A stretch of DNA of 64,000 bases from the NCBI GenBank assembly GCA_019694955.1, contig JAIBAX010000019.1, forward strand, positions 1 to 64,000, read 5' to 3'. The translations under genes were made by a program, and so were the position numbers. Shown piece by piece: positions 1 through 64,000 of this stretch. The notes beneath the pieces are model-generated. The model had not been told where the DNA came from. It saw only the letters and a program-made list of their open reading frames with translations, and searched no databases. Every line of letters begins with the position of its first letter. Within the stretch, counting starts at the first letter, position 1. The stretch comes from Chitinophagales bacterium. Its GTDB lineage: Bacteria; Bacteroidota; Bacteroidia; Chitinophagales; JADIYW01.

Positions 1-35
1 TATTGTATTTCTTGGCTACCAAAAAATAGGATAAA

Positions 36-117
36 TCATGCCACTCGTGTTCTAGTGTCATCGTGAGAACACGGAATTGGGTATTATTAATGGACTACTT
101 TATCATTACTTTTATAA
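36..117 (+). repeat. Diverged copy of the RAYT-linked hairpin repeat
   Basis: The right half closely matches the repeat at 37541-37636, sharing GGAATTGG, TTATTAATGGACTA and a TTACTTTTATAA tail. An inner stem pairs CGTGTTCT (46-53) with AGAACACG (65-72). The left terminal arm is eroded. The copy lies just past the stop codon of the nitroreductase gene. Confidence 0.75.
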
Positions 118-126
118 TTAAATTAA

Positions 127-705
127 TTACTTATCTATAAATTTTACTTTGGTTTCTATGCCAGAATTTCTTTTAGCTTCTGGTAAAACATCACTATATC
201 CGAAAAAAATTTGTCCTATAACTATATCTTCTTCATCGATGTCTAATTCCTTTTTAAAGGCTGAATGGTAGCTCATGCCACCAGTTCCCCAATAGGAAGA
301 AAGCCCAAGTGATTGTGCTGCCAAAAGCATATTTTGTACGGCACAGGAGGTAGCACAGATTTCTTCCAACTCGGGAATGTTTTTATTTTGCCCTCTTTTC
401 ATGTAAACGACCACAACATGGCTAACGTTCCTTGTCCTTTCTAAGATGGTGGTATATTTTTTCTCCAAGAACTGCGACTGTGGTGTAAGCCTTTTATACA
501 ATTCGGCATGCCAAAAGGAGAACTGCTTTAATGATTGTCCAGAATATATGATTAACCGCCATGGTTCTGTTAAACCGTGCGTGGGTGCCCAATTAGCCGC
601 TTCTATCACTTGCTGAAATACTTCCTGTGCAATGGCAACACCATTCATTTCTTCAGGTTTTACCGTTCGTCGCTCTGAAATAACTTTTAAAACTTCATTC
701 TTCAT
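127..705 (-). CDS. Nitroreductase family protein
   Basis: About 192 residues, the usual length of the single-domain FMN nitroreductase family (NfsB/YdjA-like), which reduces nitro groups, quinones or enones with NAD(P)H. The N-terminal stretch with ISERRTVKP and the following WAPTHGLTEPWRLII match the FMN-binding entry of the fold. The later AAQSLGLSSYWGTGG matches the conserved second flavin segment. The ATG at 705 is preferred over an in-frame TTG at 714 because the family normally opens a few residues before the RRT motif. It is a lone gene, divergent from the outer-membrane gene at 1008. The physiological substrate cannot be read from sequence. Confidence 0.9.
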   Translation of the reverse strand: MKNEVLKVISERRTVKPEEMNGVAIAQEVFQQVIEAANWAPTHGLTEPWRLIIYSGQSLKQFSFWHAELYKRLTPQSQFLEKKYTTILERTRNVSHVVVVYMKRGQNKNIPELEEICATSCAVQNMLLAAQSLGLSSYWGTGGMSYHSAFKKELDIDEEDIVIGQIFFGYSDVLPEAKRNSGIETKVKFIDK

Positions 706-714
706 CGACCACAA

Positions 715-920
715 AAATACAATAATTTTAAACCCAGCAAGCAGAAATGGTTGTCAGAACCTTCCCTGTTACAGATAATTCACATTATTAACGACATACA
801 GGTAGTATTAACGAACGGTTTCTTTATTTTTAGCATCTTTATTGTATCAAGCATTGAAATTTAAAAGGAAATGCGGCGTTAAATCGGTAACAGTAATAAA
901 ATGAATGTTTTAATTCCAAA
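715..920. other. Intergenic region between divergent genes
   Basis: AT-rich divergent promoter region between the nitroreductase and the large outer-membrane gene. I found no RNA gene, long palindrome or small ORF with recognisable content. Confidence 0.4.
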
Positions 921-3900
921 ATACGGTCTTCACTGAAAAGGCTATTTTTTATATTATGTAGCTATTTTTGCATAGTTCTTGGCTATAGTCAAGAACCTGG
1001 CGTTTCTTTGCCGGCATCCAATTTGCGATCAAAAGTCGTTTTTCAGGTGAATGACTCTATATTTATGGATTCGCTGAGCCTTGTTCCCGGTAGCATTCAG
1101 GTACTAAAACTTTCTACAGGAGAAAAATTAATGGGCAGTGATTTTTCCTATAATTTTAATAATGGATACTTGATCTTCAATAAACCTACAGACTCCATCC
1201 GAATCCTTTACCGGACATTTCCTGTTTCATTCTTATACACTTATCAGAATAAGAAATTAGAAAACTTTGTTCATAAAGACACCGGAGATATATGGTATAA
1301 TTTCTATCAACCCGGTATTGCGCAAAGTGAATTTTTAGATTTCGACGGTCTCCAATATTCCGGAAATTTCTCTAGAGGGGTTAGTTTTGGGTCAAATCAG
1401 GACTTGGTGGTTAATTCTGCTTTTGATTTGCAACTATCCGGAAGATTAAGCAATGGGATTGAAATTCTTGCCGCACTAACAGATAATAATATTCCCATAC
1501 AACCAGATGGAAACACTCAGCAACTCCAGAATTTCGACAAAGTGTTTATTCAAGTGTCTAAGGATAGACACCGCCTGATTGCCGGAGATTATGTGATTGC
1601 TTCACCGAAAAGTTATTTCTTAAAATTCAACAAACAATTGCAAGGACTTTCCTATGCGGGTGGATATACTTTTAAAGAGCAACAATTAGATGTCAATGGT
1701 TCTGCATCTTTTGCCATTGCAAAAGGAAAATTTACCAGAAATACCATCAATGGCATAGAAAACAATCAAGGTCCGTATCGGCTGACGGGCAATAATGGAG
1801 AGGTGTTCCTAATCATTTTGGCAGGATCAGAAAAAGTATATGTGGATGGAGTGCAATTAAGTAGGGGAGAAGAAGCGGATTATGTTATAGATTATAATAC
1901 TGCCGAAATACGCTTTACACCCAACTATCTGATTACCAAAGATTCCAGAATTGTTGTAGACTTTGAATATGCGGATAGGAATTATTTTCGTTCGCTATTT
2001 CATACAGGTGCTTATGGTTCATGGAAGAAACTACAATTCAACCTAGACTTTTATTCCGAACAAGACAGCAAAAACAAGCCTATCCTACAAGATATCAACG
2101 ACTCAACTGCGAACTTCCTAGAAACCATTGGTAATAATATCAATGAAGCTTTCATTTCAGGCATTAATGAAACGGAATTCAGTAGAAATGCTACCTTATA
2201 TTTTTTGAAAGATACAGTTATTGATGGTATCGTGTATGATTCGGTTTTTGTTTACTCGACAGACTCTATTGCCAACCTTTATAGCTTATCATTCACCTAC
2301 CTTGGTCCGGGAAAAGGGCATTACAATCCCACTAAAAATGCTAATAATCAACGGGTATATGCTTGGAGTGCACCGATAAATGGTGTGCTCACAGGAAGTT
2401 ATGAGCCTGTTATTCTAATCATTACGCCCAAAAAAGATCAATTCCTTACTGCAGGTGTTTCATATAATACAGGTAAAGGATGGAAGTTTCAGGCGGATGC
2501 AGGTATGAGCAACAGGGATTATAACACTTTCTCTTCCAACAACAATCAGGAAAACATCGGTTTCTCAGGTCATGCTGCCATTTTCCATAACTACCTCAAT
2601 AAGAAAGACAGTTCTTATAGGATACAATCTCGCATCGAATATGAAGTCAAAGGTGCACAATTCTCTCCTTTAGAACCCTATCGGTCAGTAGAATTTACAC
2701 GTGACTGGAACATTCAAAATCAACAGCAAAACAAAACTGAGCATATCCTCTTGGCAAAAACCCAATTGAATACCCGCAATAATTTGGAGTTGGGTTATGA
2801 GTTTGGTTCTTTTTTGCGTAGTAACACCTATACCGGTATTAAAAATAAGATGTCGACACAGTATAATAAGAATGGTTGGAGTTTTAAAGGGAATTTCAAT
2901 ATATTGAATGCCCGAGATACTGTAAACAATAGCACATTTTTACGTCCTGACGTATATTTCTCGAAATATATTCCTATTGCGAAAGGAATAACTACGGGAT
3001 TTGCCTTTTTCCAAGAACGCAATGCAATCAAGAAAAATAATACAGATAGCCTGAGTAGCAATAGCTTTTTCAATAATAATACCCGAATTTTTGTTCAAAA
3101 CAGCGATAGTGGTTTTATTCAAACGAGTGTAGAGTATAAATGGCGGAATGACCTTTTTCCTGTTGCAACGGATTTTAAAGTCGCCAATCAGGCGCATACT
3201 TTGGATATGAAAGGGCGTTTCCTGAAACTCAAAAACCAAGACCTCAGCTGGGCATTTACGCTCCGAAATCTTCAAATCAAGGACTCTTCATTGGTGAAAT
3301 TACAACCCGAAAAGACCTATTTGGGTAGAGGCGAATATGGCATTCGATTGAAGAAGGGATTTTTTAGGATGAATATTTTATATGAGTTGGGAAGTGGGCA
3401 GGAGCGTGTGAAGGAATTTAGTTTCGTAGAAGTATTAACAGGTCAAGGGGTGTATAGCTGGCTAGATGAAAATGAAGATGGCGTGCAGCAACAGAACGAG
3501 TTTGTCATTGCAGAATTTCAGGATAGTGCACGGTATATAAAAGTATTTACTACCTTAAATGAATATATCAAAGCCCGACAAGTGACGTATAATCAGGTAT
3601 TTACCCTCACCCCTAAAGTGCTTTGGTTTGATGCAAAAGGCATTAAAGGTTTTTTGGCAAAATTTCAATTCCAATCTTTTTTGGAAACCAAAAGAAAATC
3701 ATTAGAGAATGCGAAAAACTCTCCCTTTAACCCATTTATTTTTAAAAGTGATGATTCCTCCATTGTTAGCCTGAACCTTGCATCTCGAAATAATATCCTG
3801 TTAAATCCGGGAAGTTCCACCTTCTCGATGAATTATTCCTTCCAAACAAACCAGGACAAAATACTTTTGGTGAATGGGTTCGATAACCGAAAGAAAATAG

Positions 3901-4418
3901 CACATACCATCAATACGAGGATAGGTCTTGGCAATGCGTTTTCCGGGAATATTGACCTCTTGCGAGGAAAGGAACGCTATCAATCTGAATTCTTCATTCA
4001 AAATAGCTACGATATCCAGTCTTTTAAAACTGAGCCGAAACTCATCTATAACTACAAGTCTAATTTGCGCATCTCCACTTCATATGTATGGCTTTATAAG
4101 AAAAATAGCAATGAATTTGGTGGCGAAAAAAACAACGCACATCAACTAAATTTCGACTTGCGTTATTCGAAAGCTGGAAAACAAAGTTTGGAGGCAAAGT
4201 TTACATTTGCACAAGTCAAGTTTTCAGGAAATAGTGGAACAACGAGGTCGTATATCCTGTTGGAAGGTCTCCAACCCGGTAAAAATTATCTATGGAATCT
4301 CGGTTATGATAGAACGATTTCAAAAAATCTACAACTAAACATTGGGTACGAAGGAAGAAAAACAGGTGCTGCTAAAGTAGTAAATACAGGCAAGGCTTCT
4401 GTACGTGCCATCTTTTAG
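921..4418 (+). CDS. Large predicted outer-membrane protein; signal peptide lacks a normal start codon
   Basis: A protein of over 1,130 residues. Alternating hydrophobic/polar strands and many aromatic residues suggest a long beta-barrel (inference). A conserved-looking segment near residues 255-310 contains NQGPYRL, VYVDGVQL and EADYVIDYNTAEIRFTP. An acidic EF-hand-like stretch, WLDENEDGVQQQNEF, occurs near residue 815. The first conventional start is a TTG at 1008. The open frame continues upstream to a TAA at 897, and codons 921-1007 encode a textbook signal peptide (RSSLKRLFFILCSYFCIVLG, then YSQ). That stretch contains no ATG, GTG or TTG, only ATA at 921 and CTG at 933, so either a non-standard start is used or the start codon is mutated. 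I do not recognise a named family. Function unknown. Confidence 0.75.
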   Translation: MRSSLKRLFFILCSYFCIVLGYSQEPGVSLPASNLRSKVVFQVNDSIFMDSLSLVPGSIQVLKLSTGEKLMGSDFSYNFNNGYLIFNKPTDSIRILYRTFPVSFLYTYQNKKLENFVHKDTGDIWYNFYQPGIAQSEFLDFDGLQYSGNFSRGVSFGSNQDLVVNSAFDLQLSGRLSNGIEILAALTDNNIPIQPDGNTQQLQNFDKVFIQVSKDRHRLIAGDYVIASPKSYFLKFNKQLQGLSYAGGYTFKEQQLDVNGSASFAIAKGKFTRNTINGIENNQGPYRLTGNNGEVFLIILAGSEKVYVDGVQLSRGEEADYVIDYNTAEIRFTPNYLITKDSRIVVDFEYADRNYFRSLFHTGAYGSWKKLQFNLDFYSEQDSKNKPILQDINDSTANFLETIGNNINEAFISGINETEFSRNATLYFLKDTVIDGIVYDSVFVYSTDSIANLYSLSFTYLGPGKGHYNPTKNANNQRVYAWSAPINGVLTGSYEPVILIITPKKDQFLTAGVSYNTGKGWKFQADAGMSNRDYNTFSSNNNQENIGFSGHAAIFHNYLNKKDSSYRIQSRIEYEVKGAQFSPLEPYRSVEFTRDWNIQNQQQNKTEHILLAKTQLNTRNNLELGYEFGSFLRSNTYTGIKNKMSTQYNKNGWSFKGNFNILNARDTVNNSTFLRPDVYFSKYIPIAKGITTGFAFFQERNAIKKNNTDSLSSNSFFNNNTRIFVQNSDSGFIQTSVEYKWRNDLFPVATDFKVANQAHTLDMKGRFLKLKNQDLSWAFTLRNLQIKDSSLVKLQPEKTYLGRGEYGIRLKKGFFRMNILYELGSGQERVKEFSFVEVLTGQGVYSWLDENEDGVQQQNEFVIAEFQDSARYIKVFTTLNEYIKARQVTYNQVFTLTPKVLWFDAKGIKGFLAKFQFQSFLETKRKSLENAKNSPFNPFIFKSDDSSIVSLNLASRNNILLNPGSSTFSMNYSFQTNQDKILLVNGFDNRKKIAHTINTRIGLGNAFSGNIDLLRGKERYQSEFFIQNSYDIQSFKTEPKLIYNYKSNLRISTSYVWLYKKNSNEFGGEKNNAHQLNFDLRYSKAGKQSLEAKFTFAQVKFSGNSGTTRSYILLEGLQPGKNYLWNLGYDRTISKNLQLNIGYEGRKTGAAKVVNTGKASVRAIF

Positions 4419-4449
4419 AACCTATTTTTCATCAGCCAAAACAATTGGT

Positions 4450-4965
4450 TTACGCATTCTCAATAGATATATTCTGTTCTGGTTTTTTAAAGTACATGCC
4501 AAATAAAATCAAAAAGAAGCCTACAGTTACAGAGATATCTGCCATGTTAACAATTCCGGTATGAAATACCACAAAGTCAAAATACAAAAAATCAGTAACT
4601 GAGCCGTATATAATTCTATCGATGATATTGCCGATGCCTCCGCCAATGATAAGGCTTAGGCCAAACAGCATTGACTTTGTCATGTTGGTTTCTTTAGCTA
4701 TATAAAACAACGTGTAACCGATTACAAGAATGGGTAAGAATATCATCAAAATTTTATACAAAGGTCTGGGTATAGAATCTCCCAAACCCAAAAATGCTCC
4801 AGCATTCTCGACTTTGGTTAATATGATATATTTGTCTAAAATATTGATTTGTTCGTGGTAATCTACCTGCTCTCTAACCACATTTTTTGAAATCTGATCG
4901 CAACCAATATTTAATGCAATGATGAATACAATCAACACATTTCTAAACAACTTTTTTGATTCCAT
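4450..4965 (-). CDS. lspA: Lipoprotein signal peptidase (signal peptidase II)
   Basis: Cleaves signal peptides of prolipoproteins ahead of the lipidated cysteine, in the inner membrane. The 171 residues hold four membrane segments. The family blocks are present: GCDQISK in the first segment, ENAGAF, GGGIGNIIDR with the first catalytic Asp, VTDFL, and GIVNMADISVTVG with the second catalytic Asp. Many lipoproteins in this window (peroxidase, DUF4349, DUF6438, NTF2-like) would be substrates. The ATG at 4965 opens directly before a basic residue pair and the first helix. It is convergent with the outer-membrane gene, with 31 bases between the stops. Confidence 0.96.
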   Translation of the reverse strand: MESKKLFRNVLIVFIIALNIGCDQISKNVVREQVDYHEQINILDKYIILTKVENAGAFLGLGDSIPRPLYKILMIFLPILVIGYTLFYIAKETNMTKSMLFGLSLIIGGGIGNIIDRIIYGSVTDFLYFDFVVFHTGIVNMADISVTVGFFLILFGMYFKKPEQNISIENA

Positions 4966-5097
4966 ATAACTTAAAATAAATACAACTATCTATTACAGCA
5001 AATATAAATTAATTGAAAGGATAGTTATGACAAATTTCCAATAATTCATTCTTAAATCTTTGAACATAGATTATTATTACTTTACACATTTTTTTCG

Positions 5098-5105
5098 TAA
5101 TTTTG
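5098..5105 (+). promoter_or_regulatory. Probable -7 box (TAATTTTG) for the DUF2061 gene
   Basis: TAATTTTG matches the Bacteroidota TAnnTTTG -7 element and lies 45 bases before the ATG at 5151. No good TTTG -33 element is visible. Confidence 0.4.
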
Positions 5106-5150
5106 CATTAAAGTCTATATAATCAATAGGCTTTGTTAAAATATTTTGTG

Positions 5151-5645
5151 ATGGAAAACCATGGGAAAAGTTTTGTAAAGGGTATCACTTGGCGTATTAT
5201 TGGTACATTAGATACCATTTTCCTGTCATGGATATTTACAGGTCAAATTGGCAATGCCTTAAAAATTGGTGGAACGGAAGTCTTCACAAAAATTGCATTA
5301 TACTACCTACATGAGCGGATTTGGTTAAAACTAAATATTGGAAGGACGAAAGTATTTTTAAAAAACAATGAAACACCGCCTATTGATGCAGATACCGAAT
5401 CGCCTGAACCTATATATTCTGACAAAGGTCAAACATTTTACTATGAAGATAAGCATTGGCGCAGTGTTGTAAAAGGTGTCAGTTGGCGAATTGTCGGCAC
5501 GATAGATACCATCATCATCGCCATGTTTTGGACGGGTGACTATTCAAAAGCGTTAAAAATTGGTTTTACAGAAGTATTTACAAAAGTATTCTTATTCTAC
5601 TTGCATGAAAGGGTATGGCAAAAGGTGAAATGGAATAAGCAATAG
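5151..5645 (+). CDS. Tandem DUF2061 membrane protein
   Basis: Contains two copies of the small DUF2061 domain. Each has the pattern KG-x-WRI-x-GT-x-DT, then a hydrophobic segment and ALKIG-x-TEVFTK followed by YLHER-(I/V)-W. The copies sit at about residues 5-60 and 100-155, joined by an acidic linker. DUF2061 proteins are small predicted membrane proteins of unknown function, often single-domain, so this is an internal duplication. The ATG at 5151 is preferred to a TTG at 5133 because the repeat unit starts just after it. The stop (TAG, 5643-5645) directly abuts the stop of the convergent radical SAM gene. Confidence 0.88.
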   Translation: MENHGKSFVKGITWRIIGTLDTIFLSWIFTGQIGNALKIGGTEVFTKIALYYLHERIWLKLNIGRTKVFLKNNETPPIDADTESPEPIYSDKGQTFYYEDKHWRSVVKGVSWRIVGTIDTIIIAMFWTGDYSKALKIGFTEVFTKVFLFYLHERVWQKVKWNKQ

Positions 5646-7295
5646 CTATAAGAAAAATAATTCCGGCTTATTGATGCCATCATACTGAACCAGCACTTCT
5701 TGTTCAACAGCAACTATGTCGTTGGACTTAATAAATACAGCCAGATTAAAATCCAGTCTAACAGCAGTATACCTATATTTGTGTTGATTGAAACGTTTTT
5801 GTTGCAACAAAATACCCTTTTCTTCTCTGTCCATTTCTTGTATAAAAAGATTGCCGGGTTTGGTCTTATTTTGCAGATAATAATCTATCGCAATGAGTTG
5901 TAAAAGCCTTGAATCACTTGGATAATTCGCCTTAGTGAAATCAAAGATAATTTGATATATTTCAATCAGTGAATATTGGGCATTTCCCTTCACTTCTTCA
6001 AAATAAGCACCCAAGCCTTGCAGGAAATCGAAGATAGAATGGTACTTTGTGATATATTTGAGACTGTTGATACAACGCTTTTTATTCCAGTATATTTCTA
6101 GAGCGTGTTCTGTGTGCGTGATTGCTTTCAGTTCTTCCTTGGAAAGAAACTTGCTTTGGATAATCTGATAGGGGGGAAGTGGGTCAAACACATAATCGTA
6201 TTGTGTATATTTTTCTCTTACCGGCGTTCCTTTCAAAAATTTCAAGAATCCCAATTGCAATTCAGGTGCGAAGAGTTTAAAAACTGCCTCGAAACTGTAT
6301 TTTATATCCTCGAAATAATCCAACGGCAACCCCACAATTAAGTCAAGATGTAGTTCCACAAAATCTTCTACCTGTCGGATGATAGAGACCGTTTTTTCAA
6401 AATGTTGCTTTCTGCTCACCGCAAGATTTGCCTTTTGATTGACAGTTTGTATGCCTATCTCAAAGCGCAGCAACCCTGGTGGAATATGTGTTTGAATGAA
6501 TGTGATGATTTCTGGATGGAGAATGTCAGCGGTTATCTCAAACTGGAAAACATTCCCAGGTTTTCTGTGATCGAGAATAAACTTAAATATTTCTAAGGTA
6601 AAATCTTTTTTTATATTAAATGTTCTATCCAAAAATTTGATAGTGTTTCCTCTTTTAAACAAATAAAGTAGCTGTTGCTTGATGGTGTCCATGGGCAGAT
6701 AACGCACTTTATTATCTAAACTGGCAAGGCAAAATTCACACTTATAAGGACATCCTCTAGAAGTTTCTATGTATAAAACTTTATTTTTGAGGTCTTCATC
6801 CGGATCATATTGATAAGGATTTCTGTTTGAGTAGAGTTGAATGTTAAAATTTTCAGGCTGCTCTTTGTATTGCACTTTGCCAAATTCATCCTTGCTGACA
6901 ATATTTGGTAGCTCATTTATTGTTGGATAATTCCTAATAAAGGCGCTAAACGGAATTTCGCCTTCCCCAACTATGATATAGTCTACCTGTGGTAATTCTA
7001 TCACTCCCTGCCAGTCATAGCTTACTTCTGGTCCTCCTAAGAGAATTTTAATATTTGGGTGGATGTTTTTAATTTTTTTGGCAACCTCGAGGGTTGGCGT
7101 AATATTCCAAATATAACAACTGAAGCAGACAATATCAAAATCTTTACAGTAGGCGGCTATATCGTCTTTATTTTCCTTTATGGTAAATTCTTTCCATGAT
7201 AGGCCTTCTACATCATTGTTCAAATCGTACAATAATCGAATCGCTAGGTTCAGGTGGATGTATTTGGCATTTAAGGTAGTCAGTAAGATACGCAT
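5646..7295 (-). CDS. B12-binding radical SAM protein (DUF4080 type)
   Basis: About 549 residues. An N-terminal cobalamin-binding-like Rossmann domain begins RILLTTLNAKYIHLNLAIR. A radical SAM core follows with the 4Fe-4S motif CPYKCEFC near residue 183, then a C-terminal DUF4080-like region. Such proteins use S-adenosylmethionine and, where tested in related families, cobalamin for methyl transfer or other radical chemistry; the substrate here is unknown. The ATG at 7295 is chosen because related proteins begin at M-K/R-ILLTTLN. A TTG at 7322 would place the first codons inside the palindrome at 7316-7351. It follows the AAA+ gene on the same strand after a palindrome-rich gap. Confidence 0.9.
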   Translation of the reverse strand: MRILLTTLNAKYIHLNLAIRLLYDLNNDVEGLSWKEFTIKENKDDIAAYCKDFDIVCFSCYIWNITPTLEVAKKIKNIHPNIKILLGGPEVSYDWQGVIELPQVDYIIVGEGEIPFSAFIRNYPTINELPNIVSKDEFGKVQYKEQPENFNIQLYSNRNPYQYDPDEDLKNKVLYIETSRGCPYKCEFCLASLDNKVRYLPMDTIKQQLLYLFKRGNTIKFLDRTFNIKKDFTLEIFKFILDHRKPGNVFQFEITADILHPEIITFIQTHIPPGLLRFEIGIQTVNQKANLAVSRKQHFEKTVSIIRQVEDFVELHLDLIVGLPLDYFEDIKYSFEAVFKLFAPELQLGFLKFLKGTPVREKYTQYDYVFDPLPPYQIIQSKFLSKEELKAITHTEHALEIYWNKKRCINSLKYITKYHSIFDFLQGLGAYFEEVKGNAQYSLIEIYQIIFDFTKANYPSDSRLLQLIAIDYYLQNKTKPGNLFIQEMDREEKGILLQQKRFNQHKYRYTAVRLDFNLAVFIKSNDIVAVEQEVLVQYDGINKPELFFL

Positions 7296-7315
7296 TGTAC
7301 AAAGATAGAGAATAA

Positions 7316-7351
7316 TTTTCAACCTCGAGGGTTAACCCTCGAGGTTGAAAA
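7316..7351. repeat. 36-bp perfect palindrome (CTCGAG family)
   Basis: The arm at 7316-7333 is the exact reverse complement of 7334-7351. It is two units of CAACCTCGAGGGTT placed head to head, extended by T4/A4. An A-run rather than a T-run follows on the + strand, so it does not look like a classical terminator for either strand. Confidence 0.9.
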
Positions 7352-7408
7352 AAAATATAAATATATAGTATTCAATAAGTTGTAAAAAAATGCGCCTAAG
7401 AACTGTTT

Positions 7409-7445
7409 CAACCCTCGAGGTTGGGCTGCCCAACCCTCGAGGTTA
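7409..7445. repeat. Paired CTCGAG-family palindromic units overlapping a stop codon
   Basis: Unit CAACCCTCGAGGTTG at 7409-7423 and a second copy at 7431-7445 flank GGCTGCC. CCTCGAGGTTGGGC and its complement can form a long hairpin with one bulged base. The last bases of the second unit are the TAA stop of the AAA+ gene read on the minus strand. Confidence 0.88.
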
Positions 7446-10067
7446 CTCATGCGCGCCAAAACCTAACGTCGACTTCTTACTTTGTGCTTCTTCAGGTGTA
7501 AAGCCTTTGATGTCATCTAAGATAATTTCCCTGATCTTATCAGGCGTTCTCAAATGAATGGACATCTCTGCCATTCGCAAGTTTTGCCTTTTCACTACTT
7601 GTTCTGCTAATTTCCTCATCGTTCTCGCATTACCAAAGAATTTAGATTTCTTTTGTATTAACAACTGTACGGTTTGAATCAGATACAGTTCTGCTTCAGT
7701 ATTTAGCAAGAGATTTTCTTTTGCCAACATTTTGATGCAGATGTTTACCAACTCTTCCACAGAAAAGTCTTCAAAATGTAAGGTTTTATCAAATCTCGAC
7801 ATCAACCCGGGATTTGATTCTAAGAAATGCCGCATTTCTCCTGTATATCCGGCCGCAATAACCATAAACTTTCCGCGATCATCTTCCATGCGTTTTAATA
7901 GTGTCTCTACTGCCTCTTTACCAAAATTGCTCTCTCCACCTTGCGAGGTAAGGGAATATGCTTCGTCAATGAATAAACCACCACCCATTGCCCGATTTAC
8001 CATCTCATCTGTTTTAATGGCAGTCTGTCCAACATATCCTGCGACTAAATCCTGCCGATCGCATTCCACCAAATGACCTCTTTCCAGAATACCCAGCGAC
8101 TTGAATATCTCTACTACAATCCTTGCAACGGTTGTTTTTCCTGTACCGGGGCTTCCTGTGAAAACCATATGCATAGAAAAGGCTTTCCGAACATCTTTGC
8201 CGATATCGTTATAATACTTCACCAGTTTTACAGTTTCCTCGATATCCGTTTTTATGTTGTTCAGCCCGACCATGTCTTTAAGTTCGGTCAAGGCTATTTG
8301 AAGTTTTGCTTCGTCAACAGGATAATTGACTGCTTTCTTTCTGGCATCGTCAAAAAATTTCTGTATATCTTCCGGTTTTACCAATGCCAAATCTTCCTTG
8401 CTAAAGGCTTTTAAATCACCTTGCATCATTAAACGAAGTGCCATATTTTGTTTAGCTTCTTCCATGATGCCATTGACAAGACGTGCATTTCCGAAAGTTT
8501 TATCCCTGTTCCTGTATTGGTCGATGAGGTATTTCTGGATGAGCTCATTCGCTTGTTGCTCAATAACGATATGTTTCTTCTTGGCAGCATAAGCAGAAAT
8601 TTGCATCAACTCATCCGGTGTATAATCATCGAAATGGATGATTTGTCCAATTCTGGATTTTAAACCCGGATTTTTAAATACAAATTCTTCCATTTCTTCG
8701 GTATATCCGGCAAATATCATGGCTATATTACCACTGCCATCGGACATTTCTTTGATGAGTACCTCTAAAACTTCTTTGCCATAATCATTTTCCGAGCTGC
8801 CTCTGTCTGTGAGCGAGTATGCCTCATCAATGAATAAAATACCGCCTCTTGCATCCTCAATAGCTTTTTTTACTTTTGGAGCGGTTTGACCGATGTATTC
8901 GCCCACTAAATCCGGTCGACCTACTTCGTGTACATGTCCTTTTGTCAGCAAGCCGAGGCTTTTATATATTTTTCCCAACATATTGGCAACGGTTGTTTTT
9001 CCTGTACCGGGGTTGCCGGAAAATATCAGGTTTAGGTTCGATTTAGATTGGTCGTCAAAGCCTTGTTCTTTTCTATAAGCTATGAATTTCAAATATGTAG
9101 ACAGTTCTGTAATTTCCTTTTTGACCTTTTCTAAGCCAATCAAATCGTATAGTTCTTTTGTGGCGTCTTCAAAAGTTATTTCTGTAGATGGAGCGTTGCC
9201 AATATCCGGAACGCCTTGTTTATACTCAACATTCGTCACATGCTGCGTTGTGCCTTCAAATACGATTTCCTCGCTGCCGACCTTAAATGGTACAACTGCG
9301 AATAATTTTCCCATGAATAACACTTCAAAAGTATAGTCGTCAGGTGAGAAGTAAGACCCTGATGTTGAGCCGTAACCTGTGCTAAATTCTAACTGTTTTC
9401 TTTTGTCGTTAAAGTAGTAAAAGTATTCAACAAAGCCTTTTTTATAACCCGAAGAAGTGTAAATATTAAATTGAAACTCTATGGGATTGTGGTCATCATT
9501 TAAAATCAGGTTATCAAGGGTGAGTTCTATATTTACATATTGACAACTACCGTCTTTAAATTGTGAGAGATATGTTCTGGAGCCTTTTGGTGCATCCGTA
9601 GCGCCGCTGTGGTAAAGCTTCATGGACACTACATTAAAATATGGATTTTTTTCCGCCGTCCATACACCGTAGTTGACAATATAAAAATAGGTATTGCCGA
9701 CATAGACATTGTTTACATAAAATTCGAATCTATAAGTACCTTTTTTCCAGAATGTCTTAGCTTCATTCCCCCAACCTTCATTGGCGAGAAGTATATTGGT
9801 TTCTTTGCTGACATTATATTGCTTGGTATATTTGGCTACTTCGGCATTGGTGACATTATTGAAGATTTTAAACTCGACATTGGCAACCCAATCTTCTTCA
9901 TCAAATTTCTTGTTATATAAAGCACACTCCGGGTATATATAGGCGACTTCACTTTCATCAAATACTTTCCTAAACTTTCGCTCTCCGCCCATTAAAGATT
10001 CTGAAGCGGCAAAAGTTCTTATACTCTTGAGTTTAAAGAAATCTGTGGCATTACCTGAACTTGACAT
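7443..10067 (-). CDS. Double AAA+ ATPase, CbxX/CfxQ (SpoVK-like) family, with beta-rich N-domain
   Basis: The 874 residues split into an N-terminal half (about 1-280), rich in aromatic beta strands that look like two sandwich modules, and two complete AAA+ modules. Module 1 has Walker A GNPGTGKTT near residue 350 and Walker B GGILFIDEAYSL near 412. Module 2 has GSPGTGKTT near 640 and GGGLFIDEAYSL near 700. Both have the H-x-VE-x-x-R/D-x-x-DLV-x-x-Y-x-GQTA segment and arginine-bearing NPGLKSR/NPGLMSR typical of CbxX/SpoVK proteins, which remodel partner complexes as hexamers (for example Rubisco activase CbbX). All catalytic motifs are intact. The client is unknown. It is the downstream partner of a second CbxX ATPase, 76 bases away. 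Confidence 0.92.
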   Translation of the reverse strand: MSSSGNATDFFKLKSIRTFAASESLMGGERKFRKVFDESEVAYIYPECALYNKKFDEEDWVANVEFKIFNNVTNAEVAKYTKQYNVSKETNILLANEGWGNEAKTFWKKGTYRFEFYVNNVYVGNTYFYIVNYGVWTAEKNPYFNVVSMKLYHSGATDAPKGSRTYLSQFKDGSCQYVNIELTLDNLILNDDHNPIEFQFNIYTSSGYKKGFVEYFYYFNDKRKQLEFSTGYGSTSGSYFSPDDYTFEVLFMGKLFAVVPFKVGSEEIVFEGTTQHVTNVEYKQGVPDIGNAPSTEITFEDATKELYDLIGLEKVKKEITELSTYLKFIAYRKEQGFDDQSKSNLNLIFSGNPGTGKTTVANMLGKIYKSLGLLTKGHVHEVGRPDLVGEYIGQTAPKVKKAIEDARGGILFIDEAYSLTDRGSSENDYGKEVLEVLIKEMSDGSGNIAMIFAGYTEEMEEFVFKNPGLKSRIGQIIHFDDYTPDELMQISAYAAKKKHIVIEQQANELIQKYLIDQYRNRDKTFGNARLVNGIMEEAKQNMALRLMMQGDLKAFSKEDLALVKPEDIQKFFDDARKKAVNYPVDEAKLQIALTELKDMVGLNNIKTDIEETVKLVKYYNDIGKDVRKAFSMHMVFTGSPGTGKTTVARIVVEIFKSLGILERGHLVECDRQDLVAGYVGQTAIKTDEMVNRAMGGGLFIDEAYSLTSQGGESNFGKEAVETLLKRMEDDRGKFMVIAAGYTGEMRHFLESNPGLMSRFDKTLHFEDFSVEELVNICIKMLAKENLLLNTEAELYLIQTVQLLIQKKSKFFGNARTMRKLAEQVVKRQNLRMAEMSIHLRTPDKIREIILDDIKGFTPEEAQSKKSTLGFGAHE

Positions 10068-10143
10068 AATTTGGTTTTATATTGTAAAATTGGAATTATT
10101 TAAGCTATTTTTTTGATATTTTGAAGAAAATTAATAAAATCGG

Positions 10144-12060
10144 TTATTCCTGTTTTTTTACATGTTCATCAAATACCAATAAATTTTTTATGGATGCTTT
10201 TACTTCCGGAATATCGGGTTCTTCTAAAGATATCAGTAATTCCTTCGTTATGGGTGTGATGGCCACCAACCTGTTGGCTTGGTTGGCAATGATTTGCTCA
10301 AATAAGTTTCTGACGACCCTGGCATTCCCGAATGACGGATTTCTGTTCTCATATAACCCGTCAAAAATGAATGATAATTTTTCTTCGGCATCTTGGGTGA
10401 TAACAAAGTCTGCCTTTTTCGCATACAATTTAAAAATCTCCATCATCTCAGCAGCCGTATAATGATCGAAATTAAAATATCTATTGAATCGTGACTGTAA
10501 TCCGGGGTTGGATTGTATGAATGTTTTCATTTCATCCGGATAACCGGCAGCAATGACAACCAAATCATCCCGATGGTCTTCCATTCTTTTTAGCAATGCT
10601 TCAATGGCTTCATGTCCAAAATCTCGACCGAATTCGTCTTTTGCCAAAGAATATGCCTCATCAATAAACAAGACTCCATTGAGGGCTGCCTTCACCACTT
10701 CATCTACTTTCAGTGCCGTTTGACCAACAAATCCGGCAACCAGCCCGGCGCGATCTGTCTCTACCAAATGTCCGCCTGAAATATAACCTAAATGCTTGAA
10801 GATCCTGCCTAGTAGACGCGCAATAGTCGTTTTTCCCGTACCGGGAGGTCCCATGAATACGGAATGTAAAGCCCTTTCAATTGGCTTAAGCCCTTCGGTT
10901 TCCCTCAGTTTTTGTATTTTTAGGAAGTTGATTAAGTCGGAAATATCTTTCTTAATATTTTTTAATCCTACCAACTCATTGAGTTCCTTCATGACGTCTT
11001 CCAAGGTTTCATTTTCAGGCACATTGCTTTGCTTGACGTTATCTAGTTTTTTCTTTGGAGCGGTACACAATTGCCCTACCTGCTGGAGTATCACTTCTTC
11101 TTCTTTGGTAATATTTCCGTCTGCCTTGGCCATTAGATTGGCAATTCTATTATAATGTGTACCTACCGCACTCAGTGTACCATGTTCCATTCTTGCCAAA
11201 AGTACAGGGAGTATCAATTGATCACTGAATTCCCCGCCCACTTCGAGAAACCTTGCTTGCTTAACTTTTGCGATGCTATCACTAAACTTTGGGTTGATGA
11301 CCATTTGATTGAGGCGTTCTAAGCTGAGGTTTTCTGCCATATCGTTCCCTTGAAGCTTCTCAAAAAAATATGCCAATAAAAATTGTTGTGGTAAGGCAAC
11401 AGGATTTTTTTCTAACTTGTTGAAAATAAAAATCAAGTCCTGTACCATTACATGCCAAGGTTTAAATTCTTGTGCCAGCGATTCCGATTTTGTCAGCGAT
11501 TTCTGTAAGTTATCCATGAAAACGGCATCTGCTTCTAAGGTAGCACTCAATGATTCTAATTGATTGCCTTCTGTTTGTGCTTGTTCCAATATATCCTCGT
11601 TTATTACGAAGGTATTTTCCGAGGATGTATCAGGATGCATCAGCTTTTTTAATGGGTCAGACTTCCCTTTTCCTTCGGGATTAAAATCGCCTTTAGAAAT
11701 CTTTACGAGCATTTCCTTAAAAGCTTTTGCCATCTTGTCATCTGCAAAAATAGGCTTCAAATCGGTGGGTTGTAGGGACTTTTCCAATTCAAACAATGGA
11801 ATAAAGATATTTTTCTTGTCTCTTAGGAAATGAAAGCCTTTGTCTGTCAACACAAAACCCGTAAAAGTGAGCATGTCTTTTTGGTCAAGAACGAAAACGA
11901 TTTCTTCAGAAGAAAGTTTCAAAGATGGTAAGGCTTGCGAAATCGATAATACCTTCATGGGTGGCAGCTGCCCCGGTCCATAAAAAGGTTTTTCCAAATG
12001 ATAGGTTTCCACAAATGTTTCTACCATATTTTCCAATGCCCTCAATAATCCTGTTGCCAT
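10144..12060 (-). CDS. AAA+ ATPase, CbxX/CfxQ family, with TerB-like helical region
   Basis: The 638 residues have a long, mainly helical N-terminal half and one C-terminal AAA+ module. Near residue 313 an ANLMAKADGNITKEEEVIL stretch resembles the metal-binding acidic turn of TerB-like domains. The AAA+ module has Walker A GPPGTGKTT near residue 405, the VGQTALKVDEVV segment, Walker B GVLFIDEAYSL near 466 and an arginine in NPGLQSR. The module is closest in style to the second module of its neighbour. It is the first gene of a likely two-gene operon with the double AAA+ protein at 7443-10067. The pairing suggests joint action on one target (inference). The target is unknown. Confidence 0.9.
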   Translation of the reverse strand: MATGLLRALENMVETFVETYHLEKPFYGPGQLPPMKVLSISQALPSLKLSSEEIVFVLDQKDMLTFTGFVLTDKGFHFLRDKKNIFIPLFELEKSLQPTDLKPIFADDKMAKAFKEMLVKISKGDFNPEGKGKSDPLKKLMHPDTSSENTFVINEDILEQAQTEGNQLESLSATLEADAVFMDNLQKSLTKSESLAQEFKPWHVMVQDLIFIFNKLEKNPVALPQQFLLAYFFEKLQGNDMAENLSLERLNQMVINPKFSDSIAKVKQARFLEVGGEFSDQLILPVLLARMEHGTLSAVGTHYNRIANLMAKADGNITKEEEVILQQVGQLCTAPKKKLDNVKQSNVPENETLEDVMKELNELVGLKNIKKDISDLINFLKIQKLRETEGLKPIERALHSVFMGPPGTGKTTIARLLGRIFKHLGYISGGHLVETDRAGLVAGFVGQTALKVDEVVKAALNGVLFIDEAYSLAKDEFGRDFGHEAIEALLKRMEDHRDDLVVIAAGYPDEMKTFIQSNPGLQSRFNRYFNFDHYTAAEMMEIFKLYAKKADFVITQDAEEKLSFIFDGLYENRNPSFGNARVVRNLFEQIIANQANRLVAITPITKELLISLEEPDIPEVKASIKNLLVFDEHVKKQE

Positions 12061-12184
12061 GTTTTTTTTGGTAAATATGCAGAAAATGGTTGGATTTTAG
12101 AGATTTTAACACCAAAAAATTAACAAGTATTAATGATAAGGGATATACAAAATAGATATCATAGTTTTGCTAAAAATTCCTTGT

Positions 12185-12892
12185 ATGATACCAAATATGA
12201 TTCAACATCTAAGAAAAAACGGACAATTGCCGATTATTACAGCGCTAGCTTTTTCTACTATTTTTGGGATGATCTTAGTCGCTATTCGAGTTTATATCAC
12301 CGGAACTTTTAGTTTTTTATTTTTGTACTGGAATATCATTTTAGCCATATTTCCTTTGGTGGTGAGCATATTTCTGGCAACATTGGAAGACAAAACGAAT
12401 CTTTCCGGATGGTTTTTTTGGTCGTTGGTGATCGTATGGTTGTTGTTTTTTCCTAATGCGCCTTATATTATTACTGACTTATTTCATTTGAAACAAAGAA
12501 ATTTTCCTTATTGGTACGACTTGGGTGTGTTGATGTTGTTTTCGTGGAATGGTACGGTCATCGGGTTTCTTTCTTTGAACTATGTACAGATATTGATTAA
12601 TAAGCGATATAACCACCGTTTGGGATGGGTCTTTGCTTTATTGGCCATTTTTCTAGGAAGCTTTGGCATTTATTTAGGAAGATATTTAAGATGGAATAGT
12701 TGGGATGTTATTACTAATCCCATTGATTTAATGCAAGATATCCTTATACGAATGCTTCATCCATATAATCACCCAAAAACCGTTGGCGTTACGTTATTAT
12801 TTACTATGCTCTTATCAGTTATGTATATAACATTGAATTTATTTGGAGAAGGCTCTGAAAATAAAAAAAATAATCGATTGGAAGAAATATAG
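12185..12892 (+). CDS. DUF1361 integral membrane protein
   Basis: About 235 residues with six or more hydrophobic segments. The DUF1361 signatures are present: WLLFFPNAPYIITDLFHL in the middle and LGRYLRWNSWD later. The family is an uncharacterised inner-membrane protein found in many bacteria. The ATG at 12185 fits better than a TTG at 12167. It is divergent from the AAA+ operon and ends 95 bases before the peroxidase gene, so it is probably transcribed separately. Confidence 0.88.
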   Translation: MIPNMIQHLRKNGQLPIITALAFSTIFGMILVAIRVYITGTFSFLFLYWNIILAIFPLVVSIFLATLEDKTNLSGWFFWSLVIVWLLFFPNAPYIITDLFHLKQRNFPYWYDLGVLMLFSWNGTVIGFLSLNYVQILINKRYNHRLGWVFALLAIFLGSFGIYLGRYLRWNSWDVITNPIDLMQDILIRMLHPYNHPKTVGVTLLFTMLLSVMYITLNLFGEGSENKKNNRLEEI

Positions 12893-12987
12893 CGGCTCTA
12901 TAAAACTGTCCTTTTTAACACAATTTTATTTATCATTAAGGAAATCTTAAGATAAGTAGTTGTTTTTTTGTCTTAAAGAAAAGTATT

Positions 12988-14040
12988 ATGAAAATAGTAA
13001 ACAAAATGATTAAAATCCTTTTGTCAATTGTATTTTTAGGACAATTAATTGGATGCAAACCTAAGGACAAACTTGACAGAAGTAAGATTTATGTTGGCAA
13101 AGATTCCATTCAAGCTTTGGCTGCCAATTTATTTCAGGTGCTTCCTGATAGTGTACCCAATCCTGACAATCCACTTAGTTTTGAAAAGATAGCTTTGGGG
13201 AAGATGTTATATTATGACACAAAACTCTCCAATAAAGGAAATAATAGTTGTAACTCTTGTCATAATCTATCTACTTTCGGAGTAGACAATAAATCATTCT
13301 CTGTTGGAGATGACGGGTTGAATGGTGGCAGGAATTCGCCTACGGTATTAAATGCTGCCTTACATGCTTTTCAATTTTGGGATGGAAGGGCGAAAGATGT
13401 AGAAGAACAAGCAGGTATGCCGATTCTTAATCCGATAGAAATGCATATTCCGAATGAACGATTTTTGGAAGAAAAATTAAAAAATGATCCCAACTACGTA
13501 AAGCTTTTCAAGGAAGCCTTCCCTGATGCTTCAGCACCATTGACTTATGAGCATATAAGAATGGCTATTGCAGCTTTTGAAAGAACGCTCTTGACGCCTT
13601 CAAGATTTGATGATTATTTGGCCGGAAATAAAGATGCACTAACTCAGAAAGAAAAAACAGGCCTTAATACTTTCATTTCTATCGGCTGTACTACCTGTCA
13701 TTCCGGAGTTGCATTGGGAGGAAATATGTTTCAGAAGTTCGGTGTATTTGGAAATTATTGGGAATTTACAAAAAGTGCTAAAATTGACTCTGGTCGAGTG
13801 AGCATTACAAAAAATAATTCAGATGTATTTGTTTTTAAAACACCTTCTCTAAGAAATATTGAAAAGACATATCCATACTTTCATGATGGAAGTGTTTCGG
13901 ATCTAAAATCAGCTATTTCTATTATGGCTAAATTACAATTGAATAAAACGCTTTCAGAAGAAGAAGTGACAAATATTGAGGCATTTTTACAATCACTTAC
14001 TGGGAAAGTTCCTGAAGATGCCCTTGTAAATCCTTTCTAA
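12988..14040 (+). CDS. Di-heme cytochrome c peroxidase, lipoprotein
   Basis: 350 residues of the CcpA/MauG family, which reduces periplasmic hydrogen peroxide with electrons from small cytochromes. A lipoprotein signal ends at the lipobox LIGC, so the protein should be membrane-tethered in the periplasm. Two c-type heme sites are present: CNSCH near residue 88 and CTTCH near residue 234. Between them lie GRNSPTVLNAA and FWDGRAKDVEEQA, characteristic of the family, and FHDGSV lies near the C-terminus. Followed by a strong terminator-like hairpin at 14079-14108, so probably monocistronic. Confidence 0.94.
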   Translation: MKIVNKMIKILLSIVFLGQLIGCKPKDKLDRSKIYVGKDSIQALAANLFQVLPDSVPNPDNPLSFEKIALGKMLYYDTKLSNKGNNSCNSCHNLSTFGVDNKSFSVGDDGLNGGRNSPTVLNAALHAFQFWDGRAKDVEEQAGMPILNPIEMHIPNERFLEEKLKNDPNYVKLFKEAFPDASAPLTYEHIRMAIAAFERTLLTPSRFDDYLAGNKDALTQKEKTGLNTFISIGCTTCHSGVALGGNMFQKFGVFGNYWEFTKSAKIDSGRVSITKNNSDVFVFKTPSLRNIEKTYPYFHDGSVSDLKSAISIMAKLQLNKTLSEEEVTNIEAFLQSLTGKVPEDALVNPF

Positions 14041-14078
14041 CAGAACAATTAAGAACGATTTTTATCTTTTTTTCATTT

Positions 14079-14112
14079 ACGACCGTTTATTTCAAATTAG
14101 ACGGTCGTTTTT
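14079..14112 (+). terminator. Rho-independent terminator after the peroxidase gene
   Basis: ACGACCGT (14079-14086) pairs perfectly with ACGGTCGT (14101-14108) across a 14-base loop and is followed by TTTT. It sits 38 bases past the peroxidase stop codon. Confidence 0.75.
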
Positions 14113-14192
14113 ATTAACTGACAAAAATCATAGAGCAAGCTAATAAATATCATAGTATTTACTAGGTAAGTTGAATAATTTTGAATAAAAAA

Positions 14193-14603
14193 ATGATACA
14201 ATATACTATTCAACCGGAAATGAAATTAGAAGACTTCAAGCATTGGTTTAGAGGTCAGTTTGAAGGATTAAAGATTGAGTTTTTTACACAAGGGCATGGT
14301 GTGCAAGAGCCTTCTGTAAAAAGCAATATGATAAAGGACGTACACCTCACACTTGGAGAAGTATTTCATGTAAAGGAATCCTTTCACATTTCCATCGATG
14401 CTAATACCACTGTTGGAGATTTCGAACAATATTTGAGAAAACACGCTGATATTCATGTACAGATTTTTCGAAAGGCGGGACATGAATGGTTGGAAACGAT
14501 TATTACAGACAATAAAACGATATTCTTTTTAAATAGAAAAGCAATAGAAGACAGTCGACCGCTTGCACAGGATGAGCCGTTAGATTATCATGAACAAGAA
14601 TAA
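14193..14603 (+). CDS. Conserved hypothetical protein next to UspA
   Basis: About 136 residues, no signal peptide, no membrane segment. The sequence alternates amphipathic strands (VHLTLGEVFHVKESFHISIDANTTVGDF) with helices (EDFKHWFRGQFEG, FEQYLRKHADI), suggesting a small alpha/beta cytoplasmic protein. I do not recognise the family. It ends 20 bases before the UspA gene on the same strand, so the two are probably cotranscribed and it may have a stress-related role (inference). The ATG at 14193 is preferred to a TTG at 14181. Confidence 0.7.
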   Translation: MIQYTIQPEMKLEDFKHWFRGQFEGLKIEFFTQGHGVQEPSVKSNMIKDVHLTLGEVFHVKESFHISIDANTTVGDFEQYLRKHADIHVQIFRKAGHEWLETIITDNKTIFFLNRKAIEDSRPLAQDEPLDYHEQE

Positions 14604-14623
14604 CTAACAAAAAATATACTTAT

Positions 14624-15445
14624 ATGAAAATTTTAGTTCCAACAGATTTTTCCGCTTGCGCCAATAACGCAGCTAATTTTGCCTGTGAACTCGCCGGACA
14701 TTTGGATGCCGAAGTTGTTTTTTTTCACAGCATTTGGCCTTTCAACACACTAGAGCCTATGGCATATACGTCTACTTTTGCCAACGAATATTATGAAGCC
14801 AGAGAAAAACGCATGAAAGAGTATACTGCTGAAATGTGTAACAAGTATGGAAACAATACCAAAATATCCGGCATATGTAAAATTGGCTTTTCTGTTCAAG
14901 ACATTACTGAAACCGCAGAAAAGGAAAAATTCAACTTAATAGTGATGGGTACGCAAGGGGCAGAAGGTATTTCGGGATTTACTTTTGGCTCTAATACGGG
15001 TGGTGTTATTGGCAAAACAAAGGTTGCCGTATTAGCCGTTCCAAAAAAGTACGCTTTTAATAAGGTTCAGAATGCTATAGTTTATGCTACCGGACTTACC
15101 GAGAAACCTAGTAAATCCTCTAAGCAAACATTAAAAAATATTTTAGATGTCTTTCGTCTACCATTAAAGACCGTTTATGTAAATACGAAACATTCTGAGA
15201 TCATTAATAAGAGTGTGCCACTAAATTTGGCAAAATCTATGGGATTGGATGCCATTGATTTTCATTCGATAGACAGCAGCAATATTCATAAAGCCATTAG
15301 CATATTTACCGATTCTGTTGATGCAGGAATGTTGATTATGGTAGGTAGAAGGCATAATTTTTTAGAAAAGCTTTTTGTCGAAAGTGTTTCCAAAAAGGCA
15401 GCTTATCATGTCAAGATTCCACTTTTAGTACTGCATGAGGAGTAG
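14624..15445 (+). CDS. Universal stress protein, two Usp domains
   Basis: 273 residues. The first Usp domain opens with KILVPTDFSACANNAANFA and ends with the nucleotide-binding signature GTQGAEGISGFTFGSN followed by TKVAVLAVP. The second half (about 145-273) is a more divergent copy ending in MVGRRHNFLEKLF and KIPLLVLHEE. Tandem Usp proteins of this kind are common in Bacteroidota; the family binds ATP and helps cells survive starvation or redox stress. It probably shares a transcript with the small gene just upstream. Confidence 0.92.
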   Translation: MKILVPTDFSACANNAANFACELAGHLDAEVVFFHSIWPFNTLEPMAYTSTFANEYYEAREKRMKEYTAEMCNKYGNNTKISGICKIGFSVQDITETAEKEKFNLIVMGTQGAEGISGFTFGSNTGGVIGKTKVAVLAVPKKYAFNKVQNAIVYATGLTEKPSKSSKQTLKNILDVFRLPLKTVYVNTKHSEIINKSVPLNLAKSMGLDAIDFHSIDSSNIHKAISIFTDSVDAGMLIMVGRRHNFLEKLFVESVSKKAAYHVKIPLLVLHEE

Positions 15446-15477
15446 GAGATTGGTCATTCGTCATTGGTTTAGATTTA

Positions 15478-16422
15478 TCAATAGATAAAATTCAGTACTT
15501 TACTGACATTCGTGAGCGTGATAGGAGCGAAGCCGGCATATTCTCCATCCATATCAATGGCTAAAGGTCTTCTGTCGGCGGGGGCTATGGTGATTTCGTT
15601 AAATCGATGATATTGCACTTCCGGATGATTTACTTTTTTGCATTGCTTGACTGTATCAAGGTTTTTCATATAATCTATAATATTGATATTGCCAAGAATA
15701 GCTATTTCAAACTTGCCGTCGTTGATTTCAGCTTCAGGTGCTACCCCTAAACCACTGCCAAACCATTTGCCATTGGCAACAATGAAATTCATGACATTGC
15801 CTTTCCACTCCCAACCATCGGCATGTGCTTTAATGTAAGACTTTTTGTAGGTTAAAAATGTAGTGGCAATGCGAATGCCATATTGTACTTGATTGCTCAG
15901 CAATGGCAGCTTGTTCTCCAGTTTTCGCACCACCTCACCGCCCATACCTACATCTGTAATGTTAACAAAAAAACGGGTGGTTGGCTGTAAATTTTTATCA
16001 TAAAAGCTTGTAAATCCAATGTCTACCAAATGGCTACTTCCACTTTCTATTAGTGTTTTCAATCGATTCACATCAAAACTCACTTGTATGGTTCGGGAGA
16101 AATCGTTTCCAGTGCCCGCTGGCAGTAGTCCGAGTTTAACTTGCTTTACAGATTCAAAATCATAGTCTTTTAGTGTATTGCCATTCCCGGTTTTAAAATA
16201 CGACAGAACGCCATTAATGGTTTCATTATGTGTACCGTCCCCGCCAACTGTAATAATGATTTCAAACTTTTCTTCTATGGCTTGCTTTGCCAATATGGAA
16301 ATATGTCCGGAAAAGTCGGAAATGAAAATCTTATATTCCCATCCGGAAAATCCCTGATGGATGGCATTGACCACATGATCATAATTCTTAACAATGCGAT
16401 TGATTAGAAAAGCTATTTTCAT
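15478..16422 (-). CDS. Diacylglycerol/sphingosine kinase family lipid kinase (YegS-like)
   Basis: About 314 residues. The catalytic-domain hallmarks are clear: GGDGTHNETINGVL near residue 60 and LPAGTGNDFSRTI near residue 105, followed by the beta-sandwich C-terminal domain ending in AIDMDGEYAG. The family phosphorylates lipid hydroxyls, typically diacylglycerol for phosphatidic acid recycling or a sphingoid base. The ATG at 16422 is preferred because KIAFLINRI is the usual first strand; an in-frame start at 16473 would add 17 residues without family support. Convergent with UspA, with 32 bases between the stops. Confidence 0.92.
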   Translation of the reverse strand: MKIAFLINRIVKNYDHVVNAIHQGFSGWEYKIFISDFSGHISILAKQAIEEKFEIIITVGGDGTHNETINGVLSYFKTGNGNTLKDYDFESVKQVKLGLLPAGTGNDFSRTIQVSFDVNRLKTLIESGSSHLVDIGFTSFYDKNLQPTTRFFVNITDVGMGGEVVRKLENKLPLLSNQVQYGIRIATTFLTYKKSYIKAHADGWEWKGNVMNFIVANGKWFGSGLGVAPEAEINDGKFEIAILGNINIIDYMKNLDTVKQCKKVNHPEVQYHRFNEITIAPADRRPLAIDMDGEYAGFAPITLTNVSKVLNFIY

Positions 16423-16577
16423 GACATAAATGGTTAGTGAAACAAAATAAGAAGAATTTATATCAATAGACAAAAAAGGTTCATTATTTTTGTTCTTGCA
16501 CTAAACTTTCCAGCGCCTTGCTTCTAATCTTTTATAAGATAAACGAACACGCTATCAAAGTGCATAATGCATTAGAT

Positions 16578-17177
16578 TTATTTGGCGTCGGTGAACAGCA
16601 GCTTGGGAACGTATAAATAACAAGTACTTCCATGATAGAGGTACTTATGAGCATTTGTATTGTATGGTACGGTAAGCATGCCTATTTCACTTGATTTTTC
16701 ATTGGTTGCATCTATTGTTTTTCTTAGAGTCGGATATAGTTGCGCTTTATCTGTTATCACGTCAAAGTTGCCCGTATAGACTTCGAAAGGCTTGGAAACA
16801 TCAAAAAAGGAGTATTGACAAGAGTTTACCGTTTCTAAAAGCGTGAATATTTCTTCAGATGCCGGGTATTTTTTCAAAAAAAATAACGCTTCCTTCGAAA
16901 GTAAATAATCTTCTTTAATATTTGTATAAGTACAGGTTTGAACCCAAATGGAATCTGCTGGTTGTCCTTTAAATATTGAATCGATGGCTACATGAATAAA
17001 AGAGGCTTCTCCTTCCATGGTTCTCACTTTTTTTATTTCTACGACTTTCCCTTGCACAATCATATCAGCATTCATGGTGAGTGCTTCCAATGATACCGCT
17101 GAAAAAATTTCTGATTTCGCAGATAATGAAAGTAATAACAGCCCGATAGTAAATAAGAATGATTTCATTTTCTCCAT
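16578..17177 (-). CDS. Periplasmic protein of unknown function
   Basis: 199 residues. A Sec signal peptide (KSFLFTIGLLLLSLSAKS) is followed by a compact domain whose ADMIVQGKVVEIKKVRT and HVAIDSIFKGQPADSIWVQT strands resemble an OB-like beta-barrel seen in assorted extracytoplasmic proteins (weak inference). Both ATG codons at 17177 and 17168 are possible. It starts only 7 bases after the stop of yqgE on the same strand, so it is probably cotranscribed, but no functional link is evident. I do not recognise the family. Confidence 0.75.
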   Translation of the reverse strand: MEKMKSFLFTIGLLLLSLSAKSEIFSAVSLEALTMNADMIVQGKVVEIKKVRTMEGEASFIHVAIDSIFKGQPADSIWVQTCTYTNIKEDYLLSKEALFFLKKYPASEEIFTLLETVNSCQYSFFDVSKPFEVYTGNFDVITDKAQLYPTLRKTIDATNEKSSEIGMLTVPYNTNAHKYLYHGSTCYLYVPKLLFTDAK

Positions 17178-17184
17178 TAATCTA

Positions 17185-17751
17185 TTAGTTTAATATTGGG
17201 TTTTCCGGATAGTTGGCCATTATTTTAAACTCGCTACCCATCTCTGTAAGCACCTTTTTCCAAAGATCTTCCGGGTCTCCGAAAAAATCTTTGTATTGTG
17301 ACGAGACAATCCATGACTGGTCGTCTTGTTCTTCTTCCAATTGCCCGGCACTCCATCCAGAATACCCGAGGAAAAAGCGGATGTCATCCGGATAAATATT
17401 TCCTCTCCGAATTTCTTCTTTTAAACTATTAAAGTCGCCACCCCACCAAATATTCTCTCTAATTTTCTGTGTTCCGTCAATGATGGGTCCACAGCGATGA
17501 AGGAAATGTACGGTATCTTCACCCACAGGTCCTCCAACATACACTTCCGCATCGAAATAGGGAAAATCCTCTATCAATTCATTGATTTTAAAGCCTGATA
17601 GCGTATTCAATATGAAGCCAAAGCTACCTTCCGGACTATTCTCACACATTAGAACCACTTTTCTTTTGAACATGGCATCTTCCATAAATGGCTCTGCAAT
17701 GAGCAAATCACCTCTTTTAATGTCTTTTCGATATATTTTAGAAATGTCCAT
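17185..17751 (-). CDS. yqgE: YqgE/AlgH family protein (UPF0301)
   Basis: About 188 residues, the normal length of the AlgH/YqgE fold. Signature segments are GDLLIAEPFM, FKRKVVLMCE, GSFGFILN, VYVGGPVGEDTVHFLH and FFLGYSGWSAGQLEEE. The family is widespread; in Pseudomonas the AlgH member affects alginate regulation, but its biochemical role is not settled. The ATG at 17751 is used rather than the TTG at 17757. It probably forms a small operon with the periplasmic protein at 16578-17177. Confidence 0.93.
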   Translation of the reverse strand: MDISKIYRKDIKRGDLLIAEPFMEDAMFKRKVVLMCENSPEGSFGFILNTLSGFKINELIEDFPYFDAEVYVGGPVGEDTVHFLHRCGPIIDGTQKIRENIWWGGDFNSLKEEIRRGNIYPDDIRFFLGYSGWSAGQLEEEQDDQSWIVSSQYKDFFGDPEDLWKKVLTEMGSEFKIMANYPENPILN

Positions 17752-17802
17752 AGTCAATAAAACGCCAAAATAGTAAAAAATGTTACACGGTTTTACATCT
17801 TT

Positions 17803-19089
17803 TTAAAATCTGTTCGTTTTGCTATTCAGAAATTCAACACCTATCAATCTATCATAGCGTTCTGTAAAGGGTCGGTAATAGATGAGAATGGTATAATCAT
17901 TTTCTGTATCATAGTAATTCCCTTCTGTCAGCGATTGATCTATGATTTGCTGTTCTTCGTCTACAACAACGTATTGATAATTATAGTATCCTTGCTTCAA
18001 TAATATTTTTCCGGTATACATTCCCGTGCTGACGTCATAGCTCATTTTATTGGCGTCTGTAATCTGCCAATCATTGAACCCACCATAGATGTACACATTG
18101 GCATTGCTAACAGGCTTATCCATTGCCAACGAAAAATACACCCAGCCATAATCCGCTTCATAATCGTCTCTCCAACGTTCTTGCTTATCGACATAATACT
18201 TCCCATTAAAATCTCTTTCCTGTTTATGGGCGATATTACTTCTTATGATTCCTGTGAAAGTATAATAATTTGTGAAGGAGTCTAGTACTTCGGCATTTAG
18301 TATTCCATCTCCTTTGAATCTATCGGTTCTGATATCTACTCTTCTAAATTCCTTTCCGGAAGGAAAATCCAATATCCGATTATGGGTAAACTGTAAATCC
18401 TGGTCTTTAACAAAAAGTGGCTGCACACCACTTACTGTGTTATCAGGTCTATCGTTTTGTATAACTACAGCATTTACTTCCTGATACGCATTTTCAATCG
18501 CTAAACCTTTATGGTTAACGGTAAATTGGACTTGTTGAAAATCATCAGATCCCGTAACCAATCGAGGTGCCGTAATATACCCTTCTACTTGTGCAATAGA
18601 TTCATAAACCATCATTCTTTTTGTAAAGATGATATTGTCAGGGGAATTTTCGTAAACCACAATCGCATAATTTCCGGACTTAGTGATGGTCATATCTAAA
18701 TTGGGAATTTCCAAGCGATAGTGAATATAAGGTACCAATGTTCCAGAAGAGAAATCATAATCGGTAATGCTACCTTCGGAAAATCCTCTCAGGTAATCAT
18801 TGGTAAAAACATCGGTTGGTTTCCAGTCGAAAGTACACTGAATAATTGAATAGTAGTAATCCTTGCGTTCATTGGAAAGGTCATCAAATGCCAATACCAT
18901 GATTTCTCCCGAATTCAACTGCGTAATAGGAGATGCCAACGAATAATTCTTAGGGAATAACTGTACGGTTTTTATATTGTCGACATAAGTTTTATTCTCG
19001 TAAACTTCTATATCAAAAGCATGTAATGTCCGGTTGCCGACCAACCAAATCAAACATGCGAACATATATTTTAAAATTCTACTGCTCAA
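17803..19089 (-). CDS. DUF5103 protein, probable type IX secretion system plug protein
   Basis: 428 residues with a signal peptide. DUF5103 features are visible: VYENKTYVDNIKTVQLFP at the mature N-terminus, STFDWKP-like CTFDWKPTDVFTNDYLRGF, and a C-terminal starch-binding-like beta domain (VYIYGGFNDWQITDANKM). Members include the Plug protein that closes the periplasmic side of the SprA translocon (established for Flavobacterium). A TTG start at 19089 is favoured because it supplies the basic n-region (SSRILKY) before the hydrophobic core; the ATG at 19065 would leave none. It fits with the T9SS cargo-type PKD protein at 41511. Confidence 0.82.
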   Translation of the reverse strand: MSSRILKYMFACLIWLVGNRTLHAFDIEVYENKTYVDNIKTVQLFPKNYSLASPITQLNSGEIMVLAFDDLSNERKDYYYSIIQCTFDWKPTDVFTNDYLRGFSEGSITDYDFSSGTLVPYIHYRLEIPNLDMTITKSGNYAIVVYENSPDNIIFTKRMMVYESIAQVEGYITAPRLVTGSDDFQQVQFTVNHKGLAIENAYQEVNAVVIQNDRPDNTVSGVQPLFVKDQDLQFTHNRILDFPSGKEFRRVDIRTDRFKGDGILNAEVLDSFTNYYTFTGIIRSNIAHKQERDFNGKYYVDKQERWRDDYEADYGWVYFSLAMDKPVSNANVYIYGGFNDWQITDANKMSYDVSTGMYTGKILLKQGYYNYQYVVVDEEQQIIDQSLTEGNYYDTENDYTILIYYRPFTERYDRLIGVEFLNSKTNRF

Positions 19090-19115
19090 GTTTTCCTTTT
19101 TTGTAATTTTACCCC

Positions 19116-20114
19116 ATGGATTTCAGTACCAAAGTGCCTATTATCCCGGCATCGCTTCCGATTACACAGCAGCATAAACTGTTGCTCATCGGCTCATGTT
19201 TTACTGAAAACATAGGCTTTCTGTTGCAATACTACAAATTTAATACCGTAATTAATCCTTTCGGTATTGTTTTTAATCCTATCTCGATGATTAAAAGTTT
19301 GGTACAAATTATAGATAAAAAAACCTATTCAACAGAGGATATCTTTGAGCACAATGGCATCTTTAGCTCATGGCAACACCATAGTAATTTTAACGATACG
19401 CAAGCTGAGCGCTTAATTTCACGCATCAATCAGTCTATAGAAGCAGCACATTATGCGCTAAAGGAAGCTGATTTTTTAATACTGACGTTTGGCTCGGCGT
19501 ATGTATATCATTTAAAACCGGGATATGAAACAGTCAGCAATTGCCACAAAGTTCCGGCAAATAAATTTATTAAGAAACTTTACGAGCCTACCGAGATTTT
19601 TGAGGCTTTTCAATCCATTTACTATAAGTTGAAGTTCTTTAACCCCCATCTGCAACTCATATTTACCGTTAGTCCAGCGCGTCATTTGAAGGACGGTATT
19701 TATGAGAACAACCTCAGCAAAGCAAGTCTATTGTTAGCCATAGAAAAAATGGTTGCCACGTATGCCAATGCTGCCTATTTTCCGGCCTATGAAATTGTCA
19801 TGGATGAGTTGCGGGATTACCGATTTTTTAAAGAAGATATGGCACATCCCAATGAGCAGGCTGTCAAATACGTATGGGAGAAATTCGCTGAAACATATTT
19901 TACGGGTTCTACTTGGCAACTATGTAAGGAAATAGACAACGTAAAAAGAATGCTTCAGCATCGACCCATGTTGCCAGAAACTGCTGCTTTTGCTACTTTT
20001 GTTGAAAAGGCAACACTTCAACTACAAGCACTTTCCGACAAACTCCCCAACCACCGCTGGGAGGAAGAATGGGACTGTGTCCACCAATTACAACACTATC
20101 AAAAGAAAATATGA
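19116..20114 (+). CDS. GSCFA domain-containing protein
   Basis: 332 residues beginning shortly before the defining LLIGSCFTENIG motif. Further family segments include NPFGIVFNP, the FGSAYVYHL block, FTVSPARHLKDG and a C-terminal DELRDYRFFKEDMAHPNEQAVKYVWE. GSCFA proteins look like SGNH-type hydrolases; the Ser of GSCF and the D-x-x-HP segment would be the candidate catalytic residues (inference from the fold). The substrate is unknown. The stop overlaps the start of the transporter gene (ATGA), so the two are translationally coupled. Confidence 0.9.
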   Translation: MDFSTKVPIIPASLPITQQHKLLLIGSCFTENIGFLLQYYKFNTVINPFGIVFNPISMIKSLVQIIDKKTYSTEDIFEHNGIFSSWQHHSNFNDTQAERLISRINQSIEAAHYALKEADFLILTFGSAYVYHLKPGYETVSNCHKVPANKFIKKLYEPTEIFEAFQSIYYKLKFFNPHLQLIFTVSPARHLKDGIYENNLSKASLLLAIEKMVATYANAAYFPAYEIVMDELRDYRFFKEDMAHPNEQAVKYVWEKFAETYFTGSTWQLCKEIDNVKRMLQHRPMLPETAAFATFVEKATLQLQALSDKLPNHRWEEEWDCVHQLQHYQKKI

Positions 20115-20878
20115 ATATTGTAAGCAATAAACCATCCCGTCTTTTCATCATTTTAAGTATGATGTTTGTTTGCAATGCCATAGTGGCGGAGTTCATTGGT
20201 GTAAAAATATTTGCACTAGAACCGACATTGGGATTATCGCCATTCAATTGGAATTTATTTGGCACAGGAGGGACGTTGATGTTCACTGCGGGTGTGATAT
20301 TATGGCCGATTGTATTTACATTAACGGATATTCTCAACGAATATTATGGAAGAAAAGGCGTGCGGTTATTGTCTATAGCTACTTCTATTCTGATTATTTA
20401 TGCCTTTCTCATGGTCTATCTTGCCATTCATTTGGTGCCGGCTTGTTGGTGGGTGGGCATCAATGCAGGAAAAGGCGTTCCGGATATGCAAGCCGCATTC
20501 GTACAGGTATTTGGACAGGGATTATGGATTATTGCAGGCTCCTTATGTGCATTTTTAATTGGTCAGGTATTGGATGCTTATGTGTTTTTTAAGATAAAAA
20601 AATGGACGGGCGAGCAACGCTTCTATTTAAGGGCAATCATCAGCACATTCTTTTCGCAGTTTGTCGATAGTTATGTCGTATTGTATATTGCCTTTGTGAT
20701 AGGTCCGCAAAAGTGGCCTTTATCGCAGTTCTTTGCCATCGGCACGGTAAATTTTATCTATAAAGTGTTGGCAGCTATCGTACTCATTCCCGGATTATAT
20801 CTAGCACACCGAATGATTGACAATTATTTGGGAAAAGAAACCTCAGAACAACTGAGAAAAGAAGCGATGGAAGGGTGA
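20111..20878 (+). CDS. Queuosine precursor transporter (YhhQ/VUT family)
   Basis: About 255 residues with six hydrophobic segments. Family blocks are present: ANxxVAEFIGVKIF-like NAIVAEFIGVKIFAL, FTLTDILNEYYGRKG near residue 80, and FFSQFVDSYVVLYIAF near residue 180. YhhQ imports queuosine precursors such as preQ0/preQ1 for tRNA modification. The ATG at 20111 overlaps the GSCFA stop by four bases and is the natural start; longer frames upstream lie inside GSCFA. The 3' flank carries an AT-rich repeat-like sequence at 20881-20930. Confidence 0.93.
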   Translation: MNIVSNKPSRLFIILSMMFVCNAIVAEFIGVKIFALEPTLGLSPFNWNLFGTGGTLMFTAGVILWPIVFTLTDILNEYYGRKGVRLLSIATSILIIYAFLMVYLAIHLVPACWWVGINAGKGVPDMQAAFVQVFGQGLWIIAGSLCAFLIGQVLDAYVFFKIKKWTGEQRFYLRAIISTFFSQFVDSYVVLYIAFVIGPQKWPLSQFFAIGTVNFIYKVLAAIVLIPGLYLAHRMIDNYLGKETSEQLRKEAMEG

Positions 20879-20880
20879 TG

Positions 20881-20930
20881 ATAGATGTTGAATGTTGAAT
20901 TTAAAATTAAAAATTATAAATTGAATCTTA
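20881..20930. repeat. AT-rich repeat-like sequence shared with 55986-56051
   Basis: ATAGATGTTGAATGTTGA at 20881-20898 matches the reverse complement of 56034-56051 at 16 of 18 positions. Both lie next to TTTAAAATTAAAAATTATAAATTG-like AT tracts. Possibly a degenerate intergenic repeat. Confidence 0.4.
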
Positions 20931-20954
20931 AAAAAACATGAGCGGTGTATTTAT

Positions 20955-21560
20955 TTGGAAGCAAATTGTTTAGGAGTAAAAGATTATCAAGATTTAGCAA
21001 GTTGTTTCAGGGATACTTTAGCTAATAAAAGATTAAACGACCATGGTATGAAAATAACCAGTTCTACTTTCATAAGTTCAATAAAATTTGATTATTTCAA
21101 AACATATTCCTTTAATAGAATCAATCCACATGATTCATCAGAGGAGATTATATCAGGAATAAGTGAAGCAAATAAATATGATGTATATGTTTTAGATAAG
21201 AATAACGAATTGTCATCATCAGCCAGATTAATATCCACTATAAATGCGAGTTCTAATGATAGTCAAGAATTGTTACGAATATTAAATATTAATATCCAAG
21301 AAGAATTAAGGTTTTTATGTGCGCCTATTTATCGAGACGCTATTTTATTTTTCAATGCTAGTCATGAACTTGTTGGTGGTCTTAATATATGTTTTGAATG
21401 TGATAGGATTGTTGACCTTAATAATATATATATATATACAGATTTTATGGCATTCAAATATCTAAAGTTGTTTCTTTTAAAACTAGGACATAATATCGAA
21501 CAACCTACTTATTTTCATGCTGATGATGTTTTAGCGTTTGCGAAAAAAAATAAAAAATAA
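20955..21560 (+). CDS. Hypothetical protein, AT-rich, uncertain start
   Basis: About 200 residues, cytoplasmic, no recognised domain. A strand-rich middle (FLCAPIYRDAILFFNASHELVGGLNICFECDRIVDL) is followed by a helix and a Lys-rich tail. The look is that of small single-domain immunity-type or accessory proteins, but this is only an impression. The only in-frame start before the conserved-looking part is TTG at 20955; an ATG at 20938 lies in another frame and ends after 11 codons, and the next in-frame ATG is at 21048. Base composition is visibly more AT-rich than the flanking yhhQ gene. It ends 11 bases before the next gene. Confidence 0.6.
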   Translation: MEANCLGVKDYQDLASCFRDTLANKRLNDHGMKITSSTFISSIKFDYFKTYSFNRINPHDSSEEIISGISEANKYDVYVLDKNNELSSSARLISTINASSNDSQELLRILNINIQEELRFLCAPIYRDAILFFNASHELVGGLNICFECDRIVDLNNIYIYTDFMAFKYLKLFLLKLGHNIEQPTYFHADDVLAFAKKNKK

Positions 21561-21571
21561 AATTATAACAT

Positions 21572-22561
21572 ATGTGGTTTGAAAATTTGGTTGGTTTTAG
21601 AGAAACAAATCCAGAACAGGTTAGGGATAATTTCATTATTGAAAATGAGGTGCTAATTTCAAAAATCAATCAAAAGCGTTACCAGTTCGGAAGGTTGGAA
21701 ATACCTATGCTTAGTACCTTGCGAGAAAAAGTTTCTATTGAAAAGTATAAAGATAAAATAGCTATTTCTGAAGTTGTTGGCAATGTACAAACCCTGCATA
21801 AGGACAGGAAGAATTATGGTGCTGTCTTTCAAGCTGCTTCGCAATTCAATCTTTTAGAGATGGTGAGTCCATATGTTACACCTGAAAGTGGTATTACCAA
21901 TTATCAATTTGACTTAACGCAAGGTCCGGCATGTGCCATTGCGTGTGGGGCAGGAACTATTTATAGGAATTATTTTGTCCCTTTAGGCAATCAAATAGGA
22001 CAAACTCGAAATATTCAGGTGGATTGTCTGGAAGAAATCGGAAAAGCTTTGCAAAATGAGGAATTGATACTTTGGCAAATGAAAAATGGCTATGCCTTAG
22101 CGAACCAAAATGGACTTGAGCACATAACAAATTATCTAAACAATATCTCCGTTGATGAATATAATACGTTAAAAGGTCTATTGAAAATTGGAATACAATG
22201 GGATGCGGAGGTGACTATTGCCGAAGAAAAGCAAATTGTCACACAAGTATATTGTTCTGCATTGCCAGTAAGATATACGATGATAGACCCTTCCTATTGG
22301 GAAAGTTTCGCAAGACTTATTTTGGAAGCTACTTATGAGGCTACTTTTTGTGCAGCATTACTCAACTATGAACACACGGGGAATAATCAATTGTTTCTGA
22401 CCTTAGTCGGTGGTGGCGCTTTTGGCAATAATATGCAGTGGATATTGGATGCTATTGAATATGCTGTAATAAAATTTAAAAACATACCTTTGAATGTAAA
22501 AATGGTGAGTTATGGTCAAAGCAACCCGCAAGTAAAAGATTTTATTGAGCGATTGAATTAA
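21572..22561 (+). CDS. Widely conserved uncharacterised protein, possibly macro/PARG-like
   Basis: 329 residues, cytoplasmic. I recognise the sequence style from a conserved but unnamed family. The N-terminal FENLVGFRE is followed by FGRLEIPMLSTLRE, a central FQAASQFNLLEMVSP, the very conserved-looking TQGPACAIACGAGTIYRNYF, QVYCSALPV, and a terminal LTLVGGGAFGNNMQWILDAIEYA. The last segment resembles the glycine-rich phosphate-binding loop near the end of macrodomains, and the FQAASQ-N element could be the ADP-ribose side. This suggests ADP-ribose recognition or hydrolysis (inference; a structure prediction would decide). Flanked by AT-rich orphan genes. Confidence 0.7.
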   Translation: MWFENLVGFRETNPEQVRDNFIIENEVLISKINQKRYQFGRLEIPMLSTLREKVSIEKYKDKIAISEVVGNVQTLHKDRKNYGAVFQAASQFNLLEMVSPYVTPESGITNYQFDLTQGPACAIACGAGTIYRNYFVPLGNQIGQTRNIQVDCLEEIGKALQNEELILWQMKNGYALANQNGLEHITNYLNNISVDEYNTLKGLLKIGIQWDAEVTIAEEKQIVTQVYCSALPVRYTMIDPSYWESFARLILEATYEATFCAALLNYEHTGNNQLFLTLVGGGAFGNNMQWILDAIEYAVIKFKNIPLNVKMVSYGQSNPQVKDFIERLN

Positions 22562-22602
22562 AAATCTACCAGAATAGTTATTTTCACCCATTAAAAAATA
22601 TC

Positions 22603-23046
22603 ATGAAAAAATATTTCGTATTCGCCATGCTTGGTTTGATACTCTTCTCTTGTAAAAAGCAAGGAGGGAATGTTTCTACTACAACGGCTGCTCCGCAAGA
22701 AAAGGTCGTTCAACAGTATTTTGAATATTTTAACCAGCATGATTGGGAAAAAATGTCATCCTTGTATGCCGATTCAGCTCAAATGAAAGATCCTGCGTAT
22801 GGTGCAGAGATGATGGTGATGACACAAAACGATATTTTAAAAAAATATACCGAACTTGGGCAAATGATTCCTGATGTGCACGATTCAATTATTGCCATAT
22901 ATCCCTCCGGAAATCAGGTTGTCGTTGAATTCGTTTCCACTGGAACGGCTCCCGATTCAACAAAATTTATTCTTCCAATTTGTACCATCTTCACTATAGA
23001 AAATGGCGTTATCTCTAAAGATTTTACCTATTATGACAATTTTTGA
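22603..23046 (+). CDS. Small lipoprotein with NTF2/SnoaL-like domain
   Basis: 147 residues. The signal peptide ends in the lipobox LFSC, so the mature protein is lipid-anchored. The remaining 120 residues (VVQQYFEYFNQHDWEKMSSLYADSAQMKDP and the strand pairs up to VISKDFTYYDNF) match the cone-shaped NTF2/SnoaL-like fold that binds small hydrophobic ligands or acts as an isomerase or cyclase in other settings. The specific role is unknown. No obvious operon partner. Confidence 0.85.
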   Translation: MKKYFVFAMLGLILFSCKKQGGNVSTTTAAPQEKVVQQYFEYFNQHDWEKMSSLYADSAQMKDPAYGAEMMVMTQNDILKKYTELGQMIPDVHDSIIAIYPSGNQVVVEFVSTGTAPDSTKFILPICTIFTIENGVISKDFTYYDNF

Positions 23047-23072
23047 AAATCATATACCATAGTTTATTTTCT

Positions 23073-23525
23073 ATGATAAAAAGTATCGATTATGAATTAT
23101 ATGGATATGGGTGGGCAAGAATGAAGTTCATCTGTAATGACACATCCTATGACTTTGGTATTTCTTATCTTTCTAACCCATTACATGATTTGTTTATGAC
23201 TTTAGAATCGCTGATTCTAAAAAAAACGAGTAAAATCATGGTTAGTTTTTTTGATGAGCCTGGAAATAATATTTTAGAGATAAATCAATTATCTAATAAT
23301 TATGTATCCGTAGATGTTTTTTTTGTGGAATCTGCTGATGTTAAGATTCATAAGTTTTCTGAACAATCACTAATTTCTACTTTTGCTAAAAAAATCATAT
23401 TTTGTTTCGACAAATTATTAAGCACCCATACACTAAAAGAATATGTATCTATGTGGGGTTATGATTTTCCTATTGAACAATACAGTAAACTAAGAATATT
23501 AATTCACCATTATTTTTGGGATTGA
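23073..23525 (+). CDS. Hypothetical protein, AT-rich
   Basis: About 150 residues without signal peptide or membrane segment. Predicted strands (YELYGYGWARMKFICN, YDFGISYLS) precede helices and a C-terminal KEYVSMWGYDFPIEQYSKLRILI. The composition (acidic and aromatic, single domain, very AT-rich DNA) is like many immunity proteins of contact-dependent or T9SS toxins, but no toxin partner is present. The family is not recognised. The ATG at 23073 lies 27 bases after the NTF2-like gene. It is convergent with the acetyltransferase gene, with 4 bases between the stops. Confidence 0.65.
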   Translation: MIKSIDYELYGYGWARMKFICNDTSYDFGISYLSNPLHDLFMTLESLILKKTSKIMVSFFDEPGNNILEINQLSNNYVSVDVFFVESADVKIHKFSEQSLISTFAKKIIFCFDKLLSTHTLKEYVSMWGYDFPIEQYSKLRILIHHYFWD

Positions 23526-23529
23526 TTAT

Positions 23530-24051
23530 TTAAAGCCAATTTTTCCCCTCTATTATGTATTCAAAATTTAGCAATTCTTTTTCACCATAGTATGAAATAA
23601 CTACTTCTCTATTTTTCCTAGCGCCTAACTTTGTAATAGCTTTTTGAGAGCGAATATTATTTGCACCGATATGAAAATAAACCGTATCTACAAAGTTAAA
23701 CGCATAATCAAGCATGAGTTTTTTTAAAGCCGGATTATATGTTGAACCCCAATGATCTCTTGCGATGAAAGTATATCCAATAAATATACTTTTCTCTGCT
23801 TCATTCCAATCGTAAAATCTTGTGCTGCCAATAGGTTTCCCTAAACCATTATCAAATACTAAAAATGCACCTTTCGATGCTAAAGCACCTTCAAAAAATG
23901 TTTGAAATACTGGTTGTAAATACCTGTCTTTATTAGGATGTTGTTCCCAAATCTGTGGATCTTTGGCTATTGCGTACAAAATATCAAAATCAGTTTCCTT
24001 CAAAGGTACAATTCTAACAAGGTCATTCTCTATAAATGGCTTTAAATTCAC
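23530..24051 (-). CDS. GNAT acetyltransferase (RimJ/RimL-like)
   Basis: 173 residues with the GNAT pattern: an N-terminal VRIVPLKETDFDILYAIAKDP, a central GSTRFYDW strand, GYTFIARDHWGSTYNPALKKLMLDYAF around the acetyl-CoA loop, and FHIGANNIRSQKAITKLGARK with the motif-B N-x-x-SQ-A. Likely transfers acetyl groups to a protein N-terminus or small amine; the substrate is unknown. The start appears to be GTG at 24051, 3 bases after the NYN gene stop, so the two are probably one transcript. Confidence 0.9.
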   Translation of the reverse strand: MNLKPFIENDLVRIVPLKETDFDILYAIAKDPQIWEQHPNKDRYLQPVFQTFFEGALASKGAFLVFDNGLGKPIGSTRFYDWNEAEKSIFIGYTFIARDHWGSTYNPALKKLMLDYAFNFVDTVYFHIGANNIRSQKAITKLGARKNREVVISYYGEKELLNFEYIIEGKNWL

Positions 24052-24054
24052 GAC

Positions 24055-24828
24055 CTATTTAATTTTTATATAGATATGCCTGATTTTATTTTTTCCTGTT
24101 TCTCTTTCGTCAATTTCAAATCTATTGAGGCTTTTGATAAGTGGTAGCATCTTCTGGAAACCATAATTTCTTGGGTCGAAATCTGCTTTTTTCTTGAGGA
24201 TAAAATTGCCCAAATCACCTAAATAAGCCCATCCCGTCTCATCGGCAACATCGGAAATACTTGCCATGAGCAGTTTCAACAACTCATGGTTCACTTTATT
24301 GAGTGGCGGTGGTGGCGATTGTTTTTCTTTTTTTGTGCCATTCTTTTTACCTGAAACTTCTTCTTGCGCTTTTTCTTCGTTGGCTTTCAGGATTTCAATA
24401 TAAATAAATTTATCACAGGCCGTAATAAATGGGGTGAGGGTTTTCCTTTCGCCCATACCGATTACTTTCATTCCTGCTTCTCTTAATCTAATGGCTAATC
24501 TGGTAAAATCACTATCGCTGGAGACGATACAAAAACCGTCGACCTTACCGGAATACAGGATATCCATGGCGTCAATAATCATGGCACTATCGCTGGAATT
24601 CTTGCCAGAACTGTAACTGTATTGTTGGATGGGTGTAATCGCATTTTCTAGCAAAACTTTTTTCCATCCGGAAACCGTCGGTTTAGTCCAGTCTGCATAA
24701 ATTCGCTTAAATGTCGGAATGCCAAACTTAGCAATTTCTTCCATCATCTCCTTTATATTTGCATGCGGAATATTGTCAGCATCGATGAGTACTGCCAATC
24801 GCAAATCTCTTATTGTATCTTCTATCAT
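24055..24828 (-). CDS. NYN-domain ribonuclease-like protein with OST-HTH/LOTUS domain
   Basis: 257 residues. The N-terminal LabA/NYN PIN-like domain has the acidic residues expected for a metal-dependent RNase: VLIDADNIP, SSDSAMIIDAMDIL and FCIVSSDSDFTRLA. A Lys/Pro-rich linker (about 165-185) leads to a C-terminal winged-helix OST-HTH/LOTUS domain (LLKLLMASISDVADETGWAYLGDLGNFILKKK), a proposed RNA-binding module. The LabA plus OST-HTH arrangement is known across bacteria and is thought to act in RNA turnover. Leads a probable two-gene operon with the GNAT gene. Confidence 0.9.
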   Translation of the reverse strand: MIEDTIRDLRLAVLIDADNIPHANIKEMMEEIAKFGIPTFKRIYADWTKPTVSGWKKVLLENAITPIQQYSYSSGKNSSDSAMIIDAMDILYSGKVDGFCIVSSDSDFTRLAIRLREAGMKVIGMGERKTLTPFITACDKFIYIEILKANEEKAQEEVSGKKNGTKKEKQSPPPPLNKVNHELLKLLMASISDVADETGWAYLGDLGNFILKKKADFDPRNYGFQKMLPLIKSLNRFEIDERETGKNKIRHIYIKIK

Positions 24829-24904
24829 TTTGTACTTTTGTTCGGGGATTTATTTTAGGTAACAAAACTACGACTATTCGTTATGATATCCTAATATGTG
24901 TTTT

Positions 24905-25834
24905 TTAGCTAAGGTTAGTTGTGGTTTTGCTTGTTTTATAAAGGGAAACAACAACGCTAATAAACAATGTACACACAATAAATAATAATGAAAGATGTAT
25001 TGGAATTTTATATACATCTACCAATACCATCTTCAATCCCACAAAAACTAAGATGATAGCCAAACCTACGGATAAGTATTTAAAGCGCTCTATTACACCT
25101 GCCAGCGCAAAGTATAGAGAACGAAGTCCAAGAATGGCAAAAACATTGCTGGTATACACGATAAACTGATTTTTTGTAACGGCGAGGATGGCCGGAATGC
25201 TATCAACAGCAAAGATTAAATCCGTGATTTCAATCATAATTAACACCATAAATAGGGGAGTAGCCCATCTTTTTCCATCCTTTTTTATGAAAAAATTACT
25301 GCCGTGTAACTCGTTCGTAACGGGCATAATCTTTCGCATCCATTTTATAATTGGATTTTTTTCAGGTGCCATTTTCTTGTCCTTTTGTGTCAACATTTTT
25401 ATACCTGTAACGATGAGGATCGCACCAAAGAAATATATCGACCAATGGAATTTTTCTAATAAGGCAACGCCCGCAAAAATAAAAATGATGCGCATCAACA
25501 AGGCGCTCAAAATACCCCAAAACAATACTTTATGCTGATAAATGGGCGGAATTTGAAAGAAAGTAAAAATCAATACAAAAACAAAGATATTATCTACACT
25601 TAAAGCCTTTTCTATGAGGTATCCCGTGAAAAATTCTAAAGCAATTGTTTTACCATATTGAATATGTAAAAACAAATTAAACAATAAGGCTAAACTAATC
25701 CATACGCCTGACCAAATCAATGCTTCTCTTACGCTTACGACATGCGACTTTTTGTGAAAAACGCCTAAATCCAACGCCAACATCACTAAAACGAAGGTAT
25801 TAAAAACTACCCAAAACCAAATACTTACTTCCAT
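24905..25834 (-). CDS. TerC/Alx family integral membrane protein
   Basis: 309 residues, about nine membrane segments. The family signature EKALSVDNIFVFVLIF lies near residue 85, and EITDLIFAVDSIPAILAVT near residue 205 supplies the second acidic metal-site segment. TerC/Alx proteins export manganese or other divalent metals and confer tellurite or alkaline tolerance in some bacteria. The promoter shares a palindromic operator with the ABC export operon, and the divergent neighbour encodes a TetR regulator, which suggests common control (inference). Confidence 0.93.
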   Translation of the reverse strand: MEVSIWFWVVFNTFVLVMLALDLGVFHKKSHVVSVREALIWSGVWISLALLFNLFLHIQYGKTIALEFFTGYLIEKALSVDNIFVFVLIFTFFQIPPIYQHKVLFWGILSALLMRIIFIFAGVALLEKFHWSIYFFGAILIVTGIKMLTQKDKKMAPEKNPIIKWMRKIMPVTNELHGSNFFIKKDGKRWATPLFMVLIMIEITDLIFAVDSIPAILAVTKNQFIVYTSNVFAILGLRSLYFALAGVIERFKYLSVGLAIILVFVGLKMVLVDVYKIPIHLSLLFIVCTLFISVVVSLYKTSKTTTNLS

Positions 25835-25860
25835 TACTATAAATTTATACCACTAACAAC

Positions 25861-25877
25861 AATAGTATTACTATTTA
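25861..25877. promoter_or_regulatory. Putative TetR operator in the terC-tetR intergenic region
   Basis: ATAGTATTACTAT (25862-25874) is a perfect 6-1-6 palindrome. The same 13 bases occur before the ABC export operon at 31278-31290. It lies 27 bases from the terC start codon, just downstream of a TATATTTG -7 box for terC (complement of 25882-25889). Confidence 0.65.
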
Positions 25878-25881
25878 AGTT

Positions 25882-25889
25882 CAAATATA
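25882..25889 (-). promoter_or_regulatory. Probable terC -7 box (TATATTTG)
   Basis: On the minus strand this reads TATATTTG, matching TAnnTTTG. The operator palindrome lies immediately downstream, over the expected transcription start, so a bound repressor would block terC. Confidence 0.5.
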
Positions 25890-25908
25890 TACAATAATTA
25901 ATAAACAT

Positions 25909-25941
25909 TTTGCTATTATTCTATGTTTTTTACTATCTTTG
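25909..25941 (+). promoter_or_regulatory. Promoter of the TetR gene (-33 TTTG, -7 TATCTTTG)
   Basis: TTTG at 25909-25912 and TATCTTTG at 25934-25941 are separated by 21 bases and match the Bacteroidota consensus TTTG / TAnnTTTG. The ATG follows at 25952, giving a very short leader. Confidence 0.6.
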
Positions 25942-25951
25942 TATAAACAAA

Positions 25952-26629
25952 ATGGCTATGGATTTTCAGGTAAAGTTTACTGTCAATGATAAAATATTTT
26001 TAAAAGACCCGGAAAACAGTGTTTTAGGCAGACAGATTATTAAGAACGCCATAGATTTAATCTATCGAATTGGCTTTGAGAGTTTTACATTTAAAAAACT
26101 CGCCATTGAAATCAATACTACGGAAGCGACCATTTATAGATATTTTGAAAATAAACACCGCCTTTTGCTGTATATTCTCAATTGGTATTGGTCTTATATG
26201 AGTTTTTTGATCATGTTTAAATTGCAAAATATCGAAGACAATAAGTCTAAATTGGAAACCATTATTCATTTGCTGACACATGAATTACCGGAGAGTTCTG
26301 GTACGTTAGATTATAATAAGAAATACCTGAATCATATTGTTATTGCAGAAAGCAGTAAAGTCTATTTGGTGAAGGATATTCAGGAAATTAACAAGGATGA
26401 AGTTTTTAAACCTTATAAGGAACTGTGTTTAATGATTGCACAGATCATCACAAGTTATAATCCTTCCTATAAATACCCGCGTTCTTTGAGCAGTACGTTA
26501 ATTGAAACTTCTCATTATGAACAGTTTTTTATACATAACCTGCCAAGACTGACGGATGTTAGCCCTGAAAATAGGAATGAATTTACTGCCATGTTCCTTA
26601 ATGATTTGGTTTTTAAAGCTTTATTGTAA
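25952..26629 (+). CDS. TetR/AcrR family transcriptional regulator
   Basis: About 225 residues. The N-terminal helix-turn-helix (QIIKNAIDLIYRIGFESFTFKKLAIEINTTEATIYRYFENKHRLLLYIL) is typical TetR; the remainder is a helical ligand/dimerisation domain with no close named relative that I can see. The ATG at 25952 fits the TATCTTTG promoter box; an ORF start at 25910 would lie within the promoter. A 13-bp palindrome in the terC promoter and again before the ABC-HlyD-TolC operon is the natural candidate operator (inference). Confidence 0.92.
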   Translation: MAMDFQVKFTVNDKIFLKDPENSVLGRQIIKNAIDLIYRIGFESFTFKKLAIEINTTEATIYRYFENKHRLLLYILNWYWSYMSFLIMFKLQNIEDNKSKLETIIHLLTHELPESSGTLDYNKKYLNHIVIAESSKVYLVKDIQEINKDEVFKPYKELCLMIAQIITSYNPSYKYPRSLSSTLIETSHYEQFFIHNLPRLTDVSPENRNEFTAMFLNDLVFKALL

Positions 26630-26838
26630 CGTGAATAAGCAATCTGCGATAAATCGAAAATAGGATAAAATTTATATTTTTAATGTGATTTTGGGAACGT
26701 AGAACACTTGCTTTAAAGAGATTTTGACCGTATAGACGTAATGTTAACGTAAGGCTCGATTAATTAAAAAAATCTTTGTTCCCGACGAATTGGTAGGGAC
26801 TTGGCGCGTTGCGACTTTGCGGTTAAGAAACAACCGCC
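26630..26838. other. Intergenic region between converging TetR and TolC genes
   Basis: 209 bases. GCGGTT (26819-26824) can pair with AACCGC (26832-26837) next to the TolC stop, but no T-run follows on the minus strand. No gene seen. Confidence 0.35.
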
Positions 26839-28242
26839 TTAGTTCAATAACCCGGCACTCCATTGTATGGCATAATAGGTTTTCATGTACTTTGTTTGTA
26901 AATCTATCAGTTTCTCTTTCGCTTCCAGCGCTTTTGCTTCTCTGGTATTAATTAAAAACAGGGAACTTTCTCCATTTTGGTAGCGTGTTTCTTCTGCTTT
27001 AACCAATTGTACGTAATTCTTATACATCGATTTTTGTATATCAATCTGATTTTTTAGATTAAGTACTTCGTTGTAATATGATTTTATCTTGATAGAAATT
27101 TGCGCATCCTTTTGCGCTTGTGCCAATGTCGTTTCCTCGATTTTCAATTTTGCCTTTTCAAGATTTGCCCTTCCTTCCATGAAGAGGAGGGGAATTTCCA
27201 ATTTCAAACCATATCTGAAATTATTCTCAAATATAGGTCCTTCAACCAATGTATTGGCAAGATTAAATCCCTTTCCAAGTTGATTATAACTAAAATCCAA
27301 TTTTGGCAACACATCTTGAATCTTCAACTTTCGTTCAATTTCCAACATATCTAGTTTTAGCTCGTATGCTCTAAGTTCCGGATGTTGCTGAATGGCAGCG
27401 GACAGTAATACTTCTAAATTTACATCATCAGTCACCTGAATTTCACTGCTTTCCTGAGGAATAATATTTTCGGGTAAAATATAAGGCTGTTCATCCGCTG
27501 TCCATAAGTATAGCGACAACATCAATGCTGCATTTTGGAAATCGGTATAATATTGATTTTTGAGGTACTCAAAACCATTTAGTTGCGTAAGTGCTTCAAT
27601 GGTATCGATGGCGGGGCGTTCTCCCAAGAAATAGGATTTTTTCACCAATTCAAATCGCTGTTGGTTTACCGCCACAGCATCTTCCATGATGTTTAGCACT
27701 TGATAGGCATTTACCCAATTCCAGTATTCTCTTATGGCTTCCATGAGTAGATTATTGATTGTCGCATCGCGTTCAACTTCAGAAAGTGTATTGAAGACCT
27801 TTGCTTGTTGTAAAGACGCTCTTCTTTTGTCTAAAACCAAGTTCTTTATGAGTGGAATCGTCATGCCGATATAGCTGGATTGCCCGGATGTATTGGAGGG
27901 ATCGTAGTTGTTTCCTTTCAATGATTCCAAACCCATATTAAATTCAATGCCATACCATGCCGGGATATTTACTTTAAATGAATTGGAGGTATAATAATTA
28001 GTGCCATCAAAAGTTTTAATGGTATGATAGTTAGAAATATCCGGTTCGAAGGCACTTTTGGCTATTTGAATATCTGCTTCTGAGCGTTCTATTTGAAGCT
28101 GAGTTTGTTTTACAACAGGATGATACTTCTTTACCAACAATATCAGTTGCTCCAAATGGAGCGTTTGTAAACTGTCTTGCCCATAAATAGTTAGTGGCAG
28201 GCATATAAAGATTGTCAATAATAGTTTTATGGTAAAACGCAT
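26839..28242 (-). CDS. TolC-family outer-membrane efflux protein
   Basis: 467 residues with a signal peptide. The OEP-type helical repeats are evident: LEQLILLVKKYHPVVKQTQLQIERSEADIQIAKSAFEPDIS in the first half and a second copy beginning LLSAAIQQHPELRAYELKLDMLEIERKLKIQDVLPKLDFSYN. TolC proteins form the trimeric outer-membrane channel of tripartite exporters. It is the last gene of the three-gene operon ABC (29577-31238), HlyD (28244-29575), TolC, with gaps of one base each, so all three should be made together. Confidence 0.93.
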   Translation of the reverse strand: MRFTIKLLLTIFICLPLTIYGQDSLQTLHLEQLILLVKKYHPVVKQTQLQIERSEADIQIAKSAFEPDISNYHTIKTFDGTNYYTSNSFKVNIPAWYGIEFNMGLESLKGNNYDPSNTSGQSSYIGMTIPLIKNLVLDKRRASLQQAKVFNTLSEVERDATINNLLMEAIREYWNWVNAYQVLNIMEDAVAVNQQRFELVKKSYFLGERPAIDTIEALTQLNGFEYLKNQYYTDFQNAALMLSLYLWTADEQPYILPENIIPQESSEIQVTDDVNLEVLLSAAIQQHPELRAYELKLDMLEIERKLKIQDVLPKLDFSYNQLGKGFNLANTLVEGPIFENNFRYGLKLEIPLLFMEGRANLEKAKLKIEETTLAQAQKDAQISIKIKSYYNEVLNLKNQIDIQKSMYKNYVQLVKAEETRYQNGESSLFLINTREAKALEAKEKLIDLQTKYMKTYYAIQWSAGLLN

Positions 28243-28243
28243 G

Positions 28244-29575
28244 TTATTTCTTTTGTTTCTTAGCTAAATCTTCGTTGCTGTATTGATAATAATCGGGTGG
28301 GAAACCGTTAATATTTCGCCATACTTCGTACCAGATAGGAACATCTTTTAGCAATGCTATTCCTTGAACGCCACTACCTACTTTTATTTGTGCAGGCCAT
28401 TTTTTACTTGCCGTATCTTCGGAAACCAGTATCCGAAACATGCCATTATCGCTGATGGTATTTTCAAATGCAATGATTCTTCCTGAGAAGGTACCATAGC
28501 TGCTGTTGGGCCAACCACTGAAGACAATCGCAGGAAATCCGTCAAACATCAACCGCACCTCTTGTCCCACACTAATCAATGGCAAGTCAACAGGACGCAC
28601 GAATAATTCAACTGCATAATTCACTTTGTCCGGAACGATTACGGTAATCTGTTCACCTTCTTTTAATATCTCGCCAATACCCGTTTTGTTAGCCTGAACA
28701 ATCTGTCCGTCTTGAGGTGCAAGAATCACGTACATGCCATTTCTAATGGTGTAGTTGGTTACTGCATTTTCCAATTTTGCCACATCTCCCTCACTGGTAG
28801 CTATCTGACTTAAGCTTTGGTATCTATCGCCTTCTGCTTTGGTGATTTTTTCCAAATACTCTTGTTCAATGCTGTTTTGCTCAATTTTTGCATTGGTTAT
28901 TTCTTGTTTGGTTTGGGCAATCTTATTTTCTACCATCGTTTTCTTTGCTTGCACATTTTGAAAGGCAATATTCCTTTGTTGCAATTGTGTCTGAGAAACC
29001 AACCCTTCCTCATACATCTTCTGTTGGCGTTCATATTGATCTTTTGATAAAAGGTACTCATTTGTAACAGCGTCTAACTCTGCCTTATCTGCGGCTAACT
29101 TGTTTTCTAATTGTCCCAGTTTATTCTTTAGCTGTTCAATTTTCAATTGTTTCGCTGTTGTTAAGGCTTCTATTTGCGTTCCGGTGGTTACAATTTTTCC
29201 TTGATAGTACTGTATACTTCCTTTTTTAGCGTTTACTTGCTGTTGTGTTCTTGCAACAAGATTTGGATCAAGATAATCCTCTTTAATCTCAGATATCTGT
29301 AAAATGGTATCTCCTTTTTTAACAAAATCACCTTCTTTTACATGCCATTTTACAATTTTGCCGGGAATCGGTGAATGTACTTCCTGCGGGCGCTGTTCTT
29401 GGTATAAAGTCGTTACCTTACCTTTGGTCTTGATATTTTGTGTCCAAGGTAAAAGCAAGATTACCACACTTACGATAATAATTCCGACAAACCAATATCG
29501 GATATTACTTTGTTTGTTAATACGGTATATATATTTAAAAGACGCCAGTTCTATTTTACGCTGAATATTTTCCAT
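28244..29575 (-). CDS. HlyD-family membrane-fusion protein
   Basis: 443 residues. One N-terminal membrane segment (YWFVGIIIVSVVILLLP) is followed by a lipoyl half (GKIVKWHVKEGDFVKKGDTILQI), a long coiled-coil of about 160 residues with many Q/K/E heptads, the second lipoyl half (DGQIVQANKTGIGEILKEGEQITVIVPDKV) and a beta-barrel domain. This is the periplasmic adaptor that links an inner-membrane ABC exporter to TolC. Its gene sits between its two predicted partners with one-base gaps. Confidence 0.93.
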   Translation of the reverse strand: MENIQRKIELASFKYIYRINKQSNIRYWFVGIIIVSVVILLLPWTQNIKTKGKVTTLYQEQRPQEVHSPIPGKIVKWHVKEGDFVKKGDTILQISEIKEDYLDPNLVARTQQQVNAKKGSIQYYQGKIVTTGTQIEALTTAKQLKIEQLKNKLGQLENKLAADKAELDAVTNEYLLSKDQYERQQKMYEEGLVSQTQLQQRNIAFQNVQAKKTMVENKIAQTKQEITNAKIEQNSIEQEYLEKITKAEGDRYQSLSQIATSEGDVAKLENAVTNYTIRNGMYVILAPQDGQIVQANKTGIGEILKEGEQITVIVPDKVNYAVELFVRPVDLPLISVGQEVRLMFDGFPAIVFSGWPNSSYGTFSGRIIAFENTISDNGMFRILVSEDTASKKWPAQIKVGSGVQGIALLKDVPIWYEVWRNINGFPPDYYQYSNEDLAKKQKK

Positions 29576-29576
29576 A

Positions 29577-31238
29577 CTACGAGATTTTTGTTACTTGAGC
29601 AATACCATTATTCAAATGCACATGATAATCACATTTACTCAACAAATATTGATCATTAGATGCAATTATTACGGTCGTGTCGTTGAGGTGATGCAAAATA
29701 TAGCGGAGGATATTTTCCCGAATATTCTCCTCAAAGCCCAGCCATGCGTCTTCCATCAATAAAAGTCGCGGTTTTTTTGATAGGGCACGCAATAAAAGTA
29801 TCTTCTGAATGGCAGAACCGGATAGCCTTTTTCCGGTAGCATCGATTTGGGTGTCAAACCCATTTTGTAAGGTGAGAATAAAATGGTGTATCCCTAATTC
29901 TTTTGCTACTTCCGTAATCTTCTCTTGCGTGATTTCGCTATTTCCCAAGCTAATATTTTCCCATATTGTACCGGAAAATATTTCTTGCTGGTTCATAAAT
30001 AATGATGCTATGCGTCGCAGAGATTCTAGTGAATAATTACTCAATTGGGTTTGATTCATTAAGAGAAATCCCGAATAATCACTGTACCCACCCGCTAAAA
30101 TTTTAAGAAATGTAGACTTACCGGAGCCTTCATTACCTGTAACACAAGTCATACTTCCGGCAGGGATGCTCAGATTTATACCGTTCAATACCCTAGTTTC
30201 TTCGGTATAACCAAAACTAAAATCTATCATCTCAATTTCAACGCCCTTAGAAGGTCGAATTTCCGATTTTCCTGAAACTTCATCCGGCCCTTCAATTATG
30301 GTGGCTAATTTTTCTAACCCTGTAATCACATCATATACACTATCAATGCTGCCTATTAATTTTTCTATGGCAGAAAGTACCGTTAAAATAACAATCTCTG
30401 CCGCAATAAATTCGCCAATATTCAATTGCTGATTTAATAATAAGTAGGTTCCAAGTGTCAACATGGCTGTTGTTATTGCTACTTTAAATATCACCAATGC
30501 CCTATACTGATACAGCAGTACGCTAAAATGTGCCGTTCGGGACTTGAGGTATTTTATCAGATTATAGTCTGTCTTTTTCAAATTCAGGTGTGTACCCTGA
30601 CTAAATTTAAAAGACTTGATTACCCTGGCCATTTCTTCCAACCAAGCGGCTACCGCATACTTATTATAACTTTCTTCCAAGCTGGTCTCCAATCCTTTAT
30701 GCCCTGTCAAGCGTATAATTGCCCACAGCACCATCAATAATAAAACGCCAAATCCTATAAAAAATGGATGATAAAAAGATAGTAATAGCAGACCAAAAAG
30801 AATCTGAATGGAGGCCGCCGGAATATCTAACAATAATTTTGAAAGCCCCTTCTGTACATTTAAAGTATCAAAAAAGCAATTAATCTTTTCCGGCAAATAA
30901 TAATTATCCATTTTCTTTAAATCCAACTGCGGTATTTTTTCGGTAAACTGGAAAGCATACTTTGTAAATATCTTTTGTTGGATCTTTTCAATGATTTTCA
31001 TCTGATTGATCTGCAATGTTCCTACAAAAAATACACCCAATACGACAAGTGCTATTAATACATAAATAGAAGTAACCATCGTTGCACCCAACACAAAACC
31101 TATAATGGATTGAATACCAATAGGTACACTTAATTGAACGAGACCACTTAAGATGGCATAGAAATATATTGAAACAATCTCACTCTTCTCGAGCACAATT
31201 AATTGCCATAGTCTTCGTATTGGGTGTAAGGTTGTCAT
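29577..31238 (-). CDS. ABC exporter, fused membrane and ATPase domains, with degenerate catalytic residues
   Basis: 553 residues: a six-helix transmembrane domain (about 1-310) without a C39 peptidase, then an ATPase domain. Walker A is intact (GNEGSGKST near residue 373). The other motifs deviate: the signature reads LSGSAIQKILL instead of LSGGQ-x-Q, Walker B reads LLLMEDAW where D-E is normal, and the switch position reads ASND where T/S-H-D is expected. ATP hydrolysis may be slow or altered unless this is a tolerated subfamily trait. The HlyD and TolC partners follow directly, so the set is a type I-like exporter of an unknown substrate. Confidence 0.9.
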   Translation of the reverse strand: MTTLHPIRRLWQLIVLEKSEIVSIYFYAILSGLVQLSVPIGIQSIIGFVLGATMVTSIYVLIALVVLGVFFVGTLQINQMKIIEKIQQKIFTKYAFQFTEKIPQLDLKKMDNYYLPEKINCFFDTLNVQKGLSKLLLDIPAASIQILFGLLLLSFYHPFFIGFGVLLLMVLWAIIRLTGHKGLETSLEESYNKYAVAAWLEEMARVIKSFKFSQGTHLNLKKTDYNLIKYLKSRTAHFSVLLYQYRALVIFKVAITTAMLTLGTYLLLNQQLNIGEFIAAEIVILTVLSAIEKLIGSIDSVYDVITGLEKLATIIEGPDEVSGKSEIRPSKGVEIEMIDFSFGYTEETRVLNGINLSIPAGSMTCVTGNEGSGKSTFLKILAGGYSDYSGFLLMNQTQLSNYSLESLRRIASLFMNQQEIFSGTIWENISLGNSEITQEKITEVAKELGIHHFILTLQNGFDTQIDATGKRLSGSAIQKILLLRALSKKPRLLLMEDAWLGFEENIRENILRYILHHLNDTTVIIASNDQYLLSKCDYHVHLNNGIAQVTKIS

Positions 31239-31252
31239 AAAACATTTTTCAA

Positions 31253-31290
31253 CAAATATAATATACTTTTCTAAATAATAGTATTACTAT
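31253..31290 (-). promoter_or_regulatory. Promoter and operator of the ABC-HlyD-TolC operon
   Basis: The complement of 31253-31260 reads TATATTTG, a -7 box 15 bases before the start codon. The palindrome ATAGTATTACTAT (31278-31290) covers the expected spacer and -33 region, and no TTTG -33 element is visible. The 13-mer is identical to the one in the terC-tetR region. Confidence 0.65.
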
Positions 31291-31320
31291 CTTTATTATT
31301 TAATTTTAAATAATAAAGAT
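31289..31320. repeat. 32-bp all-but-perfect AT palindrome
   Basis: The arm at 31289-31303 is the exact reverse complement of 31306-31320, with a two-base centre. It contains a single G/C pair per arm. It lies between the DUF4349 stop and the ABC operon promoter, so it could be an AT-type terminator or a second regulator site. Confidence 0.7.
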
Positions 31321-31335
31321 TTCATTACTATCATA

Positions 31336-32244
31336 TCAAGAAACCATATGTTTGTCAGTAAAACTGCCAGTAGGAAGTATATTAAATCTTTTTTGCAAAT
31401 AATATCCCAATGCAATTAAACCCCATAATGGCCAAATTTTAAACAGTAGTAGCAAGATAGCTAAAATTGCATTCCAACCGATAGAAATGGCTTCCCATGC
31501 TTTGACGAAGAAGCTTGGTTCAAAGTCTTTTACAGCGGCATGATATGGATAGGAATCGGTAACAATAGCTTGCTTTTGATAAATAGATAATCGGACGGTG
31601 CTATAATTTACCTGATCCGCCAGATTCAAATTACTGACAACAGCTGCATCCGTTTGTGTTGCCTTATTATAGTAATCATTTTGAAGGTCTACATTCTCAT
31701 TGGCGATATTTGCCACAACTTTCTGATCAATTAGTTCGCTGTATTGTTGGTTTCTTTGTTGTTCTAATTCATTTTCTACCATTTGTATGGACACATCTTC
31801 TGCTTTAATTAAGCGATGGTCTAAAAAATCCATGCAGTTGGAAATTTGCTTAAGAGTGGTATCCATTCTTTCACTGGGAATTCTTATGGTAATATCATTT
31901 GTAGTGGTACAATACCGTCTTTCGGAGATGGAATCTTTGCTGCTTCTGTATCTTTCCGAAATATCTATCGTGTTTTTCATATCTGTCATAGTCACAAAAC
32001 CGCCCATTGCCCTTGTAATATCTTCAATTTGTTCTGTAGATTGCTTCACATCGTTCACCCGAAACTTAATGTCTGCTGTTCTAACAAATTTTCTAGTGAG
32101 TTGTTTGATTTTACTTGGCAAAACTTTTGCGGTTGAATCTGTTGTTGCTGTTGTTTCGCTTGCAGCATAAAAATCGCCTTGTTTGCAGGCATTCAAAAAT
32201 AGGAGTGTGGTACAGATTAATAGTACCTTGATTGCATTTTTCAT
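31336..32244 (-). CDS. DUF4349 domain lipoprotein
   Basis: About 302 residues. The signal ends at the lipobox FLNAC. The DUF4349 core (RTADIKFRVNDVKQSTEQIEDITRAMGGFV, then TIRIPSERMDTTLKQI and DVSIQMVENELEQQRNQQYSELIDQ) precedes a coiled-coil and one C-terminal membrane helix (ISIGWNAILAILLLLFKIWPLWGLIALGYYL). The family is of unknown function and resembles an extracytoplasmic sensor. The ATG at 32244 starts the signal peptide. It is on the same strand as, but separated by its own promoter from, the ABC operon. Confidence 0.88.
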   Translation of the reverse strand: MKNAIKVLLICTTLLFLNACKQGDFYAASETTATTDSTAKVLPSKIKQLTRKFVRTADIKFRVNDVKQSTEQIEDITRAMGGFVTMTDMKNTIDISERYRSSKDSISERRYCTTTNDITIRIPSERMDTTLKQISNCMDFLDHRLIKAEDVSIQMVENELEQQRNQQYSELIDQKVVANIANENVDLQNDYYNKATQTDAAVVSNLNLADQVNYSTVRLSIYQKQAIVTDSYPYHAAVKDFEPSFFVKAWEAISIGWNAILAILLLLFKIWPLWGLIALGYYLQKRFNILPTGSFTDKHMVS

Positions 32245-32534
32245 GTAATTAATATTTAAAGTGATGAAATTGGTATTCATCCCTAAATGCGTAAACCACA
32301 AAAAAAGTAACCGATGTAAATTTTAGATTAAGGAATTTTAACGAAAACGACACCTTGTATTGCAGACAAACCTATTCCATTATTTCATTTTCGTGGAGAT
32401 ACGAAAATGGGGGCAATCGGGGGCAATCTATTTTCTCTTTTTATTTATAAACAAGGAAATAAAAAGAACCGAAAGCCTTTGAAATATTGCTTCGGAAAAC
32501 TTCGAGCCTTATAATGAATCATTGTTGACAGACC
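32245..32534. other. Intergenic region with a hairpin and a G-rich tandem repeat
   Basis: CATTTTCGT (32386-32394) pairs perfectly with ACGAAAATG (32401-32409) across six bases. Directly behind it is a tandem GGGGGCAATC GGGGGCAATC (32409-32428), unusual in this AT-rich sequence. No gene seen. Confidence 0.6.
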
Positions 32535-33314
32535 TCAATTTATAGAAATAATATTAAAAACTTCTTTCTTAATTGCAATCATGGAATTAAACAGCGGATA
32601 TGGTGCACTTTTAAAAGAGAATTGTACTTTTTTAATCAATTTTTGATTTTTGAACATGTATAACTCTGTTACCCAATCATCATCACTTCCTTTATATTGA
32701 TTTTTTAAATTTAATATATCAATATATTTAAAATACCTAAATAGATCAAAATTCTTAATTTCTAAAGAATACCTCCCATTAAATTCCGTATTTTTTGAAC
32801 CTAAATATGTGACAATTCCAATATCATTTGCAGTTATAGTTTCTATTGGGCAATTTCCAAAACAACCTAAGAATTTTATTTCAATACTATCAAAATTATC
32901 ACTATTATAATTATACTCATTTATTCTTTTAAAGTTAAAAAGTATATTCTGAGACATTATTTCCCACAATAGGATTGAGTCTTTATTTGCCGAAATGACA
33001 ATATTTCTATCTGAAAAATCGATATTATTTGCTTTTATCATTAAGGTATCATCATTTAGTACATAATGAAATCCAGAAATAGATTTTCCGTTATTATACT
33101 TTTTCGGTGGGAAATAATCTATTGAATCTTTGTTAATATAAAAACCATTTATACCACTATATTTCGGGGTTATAGTAGATTTCTTCAAAACTTTTCCATC
33201 CATTATGAGGTAAGAATCTAGTGCATAATAACCTTCAAATAGCACTACGGGTCTTCTTTTATTACACCCTATGCATAATAAAATCATAAAGAAAATAAAG
33301 AAACGATATTTCAT
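32535..33314 (-). CDS. Lipoprotein with DUF6438-like domain, AT-rich
   Basis: 259 residues. The signal peptide ends at CIGC. The N-terminal half is strand-rich (ALDSYLIMDGKVLKK, ISGFHYVLNDDTLMIK) and resembles a lipocalin-like module. The C-terminal half has the DUF6438 pattern: FDSIEIKFLGCFGNCPIETITANDIGIVTYLGSKNTEFNGRYSLEI, with the C-F-G-x-C-P cysteine pair. Function unknown. The coding DNA is noticeably more AT-rich than the S41 protease gene beside it, hinting at a different origin. Confidence 0.8.
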   Translation of the reverse strand: MKYRFFIFFMILLCIGCNKRRPVVLFEGYYALDSYLIMDGKVLKKSTITPKYSGINGFYINKDSIDYFPPKKYNNGKSISGFHYVLNDDTLMIKANNIDFSDRNIVISANKDSILLWEIMSQNILFNFKRINEYNYNSDNFDSIEIKFLGCFGNCPIETITANDIGIVTYLGSKNTEFNGRYSLEIKNFDLFRYFKYIDILNLKNQYKGSDDDWVTELYMFKNQKLIKKVQFSFKSAPYPLFNSMIAIKKEVFNIISIN

Positions 33315-33440
33315 ACCTATTACTCAATTTCAAAAAATCAACAAAGTATGCTACAAAGAAACCTCAAAAAATAGATAATTCTTCGAGAAACTTTGTGCCT
33401 TCTTAGTGCGCTTGGTGAAATTCGAAAAAGCTTATCAAGC

Positions 33441-35048
33441 TTATTGCAACGCTTTCAACGCCGCCTGAACAGCTTTATCATCCGATAAAATCAAAGGATA
33501 AAACCCTTCATTTTTCCATATTTGCTTAGCGATATATGCTTTTAGTCTTTTGTTTACTTCTGTTTTTGATACACTCGTAAATTTATTGTATTCTTTTGGC
33601 ACTTGATTACTAAAGGCATATTGGACAAACTCCTGATATAAAGCGTCACTTACTTTAAAATTATCCTTATATGTCTGTTTTGTATATGCTTGAAAATCTC
33701 CTTTATGGGAAGCATAGTAATTATAAGCGAATTCCTGCACTAACCCTCTGCCAAAGGCTTCGCTCAAAAACGGATTATAATTAGTGGTATCCAAAGGAAT
33801 AAATATATCCGGCGTAATTCCACCACCGCCATACACTTTGCGCTTTTTTATTTTAGTATAAAAAACCTCGCTTTCATCATTTTTAATACTGTCTTTGCTA
33901 AAAATTTCGCCGTGTTTGACACGTTCCAGCATTTCATTATTATAGTTATCCAATCCCTCGCTGTATGGCTTTTGGATACATCTCCCAGAAGGGGTATAAT
34001 ATTTTGCTATGGTGAGGCGTAGGGCAGAATTGTCGCCCAATTGATACTGATCTTGCACCAATCCCTTCCCAAATGAGCGGCGACCGATAATTACGCCTCT
34101 ATCCCAGTCCTGAACTGCTCCGGCAACAATTTCACTAGCAGAAGCAGAGCCTTCGTCTATCAAAATGGCAATTTTACCAGCTTCAAACTGCCCCGGAATT
34201 TTGGATTTATATTCCATCTTGGGATAAGAACGCCCTTTTGTAATGACCAAATCTTTCCTGCCATCGATGATTTCGTCTAAGATGGCGGTGGCCTGCTCCA
34301 AGTATCCTCCAGGATTTTCCCTTAAGTCCAAGATTAAGCTCTTCATACCTTGACCTTTCAAAGAGGCAAGCTTCTGCATAAATTCGCTATAGGTCGTTTG
34401 TGCAAAGCGGGAAATTTTGATATATCCCACATCCTTATTCACCATAAATCCGGCATCTACACTATACAAAGGAATTTTATCCCTTTTAATATTATACACC
34501 ACTAAATTCTTTTGCCCATTTCTTTGAATGGTCACTTTCACTTTCGTTCCACTGGGACCTTTCAGTTTTTTGACAACATCGGCATTTTGGATGCCAATTC
34601 CTGCAACCAAACTATCGTTGATACGGATGATTTTATCTCCGGCCTGAATGCCTAATTGTTCGCTAGGCCCTCCCGAAATAGGTGTTACCACCATGATGGT
34701 ATCATTGACGATGAAGAACTCTATACCTATACCATCGAACTCTCCCTCCATCTCTTCCTCAACATTGGCGATTTCTGTAGCCGGAATATACACAGAATGG
34801 GGATCCAAATGCTCTAACATCGACGCAATAGACTCGTCATATAGTCTACTTTTGTCAACATCATCCACATAGTTTTCTTCAATATAATTGATGATTTCAT
34901 CGAATTTTGTGGATCTGGATGGGCTAAAAGGGCGATACTTTGAAGAATTTAAATCCTGAAGTTTGTACCCCAAAAACATTCCACCTGCTAAAACCAAAGA
35001 AAAAACAAACGGTATCCAGATTTTTAGTTGCTTATTATCCATAATCAT
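33441..35048 (-). CDS. Carboxy-terminal processing protease, S41 family (CtpA/Prc type)
   Basis: 535 residues: an N-terminal membrane anchor, a PDZ domain (about 85-170: DGIGIEFFIVNDTIMVVTPISGGPSEQLGIQAGDKIIRIND) and the S41 core. The catalytic Ser lies in DEGSASASEIVAGA near residue 305 and the Lys in GRRSFGKGLVQ about 25 residues later, the usual Ser-Lys dyad. The periplasmic protease trims C-termini of envelope proteins. The start can be either ATG (35048 or 35042). Divergent from RNase R. Confidence 0.94.
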   Translation of the reverse strand: MIMDNKQLKIWIPFVFSLVLAGGMFLGYKLQDLNSSKYRPFSPSRSTKFDEIINYIEENYVDDVDKSRLYDESIASMLEHLDPHSVYIPATEIANVEEEMEGEFDGIGIEFFIVNDTIMVVTPISGGPSEQLGIQAGDKIIRINDSLVAGIGIQNADVVKKLKGPSGTKVKVTIQRNGQKNLVVYNIKRDKIPLYSVDAGFMVNKDVGYIKISRFAQTTYSEFMQKLASLKGQGMKSLILDLRENPGGYLEQATAILDEIIDGRKDLVITKGRSYPKMEYKSKIPGQFEAGKIAILIDEGSASASEIVAGAVQDWDRGVIIGRRSFGKGLVQDQYQLGDNSALRLTIAKYYTPSGRCIQKPYSEGLDNYNNEMLERVKHGEIFSKDSIKNDESEVFYTKIKKRKVYGGGGITPDIFIPLDTTNYNPFLSEAFGRGLVQEFAYNYYASHKGDFQAYTKQTYKDNFKVSDALYQEFVQYAFSNQVPKEYNKFTSVSKTEVNKRLKAYIAKQIWKNEGFYPLILSDDKAVQAALKALQ

Positions 35049-35205
35049 GTTGAAATCAATTTGCGAATAACGATAAAAAATAGCAATTAGTTATGAAAAT
35101 GATGTTAAATGTTGTTGGAGTAACGTTTAAGGGCTGTGTATTTTTCATGAAGTTTTAGCCTAAAACAACCTACTACACAATTTTTCCCGTACTTTTACAT
35201 GAATT

Positions 35206-37362
35206 ATGAAAAGAAAAGGAAATCAACATTTTAAACGGAATACACATTTAACCGGAACAGAACAAACACTTTTAAGTTATTTACAGCGCAATCACCAACA
35301 CTCTTATACCTTAAAACAACTCATAGATACCTTCAGCAATACCATTCCAAAGCCCATTTTACGTGCTGCCTTGGATGATTTGGTAGAAAGAAATAGGGTA
35401 GATATTTCTCTTAAAGGTAAATATAGTGCTATTCAAGGCGGCAAGGTTGAAAACACGCTAGCACAGCAGAAGGTAATCGGTACGGTGGATATGACCAAAT
35501 CCGGCATGGCATATATTATTGTGGAAGGTTATGAAAAAGACGTCATGATTCGTCCAAACAATACCGGTCATGCCATTCAAGGAGATATGGTAGAAGTAGA
35601 AATCCTACAATCCAGAAAAGGAAAAGCCGAAGGTAAAATTATTCGCATCGTTCAAAGAAACAGGGAAATATTTGTAGGGAAAGTCCAGGTAGGTTTAAAA
35701 CACACCTTCGTTGTACCGACAGACGCTAATATTCATATTGATTTTTATATCGACCGTGGAAGGGGAATTAAGGCAGAGAACGGAGATAAGGTAATCGTAA
35801 AAATGCTTGACTGGCCAAGAGAGGCGAAGAATCCTTTTGGTGAAATCATCGAAGTCATGGGCAAAGAAGGGGGCAATGACGTAGAAATGAAGTCAATCCT
35901 CATCAACAAAGGATTTCCTATCAGCTTTCCTAAAGCAGTCCTTGACGAAGTAAATGCCATCAACATGAAGATTTCTGAAGAAGAAATTGGCAAAAGAAGA
36001 GATTTTAGAAGCATTACCACTTTCACCATCGACCCGCAAGATGCTAAAGACTTTGATGATGCACTTTCTTTTAGAACATTGGAAAATGGTCATTATGAAG
36101 TAGGGGTGCACATCGCTGATGTTTCGCATTACGTTCCAGAAGGTTCGGAATTAGACAAAGAGGCTATAAAAAGAGCAACATCTGTATATTTAGTAGATCG
36201 GGTGAATCCCATGTTTCCGGAAATACTCTCTAATGTAATATGCAGCTTGCGACCACAAGAAGAAAAATGTTGCTTCGCCGCCGTTTTTGAATTAAATGAA
36301 AAAGCCGAAGTAATCAACCGCTGGTTTGGAAGAACCGTTATTTTCTCTGATAAGCGCTTTTCTTATGAAGAAGCACAAGAAGTGTTGGAAGGGAAAAAAG
36401 AAGGCCCTTACAAAGAGGAGTTGTTGAAATTGAACGACTTAGCAAAAAAACTAAAAGCGCAACGCTTCAAGGAAGGCTCCATTAATTTTGAAACCAAAGA
36501 AGTGCGGTTTCAGTTGGATGAAAATGCCAAACCCATCGGTGTTTTTGTAAAAGAACGCAAAGATGCACACATGCTGATTGAAGACTTTATGCTGCTCGCC
36601 AACAAGCACGTATCTATGTATTGCAGTATGGACAAGCAAGCATCGGGGCAGGTGACCAACGTTTATCGCATTCACGACTTCCCGGATGCTGAGAAGTTGA
36701 TGGATTTTCAGTTGTTTGCAAAGCAATTTGGTTACAGTATATCCTTTGATAACCCGAAGCAGATTTCCTTTGCACTGAATAAACTCATGGCAGAAATTGA
36801 AGGCAAGCCGGAACAAGGGTTATTAGAAAATTTAGCCATTCGTGCCATGGCAAAAGCCATTTACTCCACCAATAATATTGGGCATTACGGATTGGGGTTT
36901 GAGTATTATACCCATTTTACTTCCCCGATTAGACGATATCCGGATGTATTGGTACACAGAATTTTACAGGCAGTATTAGATGGAAAGGGATTCCCGGAAA
37001 AAAGCAAATTGGATTTCTATTGCAAACACAGCAGCGAACGGGAAAGAGCAGCCATGGAAGCGGAGCGCGACTCTGTCAAGTACAAAATGTGTGAATACAT
37101 GCAACAACATGAAAATGACATTCATGATGGCATCATCTCAGGTGTAAAAAGTTGGGGTATTTATGTAGAAATTCCAAAACTCAATTGCGAAGGGTTGTTG
37201 AGAAAAGAACACCTGACCGATGATAATTATATTTTTGATGAAAAAAGACTGCTTTACAAGGGAATGTTCAAAGACAAAATATACCAACTCGGACATCCTA
37301 TAACTGTAAAATTGGATTTTGTAGACTTGCAAAACAAGACAATAGATTTCGTGTTGGCGTAG
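35206..37362 (+). CDS. rnr: Ribonuclease R
   Basis: 718 residues. Two N-terminal cold-shock/OB modules lead to the RNB catalytic domain, which starts FTIDPQDAKDFDDALSF near residue 278 and holds the metal-binding aspartates. The RNB domain ends with HFTSPIRRYPDVLVHRIL, and a C-terminal S1 domain follows (GIISGVKSWGIYVEIPKLNCEGLL). This 3'-to-5' exonuclease degrades structured RNA, including mRNA and rRNA fragments. The length is normal for the Bacteroidota enzyme and all motifs look intact. Confidence 0.96.
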   Translation: MKRKGNQHFKRNTHLTGTEQTLLSYLQRNHQHSYTLKQLIDTFSNTIPKPILRAALDDLVERNRVDISLKGKYSAIQGGKVENTLAQQKVIGTVDMTKSGMAYIIVEGYEKDVMIRPNNTGHAIQGDMVEVEILQSRKGKAEGKIIRIVQRNREIFVGKVQVGLKHTFVVPTDANIHIDFYIDRGRGIKAENGDKVIVKMLDWPREAKNPFGEIIEVMGKEGGNDVEMKSILINKGFPISFPKAVLDEVNAINMKISEEEIGKRRDFRSITTFTIDPQDAKDFDDALSFRTLENGHYEVGVHIADVSHYVPEGSELDKEAIKRATSVYLVDRVNPMFPEILSNVICSLRPQEEKCCFAAVFELNEKAEVINRWFGRTVIFSDKRFSYEEAQEVLEGKKEGPYKEELLKLNDLAKKLKAQRFKEGSINFETKEVRFQLDENAKPIGVFVKERKDAHMLIEDFMLLANKHVSMYCSMDKQASGQVTNVYRIHDFPDAEKLMDFQLFAKQFGYSISFDNPKQISFALNKLMAEIEGKPEQGLLENLAIRAMAKAIYSTNNIGHYGLGFEYYTHFTSPIRRYPDVLVHRILQAVLDGKGFPEKSKLDFYCKHSSERERAAMEAERDSVKYKMCEYMQQHENDIHDGIISGVKSWGIYVEIPKLNCEGLLRKEHLTDDNYIFDEKRLLYKGMFKDKIYQLGHPITVKLDFVDLQNKTIDFVLA

Positions 37363-37540
37363 AGTCTTGATTTATTATCATGCTATTAGGTCTATAATTC
37401 ATTAGATGAGATTAATTTATTTTTGTGCGTTCCCTTATCTTAGGTGGTCTGTCGACAGTTGTCCGTGGACATATAACCGCTTGAGATATGCAATTGTATC
37501 ATATTTTGTTTCAACACAGCATTTCAAATAATAATAACAA
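37363..37540. other. Intergenic region upstream of a hairpin repeat
   Basis: Holds two small adjacent palindromes, CTGTCGACAG (37449-37458) and TGTCCGTGGACA (37460-37471). No gene, no T-run terminator. Confidence 0.35.
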
Positions 37541-37636
37541 GATGATTTATAAAGTAGTCCATTCGTGTTCTCGTGACGACACGAGAACAGGGAATTGGAT
37601 TTTATTAATGGACTATTTTATAATTACTTTTGTGAT
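37541..37636 (+). repeat. Full-length copy of the RAYT-linked hairpin repeat
   Basis: Terminal arms TTATAAAGTAGTCCATT (37547-37563) and AATGGACTATTTTATAA (37607-37623) are inverted repeats with one mismatch. The inner hairpin pairs GTTCTCGTG (37567-37575) with CACGAGAAC (37580-37588) over a four-base loop. Followed by TTTTGTGATAA, as in the copies beside the RAYT gene. Confidence 0.88.
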
Positions 37637-37651
37637 AAAATATTATTTCAC

Positions 37652-38305
37652 ATGAATGAAGATGTAATTTCCTATTATAATGCCAGGGCAAGAGAGTATG
37701 ACAAAGTCTACCAAAATCCGGATGAACAAGAAGATTTACAGACGGCGACTGCCCTTTTCCAGCAGTTGTTTGCGAAAAAAGCTGTTTTAGAGGTAGCCTG
37801 TGGCACAGGTTATTGGACGGAGGTTATTGCTACAACGGTAACCTCCATTGTAGCCACTGATATCAATGAAAGTGTTATAAATATTGCAAAAATAAAGCAA
37901 ACACGTGATAACGTCTGCTTTGAGCTATCCGATATGTTCCATTTATCTTCTGAAAAGAAATTTGACGGATTATTTGGTGGCTTTATCTGGAGCCACATTC
38001 TGTTACAAGACCTCGATGGATGGATAGCGAAGTTGCATGATCATGTCTTTCCCGGTGGAATAATGGCATTTATCGATAGCAATCCTCTAGTAGGAACCCA
38101 TCACGATATCAAGCATATTGCTAAAACTGATTCCTTTGGCAATACTTACCAACTAAGGAATCTAGAAGATGGAACACAGCATTTATTACTCAAGAACTTT
38201 CCGACAAAGGATTTTCTACAACAAAAACTATCCGCCATTGGAACGGATATAACCTATACACAGCTAAAGCATTATTGGATAGTGTGTTGCACCGTGCAAA
38301 AATAA
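37652..38305 (+). CDS. Class I SAM-dependent methyltransferase
   Basis: About 217 residues. Motif I is AVLEVACGTGYWTEVIA near residue 45, followed by an acidic residue after the second strand (ATDINESVINIAK) and FDGLFGGFIWSHIL for motif post-I. No target-binding features identify the substrate. The ATG at 37652 is preferred; a longer frame from 37595 would start inside the hairpin repeat that occupies the promoter region. A repeat copy 15 bases upstream could influence its expression (inference). Confidence 0.88.
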   Translation: MNEDVISYYNARAREYDKVYQNPDEQEDLQTATALFQQLFAKKAVLEVACGTGYWTEVIATTVTSIVATDINESVINIAKIKQTRDNVCFELSDMFHLSSEKKFDGLFGGFIWSHILLQDLDGWIAKLHDHVFPGGIMAFIDSNPLVGTHHDIKHIAKTDSFGNTYQLRNLEDGTQHLLLKNFPTKDFLQQKLSAIGTDITYTQLKHYWIVCCTVQK

Positions 38306-38313
38306 TTTAAGGC

Positions 38314-39333
38314 TCATTCCTTTAAAAGTATGTAATAAGTATCATCTGTATAACCATTGCTGTGCACTTCCAGTTGTTGTATGCGTTCTACATTGGAAAC
38401 ATTTCTGGTAATGGCTTTAATGACCTGATAGCCTTCATTTGCGGGTATGACTTCATTTTCATAGAATCTCGTTTTTTCCGGTTCATCTAGGTTGGTTGAA
38501 TATATTTGCACTTCTTTTTCCCCGCCATTTTTGACGGCAACCAAAACGGTGGCAATTTCTCCCGGCTTTAGCGAGATTTCAAGCACCCGTAGTTGGTTCT
38601 CGCCCGGTTTCCAAAACGACTCACTTAACACAGTACTTTTATAAGCGGATAAAACAGGTGTTATCGCCCTTTTCATATTGAATTCCGACATATTTAAGTT
38701 TACTGGAGGTGCAGTAGCAACAGAATCATCTGATAAAGAGGGCGTAAAGGCTACCGATAATCTGGAAAGCCTAAAGGCATCACTGCCGGAGGCAAAAAAA
38801 TCAAAAGTGATAGTAATCGGCATATTTCCGCTCCTGCTATCTCCCGGAATCGTATATATCCATCTTTTATATTGGAGCGGAGATGCATCTGAATATGTTT
38901 GCTGATGTGACTCGCCATACAAATTATACACTTCTTTATCTGTACTTCCAAACAACAGATTATCAGGCATTTCTATTTCAGGAAATTCCTTTTTTAAAGG
39001 GAAAAAGCTATTCGGGTCAGTAGTATTTACATAATTCCATGATACCGCATAGATGGGTGTATTCCATTTTATTTTTTCATAATAATCGAGGTTAGACTTA
39101 ATTTGAAAGTTCGCATTACCCTTTTGAACAGCATTTTCATTTGGAGAAGTGCTAAACAATCCGATTTTCTGTAAGTCAGGGAGATATGCTTCAACGGTTT
39201 TCCCTAACATGGCAAGTGCCGGATGTTGGATGATATGCTCGATATTCGGAGAGGTGAGTGGTGGTTCTGCAACTTGCGTGAAACCCTTCAAAATAAAACA
39301 ATACACAAAAATAAAAAGTAGATAATTTTTCAT
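38314..39333 (-). CDS. Secreted or periplasmic protein of unknown function
   Basis: About 339 residues with a Sec signal peptide (NYLLFIFVYCFILKGFTQ). No membrane helix afterwards. The middle is Ser/Thr/Asn/Pro-rich with aromatic strands (WNTPIYAVSWNYVN, YKRWIYTIPGDS), and the C-terminus is strand-rich (RVLEISLKPGEIATVLVAVKNGGEKEVQIYS). I do not recognise a domain. The ATG at 39333 begins the signal peptide. Convergent with the methyltransferase gene, with 8 bases between the stops. Confidence 0.7.
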   Translation of the reverse strand: MKNYLLFIFVYCFILKGFTQVAEPPLTSPNIEHIIQHPALAMLGKTVEAYLPDLQKIGLFSTSPNENAVQKGNANFQIKSNLDYYEKIKWNTPIYAVSWNYVNTTDPNSFFPLKKEFPEIEMPDNLLFGSTDKEVYNLYGESHQQTYSDASPLQYKRWIYTIPGDSRSGNMPITITFDFFASGSDAFRLSRLSVAFTPSLSDDSVATAPPVNLNMSEFNMKRAITPVLSAYKSTVLSESFWKPGENQLRVLEISLKPGEIATVLVAVKNGGEKEVQIYSTNLDEPEKTRFYENEVIPANEGYQVIKAITRNVSNVERIQQLEVHSNGYTDDTYYILLKE

Positions 39334-39455
39334 AGTCAATGTTTTATAAAACAAATATAATTCCACATTTTTACATTGAATTCATTTTAAATAAAATTAA
39401 TAAAAATATCTTTGGACGCATCGTTGAATTATATCATGATGTCTAAGACAAAAAA

Positions 39456-40505
39456 ATGCAGATGAAAAAAAATATCAGCATACTGTTCTTTATAATCCTA
39501 ACCTACAGCAGTTTTAGCAATGTAGCGCAACCTGGTGTTTATAATGCCGGCGGTACGGGAGGATTTTCTCTGTACTTTCCTGAAGATCAGGCTGCCTACA
39601 AAAAAATTCAAATGAAAGAAGAAAAGGTAAGCATTGAACTTTTCCCTGGTTATGCCGTAATTATGGCCGATTACCAAATGTACAACTCCTCCGACAGCAT
39701 CGTTACCATAAAAGCAGGTTACCCTGTAAATGCATTTTACCATTCTAATAATCAGTCTAATAAGGTCGGTGTCTATTTTGATTCGCTGTACTTATTCAAG
39801 GCATGGGTGAATGACACGCTAGCAAAACTAAGTATTTTGGCCACTCCGGATAATAACCGACAAAGCTTTGTTGGCTTTTCAAATACCGATAATATTGGCA
39901 AGTGGTACTGGTGGTCGGCTAGTTTTCCACCAAAAACTACCACAAAAATCAGTGTTTTCTTTGTTGTCAATACCAATGATGCCAGTATCAGGAGAGGATA
40001 TACCGTTAGAAAGTACAATGCTTTTGTTTATGTGGTTGAATCAGGAAGTATTTGGCAACCACCCATTGAAAAGGCCACATTTAATGTTTTCCTTGGCAAA
40101 GGTGTTAAAAAAAGGAATATTCACGGCACTATTCCGGAATCCGGATTCGTTTATATCAAAAAAGAGAAGTGCCTGCAATTGCTCAAAAACAATTTTTCGC
40201 CCAATTACAAGGATAATATCATCATTTCTTACGGTAAGCATCAACATGATGTTGATTTCAAAGATGTCCTAAAGAACGGCGAGGTTTTATATAAAGACAT
40301 GGAAATTAAGCATCTGAAAGCTTTAAATACCTCCAAAAGCAAGCCTGCCTATTTTGGCAACCCGAACGATATAAAGCCTTCTTTTTGGTGGCGTGCTATC
40401 ACCATGATTTTCTATTTAGGCATTGTCGCCTGCATCGTTTACTTACTCAAAAATTTCCTCATCCTTGCAAAGCATTTTATTCAATTTATAAAAAGACCAT
40501 CATGA
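39456..40505 (+). CDS. Membrane-anchored extracytoplasmic protein of unknown function
   Basis: 349 residues: N-terminal signal peptide, about 270 residues of extracytoplasmic beta-rich domain (VSIELFPGYAVIMADYQMYNSSDSIVTIKAGYPVNAFY, then FPPKTTTKISVFFVVNTN) and one C-terminal membrane helix (WWRAITMIFYLGIVACIVYLLKNFLILA) with a short cytoplasmic tail. The architecture recalls integrin-like or sortase-substrate-type adhesion modules but no family is recognised. The stop codon overlaps the next gene by four bases (ATGA), so the two are translationally coupled. Confidence 0.72.
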   Translation: MQMKKNISILFFIILTYSSFSNVAQPGVYNAGGTGGFSLYFPEDQAAYKKIQMKEEKVSIELFPGYAVIMADYQMYNSSDSIVTIKAGYPVNAFYHSNNQSNKVGVYFDSLYLFKAWVNDTLAKLSILATPDNNRQSFVGFSNTDNIGKWYWWSASFPPKTTTKISVFFVVNTNDASIRRGYTVRKYNAFVYVVESGSIWQPPIEKATFNVFLGKGVKKRNIHGTIPESGFVYIKKEKCLQLLKNNFSPNYKDNIIISYGKHQHDVDFKDVLKNGEVLYKDMEIKHLKALNTSKSKPAYFGNPNDIKPSFWWRAITMIFYLGIVACIVYLLKNFLILAKHFIQFIKRPS

Positions 40506-41443
40506 GTCAACACAAACCATTGCTGTTCAGTACCGAGAAGTATGATTATCTGAAAAATAAAATCGCTTTAAAATCAGGTGAAAATATAGAAATCGGTGCA
40601 ATAGACATTCAAATATTTCCCGATGAAGAGCGATACATGAGGCTTATAACAAATGTAAAAGATAGGGATGTCTATTTACTTGGTGGAACAATTTCCAATG
40701 ATGACACCTTAGAAATCTTTGATATTGCCTCTGCCATTGCAAAAAATGGCGCCAATTCACTTTCCTTGATAATTCCCTATTTCGGTTATTCTACCATGGA
40801 AAGAGCCGTTAAAGAAGGGGAGGTTGTCACGGCAAAAAATAGGGCTTTACTGCTTTCCTCCATTCCAAAGAGCATTCGTGGCAATAAGGTTTATCTATTC
40901 GACCTGCACTCCGAAGGTATTCCGCATTATTTTGAGAACAACACCATTCCTATACATATATATTGTAAGGAAATTGTCATGCAGGCGGCTCACGACTTGG
41001 CAGGAAATAATTTTGTACTTGCCAGTACAGATGCCGGGCGTGCAAAATGGGTAGAATCGCTCGCCAATGATATGGGTGTAAATGCGGCTTTTGTATTTAA
41101 AAGGCGGGTTTCCGGAAATGAAACACATGTCACCTCTATTAGTGCCGATGTTCAAAATAAAAAAGTGGTCATCTACGATGATATGATTCGTACAGGAGGT
41201 TCACTGTTAAATGCCGCCAAAGCATATAAGGAATTTGGCGCTAAGGAGATTTATGTTATCACCACGCACGGTTTATTTGTTGGGGAAGCCATTAAAAAGT
41301 TAAAAGATGGCGGTATCATCGAAAAGGTAATCTGCACCGATACACATCCTAATTCTCAAACACTAAACGAAGCTTTCTTTCAGGTATATTCGATCGATAC
41401 GTTGATAGCATCCCTCATAAAAGAGCAGGAAAATTTTCAATAA
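40502..41443 (+). CDS. Ribose-phosphate pyrophosphokinase-like protein (divergent)
   Basis: 313 residues with the two-domain PRPP synthetase layout: FPDEERYMRLITNVKDRDVYLLGG, LIIPYFGYSTMERAVKEGE, LFDLHSEGIPHYF with the catalytic-site DLH, VFKRRVSGNET and the PRPP loop VVIYDDMIRTGGSLLNAAKAY. Two normally strict elements differ: the YARQDR segment reads YSTMER, and the DDMIDTGGT loop reads DDMIRTGGS. It may be a bacterial paralogue with altered substrate or regulation (inference). It overlaps the preceding membrane-protein gene by four bases. Confidence 0.85.
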   Translation: MSQHKPLLFSTEKYDYLKNKIALKSGENIEIGAIDIQIFPDEERYMRLITNVKDRDVYLLGGTISNDDTLEIFDIASAIAKNGANSLSLIIPYFGYSTMERAVKEGEVVTAKNRALLLSSIPKSIRGNKVYLFDLHSEGIPHYFENNTIPIHIYCKEIVMQAAHDLAGNNFVLASTDAGRAKWVESLANDMGVNAAFVFKRRVSGNETHVTSISADVQNKKVVIYDDMIRTGGSLLNAAKAYKEFGAKEIYVITTHGLFVGEAIKKLKDGGIIEKVICTDTHPNSQTLNEAFFQVYSIDTLIASLIKEQENFQ

Positions 41444-41454
41444 AAGATTGTTTT

Positions 41455-41486
41455 TTTGGATTAGTAGAAAAATTTTTATAAGTTTG
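41455..41486 (+). promoter_or_regulatory. Promoter of the PKD protein gene
   Basis: TTTG at 41455-41458 and TAAGTTTG at 41479-41486 match the -33 and -7 elements with a 20-base spacer. The ATG follows at 41511. Confidence 0.55.
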
Positions 41487-41510
41487 AGTCTCTAATTAAC
41501 GCTACCTCTT

Positions 41511-44500
41511 ATGAAAGCACCTCTTTTACTCGTAGTATTCTTATGGATATCAACGAATGTCTTTGGACAGGTTTCTGCTAACTTTACGATGGATAAAGAA
41601 AAAGGTTGTGCACCTTTAGATGTTCAGTTTACCAATACCTCAACAGGAATCGTTGACAGTTGTTATTGGGAATTAGGGATTGCCAATAATACTTCCAGAA
41701 TATGTAATCCAGGTGCTATTTATGCAACACCAGGTATTTATAGCATTAAATTAACGGTTTACAGTGGTGATCAAAAAAGTTCTATTACCAAAAATGTTAT
41801 TGTTTCTAAGAACCCAACAGCTGCCTTTGATGGGACACCCTTATTTGGTTGTGTGTTCTTAACAAGTAAATTTACCAATCTATCTGTTAAGGGCGATACG
41901 GCCATAAAAGAACAAATCTGGTCTTTTGGAGATGGGAAAACGGATACCAGCAAGAACCCTACCCACGTTTTTGCCTTTTCAGGAAATTTCACCGTTTCTT
42001 TAATTGTAAAAGACCATAATGGCTGTACGAATACCCTTGTTAAACCCAATTATGTTGCCAGTATCGATACACCAACGATAAAATTTTCCGCAGATAAAAC
42101 ATTTGGTTGTGAGGTGCCAACATCGATAAGTTTTACTAGCCAAACAGATGCCGGAGTGGGAGCAAAGTACAAGTGGTATTTTGGTGACGGCGATTCATCT
42201 ACGGCAATGAATCCGACACATGTGTATCGCTCTTTCGGTAAATACACAGTAACATTGATTATAGAAAACAGTAGTGGTTGTATTTCGAGGCTTATAAAAA
42301 CTCGCTATATAGATATTCATGATTTTGAACCAAGATATACCATTCCAATAAAAGCATGTGCCTATAAACCATTAAGGTTTTGGGTAAGCGATTCTGTTCC
42401 ATTGAGTTTCGTGCAATGGGATTTTGGCAATGGTCAGGTTTCGGATACGAATGTTGCATATAATACATACACCAGTGAGGGTACATATGATGTAGTGTTG
42501 ATAACCACCTCTGTTGAAGGATGTTCGGATACTGTAAAACAACAAGTTGTTATTACCGAAGTAAAAGCGGATTTTATTGCAGACAAGACAAAAAGTTGTA
42601 CACCATTTACCGTAAACATGACCAACCTGACACAAGGTGCTGATACGTTTGTTTGGATGGTTATTTATAAAGATACTTTAGGGGAATTTGATACTTTGCG
42701 CTCAACACTTGCAAATCCCTCATTTTATCTTCCCGAGGGGTCGATTTATTACAATGGTAATGGCGGCATATTTTATGACGTTTACCTCTATGCGACCAGT
42801 GCCGGTGGTTGTAAAGACACCATGATAAAACGAAAGTACATTGGTGTGGTATACGATTCTATTGTATTTTTTGCAGATAAACATAATGGTTGTGATAGCT
42901 TAAAAGTGAAATTCACCTTTGATGTGGTCAGTAATAATTTTCATTATATTGGATATGACTTATATTTTGGAGATGGCAATTTCGTCAGTATCAATGATAC
43001 CACTATTACAAGCTACACATATACTTACCCATTAGGCACTTTCCAACCTTATATCCATATTAAATATGCTGATGCCGTCTGTGATAGATGGAAATGTATA
43101 TATAGTAAATCCGAAAAATGTGCAAAAATTAGAGTTGGACCATACGTGGAATTTTCAGGAAGTATTGATGACCACATGGTTTGTGTTAATGATTGTATTC
43201 GAGGTATTGCTACAAGCGATAACCCTAATACGATGTTTGAATGGTTTCCTTCAGGAATTGGTAGCCCTGCATGGCTTTGCTTTAATATGTTTCCAACAGA
43301 ACCTAATACAACTTCAGTTGTATTGATAACAAATACAAATGGTTGTATTCAAAAAAAATTAATCGACACCGTTCGGGTTATGGAGCCTAAAGCCATTATT
43401 GGTCCGCCAGAGTATTGCTTTGACACACAAAACCCGCGATTTGCCTTTGTAAATAATAGCATTGGGGCAGATTCCTCCGTTTGGGATTTTGGCGATAGTA
43501 CCATTTTGATTTCTAATGATGATACGGTACGGCATAGTTATACCAATATGGTTAAGCGATATATTAAATTGACCGTATTTAATTTTAGAACAGGATGTTC
43601 CAATACAGATTATGATACCATTTTTGGGTATTACAGACCTGACCTAGTTTTTACCAATACAGGTAAGGCTTGTAGCCCGTATCGATTAAAGATGGCTGTT
43701 TCAACGGCACCGAAGGCGAGATTGTACCAGTTTAAGATAGATCATGAAGACCCATTGGTTAACATACATATTGTCCAAAATAGGGCATCGATAGATACCT
43801 TACTAACCGTTCCCGGAAGATATAATATAAGGCGAACCATTCTTTATGGCGATAATTGCGAATCTATAAAAGATACATTTGTTATCGTTTCGAAGTTGAT
43901 CCCAGATTTCTCTTTTGCACAGATAAATGGCTGTAATACCGTTCAACTAACGGATAATACCGTTTCGCTCGGCACACCGATAACTGAATGGAAATGGCAA
44001 TATGCAGATGGAACATTTATTTCCAATGTTCAAAATCCTTTGGTAAACCTGAAGGATGAGGTCTCCATTATTAAGTGTATTGTAAAAAATGGCAGTTGTA
44101 TAGATTCTATTACAAAAACTATCCAATTAGCGAAGCCGAAGGCCAATTTTATTACCAGTGATTCTGTGGTTTGTGCCAAAGCAACTATACAGTTTACGAA
44201 TACCTCGCAGAAAAATGGCTTTGATTTATCCTATTTTTGGGATTTTGGCGATGGGAGTACCTCCAATCTGGAGAATCCTACGTACGCCTACATTAAAAAA
44301 GGTGTTTATGATGTGCGTTTGGTGGTTAAAACGCAATTCGATTGCTATGATACCATAATTCGAAAGAAAATCATTAAAATCCTGAACACACCTCCGGATT
44401 TCAGTGCCAGTCCACGCGCTAAATCATGCCCTGACCTAGTTTCTAAGTTTACACTAATAGAACCTACCGATAGAACGAAGTACAACGTCATAAAATGGTA

Positions 44501-46166
44501 TTTTGGCAATTTAAACGTTAGTAACGACCTAAATAAAATGCCGACAGCCGTATATACCTATCCGGATAGCTTTGATGTTAAATTGATTACCCTTGATACC
44601 ATCGGTTGCACAGATACATTGATAAAAGAAAATTATATTATCGTTGGAGGACCAAAAATAAATGCTTTTGACTTTATACCTAAGGTAGGATGTGTACCAT
44701 TAGAAGTACTTTATACAGTAGATTATAGCAATACCATTAATGCGGTTTGGGATTTTGGCGATGGCACACTATTCACAGATGATACCTTGAAGACAAATAT
44801 TTTACATACCTACTTAAATGAGGGCTCTTTTACACCGACATTATTACTGAGAGACTCAGCGGGTTGTACTGCCTTGTTTGCCTCACCTGTTCCGGTATTA
44901 ACCTCAAGACTAAATTTTGCACTCATCCCAGAAAAGCGATATACTTGTGGGTTAGATAAACAAATGTATTTTGACAGTATTCAGCTTACTACCTATGATA
45001 CGATAAAAAACATTCAATGGCAGGTTAATCAACAAGTTTTTGACAACATCATGCCGAATAGTTGGTTCAGTTATGAGCCGACTACCGCACAACCTGAGCA
45101 TTTGGTAGTCCTACAAGTCATTACAACTTCAGGGTGTAAGGGAGTTGATTCTATAAGAATCCGTGACTATAACCCTGATTTTATACAACCACTAGATAAA
45201 TTAATCTGTAATAATGAGTCTGTCATGTTGAATGCTTCCGGTGCACAATATTATTTATGGTCACCAAAAGAATCATTAGATAGCGACACTATTCCTAATC
45301 CAATTGCAAACCCGACGACTACCACACAATATATATGTATCGCTTATGACACTACAGTTTGTACAGTTACTGATACTGTTTTGGTGGTAGTAAAACCTTC
45401 ATTATTAGGTGGTGCATTGGCAGATGATTCCATTTGTAAAGGTGATAGTGTGCGCATATATGCTTTTACCGAAGCATCGTCCTTGCACCCATCCAGTTTT
45501 TCATGGACGCCAATAACAAATATCAGTAACCCAAAAGATTCATCAGTGATTGTTTATCCTGCTACAACCACCACATATGAAGTAACGATTGACAACGGAG
45601 GCACCTGTATCCCGCAAAAATATCCGGTATCCATTACCGTATTACCAAGTCCGCAGGTAACTGCTCAAACCAGTCAAACAGTACTACCAGGTACAATCGT
45701 GGAGATGCAAGCTATTGCGCCAACGGCTATATCCTACCTTTGGGAGCCTCCAACCAATGTGGAATGTGTTACATGTCCAACAACAAAAACAACCATAGAG
45801 AATGACATTACATATACCGTTACAGTTAAAGATGAAAACCTGTGTGAAGGTCAGGCATCGCTGATTTATCTGGTAGGTGAGGTTTGTGATCAGTCAAAAT
45901 TATTTATCCCGACAGCATTTACACCCAATAATGATGGTGAAAACGATGTATTTAGGGTGAAATCTGAACCTCAACAGTCGACAAAACTACTTGTCTTTGA
46001 TCGGTGGGGTAATAAAGTTTTTGAATCAGATGATATTTTGTTGGGTTGGAATGGAATGCACAACAATCAACCTGCGCCAGCAGACGCTTATTCCTATATT
46101 TTTTCCGGTAATTGCCCTGATGGGACACCTTTCTTTTATAAAGGAAATGTAACACTTTTAAGGTAG
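41511..46166 (+). CDS. Giant PKD-repeat protein with type-B T9SS C-terminal domain
   Basis: 1,551 residues. A signal peptide (to FGQVSA) is followed by about a dozen beta-sandwich repeats; clear PKD units have the W-x-FGDG and Y-x-x-x-G-x-Y-x-V motifs (WSFGDGKTDTSKNPTHVF, WDFGDGSTSNLENPTYAY, WDFGDGTLFTDD) and paired cysteines such as GCAPLDVQF. The last 90 residues (about 1465-1551), from FIPTAFTPNNDGENDVF through LLVFDRWGNKVFES to YKGNVTLLR, are the gliding-motility-type (type B) sorting domain used for T9SS export and cell-surface attachment. Likely a surface adhesin. It has its own promoter and no operon partner. Confidence 0.94.
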   Translation: MKAPLLLVVFLWISTNVFGQVSANFTMDKEKGCAPLDVQFTNTSTGIVDSCYWELGIANNTSRICNPGAIYATPGIYSIKLTVYSGDQKSSITKNVIVSKNPTAAFDGTPLFGCVFLTSKFTNLSVKGDTAIKEQIWSFGDGKTDTSKNPTHVFAFSGNFTVSLIVKDHNGCTNTLVKPNYVASIDTPTIKFSADKTFGCEVPTSISFTSQTDAGVGAKYKWYFGDGDSSTAMNPTHVYRSFGKYTVTLIIENSSGCISRLIKTRYIDIHDFEPRYTIPIKACAYKPLRFWVSDSVPLSFVQWDFGNGQVSDTNVAYNTYTSEGTYDVVLITTSVEGCSDTVKQQVVITEVKADFIADKTKSCTPFTVNMTNLTQGADTFVWMVIYKDTLGEFDTLRSTLANPSFYLPEGSIYYNGNGGIFYDVYLYATSAGGCKDTMIKRKYIGVVYDSIVFFADKHNGCDSLKVKFTFDVVSNNFHYIGYDLYFGDGNFVSINDTTITSYTYTYPLGTFQPYIHIKYADAVCDRWKCIYSKSEKCAKIRVGPYVEFSGSIDDHMVCVNDCIRGIATSDNPNTMFEWFPSGIGSPAWLCFNMFPTEPNTTSVVLITNTNGCIQKKLIDTVRVMEPKAIIGPPEYCFDTQNPRFAFVNNSIGADSSVWDFGDSTILISNDDTVRHSYTNMVKRYIKLTVFNFRTGCSNTDYDTIFGYYRPDLVFTNTGKACSPYRLKMAVSTAPKARLYQFKIDHEDPLVNIHIVQNRASIDTLLTVPGRYNIRRTILYGDNCESIKDTFVIVSKLIPDFSFAQINGCNTVQLTDNTVSLGTPITEWKWQYADGTFISNVQNPLVNLKDEVSIIKCIVKNGSCIDSITKTIQLAKPKANFITSDSVVCAKATIQFTNTSQKNGFDLSYFWDFGDGSTSNLENPTYAYIKKGVYDVRLVVKTQFDCYDTIIRKKIIKILNTPPDFSASPRAKSCPDLVSKFTLIEPTDRTKYNVIKWYFGNLNVSNDLNKMPTAVYTYPDSFDVKLITLDTIGCTDTLIKENYIIVGGPKINAFDFIPKVGCVPLEVLYTVDYSNTINAVWDFGDGTLFTDDTLKTNILHTYLNEGSFTPTLLLRDSAGCTALFASPVPVLTSRLNFALIPEKRYTCGLDKQMYFDSIQLTTYDTIKNIQWQVNQQVFDNIMPNSWFSYEPTTAQPEHLVVLQVITTSGCKGVDSIRIRDYNPDFIQPLDKLICNNESVMLNASGAQYYLWSPKESLDSDTIPNPIANPTTTTQYICIAYDTTVCTVTDTVLVVVKPSLLGGALADDSICKGDSVRIYAFTEASSLHPSSFSWTPITNISNPKDSSVIVYPATTTTYEVTIDNGGTCIPQKYPVSITVLPSPQVTAQTSQTVLPGTIVEMQAIAPTAISYLWEPPTNVECVTCPTTKTTIENDITYTVTVKDENLCEGQASLIYLVGEVCDQSKLFIPTAFTPNNDGENDVFRVKSEPQQSTKLLVFDRWGNKVFESDDILLGWNGMHNNQPAPADAYSYIFSGNCPDGTPFFYKGNVTLLR

Positions 46167-46197
46167 CGGAAAGTATATGTTATATTGATTACTTACT

Positions 46198-46563
46198 ATG
46201 AAAACAGGCATTTTTAAGATAGCAGAGCAAGTAGATGACTGTGGATTTTATGGTGAAATCCTGCTACAATGTGCTTTGAATGAAAACCATTTAGTACAAA
46301 TTGAAATTCCAGCGCATCATTCAAAATAGGAGCGTGGTATTGGGCTGGGTGTCACATATTTTGTTGAAAGTATGAGAAAAAAAATGGGTATTACCGTCAG
46401 AATTATGGAAATAAAATATAATGATGTTGATACGAAGCAGATACTTATCGCCTATATTACCTTTTTTGCCTTGTGCGATGCTTTTTCACTAACGCCAACT
46501 AATGCACCATTCTTTTCAAAAGAAACTAAGTCCTTTAATTTCCCGTTACGTGCAACTTTCTAA
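46198..46563 (+). pseudogene. Small gene split by an in-frame TAG
   Basis: ATG at 46198 opens a 43-codon frame (TGIFKIAEQVDDCGFYGEIL start) ended by TAG at 46327-46329. The same frame continues uninterrupted for 78 codons (ERGIGLGVTYFVESMRKKMG onward) to TAA at 46561. Read through the stop this is a plausible 121-residue single-domain protein. Either the gene is decayed, the TAG is a sequencing error, or the second part is translated from the ATG at 46372. The family is not recognised. Confidence 0.55.
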
Positions 46564-46842
46564 GGCATAATAGAACACATATAAAAAATTTGCATTCGAA
46601 ATGAATTCAACTTTAATTAAAGTGATTTATATAATTGTAAATCACTGTTTTATGAACTTAATTTTAAACTCCATATTAACATAAAATAGTCCATTAATAA
46701 AACCCAATTCCTTGTTCTCATGTCAATACGAGAACAAGGAATTGGGTTTTATTAATCATCCTGTTATCACACTAAAAACAATACAAAATATTGATTTTAT
46801 ATCGATAATATATCAATTTTGCTTCACAATTCTTGTCAAATG
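46564..46842. other. Intergenic region carrying a symmetric hairpin repeat
   Basis: Very AT-rich. Contains the symmetric repeat copy at 46683-46770 and no ORF with recognisable content. Confidence 0.5.
46683..46770. repeat. Symmetric copy of the hairpin repeat with 27-bp perfect arms
   Basis: The arm at 46693-46719 is the exact reverse complement of 46730-46756, with a 10-base loop. The left arm plus AAAATAGTCC is the right half of the 37541-37636 copy in inverted orientation, so this copy is two right halves joined head to head. Confidence 0.88.
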
Positions 46843-47979
46843 CTAAAATTGTTCAATCAAAGACATGACCTCAGTATTAAAATTGCCACGCTCTAAACCG
46901 ATGAGTTCTTTCGTAACCTTGAAAAAATTATCATCACCTCTGCCACAGTTCAGCAATTTTTTCACACCTTCTAAACCGTGTTTTTTTTCAACATCATTAC
47001 ATATCAAAGCGGAGAGGAGCGACTTAATATTTAACTCTGGAGCCGGTTCTGTAAATATGTAAGGACGTTTGTTAAAAAGTTCGAGTAAATCAACATCCGG
47101 GTTTTGCTGGATATATTTTCTCAACTCAACCACCAACTGGTCAACATAAATCATATTATTGGCTTTATCGGTATAATAGGCATTTCCCCAAAGATAGGCG
47201 AAACCTTCATCGGCGGGATAGTTGCGTTTCTCGGTTCTGATTTTTTCTGAATAATAATGAAACACATCATGTGAAAAATCCTCATTGCCAGTGATAGCAA
47301 ATATTGTTTTTTCATCCACTCCCGAACCGTCTCGATATTCTCCATTTACTAATACATCATACTCAATACCCAATATGTTCAGTGCCTCCTGATAATTGTG
47401 GTTCAGATAAAAATCAAAGCTATCCACTGTTAAGCCAAATTTTCTTGCGATTTCTTGATTGGTAGCATCGAATTTCTTCGCCACATCTAAATTCAACGGC
47501 GTCCGATGATGATACTTTACTGTCCCAACTTGTGTAGTTTGCCAATTAGCTGTATTTCTATCTAAAAGAAGGGAAAACTTATATTGCGCATTTTCAGCTT
47601 TTATCAAAAATCTCACAAAAGCTTTCAACCTTTCTGAATCAATAAATGCCACACTTGCCTCAAATTGATTGTCTGAGATGGGAAAAATATTGATTAAATA
47701 CGGCGTATAAATGGATTGAATAGTATCGTTTTCATCCTGATATCCTTTGAAACTATTGAATACCGAAACTGCTAAGGCGATATTTTTCCCATACACCATC
47801 GATGTATCAATACGTCCTTCATCCATTTTCAGCAAAAACTGATTGATACGCTCTGTAAATTGAGTTGAGTCATTTTTTAATGTCGAAGGAAGAATGACAG
47901 CATTTGGAATCATCATTTGACCTGAAAGGCGAGAATAGGATAAAAAAGAGAGGATAGTTACAAAAATTACTTTGTTCAT
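46843..47979 (-). CDS. Secreted protein with a peptidase-like H-x-x-x-H segment
   Basis: 378 residues with a signal peptide (KVIFVTILSFLSYSRLSGQ). Near residue 234 the sequence FSHDVFHYYSEKI has the H-x-x-x-H spacing of a gluzincin metallopeptidase, with Asp where HExxH has Glu. About 18 residues on, DEGFAYLWGNAYY resembles the downstream (N/D)-E-G-x-A-x-Y ligand segment. This could be an inactive or atypical periplasmic peptidase-fold protein (inference). The rest is alpha/beta with no recognised domain. Isolated on its strand between the broken gene and the DUF1801 gene. Confidence 0.7.
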   Translation of the reverse strand: MNKVIFVTILSFLSYSRLSGQMMIPNAVILPSTLKNDSTQFTERINQFLLKMDEGRIDTSMVYGKNIALAVSVFNSFKGYQDENDTIQSIYTPYLINIFPISDNQFEASVAFIDSERLKAFVRFLIKAENAQYKFSLLLDRNTANWQTTQVGTVKYHHRTPLNLDVAKKFDATNQEIARKFGLTVDSFDFYLNHNYQEALNILGIEYDVLVNGEYRDGSGVDEKTIFAITGNEDFSHDVFHYYSEKIRTEKRNYPADEGFAYLWGNAYYTDKANNMIYVDQLVVELRKYIQQNPDVDLLELFNKRPYIFTEPAPELNIKSLLSALICNDVEKKHGLEGVKKLLNCGRGDDNFFKVTKELIGLERGNFNTEVMSLIEQF

Positions 47980-48146
47980 ATAAATTGATTTCTCACAAAA
48001 ATAAATGTAATAAAATCATCTTCAATGTTTTAACAATTCATTATCAATTATTTAGGAAATAATTAGGATTTCTAAACCTATTCATTGATTGATTCGTTAC
48101 CATAATATATAAGAATATGCAACATGCTTAGGTTTTATTAAAAAAA

Positions 48147-48509
48147 CTAAGGCTTTGACATATTTTCATTTACCCTGAAGAGAACAATTTCCTTTATCAG
48201 ATCAAGTGGAAGCGGTTGATTCAAAGGAAACTGAACAGCACCTTTAGAATAGTGATAGTCTATAAATCGTGGTACAAAAGCCTTTATGCCGGACGCTCCC
48301 GGATAAAATCCAATATGGTTTTTATATGCCGCAAAATGTACCAAATTCCCTTTCAATTTAAAGGTAGGGATGCCATAATTAATTGTTTCCATGGCATCTG
48401 GAACTATTTCTTTTACAACCATTCTTATTGCCTGCAACTGATCGTGTACTTCTTGAGGGAAATTGGCAATATACGCATCCATTGAATCGTAGGGAAGCAT
48501 TTCTTTCAT
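48147..48509 (-). CDS. DUF1801 protein (YdhG-like)
   Basis: 120 residues. The DUF1801 pattern is clear: MDAYIANFPQEVHDQLQAIRMVVKEIVPDAMETINYGIPTFKLKG followed by HFAAYKNHIGFYPG and a C-terminal helix pair. The fold is YdhG/frataxin-like; a Bacillus member was proposed as an iron chaperone, but the general role is unresolved. It begins 20 bases downstream of the SDR gene on the same strand and is probably cotranscribed. Confidence 0.9.
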   Translation of the reverse strand: MKEMLPYDSMDAYIANFPQEVHDQLQAIRMVVKEIVPDAMETINYGIPTFKLKGNLVHFAAYKNHIGFYPGASGIKAFVPRFIDYHYSKGAVQFPLNQPLPLDLIKEIVLFRVNENMSKP

Positions 48510-48529
48510 GTCCTAGCCTAAGGATATAC

Positions 48530-49300
48530 TTAATATTTCCATTGATCGCCCCATAATCTGTTACCACCATCTACATAAAGTGTCTCTCCCGTAATAAATG
48601 TAGACATGGGTGATGCTAAGAATAGTACCGGCCAGGCCACCTCGTCCATAGACCCCATCCTCCTTTGTGGTATGGCATCCGTGATACCTTGTAAAAATGA
48701 AGGAGGATACTGATCTAAACCGGAAGACTTAATGATGCCGGGCGCAATTGCATTGATACGGATATTGTATCGTACCCATTCTACAGCTAAAGATTTGGTG
48801 AGGTTATCTACACCAGCACGCGCAGCACCAGTATGTGACATGCCGGGAAATCCCCTGAATACGTTGGCAATGATATTTACAATATTGCCTTCGTTTTGTG
48901 GAATAAAGAAATGCTTTGCAATTATCTGCGTGACATAAAATGTACCAATAAGGTTATTGGTCACAACGGCCTTAAATCCATTAAAAGAAATATTTTCTGC
49001 GGCAGAAGGAAACTGCCCACCCGCATTATTGACTAAAATATCTAAACGCCCATCTGTTTCTTTAATTCGCTTGGCAACAGCTTCAATTTGTTCCGGTTCA
49101 CGGATATCCAGTACGCACCCTTCAACCTTGCCGAAAGCCGATAGCTCTTCAACGGCTTTAGTGATACGGTCTTCCTTTCTGGAGGCAATCCAAACCTTTG
49201 CACCCAATTCCAAAAAATGTTTCGCAATAGTATAACCAATACCACTGCCACCCCCGGTTACGAAAACGACCTTCTCTTTGAATAAATCTGACTGAAACAT
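48530..49300 (-). CDS. SDR oxidoreductase, trans-2-enoyl-CoA reductase (PECR/DECR)-like
   Basis: 256 residues. The NAD(P)-binding T-G-x-x-x-G-I-G motif is VTGGGSGIGYTIAKHF, followed by DILVNNAGGQFPSAAENIS. Instead of the canonical Y-x-x-x-K the sequence reads HTGAARAGVDNLTKSLAVEW, the pattern of peroxisomal trans-2-enoyl-CoA reductase and 2,4-dienoyl-CoA reductase relatives. This points to unsaturated acyl-CoA metabolism. A near-perfect operator lies on its promoter (49321-49338), of a type bound by TetR-family fatty-acid regulators (inference). The ATG at 49300 fits the leader. Confidence 0.9.
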   Translation of the reverse strand: MFQSDLFKEKVVFVTGGGSGIGYTIAKHFLELGAKVWIASRKEDRITKAVEELSAFGKVEGCVLDIREPEQIEAVAKRIKETDGRLDILVNNAGGQFPSAAENISFNGFKAVVTNNLIGTFYVTQIIAKHFFIPQNEGNIVNIIANVFRGFPGMSHTGAARAGVDNLTKSLAVEWVRYNIRINAIAPGIIKSSGLDQYPPSFLQGITDAIPQRRMGSMDEVAWPVLFLASPMSTFITGETLYVDGGNRLWGDQWKY

Positions 49301-49320
49301 ACTATAATTTCTTTTTTATT

Positions 49321-49344
49321 TGACCAAACGTTTGTTCAAATATA
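49321..49344 (-). promoter_or_regulatory. Promoter and operator of the SDR gene
   Basis: The complement of 49337-49344 reads TATATTTG (-7 box). TGACCAAACGTTTGTTCA (49321-49338) is an inverted repeat matching at 9 of 10 positions per arm after centring on CAAACGTTTG. It covers the expected transcription start, so a bound protein would repress. The start codon is 20 bases on. Confidence 0.6.
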
Positions 49345-49604
49345 TAAATAGAATATTAATTAACAAAATGCAATTATAAAAAATAGGTATCGGAGTATAT
49401 TATGATGTGATTTTTAAACTTCACTTATAATTTCAATTATTTTAATATAAGTATATGAATTACTTTTATTTGTATTAATTTATTAAACTAATTATTTAAA
49501 TTATATAAAATCAAATAAATAATTTAAAATAAACTTGTTATAAAAAATATTCTATATTTAACTTTAAGTAAAAATAAATAAAATACAATATATCAATTAT
49601 TTAT
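49345..49604. other. Extremely AT-rich intergenic region
   Basis: About 260 bases with very few G or C, between the mutS stop and the SDR promoter. No ORF, palindrome with GC stem or repeat copy was seen. Confidence 0.5.
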
Positions 49605-52211
49605 TTACAATAACTTCCTCATTTGGTCTAATTTCATCAATGCTTCCACAGGAGTGAGGGTATTGATATCTACTTGTTCGAGAATCTCCTTAATTTTAAA
49701 TAATCTGGGGTCATCCATTTGGAAAATATTCAGTTGATAATCTGGCACTTTAACGTTCTTCAAAGTAGATTGGATGTCTGTGGCAATGTGTTTAGACTCT
49801 AGTTCTTTAAGGATTTCATTGGCACGTTTTATCATTCCGGCGGGCATGCCTGCCATTTTCGCCACATGTATCCCAAAGCTATGTTTGGTACCTCCTTCAA
49901 TAAGTTTTCTGAGGAAGACTACTTTGTTGCCTACTTCCTTGGTAGAAACGCTGAAGTTTTTTACCCTGGCAAACTTATCCGCCAATTCAGTCAGTTCGTG
50001 GTAATGTGTGGCAAACATCGTTTTTGGTCGTGCCAGCGGATTTTGATGTAAATATTCTACCAAAGACCAAGCAATGGAAATACCATCATAGGTACTTGTT
50101 CCTCTGCCTATTTCATCTAACAACACTAAACTCTTCCCCGAAATATTATTGATGATGGAGGCCGTCTCAATCATTTCTACCATAAATGTAGACTCGCCTT
50201 GTGAAATATTATCCGAGGCGCCTACTCTGGTAAAAACCTTGTCGACAACGCCTACCTTAGCAGATTCTGCCGGAACGAAGCTGCCCATTTGTGCCATCAA
50301 TACAATTAGTGCCGTTTGTCGCAACAATGCCGATTTTCCGGCCATGTTAGGTCCCGTTATAATCATGATTTGCTGCTCTGCATCATTTAGAACAACATCG
50401 TTAGGGACATATGATTCTCCTACCGGCAATCGCTGTTCAATAACAGGGTGTCGCCCTCCGGAGATTTCCAACACATCTTCTTCGGCAAGTATGGGTTTTC
50501 TATAATTATTTTTTAATGCCACTTTTGCAAAGCATTGCAGGCAATCCAACTCAGCAATTAAAGCGGCATCTTGTTGAATAGCGTGTATATAGTCCTTAGC
50601 ATAAACCACCAGAGACTCGAAGATACTCGTTTCTAAGGCGAGTATCTTATCCTCTGCACCCAGAATTTTATCCTCATACTCTTTCAACTCTGGTGTGATA
50701 TAGCGCTCGGCACCTACCAATGTCTGCTTACGAATCCACTCATCAGGAACACGTTCTTTATGGGTGTTTCTCACTTCAAGGTAGTAGCCAAAAACATTAT
50801 TGAAACCAATCTTTAGGGAGGTGATACCAGTACGTTCTACTTCTTTTACTTGTAAGTTAGCGAGGTATTCTTTACCGGAAGTAGCTATCGACTTGAGCGC
50901 ATCTAATTCTTCAGATATACCTTCCCGGATAACACCTCCTTTGTTGAGCAATACAGGTGCTTCCTCAAGAAGGGTAGCGGCAATTTTTTCAACAAGGCTA
51001 TGACAGGGATTCAAATTTTTACCAATCGCCTTCAGTTTTGACACTTTACTATTATTGCAGAGTTCTTTTACTGGTCCGATCGCTTGTAAGGAGCGTTTCA
51101 GCTGATTCATTTCACGTGGATTCGCTTTCCCTAACGGCACTTTGGAAATCAGGCGTTCAATATCGCCAATCTCTTTAAAACACGTGCTGATTTGTTGTGA
51201 TAAATCCACATCTTTTACCAGTTCTTCTACAACATCTAAGCGTTCTTGTATGGGTTTTAACTCTCTTAGTGGCAGTACCATCCAGCGTTTCAACAAGCGA
51301 GCACCCATGGGGGAGACTGTATGGTCTAAAACATCTATCAACGGCATTCCACCCGGATGTGGAGAATAGAGCAATTCCAAATTTCTAATGGTGAATCGAT
51401 CTATCCATACATATTTATCGTCCAGAATTCTACTGATAGAGGTTATATGTTGTACGTTTGGATGTTCGGTATCTGCGAGGTAGTGAAGTGCTGCACCCGC
51501 CGCCATTTGACCCAATTGCATATCGTGTATACCAAAGCCCTTAAGTGTTTGTGTTTCAAACTGATGCAATAATTTTTCGGCTGTATAATCTTCTTGATAT
51601 ACCCAATCATCTACCGCATAATAGTAGTACTTATCATGAAAAAGTTCCTTATATACCTTCTGCTGCATCTTCGGGAAAATCACCTCAGAAGGGCTGAAAG
51701 ATTGTATTAATTTCTCGATATAGGGGATGCTACCTTCTGCTACCAAGAACTCACCTGTAGAGATATCCAGAAATGCTAGTCCGGCGGCGTCCTTTCCTAC
51801 AAACAGAGAAGCGAGAAAATTATTGGTTTTATGGTCTAGCAGTTTGTCATTAACAGCCACACCGGGAGTAATCAACTCAGTAACACCCCTTTTTACGATG
51901 GTTTTGGTCATCTTTGGGTCTTCAAGTTGCTCACATATAGCTACTCTATAACCCGCCTTTACAAGCTTAGGAAGGTAAGTATCCAACGCATGATAAGGAA
52001 ATCCTGCGAGTTCCATTTCTGAAGCAGCGCCATTGGCACGTTTTGTCAAGACAATACCTAGTACATTGGCGGCTTTTACAGCATCTTGCGAGAAGGTTTC
52101 ATAGAAATCACCCACCCGAAACAAGAGTATCGCATCCGGATATTTTTGTTTGATCTTATTGTATTGCCCCATCAGAGGCGTTTCCTTTACTTCTTTGCCT
52201 GTTTTTGCCAT
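49605..52211 (-). CDS. mutS: DNA mismatch repair protein MutS
   Basis: 868 residues, full length for MutS. The mismatch-reading Phe-x-Glu lies in LLFRVGDFYETF near residue 38. The clamp and lever regions follow, then the ATPase domain with Walker A GPNMAGKSALLRQ near residue 615, Walker B LVLLDEIGRGTSTYDG and the ATHYHELTEL switch segment. MutS binds base mismatches and recruits MutL. A TAATTTTG -7 box (complement of 52231-52238) lies 20 bases before the ATG. Divergent from the TrmH-type methyltransferase. Confidence 0.97.
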   Translation of the reverse strand: MAKTGKEVKETPLMGQYNKIKQKYPDAILLFRVGDFYETFSQDAVKAANVLGIVLTKRANGAASEMELAGFPYHALDTYLPKLVKAGYRVAICEQLEDPKMTKTIVKRGVTELITPGVAVNDKLLDHKTNNFLASLFVGKDAAGLAFLDISTGEFLVAEGSIPYIEKLIQSFSPSEVIFPKMQQKVYKELFHDKYYYYAVDDWVYQEDYTAEKLLHQFETQTLKGFGIHDMQLGQMAAGAALHYLADTEHPNVQHITSISRILDDKYVWIDRFTIRNLELLYSPHPGGMPLIDVLDHTVSPMGARLLKRWMVLPLRELKPIQERLDVVEELVKDVDLSQQISTCFKEIGDIERLISKVPLGKANPREMNQLKRSLQAIGPVKELCNNSKVSKLKAIGKNLNPCHSLVEKIAATLLEEAPVLLNKGGVIREGISEELDALKSIATSGKEYLANLQVKEVERTGITSLKIGFNNVFGYYLEVRNTHKERVPDEWIRKQTLVGAERYITPELKEYEDKILGAEDKILALETSIFESLVVYAKDYIHAIQQDAALIAELDCLQCFAKVALKNNYRKPILAEEDVLEISGGRHPVIEQRLPVGESYVPNDVVLNDAEQQIMIITGPNMAGKSALLRQTALIVLMAQMGSFVPAESAKVGVVDKVFTRVGASDNISQGESTFMVEMIETASIINNISGKSLVLLDEIGRGTSTYDGISIAWSLVEYLHQNPLARPKTMFATHYHELTELADKFARVKNFSVSTKEVGNKVVFLRKLIEGGTKHSFGIHVAKMAGMPAGMIKRANEILKELESKHIATDIQSTLKNVKVPDYQLNIFQMDDPRLFKIKEILEQVDINTLTPVEALMKLDQMRKLL

Positions 52212-52267
52212 AATCTTTGGCTATAAGGAGCAAAATTAATAATTTGGCATCGCTGAAAAAATAATCT

Positions 52268-52789
52268 ATGCGAAAACTAACTAACAATGAACTGGGAAGG
52301 TTGACAATTGAAGACTTTAAGCATGTTGAAAAGACGCCGTTAATGCTTATTTTAGAAAACGTACGCTCAGCGATGAATGTCGGTTCCGTGTTTCGTACGG
52401 CAGATAGCTTCGCATTAGCGCGCATTATCCTTACAGGATATACGCCAACGCCACCACAACGGGAAATCCTTAAAACGGCACTCGGGGCTACGGAAACAGT
52501 ATCATGGGAACACCATGATGATATCTTATCCGTAATTTCTACCCTAAAAGATGAAGGCGTCAAGGTTTTTGCCATTGAACAGGCAGAAGCTGCGATTCAA
52601 TTGCAGCATTTTAAGAAAACTGATGGTGTAATGACAGCATTTATTCTTGGCAACGAAGTAGAAGGTGTATCGCAGGCGACCATTGATTTATGTGATGGCG
52701 TAATAGAAATACCGCAATTTGGAACAAAGCATTCCTTAAATATCAGCGTTTGTGCCGGAATTGTTGCGTGGCAATTTTTGAATGAATAA
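52268..52789 (+). CDS. TrmH/SpoU-family RNA 2'-O-methyltransferase
   Basis: 173 residues, the short single-domain SPOUT form. The three motifs are present: NVRSAMNVGSVFRTADSF (motif 1), FILGNEVEGVSQ (motif 2) and IPQFGTKHSLNISVCAGIVAWQF (motif 3), which make the knotted SAM site. The family methylates the ribose of tRNA or rRNA; which nucleotide cannot be told from this. The RAYT gene starts 11 bases after its stop. Confidence 0.93.
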   Translation: MRKLTNNELGRLTIEDFKHVEKTPLMLILENVRSAMNVGSVFRTADSFALARIILTGYTPTPPQREILKTALGATETVSWEHHDDILSVISTLKDEGVKVFAIEQAEAAIQLQHFKKTDGVMTAFILGNEVEGVSQATIDLCDGVIEIPQFGTKHSLNISVCAGIVAWQFLNE

Positions 52790-52800
52790 TAAGTATTTTC

Positions 52801-53463
52801 ATGGATAAACATAATAAACCATATAGAAAAAACCTGAGGTTACAGGGTTATGATTATTCCCAAGATGGTTTGTATTTCATAACCATGTGTGTCAAGGATA
52901 GATGGTATTTATTAGGTGAAATCGTCGAAGGGAAAATGATTCATAGTGATGCAGGAAAGATGATAGAAAAATGGTATGATAAATTAGAAGACAAGTTCCA
53001 TGAAATAAGATGCCATGAAATGATTGTCATGCCGGATCATATCCATTTCATAATAGAAATAAAAATAGCATCCAATAAAAATACCGTAGACCCAGTAGCA
53101 GCAGACCCAAGTGTCTGCAAAAACCAAAAAACAACAGCAGAAGAAAATGTATGCAAAAACGAAATAGAAATAGAAATAACCGACGAAATATACCAATCAA
53201 TAGATTGTTTAGCATATATAGAAACAAATGAAAGTGACCAAAAACAGAATCCATCCCATAAAACATCATTATTCAGTGTCATTCAATGGTTTAAAACCAT
53301 GACGACTAATGAGTATATCCGTGGCGTAAAAAATTTGCAATGGAAACGTTTCAATGGTAAATTATGGCAGCCAAATTATTATGAACATATTATTAGAAAT
53401 GAAGAAGCCTACAGGAATATAACCCTTTACATTAGAAACAACCCTCGCAAATGGAATAAATAA
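52801..53463 (+). CDS. REP-associated tyrosine transposase (RAYT, Y1/IS200-like)
   Basis: 220 residues. The HUH nuclease motif is MPDHIHFIIEI (His80 and His82), preceded by FITMCVKDRWYLLGEI. The C-terminal part (VIQWFKTMTTNEYIRG, LWQPNYYEHIIRNEEAYRNITLYIRNNPRKW) carries the RAYT signature and candidate nucleophile tyrosines. A 60-residue, Lys/Glu/Asn-rich insert (about 88-150) interrupts the core. RAYTs are domesticated single-strand nucleases that process short palindromic repeats. Two copies of the hairpin repeat follow at +8 and +218 bases and others lie elsewhere in the window, so this protein is the best candidate for their mobilisation. Confidence 0.92.
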   Translation: MDKHNKPYRKNLRLQGYDYSQDGLYFITMCVKDRWYLLGEIVEGKMIHSDAGKMIEKWYDKLEDKFHEIRCHEMIVMPDHIHFIIEIKIASNKNTVDPVAADPSVCKNQKTTAEENVCKNEIEIEITDEIYQSIDCLAYIETNESDQKQNPSHKTSLFSVIQWFKTMTTNEYIRGVKNLQWKRFNGKLWQPNYYEHIIRNEEAYRNITLYIRNNPRKWNK

Positions 53464-53471
53464 ATAATAAC

Positions 53472-53574
53472 ATGATGATTTATAAAGCAATCGATTCGTT
53501 TTCTCGTACAGACACGAGAACATGGAATTGCATTTTTTGTTTGGGCTATTCTATAAATCATTTTGTGATAATCA
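53472..53574 (+). repeat. RAYT-adjacent hairpin repeat, copy 1
   Basis: Begins 8 bases after the RAYT stop. Terminal ATGATTTATA (53475-53484) pairs with TATAAATCAT (53552-53561). The inner half-stem ACGAGAACATGGAATTG is shared with the other copies. The tail TTTTGTGATAA is present. Confidence 0.85.
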
Positions 53575-53681
53575 TCATCTGGAAAACAGATTCTGCATGA
53601 GTGGGTGCAGCGGTACCGTGTACAAGCGGAACACACGACCCCAACCGCAGGGAAGGGGGCATGCCATTATGAAATTATAAC
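53575..53681. other. GC-rich island between two hairpin repeats
   Basis: Distinctly richer in G and C than its surroundings. Nested complementary segments are visible: GCATG (53595-53599) with CATGC (53660-53664), GCGGT (53610-53614) with ACCGC (53644-53648), and GTGT (53618-53621) with ACAC (53631-53634). It also contains a 27-codon ORF (53597-53680) encoding a basic peptide beginning MSGCSGTVYKRNTRP. A structured RNA or element cargo is possible. Confidence 0.35.
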
Positions 53682-53782
53682 AAGATGATTTATAAAGTAA
53701 TCCATTCTTGTTCTTGTGCAGACACGAGAACATGGAATTGTATTTTTAGTTTTGGGCTATTCTATAAATCATTTTGTGATTA
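53682..53782 (+). repeat. RAYT-adjacent hairpin repeat, copy 2
   Basis: Same orientation as copy 1 and very similar to it. Terminal ATGATTTATA (53685-53694) pairs with TATAAATCAT (53763-53772); including flanks, the arms are imperfectly complementary over about 30 bases. The inner stem pairs GTTCTTGTG with CACGAGAAC. Confidence 0.85.
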
Positions 53783-53795
53783 TAACCATTAATGT

Positions 53796-55328
53796 CTAAT
53801 AAGCCACTAAGTCTTCATCTTCGAGTGCCTCCTCAAATTGGGTATTGAGTTTCTTATTGATTTTATTGTACATCACCTTTCCGGTGGAACTGTGCGGGAG
53901 TTCATCGACCATATCAATGATGCGCGGTATTTTGAAAGATGTCAGGAACTTGAGGCAATGTGCCCGTATTTCGTCTGCGGTGATAGGTGAGGAGGGAACG
54001 ATGTATGCACGTACCAATTCTCCTGCCTGCTCATCCTTCTCAGCCATGACGGCACAGTCTTTAACGTTTTCTAACCCAAGTATTACCTTTTCTACCTCGG
54101 CAGGGAACACCTTGTTGCCATTTACGTTGATAAAATTGCTGATTCTGCCGATGACATAAATATTGCCATGCTGATCTTCTTCTACGATATCTTGTGTATG
54201 AAACCAACCATCCACAAACATCTTCTTTTCTTCTTCGGGGGCGTTGGAGTAACCGATAGCAAGCCCTTTCGATTGTACAAGGAAGTGACCACGTTCACCT
54301 TTTTTGACGGGATTTAATTGTTCGTCAACTATTTTGTATTCAAATTCAGGGAATACTTTCCCGACTGAACCGTACTTGCTGGTATTATCTTCCATGTGGT
54401 TGAGGCAAATAAGTCCAATTTCCGATATGCCGAATGCCTGACAGATATGGATGCCATATTTTTTGTGAAATTCTATACCCAGATTTTCTGACATGGGCGC
54501 ACTTCCACAGAAAGTTTTCCTTAGGGATTTTATTTTTGTACGAATGTCTTCATGATAATTGAGCAAAACTTTAAAAAAGTAGGGAACGCCACTAATGAGG
54601 GTGATGCCGTGTTTTTCGATATAATCAAAGGCACGTGGCGGCACCAATGTCATTGCATCTACATAATGTAGGCAACCGCCGACAGAAAATGTTGGAAAAC
54701 TTACCGTCAAACCGTGGCTATGGGAGATGGGCAATCCACACATGAATTTGTCCGTTGGGCGGATATCAGCATTCTTTGCCCATATCTCACATTGGTAATA
54801 AATATTTTCTTGGGTAAGTCTCGCTCCTTTCGGCTTCCCGGAGGAACCGGAAGAGTAGAGATGAAAAAACTCCGTTTGTGGACCTATTTTTTCGATTGTT
54901 GGTGTGAAAGTGCAGTTGGTTTGTTTAAAGAATAGTTTTCCATGCTTGCTGTTAAAGTTTCTGCTTAAGGGTTCTCCTTCCATAAAATCCGGATATTTCA
55001 ATGCCATGCTTTCGTGAACAAGAACGAGGTGTGCCCCTGTGTCGACCACCATATTGCGAAACTCTACTTTTGTTAAAATTGGATCGACAGGAATAAAGAT
55101 GCCACCCATTTTTGCTACAGCATAAAAAGTGGCGATGATATCAATATTATTTACGCTGGCAATTAACAACTTACTGCCGTAGCCGAAGCCTAATTCCCGC
55201 AATTTTTCTTCCATGAGCGTAATGGCATCATCAAAAGCTCGATAAGTAATACTTTTTCCTTGTATTTCAACAATCATTGTATTGTTCGGATAGCGTTCTA
55301 TCGCTTTTTGAAGCTGTTCATATACCAT
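53796..55328 (-). CDS. Acyl-CoA synthetase / AMP-dependent ligase
   Basis: About 510 residues of the class I adenylate-forming family. The P-loop is LYSSGSSGKPKGARLTQEN near residue 170, the AMP motif QAFGISEIGLICLNH follows, then the hinge GRISNFINVNGNKVFPAEVE and a C-terminal lysine in SSTGKVMYNKI. Such enzymes activate a carboxylic acid as an adenylate and usually pass it to CoA. The acid is not identifiable. The ATG at 55328 is preferred to 55346. Divergent from the small secreted-protein gene across a terminator-like hairpin. Confidence 0.92.
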   Translation of the reverse strand: MVYEQLQKAIERYPNNTMIVEIQGKSITYRAFDDAITLMEEKLRELGFGYGSKLLIASVNNIDIIATFYAVAKMGGIFIPVDPILTKVEFRNMVVDTGAHLVLVHESMALKYPDFMEGEPLSRNFNSKHGKLFFKQTNCTFTPTIEKIGPQTEFFHLYSSGSSGKPKGARLTQENIYYQCEIWAKNADIRPTDKFMCGLPISHSHGLTVSFPTFSVGGCLHYVDAMTLVPPRAFDYIEKHGITLISGVPYFFKVLLNYHEDIRTKIKSLRKTFCGSAPMSENLGIEFHKKYGIHICQAFGISEIGLICLNHMEDNTSKYGSVGKVFPEFEYKIVDEQLNPVKKGERGHFLVQSKGLAIGYSNAPEEEKKMFVDGWFHTQDIVEEDQHGNIYVIGRISNFINVNGNKVFPAEVEKVILGLENVKDCAVMAEKDEQAGELVRAYIVPSSPITADEIRAHCLKFLTSFKIPRIIDMVDELPHSSTGKVMYNKINKKLNTQFEEALEDEDLVAY

Positions 55329-55400
55329 GTTAAGAATTTTGTACAAATATTAGAAAAAAAACAAGGAGTGGTGCGGACATTTTTATTAATTTGTCGGATA

Positions 55401-55437
55401 AAAAATGTCATCAACCTCGGAGGTTGAAGACATTTTT
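55401..55437. repeat. Symmetric hairpin built on a CAACCTCGGAGGTTG palindrome
   Basis: The 15-base palindrome at 55412-55426 lies within 18-base arms (55401-55418 and 55420-55437) that match at 17 of 18 positions. T-runs follow on both strands, so it could end transcription in either direction, although it lies between divergent genes. Confidence 0.8.
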
Positions 55438-55470
55438 TTATGGAAAACGAAATATCCAATAAATAAATAA

Positions 55471-55953
55471 ATGAAAATGAATACATTATATAGATTTTTC
55501 ATAAGAAATCAACCTCGGAGGTTGGCACTAATTCTATTCCTTTTTATACACCTACAAAAGAGTTTTTCTCAGGAAAAAACGCATTCCTTCTTTGAATATC
55601 GTCCGGAGAAAGCTAATAGATGGGAAATACTTTCTTTTGATAGTGAACAGCATATCATCACATATTCATATGCCAAACATCCAGAGGGTTATGTGTTAAG
55701 GATTATAGGTTCAAAAAATGTAAATGGTAAGGCTGCTTTGATTGTTGCAATTCCTAAGATTGAAAAAGAGTATTTCCTATATCTCAATAACACCTATGAA
55801 CAGCTTACTTTTGAATGTGCGGATGGATCGTACAAAAAAACGTTTACTTTAGGCTATGAAGGACCTGTAAACGGTATCGGTACTTATTGCGAGCAATGCG
55901 CTAACGAACCAACGGAAGCTTATGAGTTGTTTTTAACATTTTTTCAAGATTAA
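55471..55953 (+). CDS. Small secreted protein with a repeat inserted in its signal peptide
   Basis: 160 residues. The signal peptide runs from MKMNTLYRFFIRN to about residue 32 and ends KSFSQ. Its basic n-region contains QPRRL, which is encoded exactly by the 15-base palindrome CAACCTCGGAGGTTG at 55510-55524, the same sequence as at 55412-55426. Removing those five codons leaves an intact signal peptide, so an in-frame insertion is likely. The mature part is strand-rich with a C-terminal CEQC cysteine pair and may be periplasmic. Family not recognised. Confidence 0.75.
   Translation: MKMNTLYRFFIRNQPRRLALILFLFIHLQKSFSQEKTHSFFEYRPEKANRWEILSFDSEQHIITYSYAKHPEGYVLRIIGSKNVNGKAALIVAIPKIEKEYFLYLNNTYEQLTFECADGSYKKTFTLGYEGPVNGIGTYCEQCANEPTEAYELFLTFFQD
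55510..55524. repeat. Palindrome CAACCTCGGAGGTTG inside a coding region
   Basis: Identical to 55412-55426, 98 bases upstream. Encodes QPRRL in frame in the signal peptide of the 55471 gene. Confidence 0.9.
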
Positions 55954-55985
55954 ACTACAATAAATAAATAATCAACATAATGCTG

Positions 55986-56051
55986 AATTATAAATTTTTA
56001 ATTTATAATTATAAATTGACAACAGAAAGTCATCCAACATTTAACATCTAT
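55986..56051. repeat. AT hairpin and repeat-like tail
   Basis: AATTATAAATT (55986-55996) pairs perfectly with AATTTATAATT (56000-56010). The tail 56034-56051 resembles 20881-20898 in reverse complement. Confidence 0.45.
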
Positions 56052-56067
56052 AATTTAACACTTATTT

Positions 56068-56889
56068 TTATAGTGTTGGAAATAAATTCTTTACTTCTTT
56101 TACCAGTTGTATAAATGCGGGATCATCTTGTACGCCTTTTCGCCATGCCAATCCTTTGTCCATCATATTATAGGTATATTTAATTTTCGATCCCGGAATT
56201 ACTTTCCCTTCGGAAGTTTTTTCTCTACCCATCAACCAAAGTGTATCTGCAATAGCCGCAGTTGCATCTATATCATGTGAAACGATGATGATGGTGTTTT
56301 CTTCGTGCAGATGGGCTATTTCAGATATCAACTCGCTCACTTCGGCAACCATTAAGGGGTCTAAACCGGAAAATGGCTCATCTAATAATAGGTAATGCTC
56401 TGAACACAATAGCTGTTGTATGATGGCCACCCGCTGCCGCTGTCCGCCGGATAATTGGGCAGGGTAGAGGTTCACCTTATCCTTCAGGTTGAATCTTTCC
56501 AGATAACCCATGATTTTATCCTTTCTCTTGTCACTATCTACTATCGTCTTCCTTGCAGCTACTTCTAAATTGCCCATTACCGTTCGGTGGTTGAATAGGG
56601 GGTAGTTCTGTTGTACTACACCTACCTGACCTACTACGACGGGTTTGTCCTTTAAAAATACCTGACCACTACTTGGCTTTAGCAAACCTGCCATGATTTC
56701 AAATAACTTCGTCTTTCCAATTCCGGAAGGACCTAGGAAGCCTACTATCTGCCCGGCGGTTTCACCTTCACGAATGATGTCCTTTATATCAATGTTTACA
56801 TCTTTTAAAATGATGTTTTCTCCTAACTGCAAAGAAACATTATCCACTTTTAGCAGTGTGGCACCGTATGTATAGTTGTTACTCGCCAT
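56068..56889 (-). CDS. ABC transporter ATP-binding protein (importer type)
   Basis: 273 residues. Walker A is GPSGIGKTKLFEIMAG near residue 52, where the usual Ser/Thr after K is T. The signature LSGGQRQRVAIIQQLL and Walker B YLLLDEPFSGLD are canonical, and the switch His lies in IIIVSHDIDATAAIADT. It resembles ATPases of nitrate/sulfonate/taurine-type importers. A C-terminal extension of about 40 residues (SKIKYTYNMMDKGLAWRKG) is unusual for that family. Last gene of a three-gene operon, 2 bases after the permease. Confidence 0.92.
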   Translation of the reverse strand: MASNNYTYGATLLKVDNVSLQLGENIILKDVNIDIKDIIREGETAGQIVGFLGPSGIGKTKLFEIMAGLLKPSSGQVFLKDKPVVVGQVGVVQQNYPLFNHRTVMGNLEVAARKTIVDSDKRKDKIMGYLERFNLKDKVNLYPAQLSGGQRQRVAIIQQLLCSEHYLLLDEPFSGLDPLMVAEVSELISEIAHLHEENTIIIVSHDIDATAAIADTLWLMGREKTSEGKVIPGSKIKYTYNMMDKGLAWRKGVQDDPAFIQLVKEVKNLFPTL

Positions 56890-56891
56890 GA

Positions 56892-57680
56892 TTATTTCGT
56901 TTCAGTGGTTAGTGTGGCAAAAGGGAAAAACAGGTTCTTTAAAAAACCAATCATATAATCCATAAATATACCTACTACTAATATGACTAATTGTATAGCA
57001 AATACGGCATCTAAATTAAAATGTTTGTTTTGATTTAGCAGTAGCGTTCCGACACCGCCTTCGGCACGTGAGATACCTTCTACCATGGTTAACATCATCC
57101 AGCTGATGGCAAATGTTTGGCGGATGATTTCCATTACTTTGTCTAATCTACCCAAGATAATGACTTCTTTAACGACTTCCCATTCGCTCATGCGCAAGGT
57201 ACGTGCATGATTGAATTCATTTTTTGTGATTCCTTGGATTTCAGCAACTAAGGATGTGACGAAGAATACGGTTATACCAAAAACCATTAATGAAACCTTC
57301 AAACCGTGTCCGCTATGCGTCATTAAAACGAATAAAAAACTTAGTCCAACGAGTGTTAAAAACCTAAACTTTGACACGATAAATGCAAAAGGTTTGAAAA
57401 ATGGTATCACCGATAAATAACTAATAATCAATGAAATAACTACCGCAATAGCCAAAGATTGAAGGCAAAGCCCTGTACTGGTTAAAAGTTCAAATACTAA
57501 GTCTTCTTCACGCATGAGCCTTCCCATGGCATTGAATATTTCGGGTATGGAAGGGAAATAGGTAGCCTTGCTGAGAAACCAGAACAGTAATACGGCGATA
57601 CTTTGCACACCCACCAATAGGAAAAAAGTCTTCTTACTCAATACTTTATTGGGTAAGAAGATATTTTTAAGTTCTTTCAA
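56892..57680 (-). CDS. ABC transporter permease (SsuC/TauC-like)
   Basis: 262 residues, about six membrane segments. The EAA coupling loop is recognisable as EFNHARTLRMSEWEVVKEVIILGRLDKVMEII (about 158-190), followed by SWMMLTMVEGISRAEGGVGTLL, typical of sulfonate/nitrate-type permeases. It lies between the ATPase gene (2-base gap) and the binding-protein/OmpA fusion gene (10-base gap), giving a complete importer on one transcript. Confidence 0.9.
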   Translation of the reverse strand: MKELKNIFLPNKVLSKKTFFLLVGVQSIAVLLFWFLSKATYFPSIPEIFNAMGRLMREEDLVFELLTSTGLCLQSLAIAVVISLIISYLSVIPFFKPFAFIVSKFRFLTLVGLSFLFVLMTHSGHGLKVSLMVFGITVFFVTSLVAEIQGITKNEFNHARTLRMSEWEVVKEVIILGRLDKVMEIIRQTFAISWMMLTMVEGISRAEGGVGTLLLNQNKHFNLDAVFAIQLVILVVGIFMDYMIGFLKNLFFPFATLTTETK

Positions 57681-57690
57681 TGCCTGAATT

Positions 57691-59469
57691 TTATTTACCC
57701 ATTACAATGGTGACCCTTCTATTTTTCGCTTTTCCTTCGGGCGTATCATTGCTGGCAACAGGATTGGTTTGTCCATGTGCAAATACTTTCACACGACCTT
57801 CAGGGAAGTTGCTGGCGGATTTTCTTTCCAGCCATTGCTTGATGGCGAACGCTCTTTGTTCGGACAATGCCATATTTTTATCAGGACTTCCCACATTATC
57901 AGTATGTCCATGTACTTCTACTTTCAGGTTATTGGCTACCACCAAGTCATTGAAGAGTTGCTCCAATGTTCTTTCTGCCTGTGGCGTAAGGGTTGCTTTT
58001 CCCGATTCAAATTCTATGTTCCACGATTTTTCTGATACTACTTGGTTAATGCCGGCATCTGTAAAGGTGGTTTTATCGGCGGCACTCATATTTTGTGTTC
58101 TAGCAGCTACGTTCTCAACAAAGCTTGTATTGAGGATGTCTTCCACCTTCGGATAATCAGGCATTAACTCAGGATATAATTTTTTTACGATATCACCGAA
58201 AGTTCTATAAACAATACTAAAAACATTGGTACCACCGGATGTAAGTCCAAATAACTCCATATTATCGGCGAGGTTACTTACACCGGAACCTCCCAACTCG
58301 ACATCAAAGCCTTGTCTGTCTTTTTCCGTTGTTCCTTTGTAATATTTCACCCAATAATCGCCGTCTTCTTCGTTATATACTTTTGCAGAAATATCTCCGG
58401 CTTTATCTAATGCGGCGGAATAAGATTTAACCTGATCGCCACCCTGACCAATGGAAGCAATCATTTTTTCCACGATTTCCCTATTGTCCTCACAGAATTT
58501 CTTAATACCAATAACAACGTTAGGCATTTGAGAACGATACTCTTTCGTAGAAACGATGGATACCAAGCCACCCTTTTCTTCGGCAATCATCACATCACCG
58601 GGTGTCCATGTTGCCACGCCATCCACTTTTACTTTTTTCTTTTCATTGGTGCGCTTACCATTCACCACCACATCTCTATCCTCTGAATAACCTGCAATAT
58701 ATTTTTTACAGGCATCGATATAATCATCTGCGGCGATGAAGTTTAATGCATCAGGGTCGTACGTTGTTTCATCGGGATTGATTTTTATACCGTTATCGGC
58801 AGCCCATTTTACAGCGATATTCCAGTCGCCATCACGTAAGTAGCAGGCTACTGTTCCACCTTTGGCACTTTGTGGATTGTTTTTCCATGCCGGCGGTCCC
58901 ATCAATTTATCCTCTCCGAGAGATTTTCCACAGGAGTATATCACTTGCGCACGATAATCTGAACCTAGTTTTTCGAGTTCTGGATTGATACCTGCCAAGA
59001 ACGCAGCAGAGCCATCGCCCATGATGGCAACAAAATGCGCACCTTCTTTGGTATCCGGATCATTTTTGTACTCTTTGGCGAACTTCAATAAGGAAGCCTG
59101 CATTTGACTGACGTCATCCTGACGAATGAGTTTAAGGTTAACGCCGTTTTGCTCCATTAGAGAGCCTTTAGTTGTTTGTGCGCCACCATTTGCGAACATC
59201 AATCCCATTTGCGAATTCCATGCCCATAGTAAAAAACGCATTTCCCTCGAGTTTACATTGGCAATAGCATCGCTAGGAAGCCCCAGCTGCGGCACCGTCT
59301 GCGAAGCATTCTCCGGAGCGGTTGGCAAGTCAATCTTACCAATTTGCTCAGATGTTTTCACTTTCTTCGATATCCATCCTTGTTTTTTAGCGAAATAAAG
59401 TCCGCCCCATAATAAACCTACAATTCCGAAGGTTAAGACCAGCTTTCCTAATGTTGTTAGTTTTCCCAT
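57691..59469 (-). CDS. Substrate-binding protein fused to OmpA peptidoglycan-binding domain
   Basis: 592 residues. A single N-terminal membrane helix (LGKLVLTFGIVGLLWGGLYFA) anchors a periplasmic solute-binding domain (about 70-440; NSQMGLMFANGGAQTTKGSLMEQNGVNLKLIRQDD, VAIMGDGSAAFLAG, WKNNPQSAKGGTVACYLRDGDW). The last 110 residues are an OmpA C-terminal domain with HGHTDNVGSPDKNMALSEQRA and NRRVTI, the Asp and Arg that bind diaminopimelate. The fusion would hold the receptor at the cell wall. First gene of the importer operon. The substrate is unknown. Confidence 0.9.
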   Translation of the reverse strand: MGKLTTLGKLVLTFGIVGLLWGGLYFAKKQGWISKKVKTSEQIGKIDLPTAPENASQTVPQLGLPSDAIANVNSREMRFLLWAWNSQMGLMFANGGAQTTKGSLMEQNGVNLKLIRQDDVSQMQASLLKFAKEYKNDPDTKEGAHFVAIMGDGSAAFLAGINPELEKLGSDYRAQVIYSCGKSLGEDKLMGPPAWKNNPQSAKGGTVACYLRDGDWNIAVKWAADNGIKINPDETTYDPDALNFIAADDYIDACKKYIAGYSEDRDVVVNGKRTNEKKKVKVDGVATWTPGDVMIAEEKGGLVSIVSTKEYRSQMPNVVIGIKKFCEDNREIVEKMIASIGQGGDQVKSYSAALDKAGDISAKVYNEEDGDYWVKYYKGTTEKDRQGFDVELGGSGVSNLADNMELFGLTSGGTNVFSIVYRTFGDIVKKLYPELMPDYPKVEDILNTSFVENVAARTQNMSAADKTTFTDAGINQVVSEKSWNIEFESGKATLTPQAERTLEQLFNDLVVANNLKVEVHGHTDNVGSPDKNMALSEQRAFAIKQWLERKSASNFPEGRVKVFAHGQTNPVASNDTPEGKAKNRRVTIVMGK

Positions 59470-59835
59470 AATTTAGTTGATATTTTAAAGTTCAAATTAA
59501 CGTAATATTTATTGAATTACAAACTAATTGTCATAGTTTGTATCTATAACAAAGGTAAGTTCAGAAAAATTCCGTGCAATATCCTTTTTTTTCAAACTAC
59601 AAAGTGGAAGTAGGGCTAATGATGTATTTCAGCTTTAGAAGAAAATACGATTCATTTGAATATTAGAACGCTTTCCCGATGATTCGGGAGACCACCAACA
59701 CCGAAATAATGAATTATACTTATCAGGTAAAAATGAATAAATCGCCTCTAAAGATTGTTCTTAGTTTATTTGTTTAGAAAAAAAATCATACAGTAACGAC
59801 GTTGATTCTTTTGAGAAGATGTTTTATATTTGTAT
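59470..59835. other. Intergenic region upstream of the Uma2 gene
   Basis: 366 bases, mostly AT-rich. It holds one small hairpin, TCCCGA (59674-59679) with TCGGGA (59684-59689) around TGAT. No gene, repeat-family copy or T-run terminator seen. Confidence 0.45.
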
Positions 59836-60360
59836 ATGACTTTTTTGACAGCACCTCCTAGAACTGCGAAAGAAATATGGCAATCTTTGCCAGAAGGAAC
59901 TTTATGTCAATTAATCCATAATCAGTTATTTATGAGCCCGGCACCAAGTTACCTGCATCAAAAAGGATTAAGAGCTATTGTGTTTGAATGGTTGAAGTTT
60001 TTAGAACTGCAATCCTCCGCTATAGAACTTATTTTTGCACCCATAGATGTACACCTTACTCCTGAAACAATTGTCCAACCGGATATTTTACTGATTCTCC
60101 CTGAAAATCAGCACAATATCCAATCGGACGGATTACATGGTACGCCGGATATTATCGTAGAAATACTTTCTCCCGGCAATAAGTCTTTAGATATTAAAAC
60201 CAAGAAGGCTTTATATTTTAAGCATCAAGTTAAAGAGTATTTTATCGTTGATCCTGAGAAGGGAAATGTTATAAGTTATTATTTAAGTAACAACTACTAT
60301 AAATCAGTTAATCAATCTGTTATAAAATCAGAAATATTGGGCATTGATATACATTTTTGA
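59836..60360 (+). CDS. Uma2-family (DUF820) PD-(D/E)xK nuclease-like protein
   Basis: About 174 residues. The nuclease fold is shown by VQPDILLILPE, GTPDIIVEILSPGNKSLDIKTKKALYFKHQVKEYFIVDPE, with the acidic PD and VEI residues and the K-x-x-x-Y lysine region. Uma2 proteins are abundant in cyanobacteria and occasional elsewhere; their role is unknown but they often behave like mobile genes. The ATG at 59836 is preferred to the TTG at 59830. Isolated, with no partner methylase or toxin. Confidence 0.9.
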   Translation: MTFLTAPPRTAKEIWQSLPEGTLCQLIHNQLFMSPAPSYLHQKGLRAIVFEWLKFLELQSSAIELIFAPIDVHLTPETIVQPDILLILPENQHNIQSDGLHGTPDIIVEILSPGNKSLDIKTKKALYFKHQVKEYFIVDPEKGNVISYYLSNNYYKSVNQSVIKSEILGIDIHF

Positions 60361-60381
60361 GATTGGTTCTTTTCCTAAACA

Positions 60382-61962
60382 CTATTCCCAACTATGCATC
60401 AAATCCCACGTTTTTTTGTAATTCTTTATTTGTGCTTCGGTCTCTTCCTGATTCCATCCCAATTCTTGTATGAATATTTTACAGATGCTGTTTATAATAT
60501 CATCATCCCAGTGCTTCATACCATAGGAAATTAGTGTTCGTCTTGTCATTAAATCATCTAACATAACGGCATGTTGGAAGCGTATAAAGAAGATAATTTC
60601 TGCAATTATATAGCTGGATTTCGGATAAACGGGTAGGATATAGTCTTTATTTTCTTTAATGATATCCATGATTAAAGCGACATTCTCGCCATATTTATCC
60701 CTAAGTGTGGCATATAATGGATGGCCGACTTTGGGAAGGATGGTACCGGGATTAGGAATAATTCTCGGATTGATTTTACCGGGAAATTTTTCGATAATTT
60801 CCTGAATGCAATTTTCGCCCATGCTTAAAAATGAGGTAAGTTTTCCTCCGGCAATGGTGACAAAATTGTCGTTATTCCACCAAATGTCATAATCTCTGCT
60901 TCGACTGCTGCTATCTTTTTCTTCTTCTGTTTCCGGTTCGCTCAGCAATGGTCGCAACCCGGCATAAACGCTTAGAATGTCTTCGGTAGTAATTTTTCTC
61001 CCTGTCAGGTGTTTATTGACCGAATCTAAGATATAATCTATCTCTTCTTTGGTGGTTCTGATTTCATTCAATCCTTCGCTATATTCGGTATCGGTTGTGC
61101 CAATCACATTAAGGTTATCTTCCCAAGGCAAACACCACAGAAAACGACCATCGCCTTCAATGGTGGGCAATATTAGCACGCAATCTTTAGGCAATAAATC
61201 GCCACTTACGACAATATGGATGCCTTTGCTGGGTTTCATCCATTTTTTAGGTTGCGGTTTATACTTGTTCAACAATTCATCTGTCCAAACGCCCGTTGCA
61301 GAAATATATACCTTAGATTTTATTTCTACATCTGAGCCATGTAGTCGACCTTTACAAACGAGGCTTTTAATCTCGTTCTCTTCCTCGTCGAAATAGATGG
61401 CTTCCATGTAGTTAATGGCGGTGCCGCCCAATTCTACCCCTTGCTGTATCACTTCATTGGTGAGGCGTGCATCATTGGTACGGGCATCGTAATAGATAAA
61501 TCCACCTTTAAGGTCGTCGTGAAGTATGTTTTTAAACCTTTTTTTTATTTCTTCTTCGGTGATAGAAGTGTGCTTCGGCATGGAACTTTTTCCGGCCAAA
61601 ACATCATAACCACTCAAACCAACGCTGAACTTCAGTTTACTTACCCAGCTATTATAAACTGGCATAAAGTAGGGCTGTGGTTTCACTAAGTGGGGGTATT
61701 CTGCAAGAAGGGTTTCTCTTTCATGCAACCCTTCGTACACCATTTTTATCTGAAAATATTGCAGGTAGCGCAAGCCGCCATGTATCATCTTTGCCGATCG
61801 TGAGCTTGTTCCAAAGGCAAAATCGCTTTTATCGATGATGATGGCTTTCAGCCCTTTCTGGCAAGCTTTGAGAAAAATTCCTGCTCCGGTAATGCCGCCG
61901 CCGATGATACAAATATCGTATGCTGTATTCCTCGCCTTGTCAAGATGAAAATCTCTAAACAT
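60382..61962 (-). CDS. glpD: Aerobic glycerol-3-phosphate dehydrogenase (FAD)
   Basis: 526 residues. The FAD-binding Rossmann motif is ICIIGGGITGAGIFLKA near residue 18, followed by SSRSAKMIHGGLRYLQYFQ near 55 and VSATGVW-type YISATGVWTDELL. The C-terminal DAO_C domain begins near residue 400. GlpD oxidises glycerol 3-phosphate to dihydroxyacetone phosphate and passes electrons to quinone. The start overlaps the 3' end of the upstream FAD oxidase gene by 8 bases (61955-61962), so the two are one operon. Confidence 0.94.
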   Translation of the reverse strand: MFRDFHLDKARNTAYDICIIGGGITGAGIFLKACQKGLKAIIIDKSDFAFGTSSRSAKMIHGGLRYLQYFQIKMVYEGLHERETLLAEYPHLVKPQPYFMPVYNSWVSKLKFSVGLSGYDVLAGKSSMPKHTSITEEEIKKRFKNILHDDLKGGFIYYDARTNDARLTNEVIQQGVELGGTAINYMEAIYFDEEENEIKSLVCKGRLHGSDVEIKSKVYISATGVWTDELLNKYKPQPKKWMKPSKGIHIVVSGDLLPKDCVLILPTIEGDGRFLWCLPWEDNLNVIGTTDTEYSEGLNEIRTTKEEIDYILDSVNKHLTGRKITTEDILSVYAGLRPLLSEPETEEEKDSSSRSRDYDIWWNNDNFVTIAGGKLTSFLSMGENCIQEIIEKFPGKINPRIIPNPGTILPKVGHPLYATLRDKYGENVALIMDIIKENKDYILPVYPKSSYIIAEIIFFIRFQHAVMLDDLMTRRTLISYGMKHWDDDIINSICKIFIQELGWNQEETEAQIKNYKKTWDLMHSWE

Positions 61963-63613
61963 TGTATAATTTTCCTGCGTTTAAAATATTTTTCGGATCG
62001 AATTTTTGCTTCACGGCTCTCAAGACTTCCAAAGTCAACGGGTCGCTGTATTTCAAGTACCATTTTTGATGGTCTGCACCTACGCCGTGGTGGTGGCTGA
62101 TGGTGCCGTTATTTTGGAGGATGGTTTCAGTAACCAATGTTTTTATATCTCTCCATTGTTCTATTTCCTGTCCCGGGTTCATTTTTGTTACTAAGGTAAA
62201 ATACATACAAGCACCTGAAGGGTAAATGTGTGATAAATGCGCAAGGAAAAAGCCTTTTTCTTTATGAAAGGCTTTAGAGGTGCTGAGTACTTTAGCCAAA
62301 TTTTTATGCAGTTTCGGTACATCTTCCCAAGGCACATATGTTTCCATGGTATCTATAAAAATGCGATGTTCTAACATGGTGTCGCGCATATAGGGTGATT
62401 TGAACCTGTTTTCTGCCCATTTCTTACCAACTGATTCGGGTGCTACCATTCCTTGATATTGCTCGATTAGGTTCTTGGTAAATACTGCTTGCGATGCGGC
62501 ATTAGGACCAATTTCTTCCAAGCACATGATCATGAGGCACGGCGACTCTAGGTTTTTAAACTTTAACACCCATTTTTGGATTTCTTTCTTTATATTTTCC
62601 GTAAAGGTGGGCTGATGTTTCTCTGAGGCGAGTTTTGCAAACAACATGGTTTCATTAGCATCTGAAAGCCTAACGACGGAAGGTTTTACACCGTTTTGGA
62701 TGCACTCTTTTAAACATAGTGAACCGCTGTCAAAATCCGGAAATAGGGCGCATACCCATCGCTGATACCGTGAAACTTTCTTGATTTTAACGGTAACTTC
62801 TGTGACAATACCCAATGTACCTTCACTACCAAAGAAAAGTGGTAAGATGTTAATTCCGGTAGCATCGTGGGTAAAATGTGGGGTATGTATCGTCCCAGTT
62901 GGTGTAGCTACAGTAATGGATTCCACTAAGTCTTCAATTTTACCATAGAAAGTGGATGCTTGTCCGGCAGACCTTGTTACCACCCAACCACCTAAGGAAG
63001 AAAATTCAAAACTCTGCGGAAAATGTCCCAAGGTATAGCCTTTTTCATTCAATATTTTTTCTAAGGCAGGGCCGAGAATGCCGCCTTGGAACGTGGCTGT
63101 CATATGGTTTTCGTCTAATTTTATTAGTTTATCCATATTCCTCAGGTTGAGTGATATTCGCAAACCCGGTTTTGACTTTAGATTGTCATTGGAAAGAGCT
63201 CCAACAACGTTCGAACCGCCACCAAAAGGCGTCAGTTGAATATTGTGCTCGTGGGCTTGCAATAAGATATAGTCGACCTCATCGTGCGTAGTAGGAGCGA
63301 GGACGGCATCGGGATAGGCAATTTGATCATTTTTAAGCACCCTTATGGCATCGAAATAGCTTTTTCCAAGTGCAACAAAAAGCCTGTCTTCTGTTTTAAA
63401 GCTGATTTTCTTTCCAGATAAAGAAGCGAAAATGTCCTTGATGGTTTCTTTATTTTTTTCAGTAACCTCCGTTATGTCAAACTTCTTCGGCGGAAGAAAG
63501 TCTTCAATGATTTTCGAATCCCAACGTTCTTCCAACATTGCCTTCATCTTTGGATACTCACTCAAATGTCTATGTTCTTTAGGGTCGCCCCATTTCCACC
63601 AATCTTGATTCAT
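61955..63613 (-). CDS. FAD-linked oxidase, alkyl-dihydroxyacetonephosphate synthase-like
   Basis: 552 residues: a vanillyl-alcohol-oxidase-type FAD domain (VDYILLQAHEHNIQLTPFGGGSNVVGAL near residue 140; LGHFPQSFEFSSLGGWVVTRSAGQ near 200) and a C-terminal oxidase domain ending SHHHGVGADHQKWYL, the His-rich motif of alkyl-DHAP synthase. AGPS swaps the acyl chain of acyl-DHAP for a fatty alcohol, the ether-lipid step. GlpD next door makes DHAP, which supports that role (inference). Glycolate or lactate oxidation is the main alternative. Overlaps glpD by 8 bases. Confidence 0.87.
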   Translation of the reverse strand: MNQDWWKWGDPKEHRHLSEYPKMKAMLEERWDSKIIEDFLPPKKFDITEVTEKNKETIKDIFASLSGKKISFKTEDRLFVALGKSYFDAIRVLKNDQIAYPDAVLAPTTHDEVDYILLQAHEHNIQLTPFGGGSNVVGALSNDNLKSKPGLRISLNLRNMDKLIKLDENHMTATFQGGILGPALEKILNEKGYTLGHFPQSFEFSSLGGWVVTRSAGQASTFYGKIEDLVESITVATPTGTIHTPHFTHDATGINILPLFFGSEGTLGIVTEVTVKIKKVSRYQRWVCALFPDFDSGSLCLKECIQNGVKPSVVRLSDANETMLFAKLASEKHQPTFTENIKKEIQKWVLKFKNLESPCLMIMCLEEIGPNAASQAVFTKNLIEQYQGMVAPESVGKKWAENRFKSPYMRDTMLEHRIFIDTMETYVPWEDVPKLHKNLAKVLSTSKAFHKEKGFFLAHLSHIYPSGACMYFTLVTKMNPGQEIEQWRDIKTLVTETILQNNGTISHHHGVGADHQKWYLKYSDPLTLEVLRAVKQKFDPKNILNAGKLYNV

Positions 63614-63720
63614 GCTTTTTTTATTCGAAATTAATGCTTGTTGATTAAATATTATAATTTCATGGAGAATGTAATGATGAATTAATCATTTTTATCATCA
63701 TCAATGAACTTTTTCTACAC

Positions 63721-64000
63721 CTACTTTAACAATTCTAAACTATCTAAATAGTACTGTAATTCATCTAGGTTCACGGGTTGTACGAATGGCTTTGTGCAGG
63801 CGATTCCTCCGGCGGCATTCGCGATATAAGCGGCATCCTCCAAGGAAAAGTCGGATAGCAATGCCATCAAAGCAGCAGCAATAACGGTGTCTCCCGCACC
63901 TGAAACGTCCACCATGTCAATTTTAAGGGCAGGAATAATGCCGGATTGACGACCATCGTTGAAATAGATTCCTTTTTCACCTAATGTAATCAGGAGGTTT
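63721..64000 (-). CDS. PfkB-family sugar kinase, heptose-7-phosphate kinase (HldE/RfaE1)-like, truncated by window end
   Basis: Only the C-terminal 92 or so residues lie in the window; the frame is open to position 64000. The PfkB signature 2 is VDVSGAGDTVIAA with the catalytic Asp, preceded by ITLGEKGIYFN. The GAGDTVIAA wording and the AANAAGGIAC-type ending (YIANAAGGIACTKPFVQPV) match the RfaE1/HldE kinase, which phosphorylates heptose for LPS core synthesis. The N-terminus is outside the window, so fusion to the HldE nucleotidyltransferase cannot be judged. Confidence 0.72.
   Translation of the reverse strand, partial: NLLITLGEKGIYFNDGRQSGIIPALKIDMVDVSGAGDTVIAAALMALLSDFSLEDAAYIANAAGGIACTKPFVQPVNLDELQYYLDSLELLK

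Follow-up and report, generated by a model that had tools for sequence, protein, structure and literature searches.

A shared palindromic operator probably places a TerC protein and a type I-like exporter under one TetR-family regulator in a Chitinophagales bacterium

The 64,000-nucleotide stretch of Chitinophagales bacterium DNA analyzed here (contig JAIBAX010000019.1, positions 1 to 64,000; the window) carries two exact copies of the 13-mer ATAGTATTACTAT, one between terC and a tetR gene and the other at the promoter of an exporter operon. The 13-mer is likely to be the operator core of the TetR encoded at positions 25952-26629, and we propose that this protein represses the exporter and terC together and is released by a ligand. 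As judged from sequence, joint switching of terC and the exporter is very probable, and terC is probably a target of TetR repression.

The regulator (225 amino acids, plus strand) has the TetR_N helix-turn-helix by which membership of the TetR/AcrR family is judged (PF00440, 36.4 bits against a cut-off of 24). Its AlphaFold2 model (pLDDT 88) has ten helices in an all-helical TetR fold, which Foldseek matched to TetR structures with E values down to 1e-4 and a TM-score of about 0.6. On the minus strand at 24905-25834, terC encodes a 309-amino-acid membrane protein of the TerC/Alx family (PF03741, 183.9 bits; TIGR03718, 424.7 bits against a cut-off of 246.4). The exporter is tripartite and type I secretion-like, and its three consecutive genes form one operon, also on the minus strand. 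The first gene encodes an ABC transporter with membrane domain and ATPase (29577-31238; PF00005 over its cut-off, PF00664 at 26.2 bits, below 28), followed by genes for a HlyD-like adaptor (28244-29575; PF13437 over its cut-off) and a TolC-like outer membrane protein (26839-28242; PF02321 over its cut-off). None of the named exporter subfamilies sought (PrtD, HlyB, bacteriocin exporter) could be assigned, as all NCBIfam scores fell far under their cut-offs (e.g., TIGR01842, 164 against 510). Downstream of terC, on the same strand, is a gene for a protein with NYN and OST-HTH/LOTUS domains (24055-24828).

The operator is a 6+1+6 inverted repeat, with perfect arms (ATAGTA and TACTAT) around a single central T. 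Copy 1 (25862-25874) lies in the gap between terC and tetR, 90 bp upstream of the tetR start, a spacing that is also seen in relatives, and copy 2 (31278-31290) lies in the exporter promoter. A preliminary description of this DNA had reported the 13-mer as a perfect palindrome in the terC-tetR intergenic region and over the -33/spacer region of the exporter promoter; both copies are indeed exact, and only the start it quoted for the first, 25861, was one base off. It had also placed a -7 box close to each copy, and TATATTTG does occur on the minus strand at 25889-25882, as a candidate box for terC, and at 31260-31253, as a candidate box for the exporter operon. Another candidate, TATCTTTG at 25934-25941 on the plus strand, may serve tetR and stands 59 nt from copy 1, a distance that is 60 nt in several close relatives. 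The -7 boxes were assigned by consensus match only, and scans for sigma-70 promoters and terminators gave signal at chance level only. The geometry is unlike at the two targets, with the operator 17 nt upstream of the exporter box and 7 nt downstream of the terC box. Abutting copy 2 is an AT-rich perfect hairpin (CTTTATTATTTAA..ATAATAAAG, 31291-31318) that separates the exporter promoter from a DUF4349 gene.

Conservation in relatives, which the preliminary description had suggested as a check, is the decisive evidence and ties the operator to tetR across more than a hundred related loci. For this comparison, 80 loci encoding TetR relatives (46-74% identity) were gathered from genome contigs, together with loci from the window's family and order. 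The motif with any base at its center, ATAGTAnTACTAT, was found within 150 bp upstream of 40 of 77 tetR homologues as an exact match and of 62 of 77 with at most one mismatch, compared with 1 of 602 and 4 of 602, respectively, for the upstream regions of other genes in the same loci. Within the same 77 tetR upstream regions the reversed control was found 0 times, and dinucleotide shuffles averaged 0 exact matches and 0.16 matches with at most one mismatch. Among those loci, only one exact intergenic copy not adjoining tetR was found, in L058, where it occupies a SulP promoter at a distance of 1.6 kb from the tetR gene. In alignment, the sites form a longer, 19-bp dyad with consensus ATRATAGTAWTACTATYAT and symmetric variation; on our reading of the alignment, the flanks of copy 1 match this extended consensus less well than do those of the exporter site. 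Twenty-two whole genomes held 34 exact motifs against 19 for the control, and nearly all of the tetR-bearing genomes among them that were read in detail had one copy directly upstream of tetR and the rest in ORFs or beside unrelated genes, so that the operator is a local rather than a global site. The TetR recognition region is highly conserved among homologues, and the operator is conserved across phylum-level distances. These comparisons show that the operator and this TetR subfamily are inherited together.

The operator also keeps a register with the promoter that it faces. When the strand carrying the gene divergent from tetR is read, 45 of 64 loci show the start of a Bacteroidota -7 box (TAnnTTTG) 16-21 nt past the operator, with 18 nt the commonest distance, and this register is independent of the target gene. 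The window exporter promoter (ATAGTAATACTAT, 17 nt, TATATTTG) fits the register, so that the operator would cover the -33 element and spacer there; the spacer itself, TATTTAGAAAAGTATAT, resembles that of relatives with a divergent exporter (e.g., L017). An exporter of the same type is divergent from tetR in about 40 loci, and the tetR/exporter layout is found, for example, in the culturable relative Dyadobacter. In genome G425 (the source of locus L046), the only tetR found, on contig C65, adjoins SulP and carbonic anhydrase genes, and on contig C22 a same-type exporter has an exact operator 18 nt from a -7 box, with tetR absent from the 4 kb read upstream. No site was found near the exporters of G004 and G007, two same-family genomes without this tetR, although in G004 the contig breaks off within the ABC gene, before reaching the promoter. 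Locus L041 had been considered as a further exporter moved away from tetR and was ruled out, since there are two copies of tetR in that genome and an operator accompanies each of them.

The motif has just two exact genomic copies in G003, a genome of the window's family, one between tetR and the ABC gene (contig C98) and the other before terC (contig C160). The ends of these contigs are identical over 127 bases within TolC, which indicates that the order in G003 is tetR, operator, ABC, HlyD, TolC, operator, terC. These five genes and two operators recur in the window in a different order (terC, operator, tetR, then TolC-HlyD-ABC and operator), and the best explanation of the window's layout is that it is a rearranged form of the G003-type cluster. 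Locus L218 has two tetR copies (3158-3904 and 13818-14558), each with an operator, that flank an exporter operon at a separation of about 10 kb, and this arrangement is possibly an intermediate toward the window's layout.

TerC is a recurrent candidate target. It is encoded in the operon divergent from tetR in loci L078, L082, and L088 (with DedA and a small zinc-ribbon-like protein), in L192 of the same-family genome G010 (with DUF47 and PiT), and in L199 (with DedA). On a FastTree tree of 123 TetR proteins, which has many weak forks, the TerC label requires three changes, the same number that branches with good support enforce; there are at least three separate places on the tree where TerC appears in the tetR-divergent operon. 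An alternative, which we regard as unlikely, is that TetR controls only itself and the exporter, and that terC has an independent promoter and came to lie beside the tetR operator after rearrangement. The relatives' spacing between copy 1 and tetR would explain the presence of that copy without terC, its register at terC is unlike that at all other targets, and a terC-tetR adjacency exactly like that of the window was absent from the best 30 plus 20 loci inspected, from 396 genomes sampled in the order. Against this alternative, G003 too has an operator before terC, TerC lies repeatedly in the tetR-divergent operon of other lineages, and the terC -7 box is just 7 nt from copy 1. The service of the G003 operator to terC is nevertheless unsure, because a GC-rich hairpin lies between them. 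Two same-family genomes have such hairpins, which may be terminators or leader structures, about 25-35 nt ahead of terC (L236, G003:C160 at about 980-1015, and L193 near 5230), and the window has none. The terC gene of same-family G005, which lacks this tetR, has no site in the 65 bp seen, and in G010 an exact copy falls inside the terC coding sequence, indicating that single copies can arise by chance. The joint repression of terC and the exporter that the preliminary description predicted is strongly supported for the exporter, by the conserved operator beside tetR, the fixed register, and the unlinked G425 exporter operator. For terC it gains from G003 and from the tetR-divergent operons, and it is weaker in the window itself because the operator there lies downstream of the terC -7 box, outside the register of the other targets.

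Under joint repression, a TetR dimer bound at 31278-31290 would cover the exporter -33 element and spacer and block RNA polymerase. With the terC box 7 nt before copy 1, the operator would occupy the first transcribed bases of terC, and TetR on 25862-25874 would sit at about +4 to +16 of the transcript, where it may block promoter escape or early elongation. This placement differs from that at other targets but is workable for a repressor. Ligand would then free TetR from DNA and derepress terC and the exporter together. The TetR family includes a few activators, and binding over the -33/spacer region activates in some regulators, so TetR might instead be an activator or dual regulator at one of the sites, bound upstream of the -7 box at the exporter. 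We consider this improbable, as overlap with the exporter -33 element and with the terC +1 position both suit repression, which is also the usual mode of action of TetR proteins that have divergent target operons.

The preliminary description had also proposed a genome scan for further copies. The window's own genome (4.1 Mb, 103 contigs) has three exact copies of ATAGTATTACTAT, two of them in the window and the third inside a 262-codon ORF on contig C30, and that position led us to drop it as an additional target. Exact ATAGTAnTACTAT occurs 4 times against 0 for the reversed control, the extra copy (C89) adjoining a stop codon between unrelated genes, which leaves just these two exact copies outside the window. 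The motif is not enriched when up to one or two mismatches are allowed, with 6 found in the window against a mean of 3.3 expected and 25 in the genome against 27 for the reversed-pattern control (one mismatch). As the mismatch-tolerant motif is no commoner than its control, counts from a single genome are weak rather than decisive evidence. Two carbonic anhydrases were found in this genome, one of them in a bestrophin-carbonic anhydrase operon, and neither had a motif within one mismatch among the matches listed, so that they were rejected as further targets. A CRISPR-like array of GTTTCAATTCCAATATGGTACGATTAAGAGAAG repeats in the same genome (L101, G000:C63 near 80474) has one motif match in a spacer. 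That the repeats are chance AT-rich palindromes, as the AT content of 63% and the one-mismatch counts might suggest, has a negligible probability, being in our view refuted by the upstream comparison (40/77 against 1/602) and opposed by the conserved register and the phylum-level conservation.

What signal might this TetR read? Neighbors of 123 tetR genes (duplicates removed) were an exporter in 49 cases, carbonic anhydrase, SulP, or bestrophin in 43, TerC/DedA in 6, CarB in 2, and other genes in 23, and Pfam confirmed carbonic anhydrase, Bestrophin_2, SulP, a SulP-carbonic anhydrase fusion, DedA-type VTT, IDH, and CarB in examples. Across the TetR tree, target genes switch often, whereas the DNA-binding region is nearly invariant, as are many C-terminal domain residues; this suggests that the proteins respond to a single kind of signal and that their targets are exchanged. 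TetR relatives face carbonic anhydrase, bestrophin, SulP, or the SulP-carbonic anhydrase fusion, with the same operator, in L013, L020, L025, L029, L032, L057, L060, L066, L075, L079, L083, and L092, and such loci may possibly form an inorganic-carbon regulon; L032, which comes from Flavobacterium hibisci, has a tetR/bestrophin-carbonic anhydrase layout. The same TetR, operator-like sites, and carbonic anhydrase/SulP/bestrophin genes occur in Pseudomonadota, namely Methylobacter (L060, L071, L072, L089, L090), Nitrotoga (L066, L075, L086), and Crenothrix (L076), and the nesting of these TetRs among Bacteroidota sequences suggests transfer. Loci L017 and L054, close to Bacteroidota ones, come from records titled Actinomyces viscosus and Thermoanaerobaculia and are probably on mis-labelled or mis-binned contigs.

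All of carbonic anhydrase, SulP, bestrophin, CarB, and IDH have a connection with CO2 or bicarbonate. Because the genes opposite homologous TetRs are often those for carbonic anhydrase, bestrophin, or SulP, bicarbonate or pH may be the signal. A title cited in PMC10550928 links TerC/Alx to alkaline conditions in E. coli. The CO2- or bicarbonate-related targets and the alkaline-linked TerC/Alx together suggest inorganic carbon or pH, as a lead only. A tentative model is that one TetR subfamily, in Bacteroidota and some Methylobacter, Crenothrix, and Nitrotoga, senses a single inorganic-carbon/pH signal and that its fixed-register operator controls interchangeable targets: beta-carbonic anhydrase plus bestrophin/SulP bicarbonate transport, TerC plus DedA/PiT, and the type I-like exporter. 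If so, terC and the exporter in the window would be outputs of a bicarbonate or pH response and not of a metal response. The earlier suggestion that metal handling and export form one response is plausible, but from the wider regulon the shared signal may be inorganic carbon or pH instead of metal.

Transcription factor binding sites are poorly known in Bacteroidota, and for a widespread TetR subfamily of this phylum, undescribed as far as the literature search shows, the present analysis names a regulator, an operator, and a set of targets. That search, for the operator sequence or for TetR with carbonic anhydrase, bestrophin, SulP, or Flavobacterium exporters, gave no relevant paper; subscription papers and databases lay outside it, and absence is not proof. 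Which signal joins carbonic anhydrase, bicarbonate transporters, TerC, and the exporter can now be tested directly. The regulatory tie between a TerC protein and an exporter agrees with recent Bacillus work on TerC and export (PMC12096827, PMC10550928). TerC proteins handle Mn, and in Bacillus surfactin export depends on one of them, MeeY, which interacts with the SwrC pump (PMC12096827); exported enzymes are metalated by TerC proteins (PMC10550928).

Among known systems, Alx/MeeY-type TerC proteins under the Mn-responsive yybP-ykoY riboswitch share the TerC/Alx family with the window terC, but the window locus has no Rfam riboswitch (no match of any kind up to E = 1 in 23000-33500), and its putative control is by the TetR operator. 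AibR (5k7f/5k7z) and Bacillus FadR (5gpa, 3whb) are the best sequence matches to the window TetR and are also among its fold matches. They differ in that the sequence match is limited to the DNA-binding half, that TM-scores are about 0.5-0.6, and that no recurrent acyl-CoA gene targets were seen. The best matches cover about residues 18-126, and the C-terminal domain matched no solved TetR by sequence; a guess at the ligand from solved structures was dropped because of this limited match. The window system, TetR-family by domain and predicted fold, appears to work like a classical local TetR repressor. With the local repressors that face a divergent exporter (TetR/tetA, QacR, AcrR) it has in common the PF00440 helix-turn-helix, the predicted TetR fold, an inverted repeat between regulator and transporter, and a small regulon. 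It differs from them in its operator, which we matched to no described TetR operator, and in the targets found under that operator in related genomes, which are carbonic anhydrase, SulP, bestrophin, TerC/DedA, CarB, and IDH operons.
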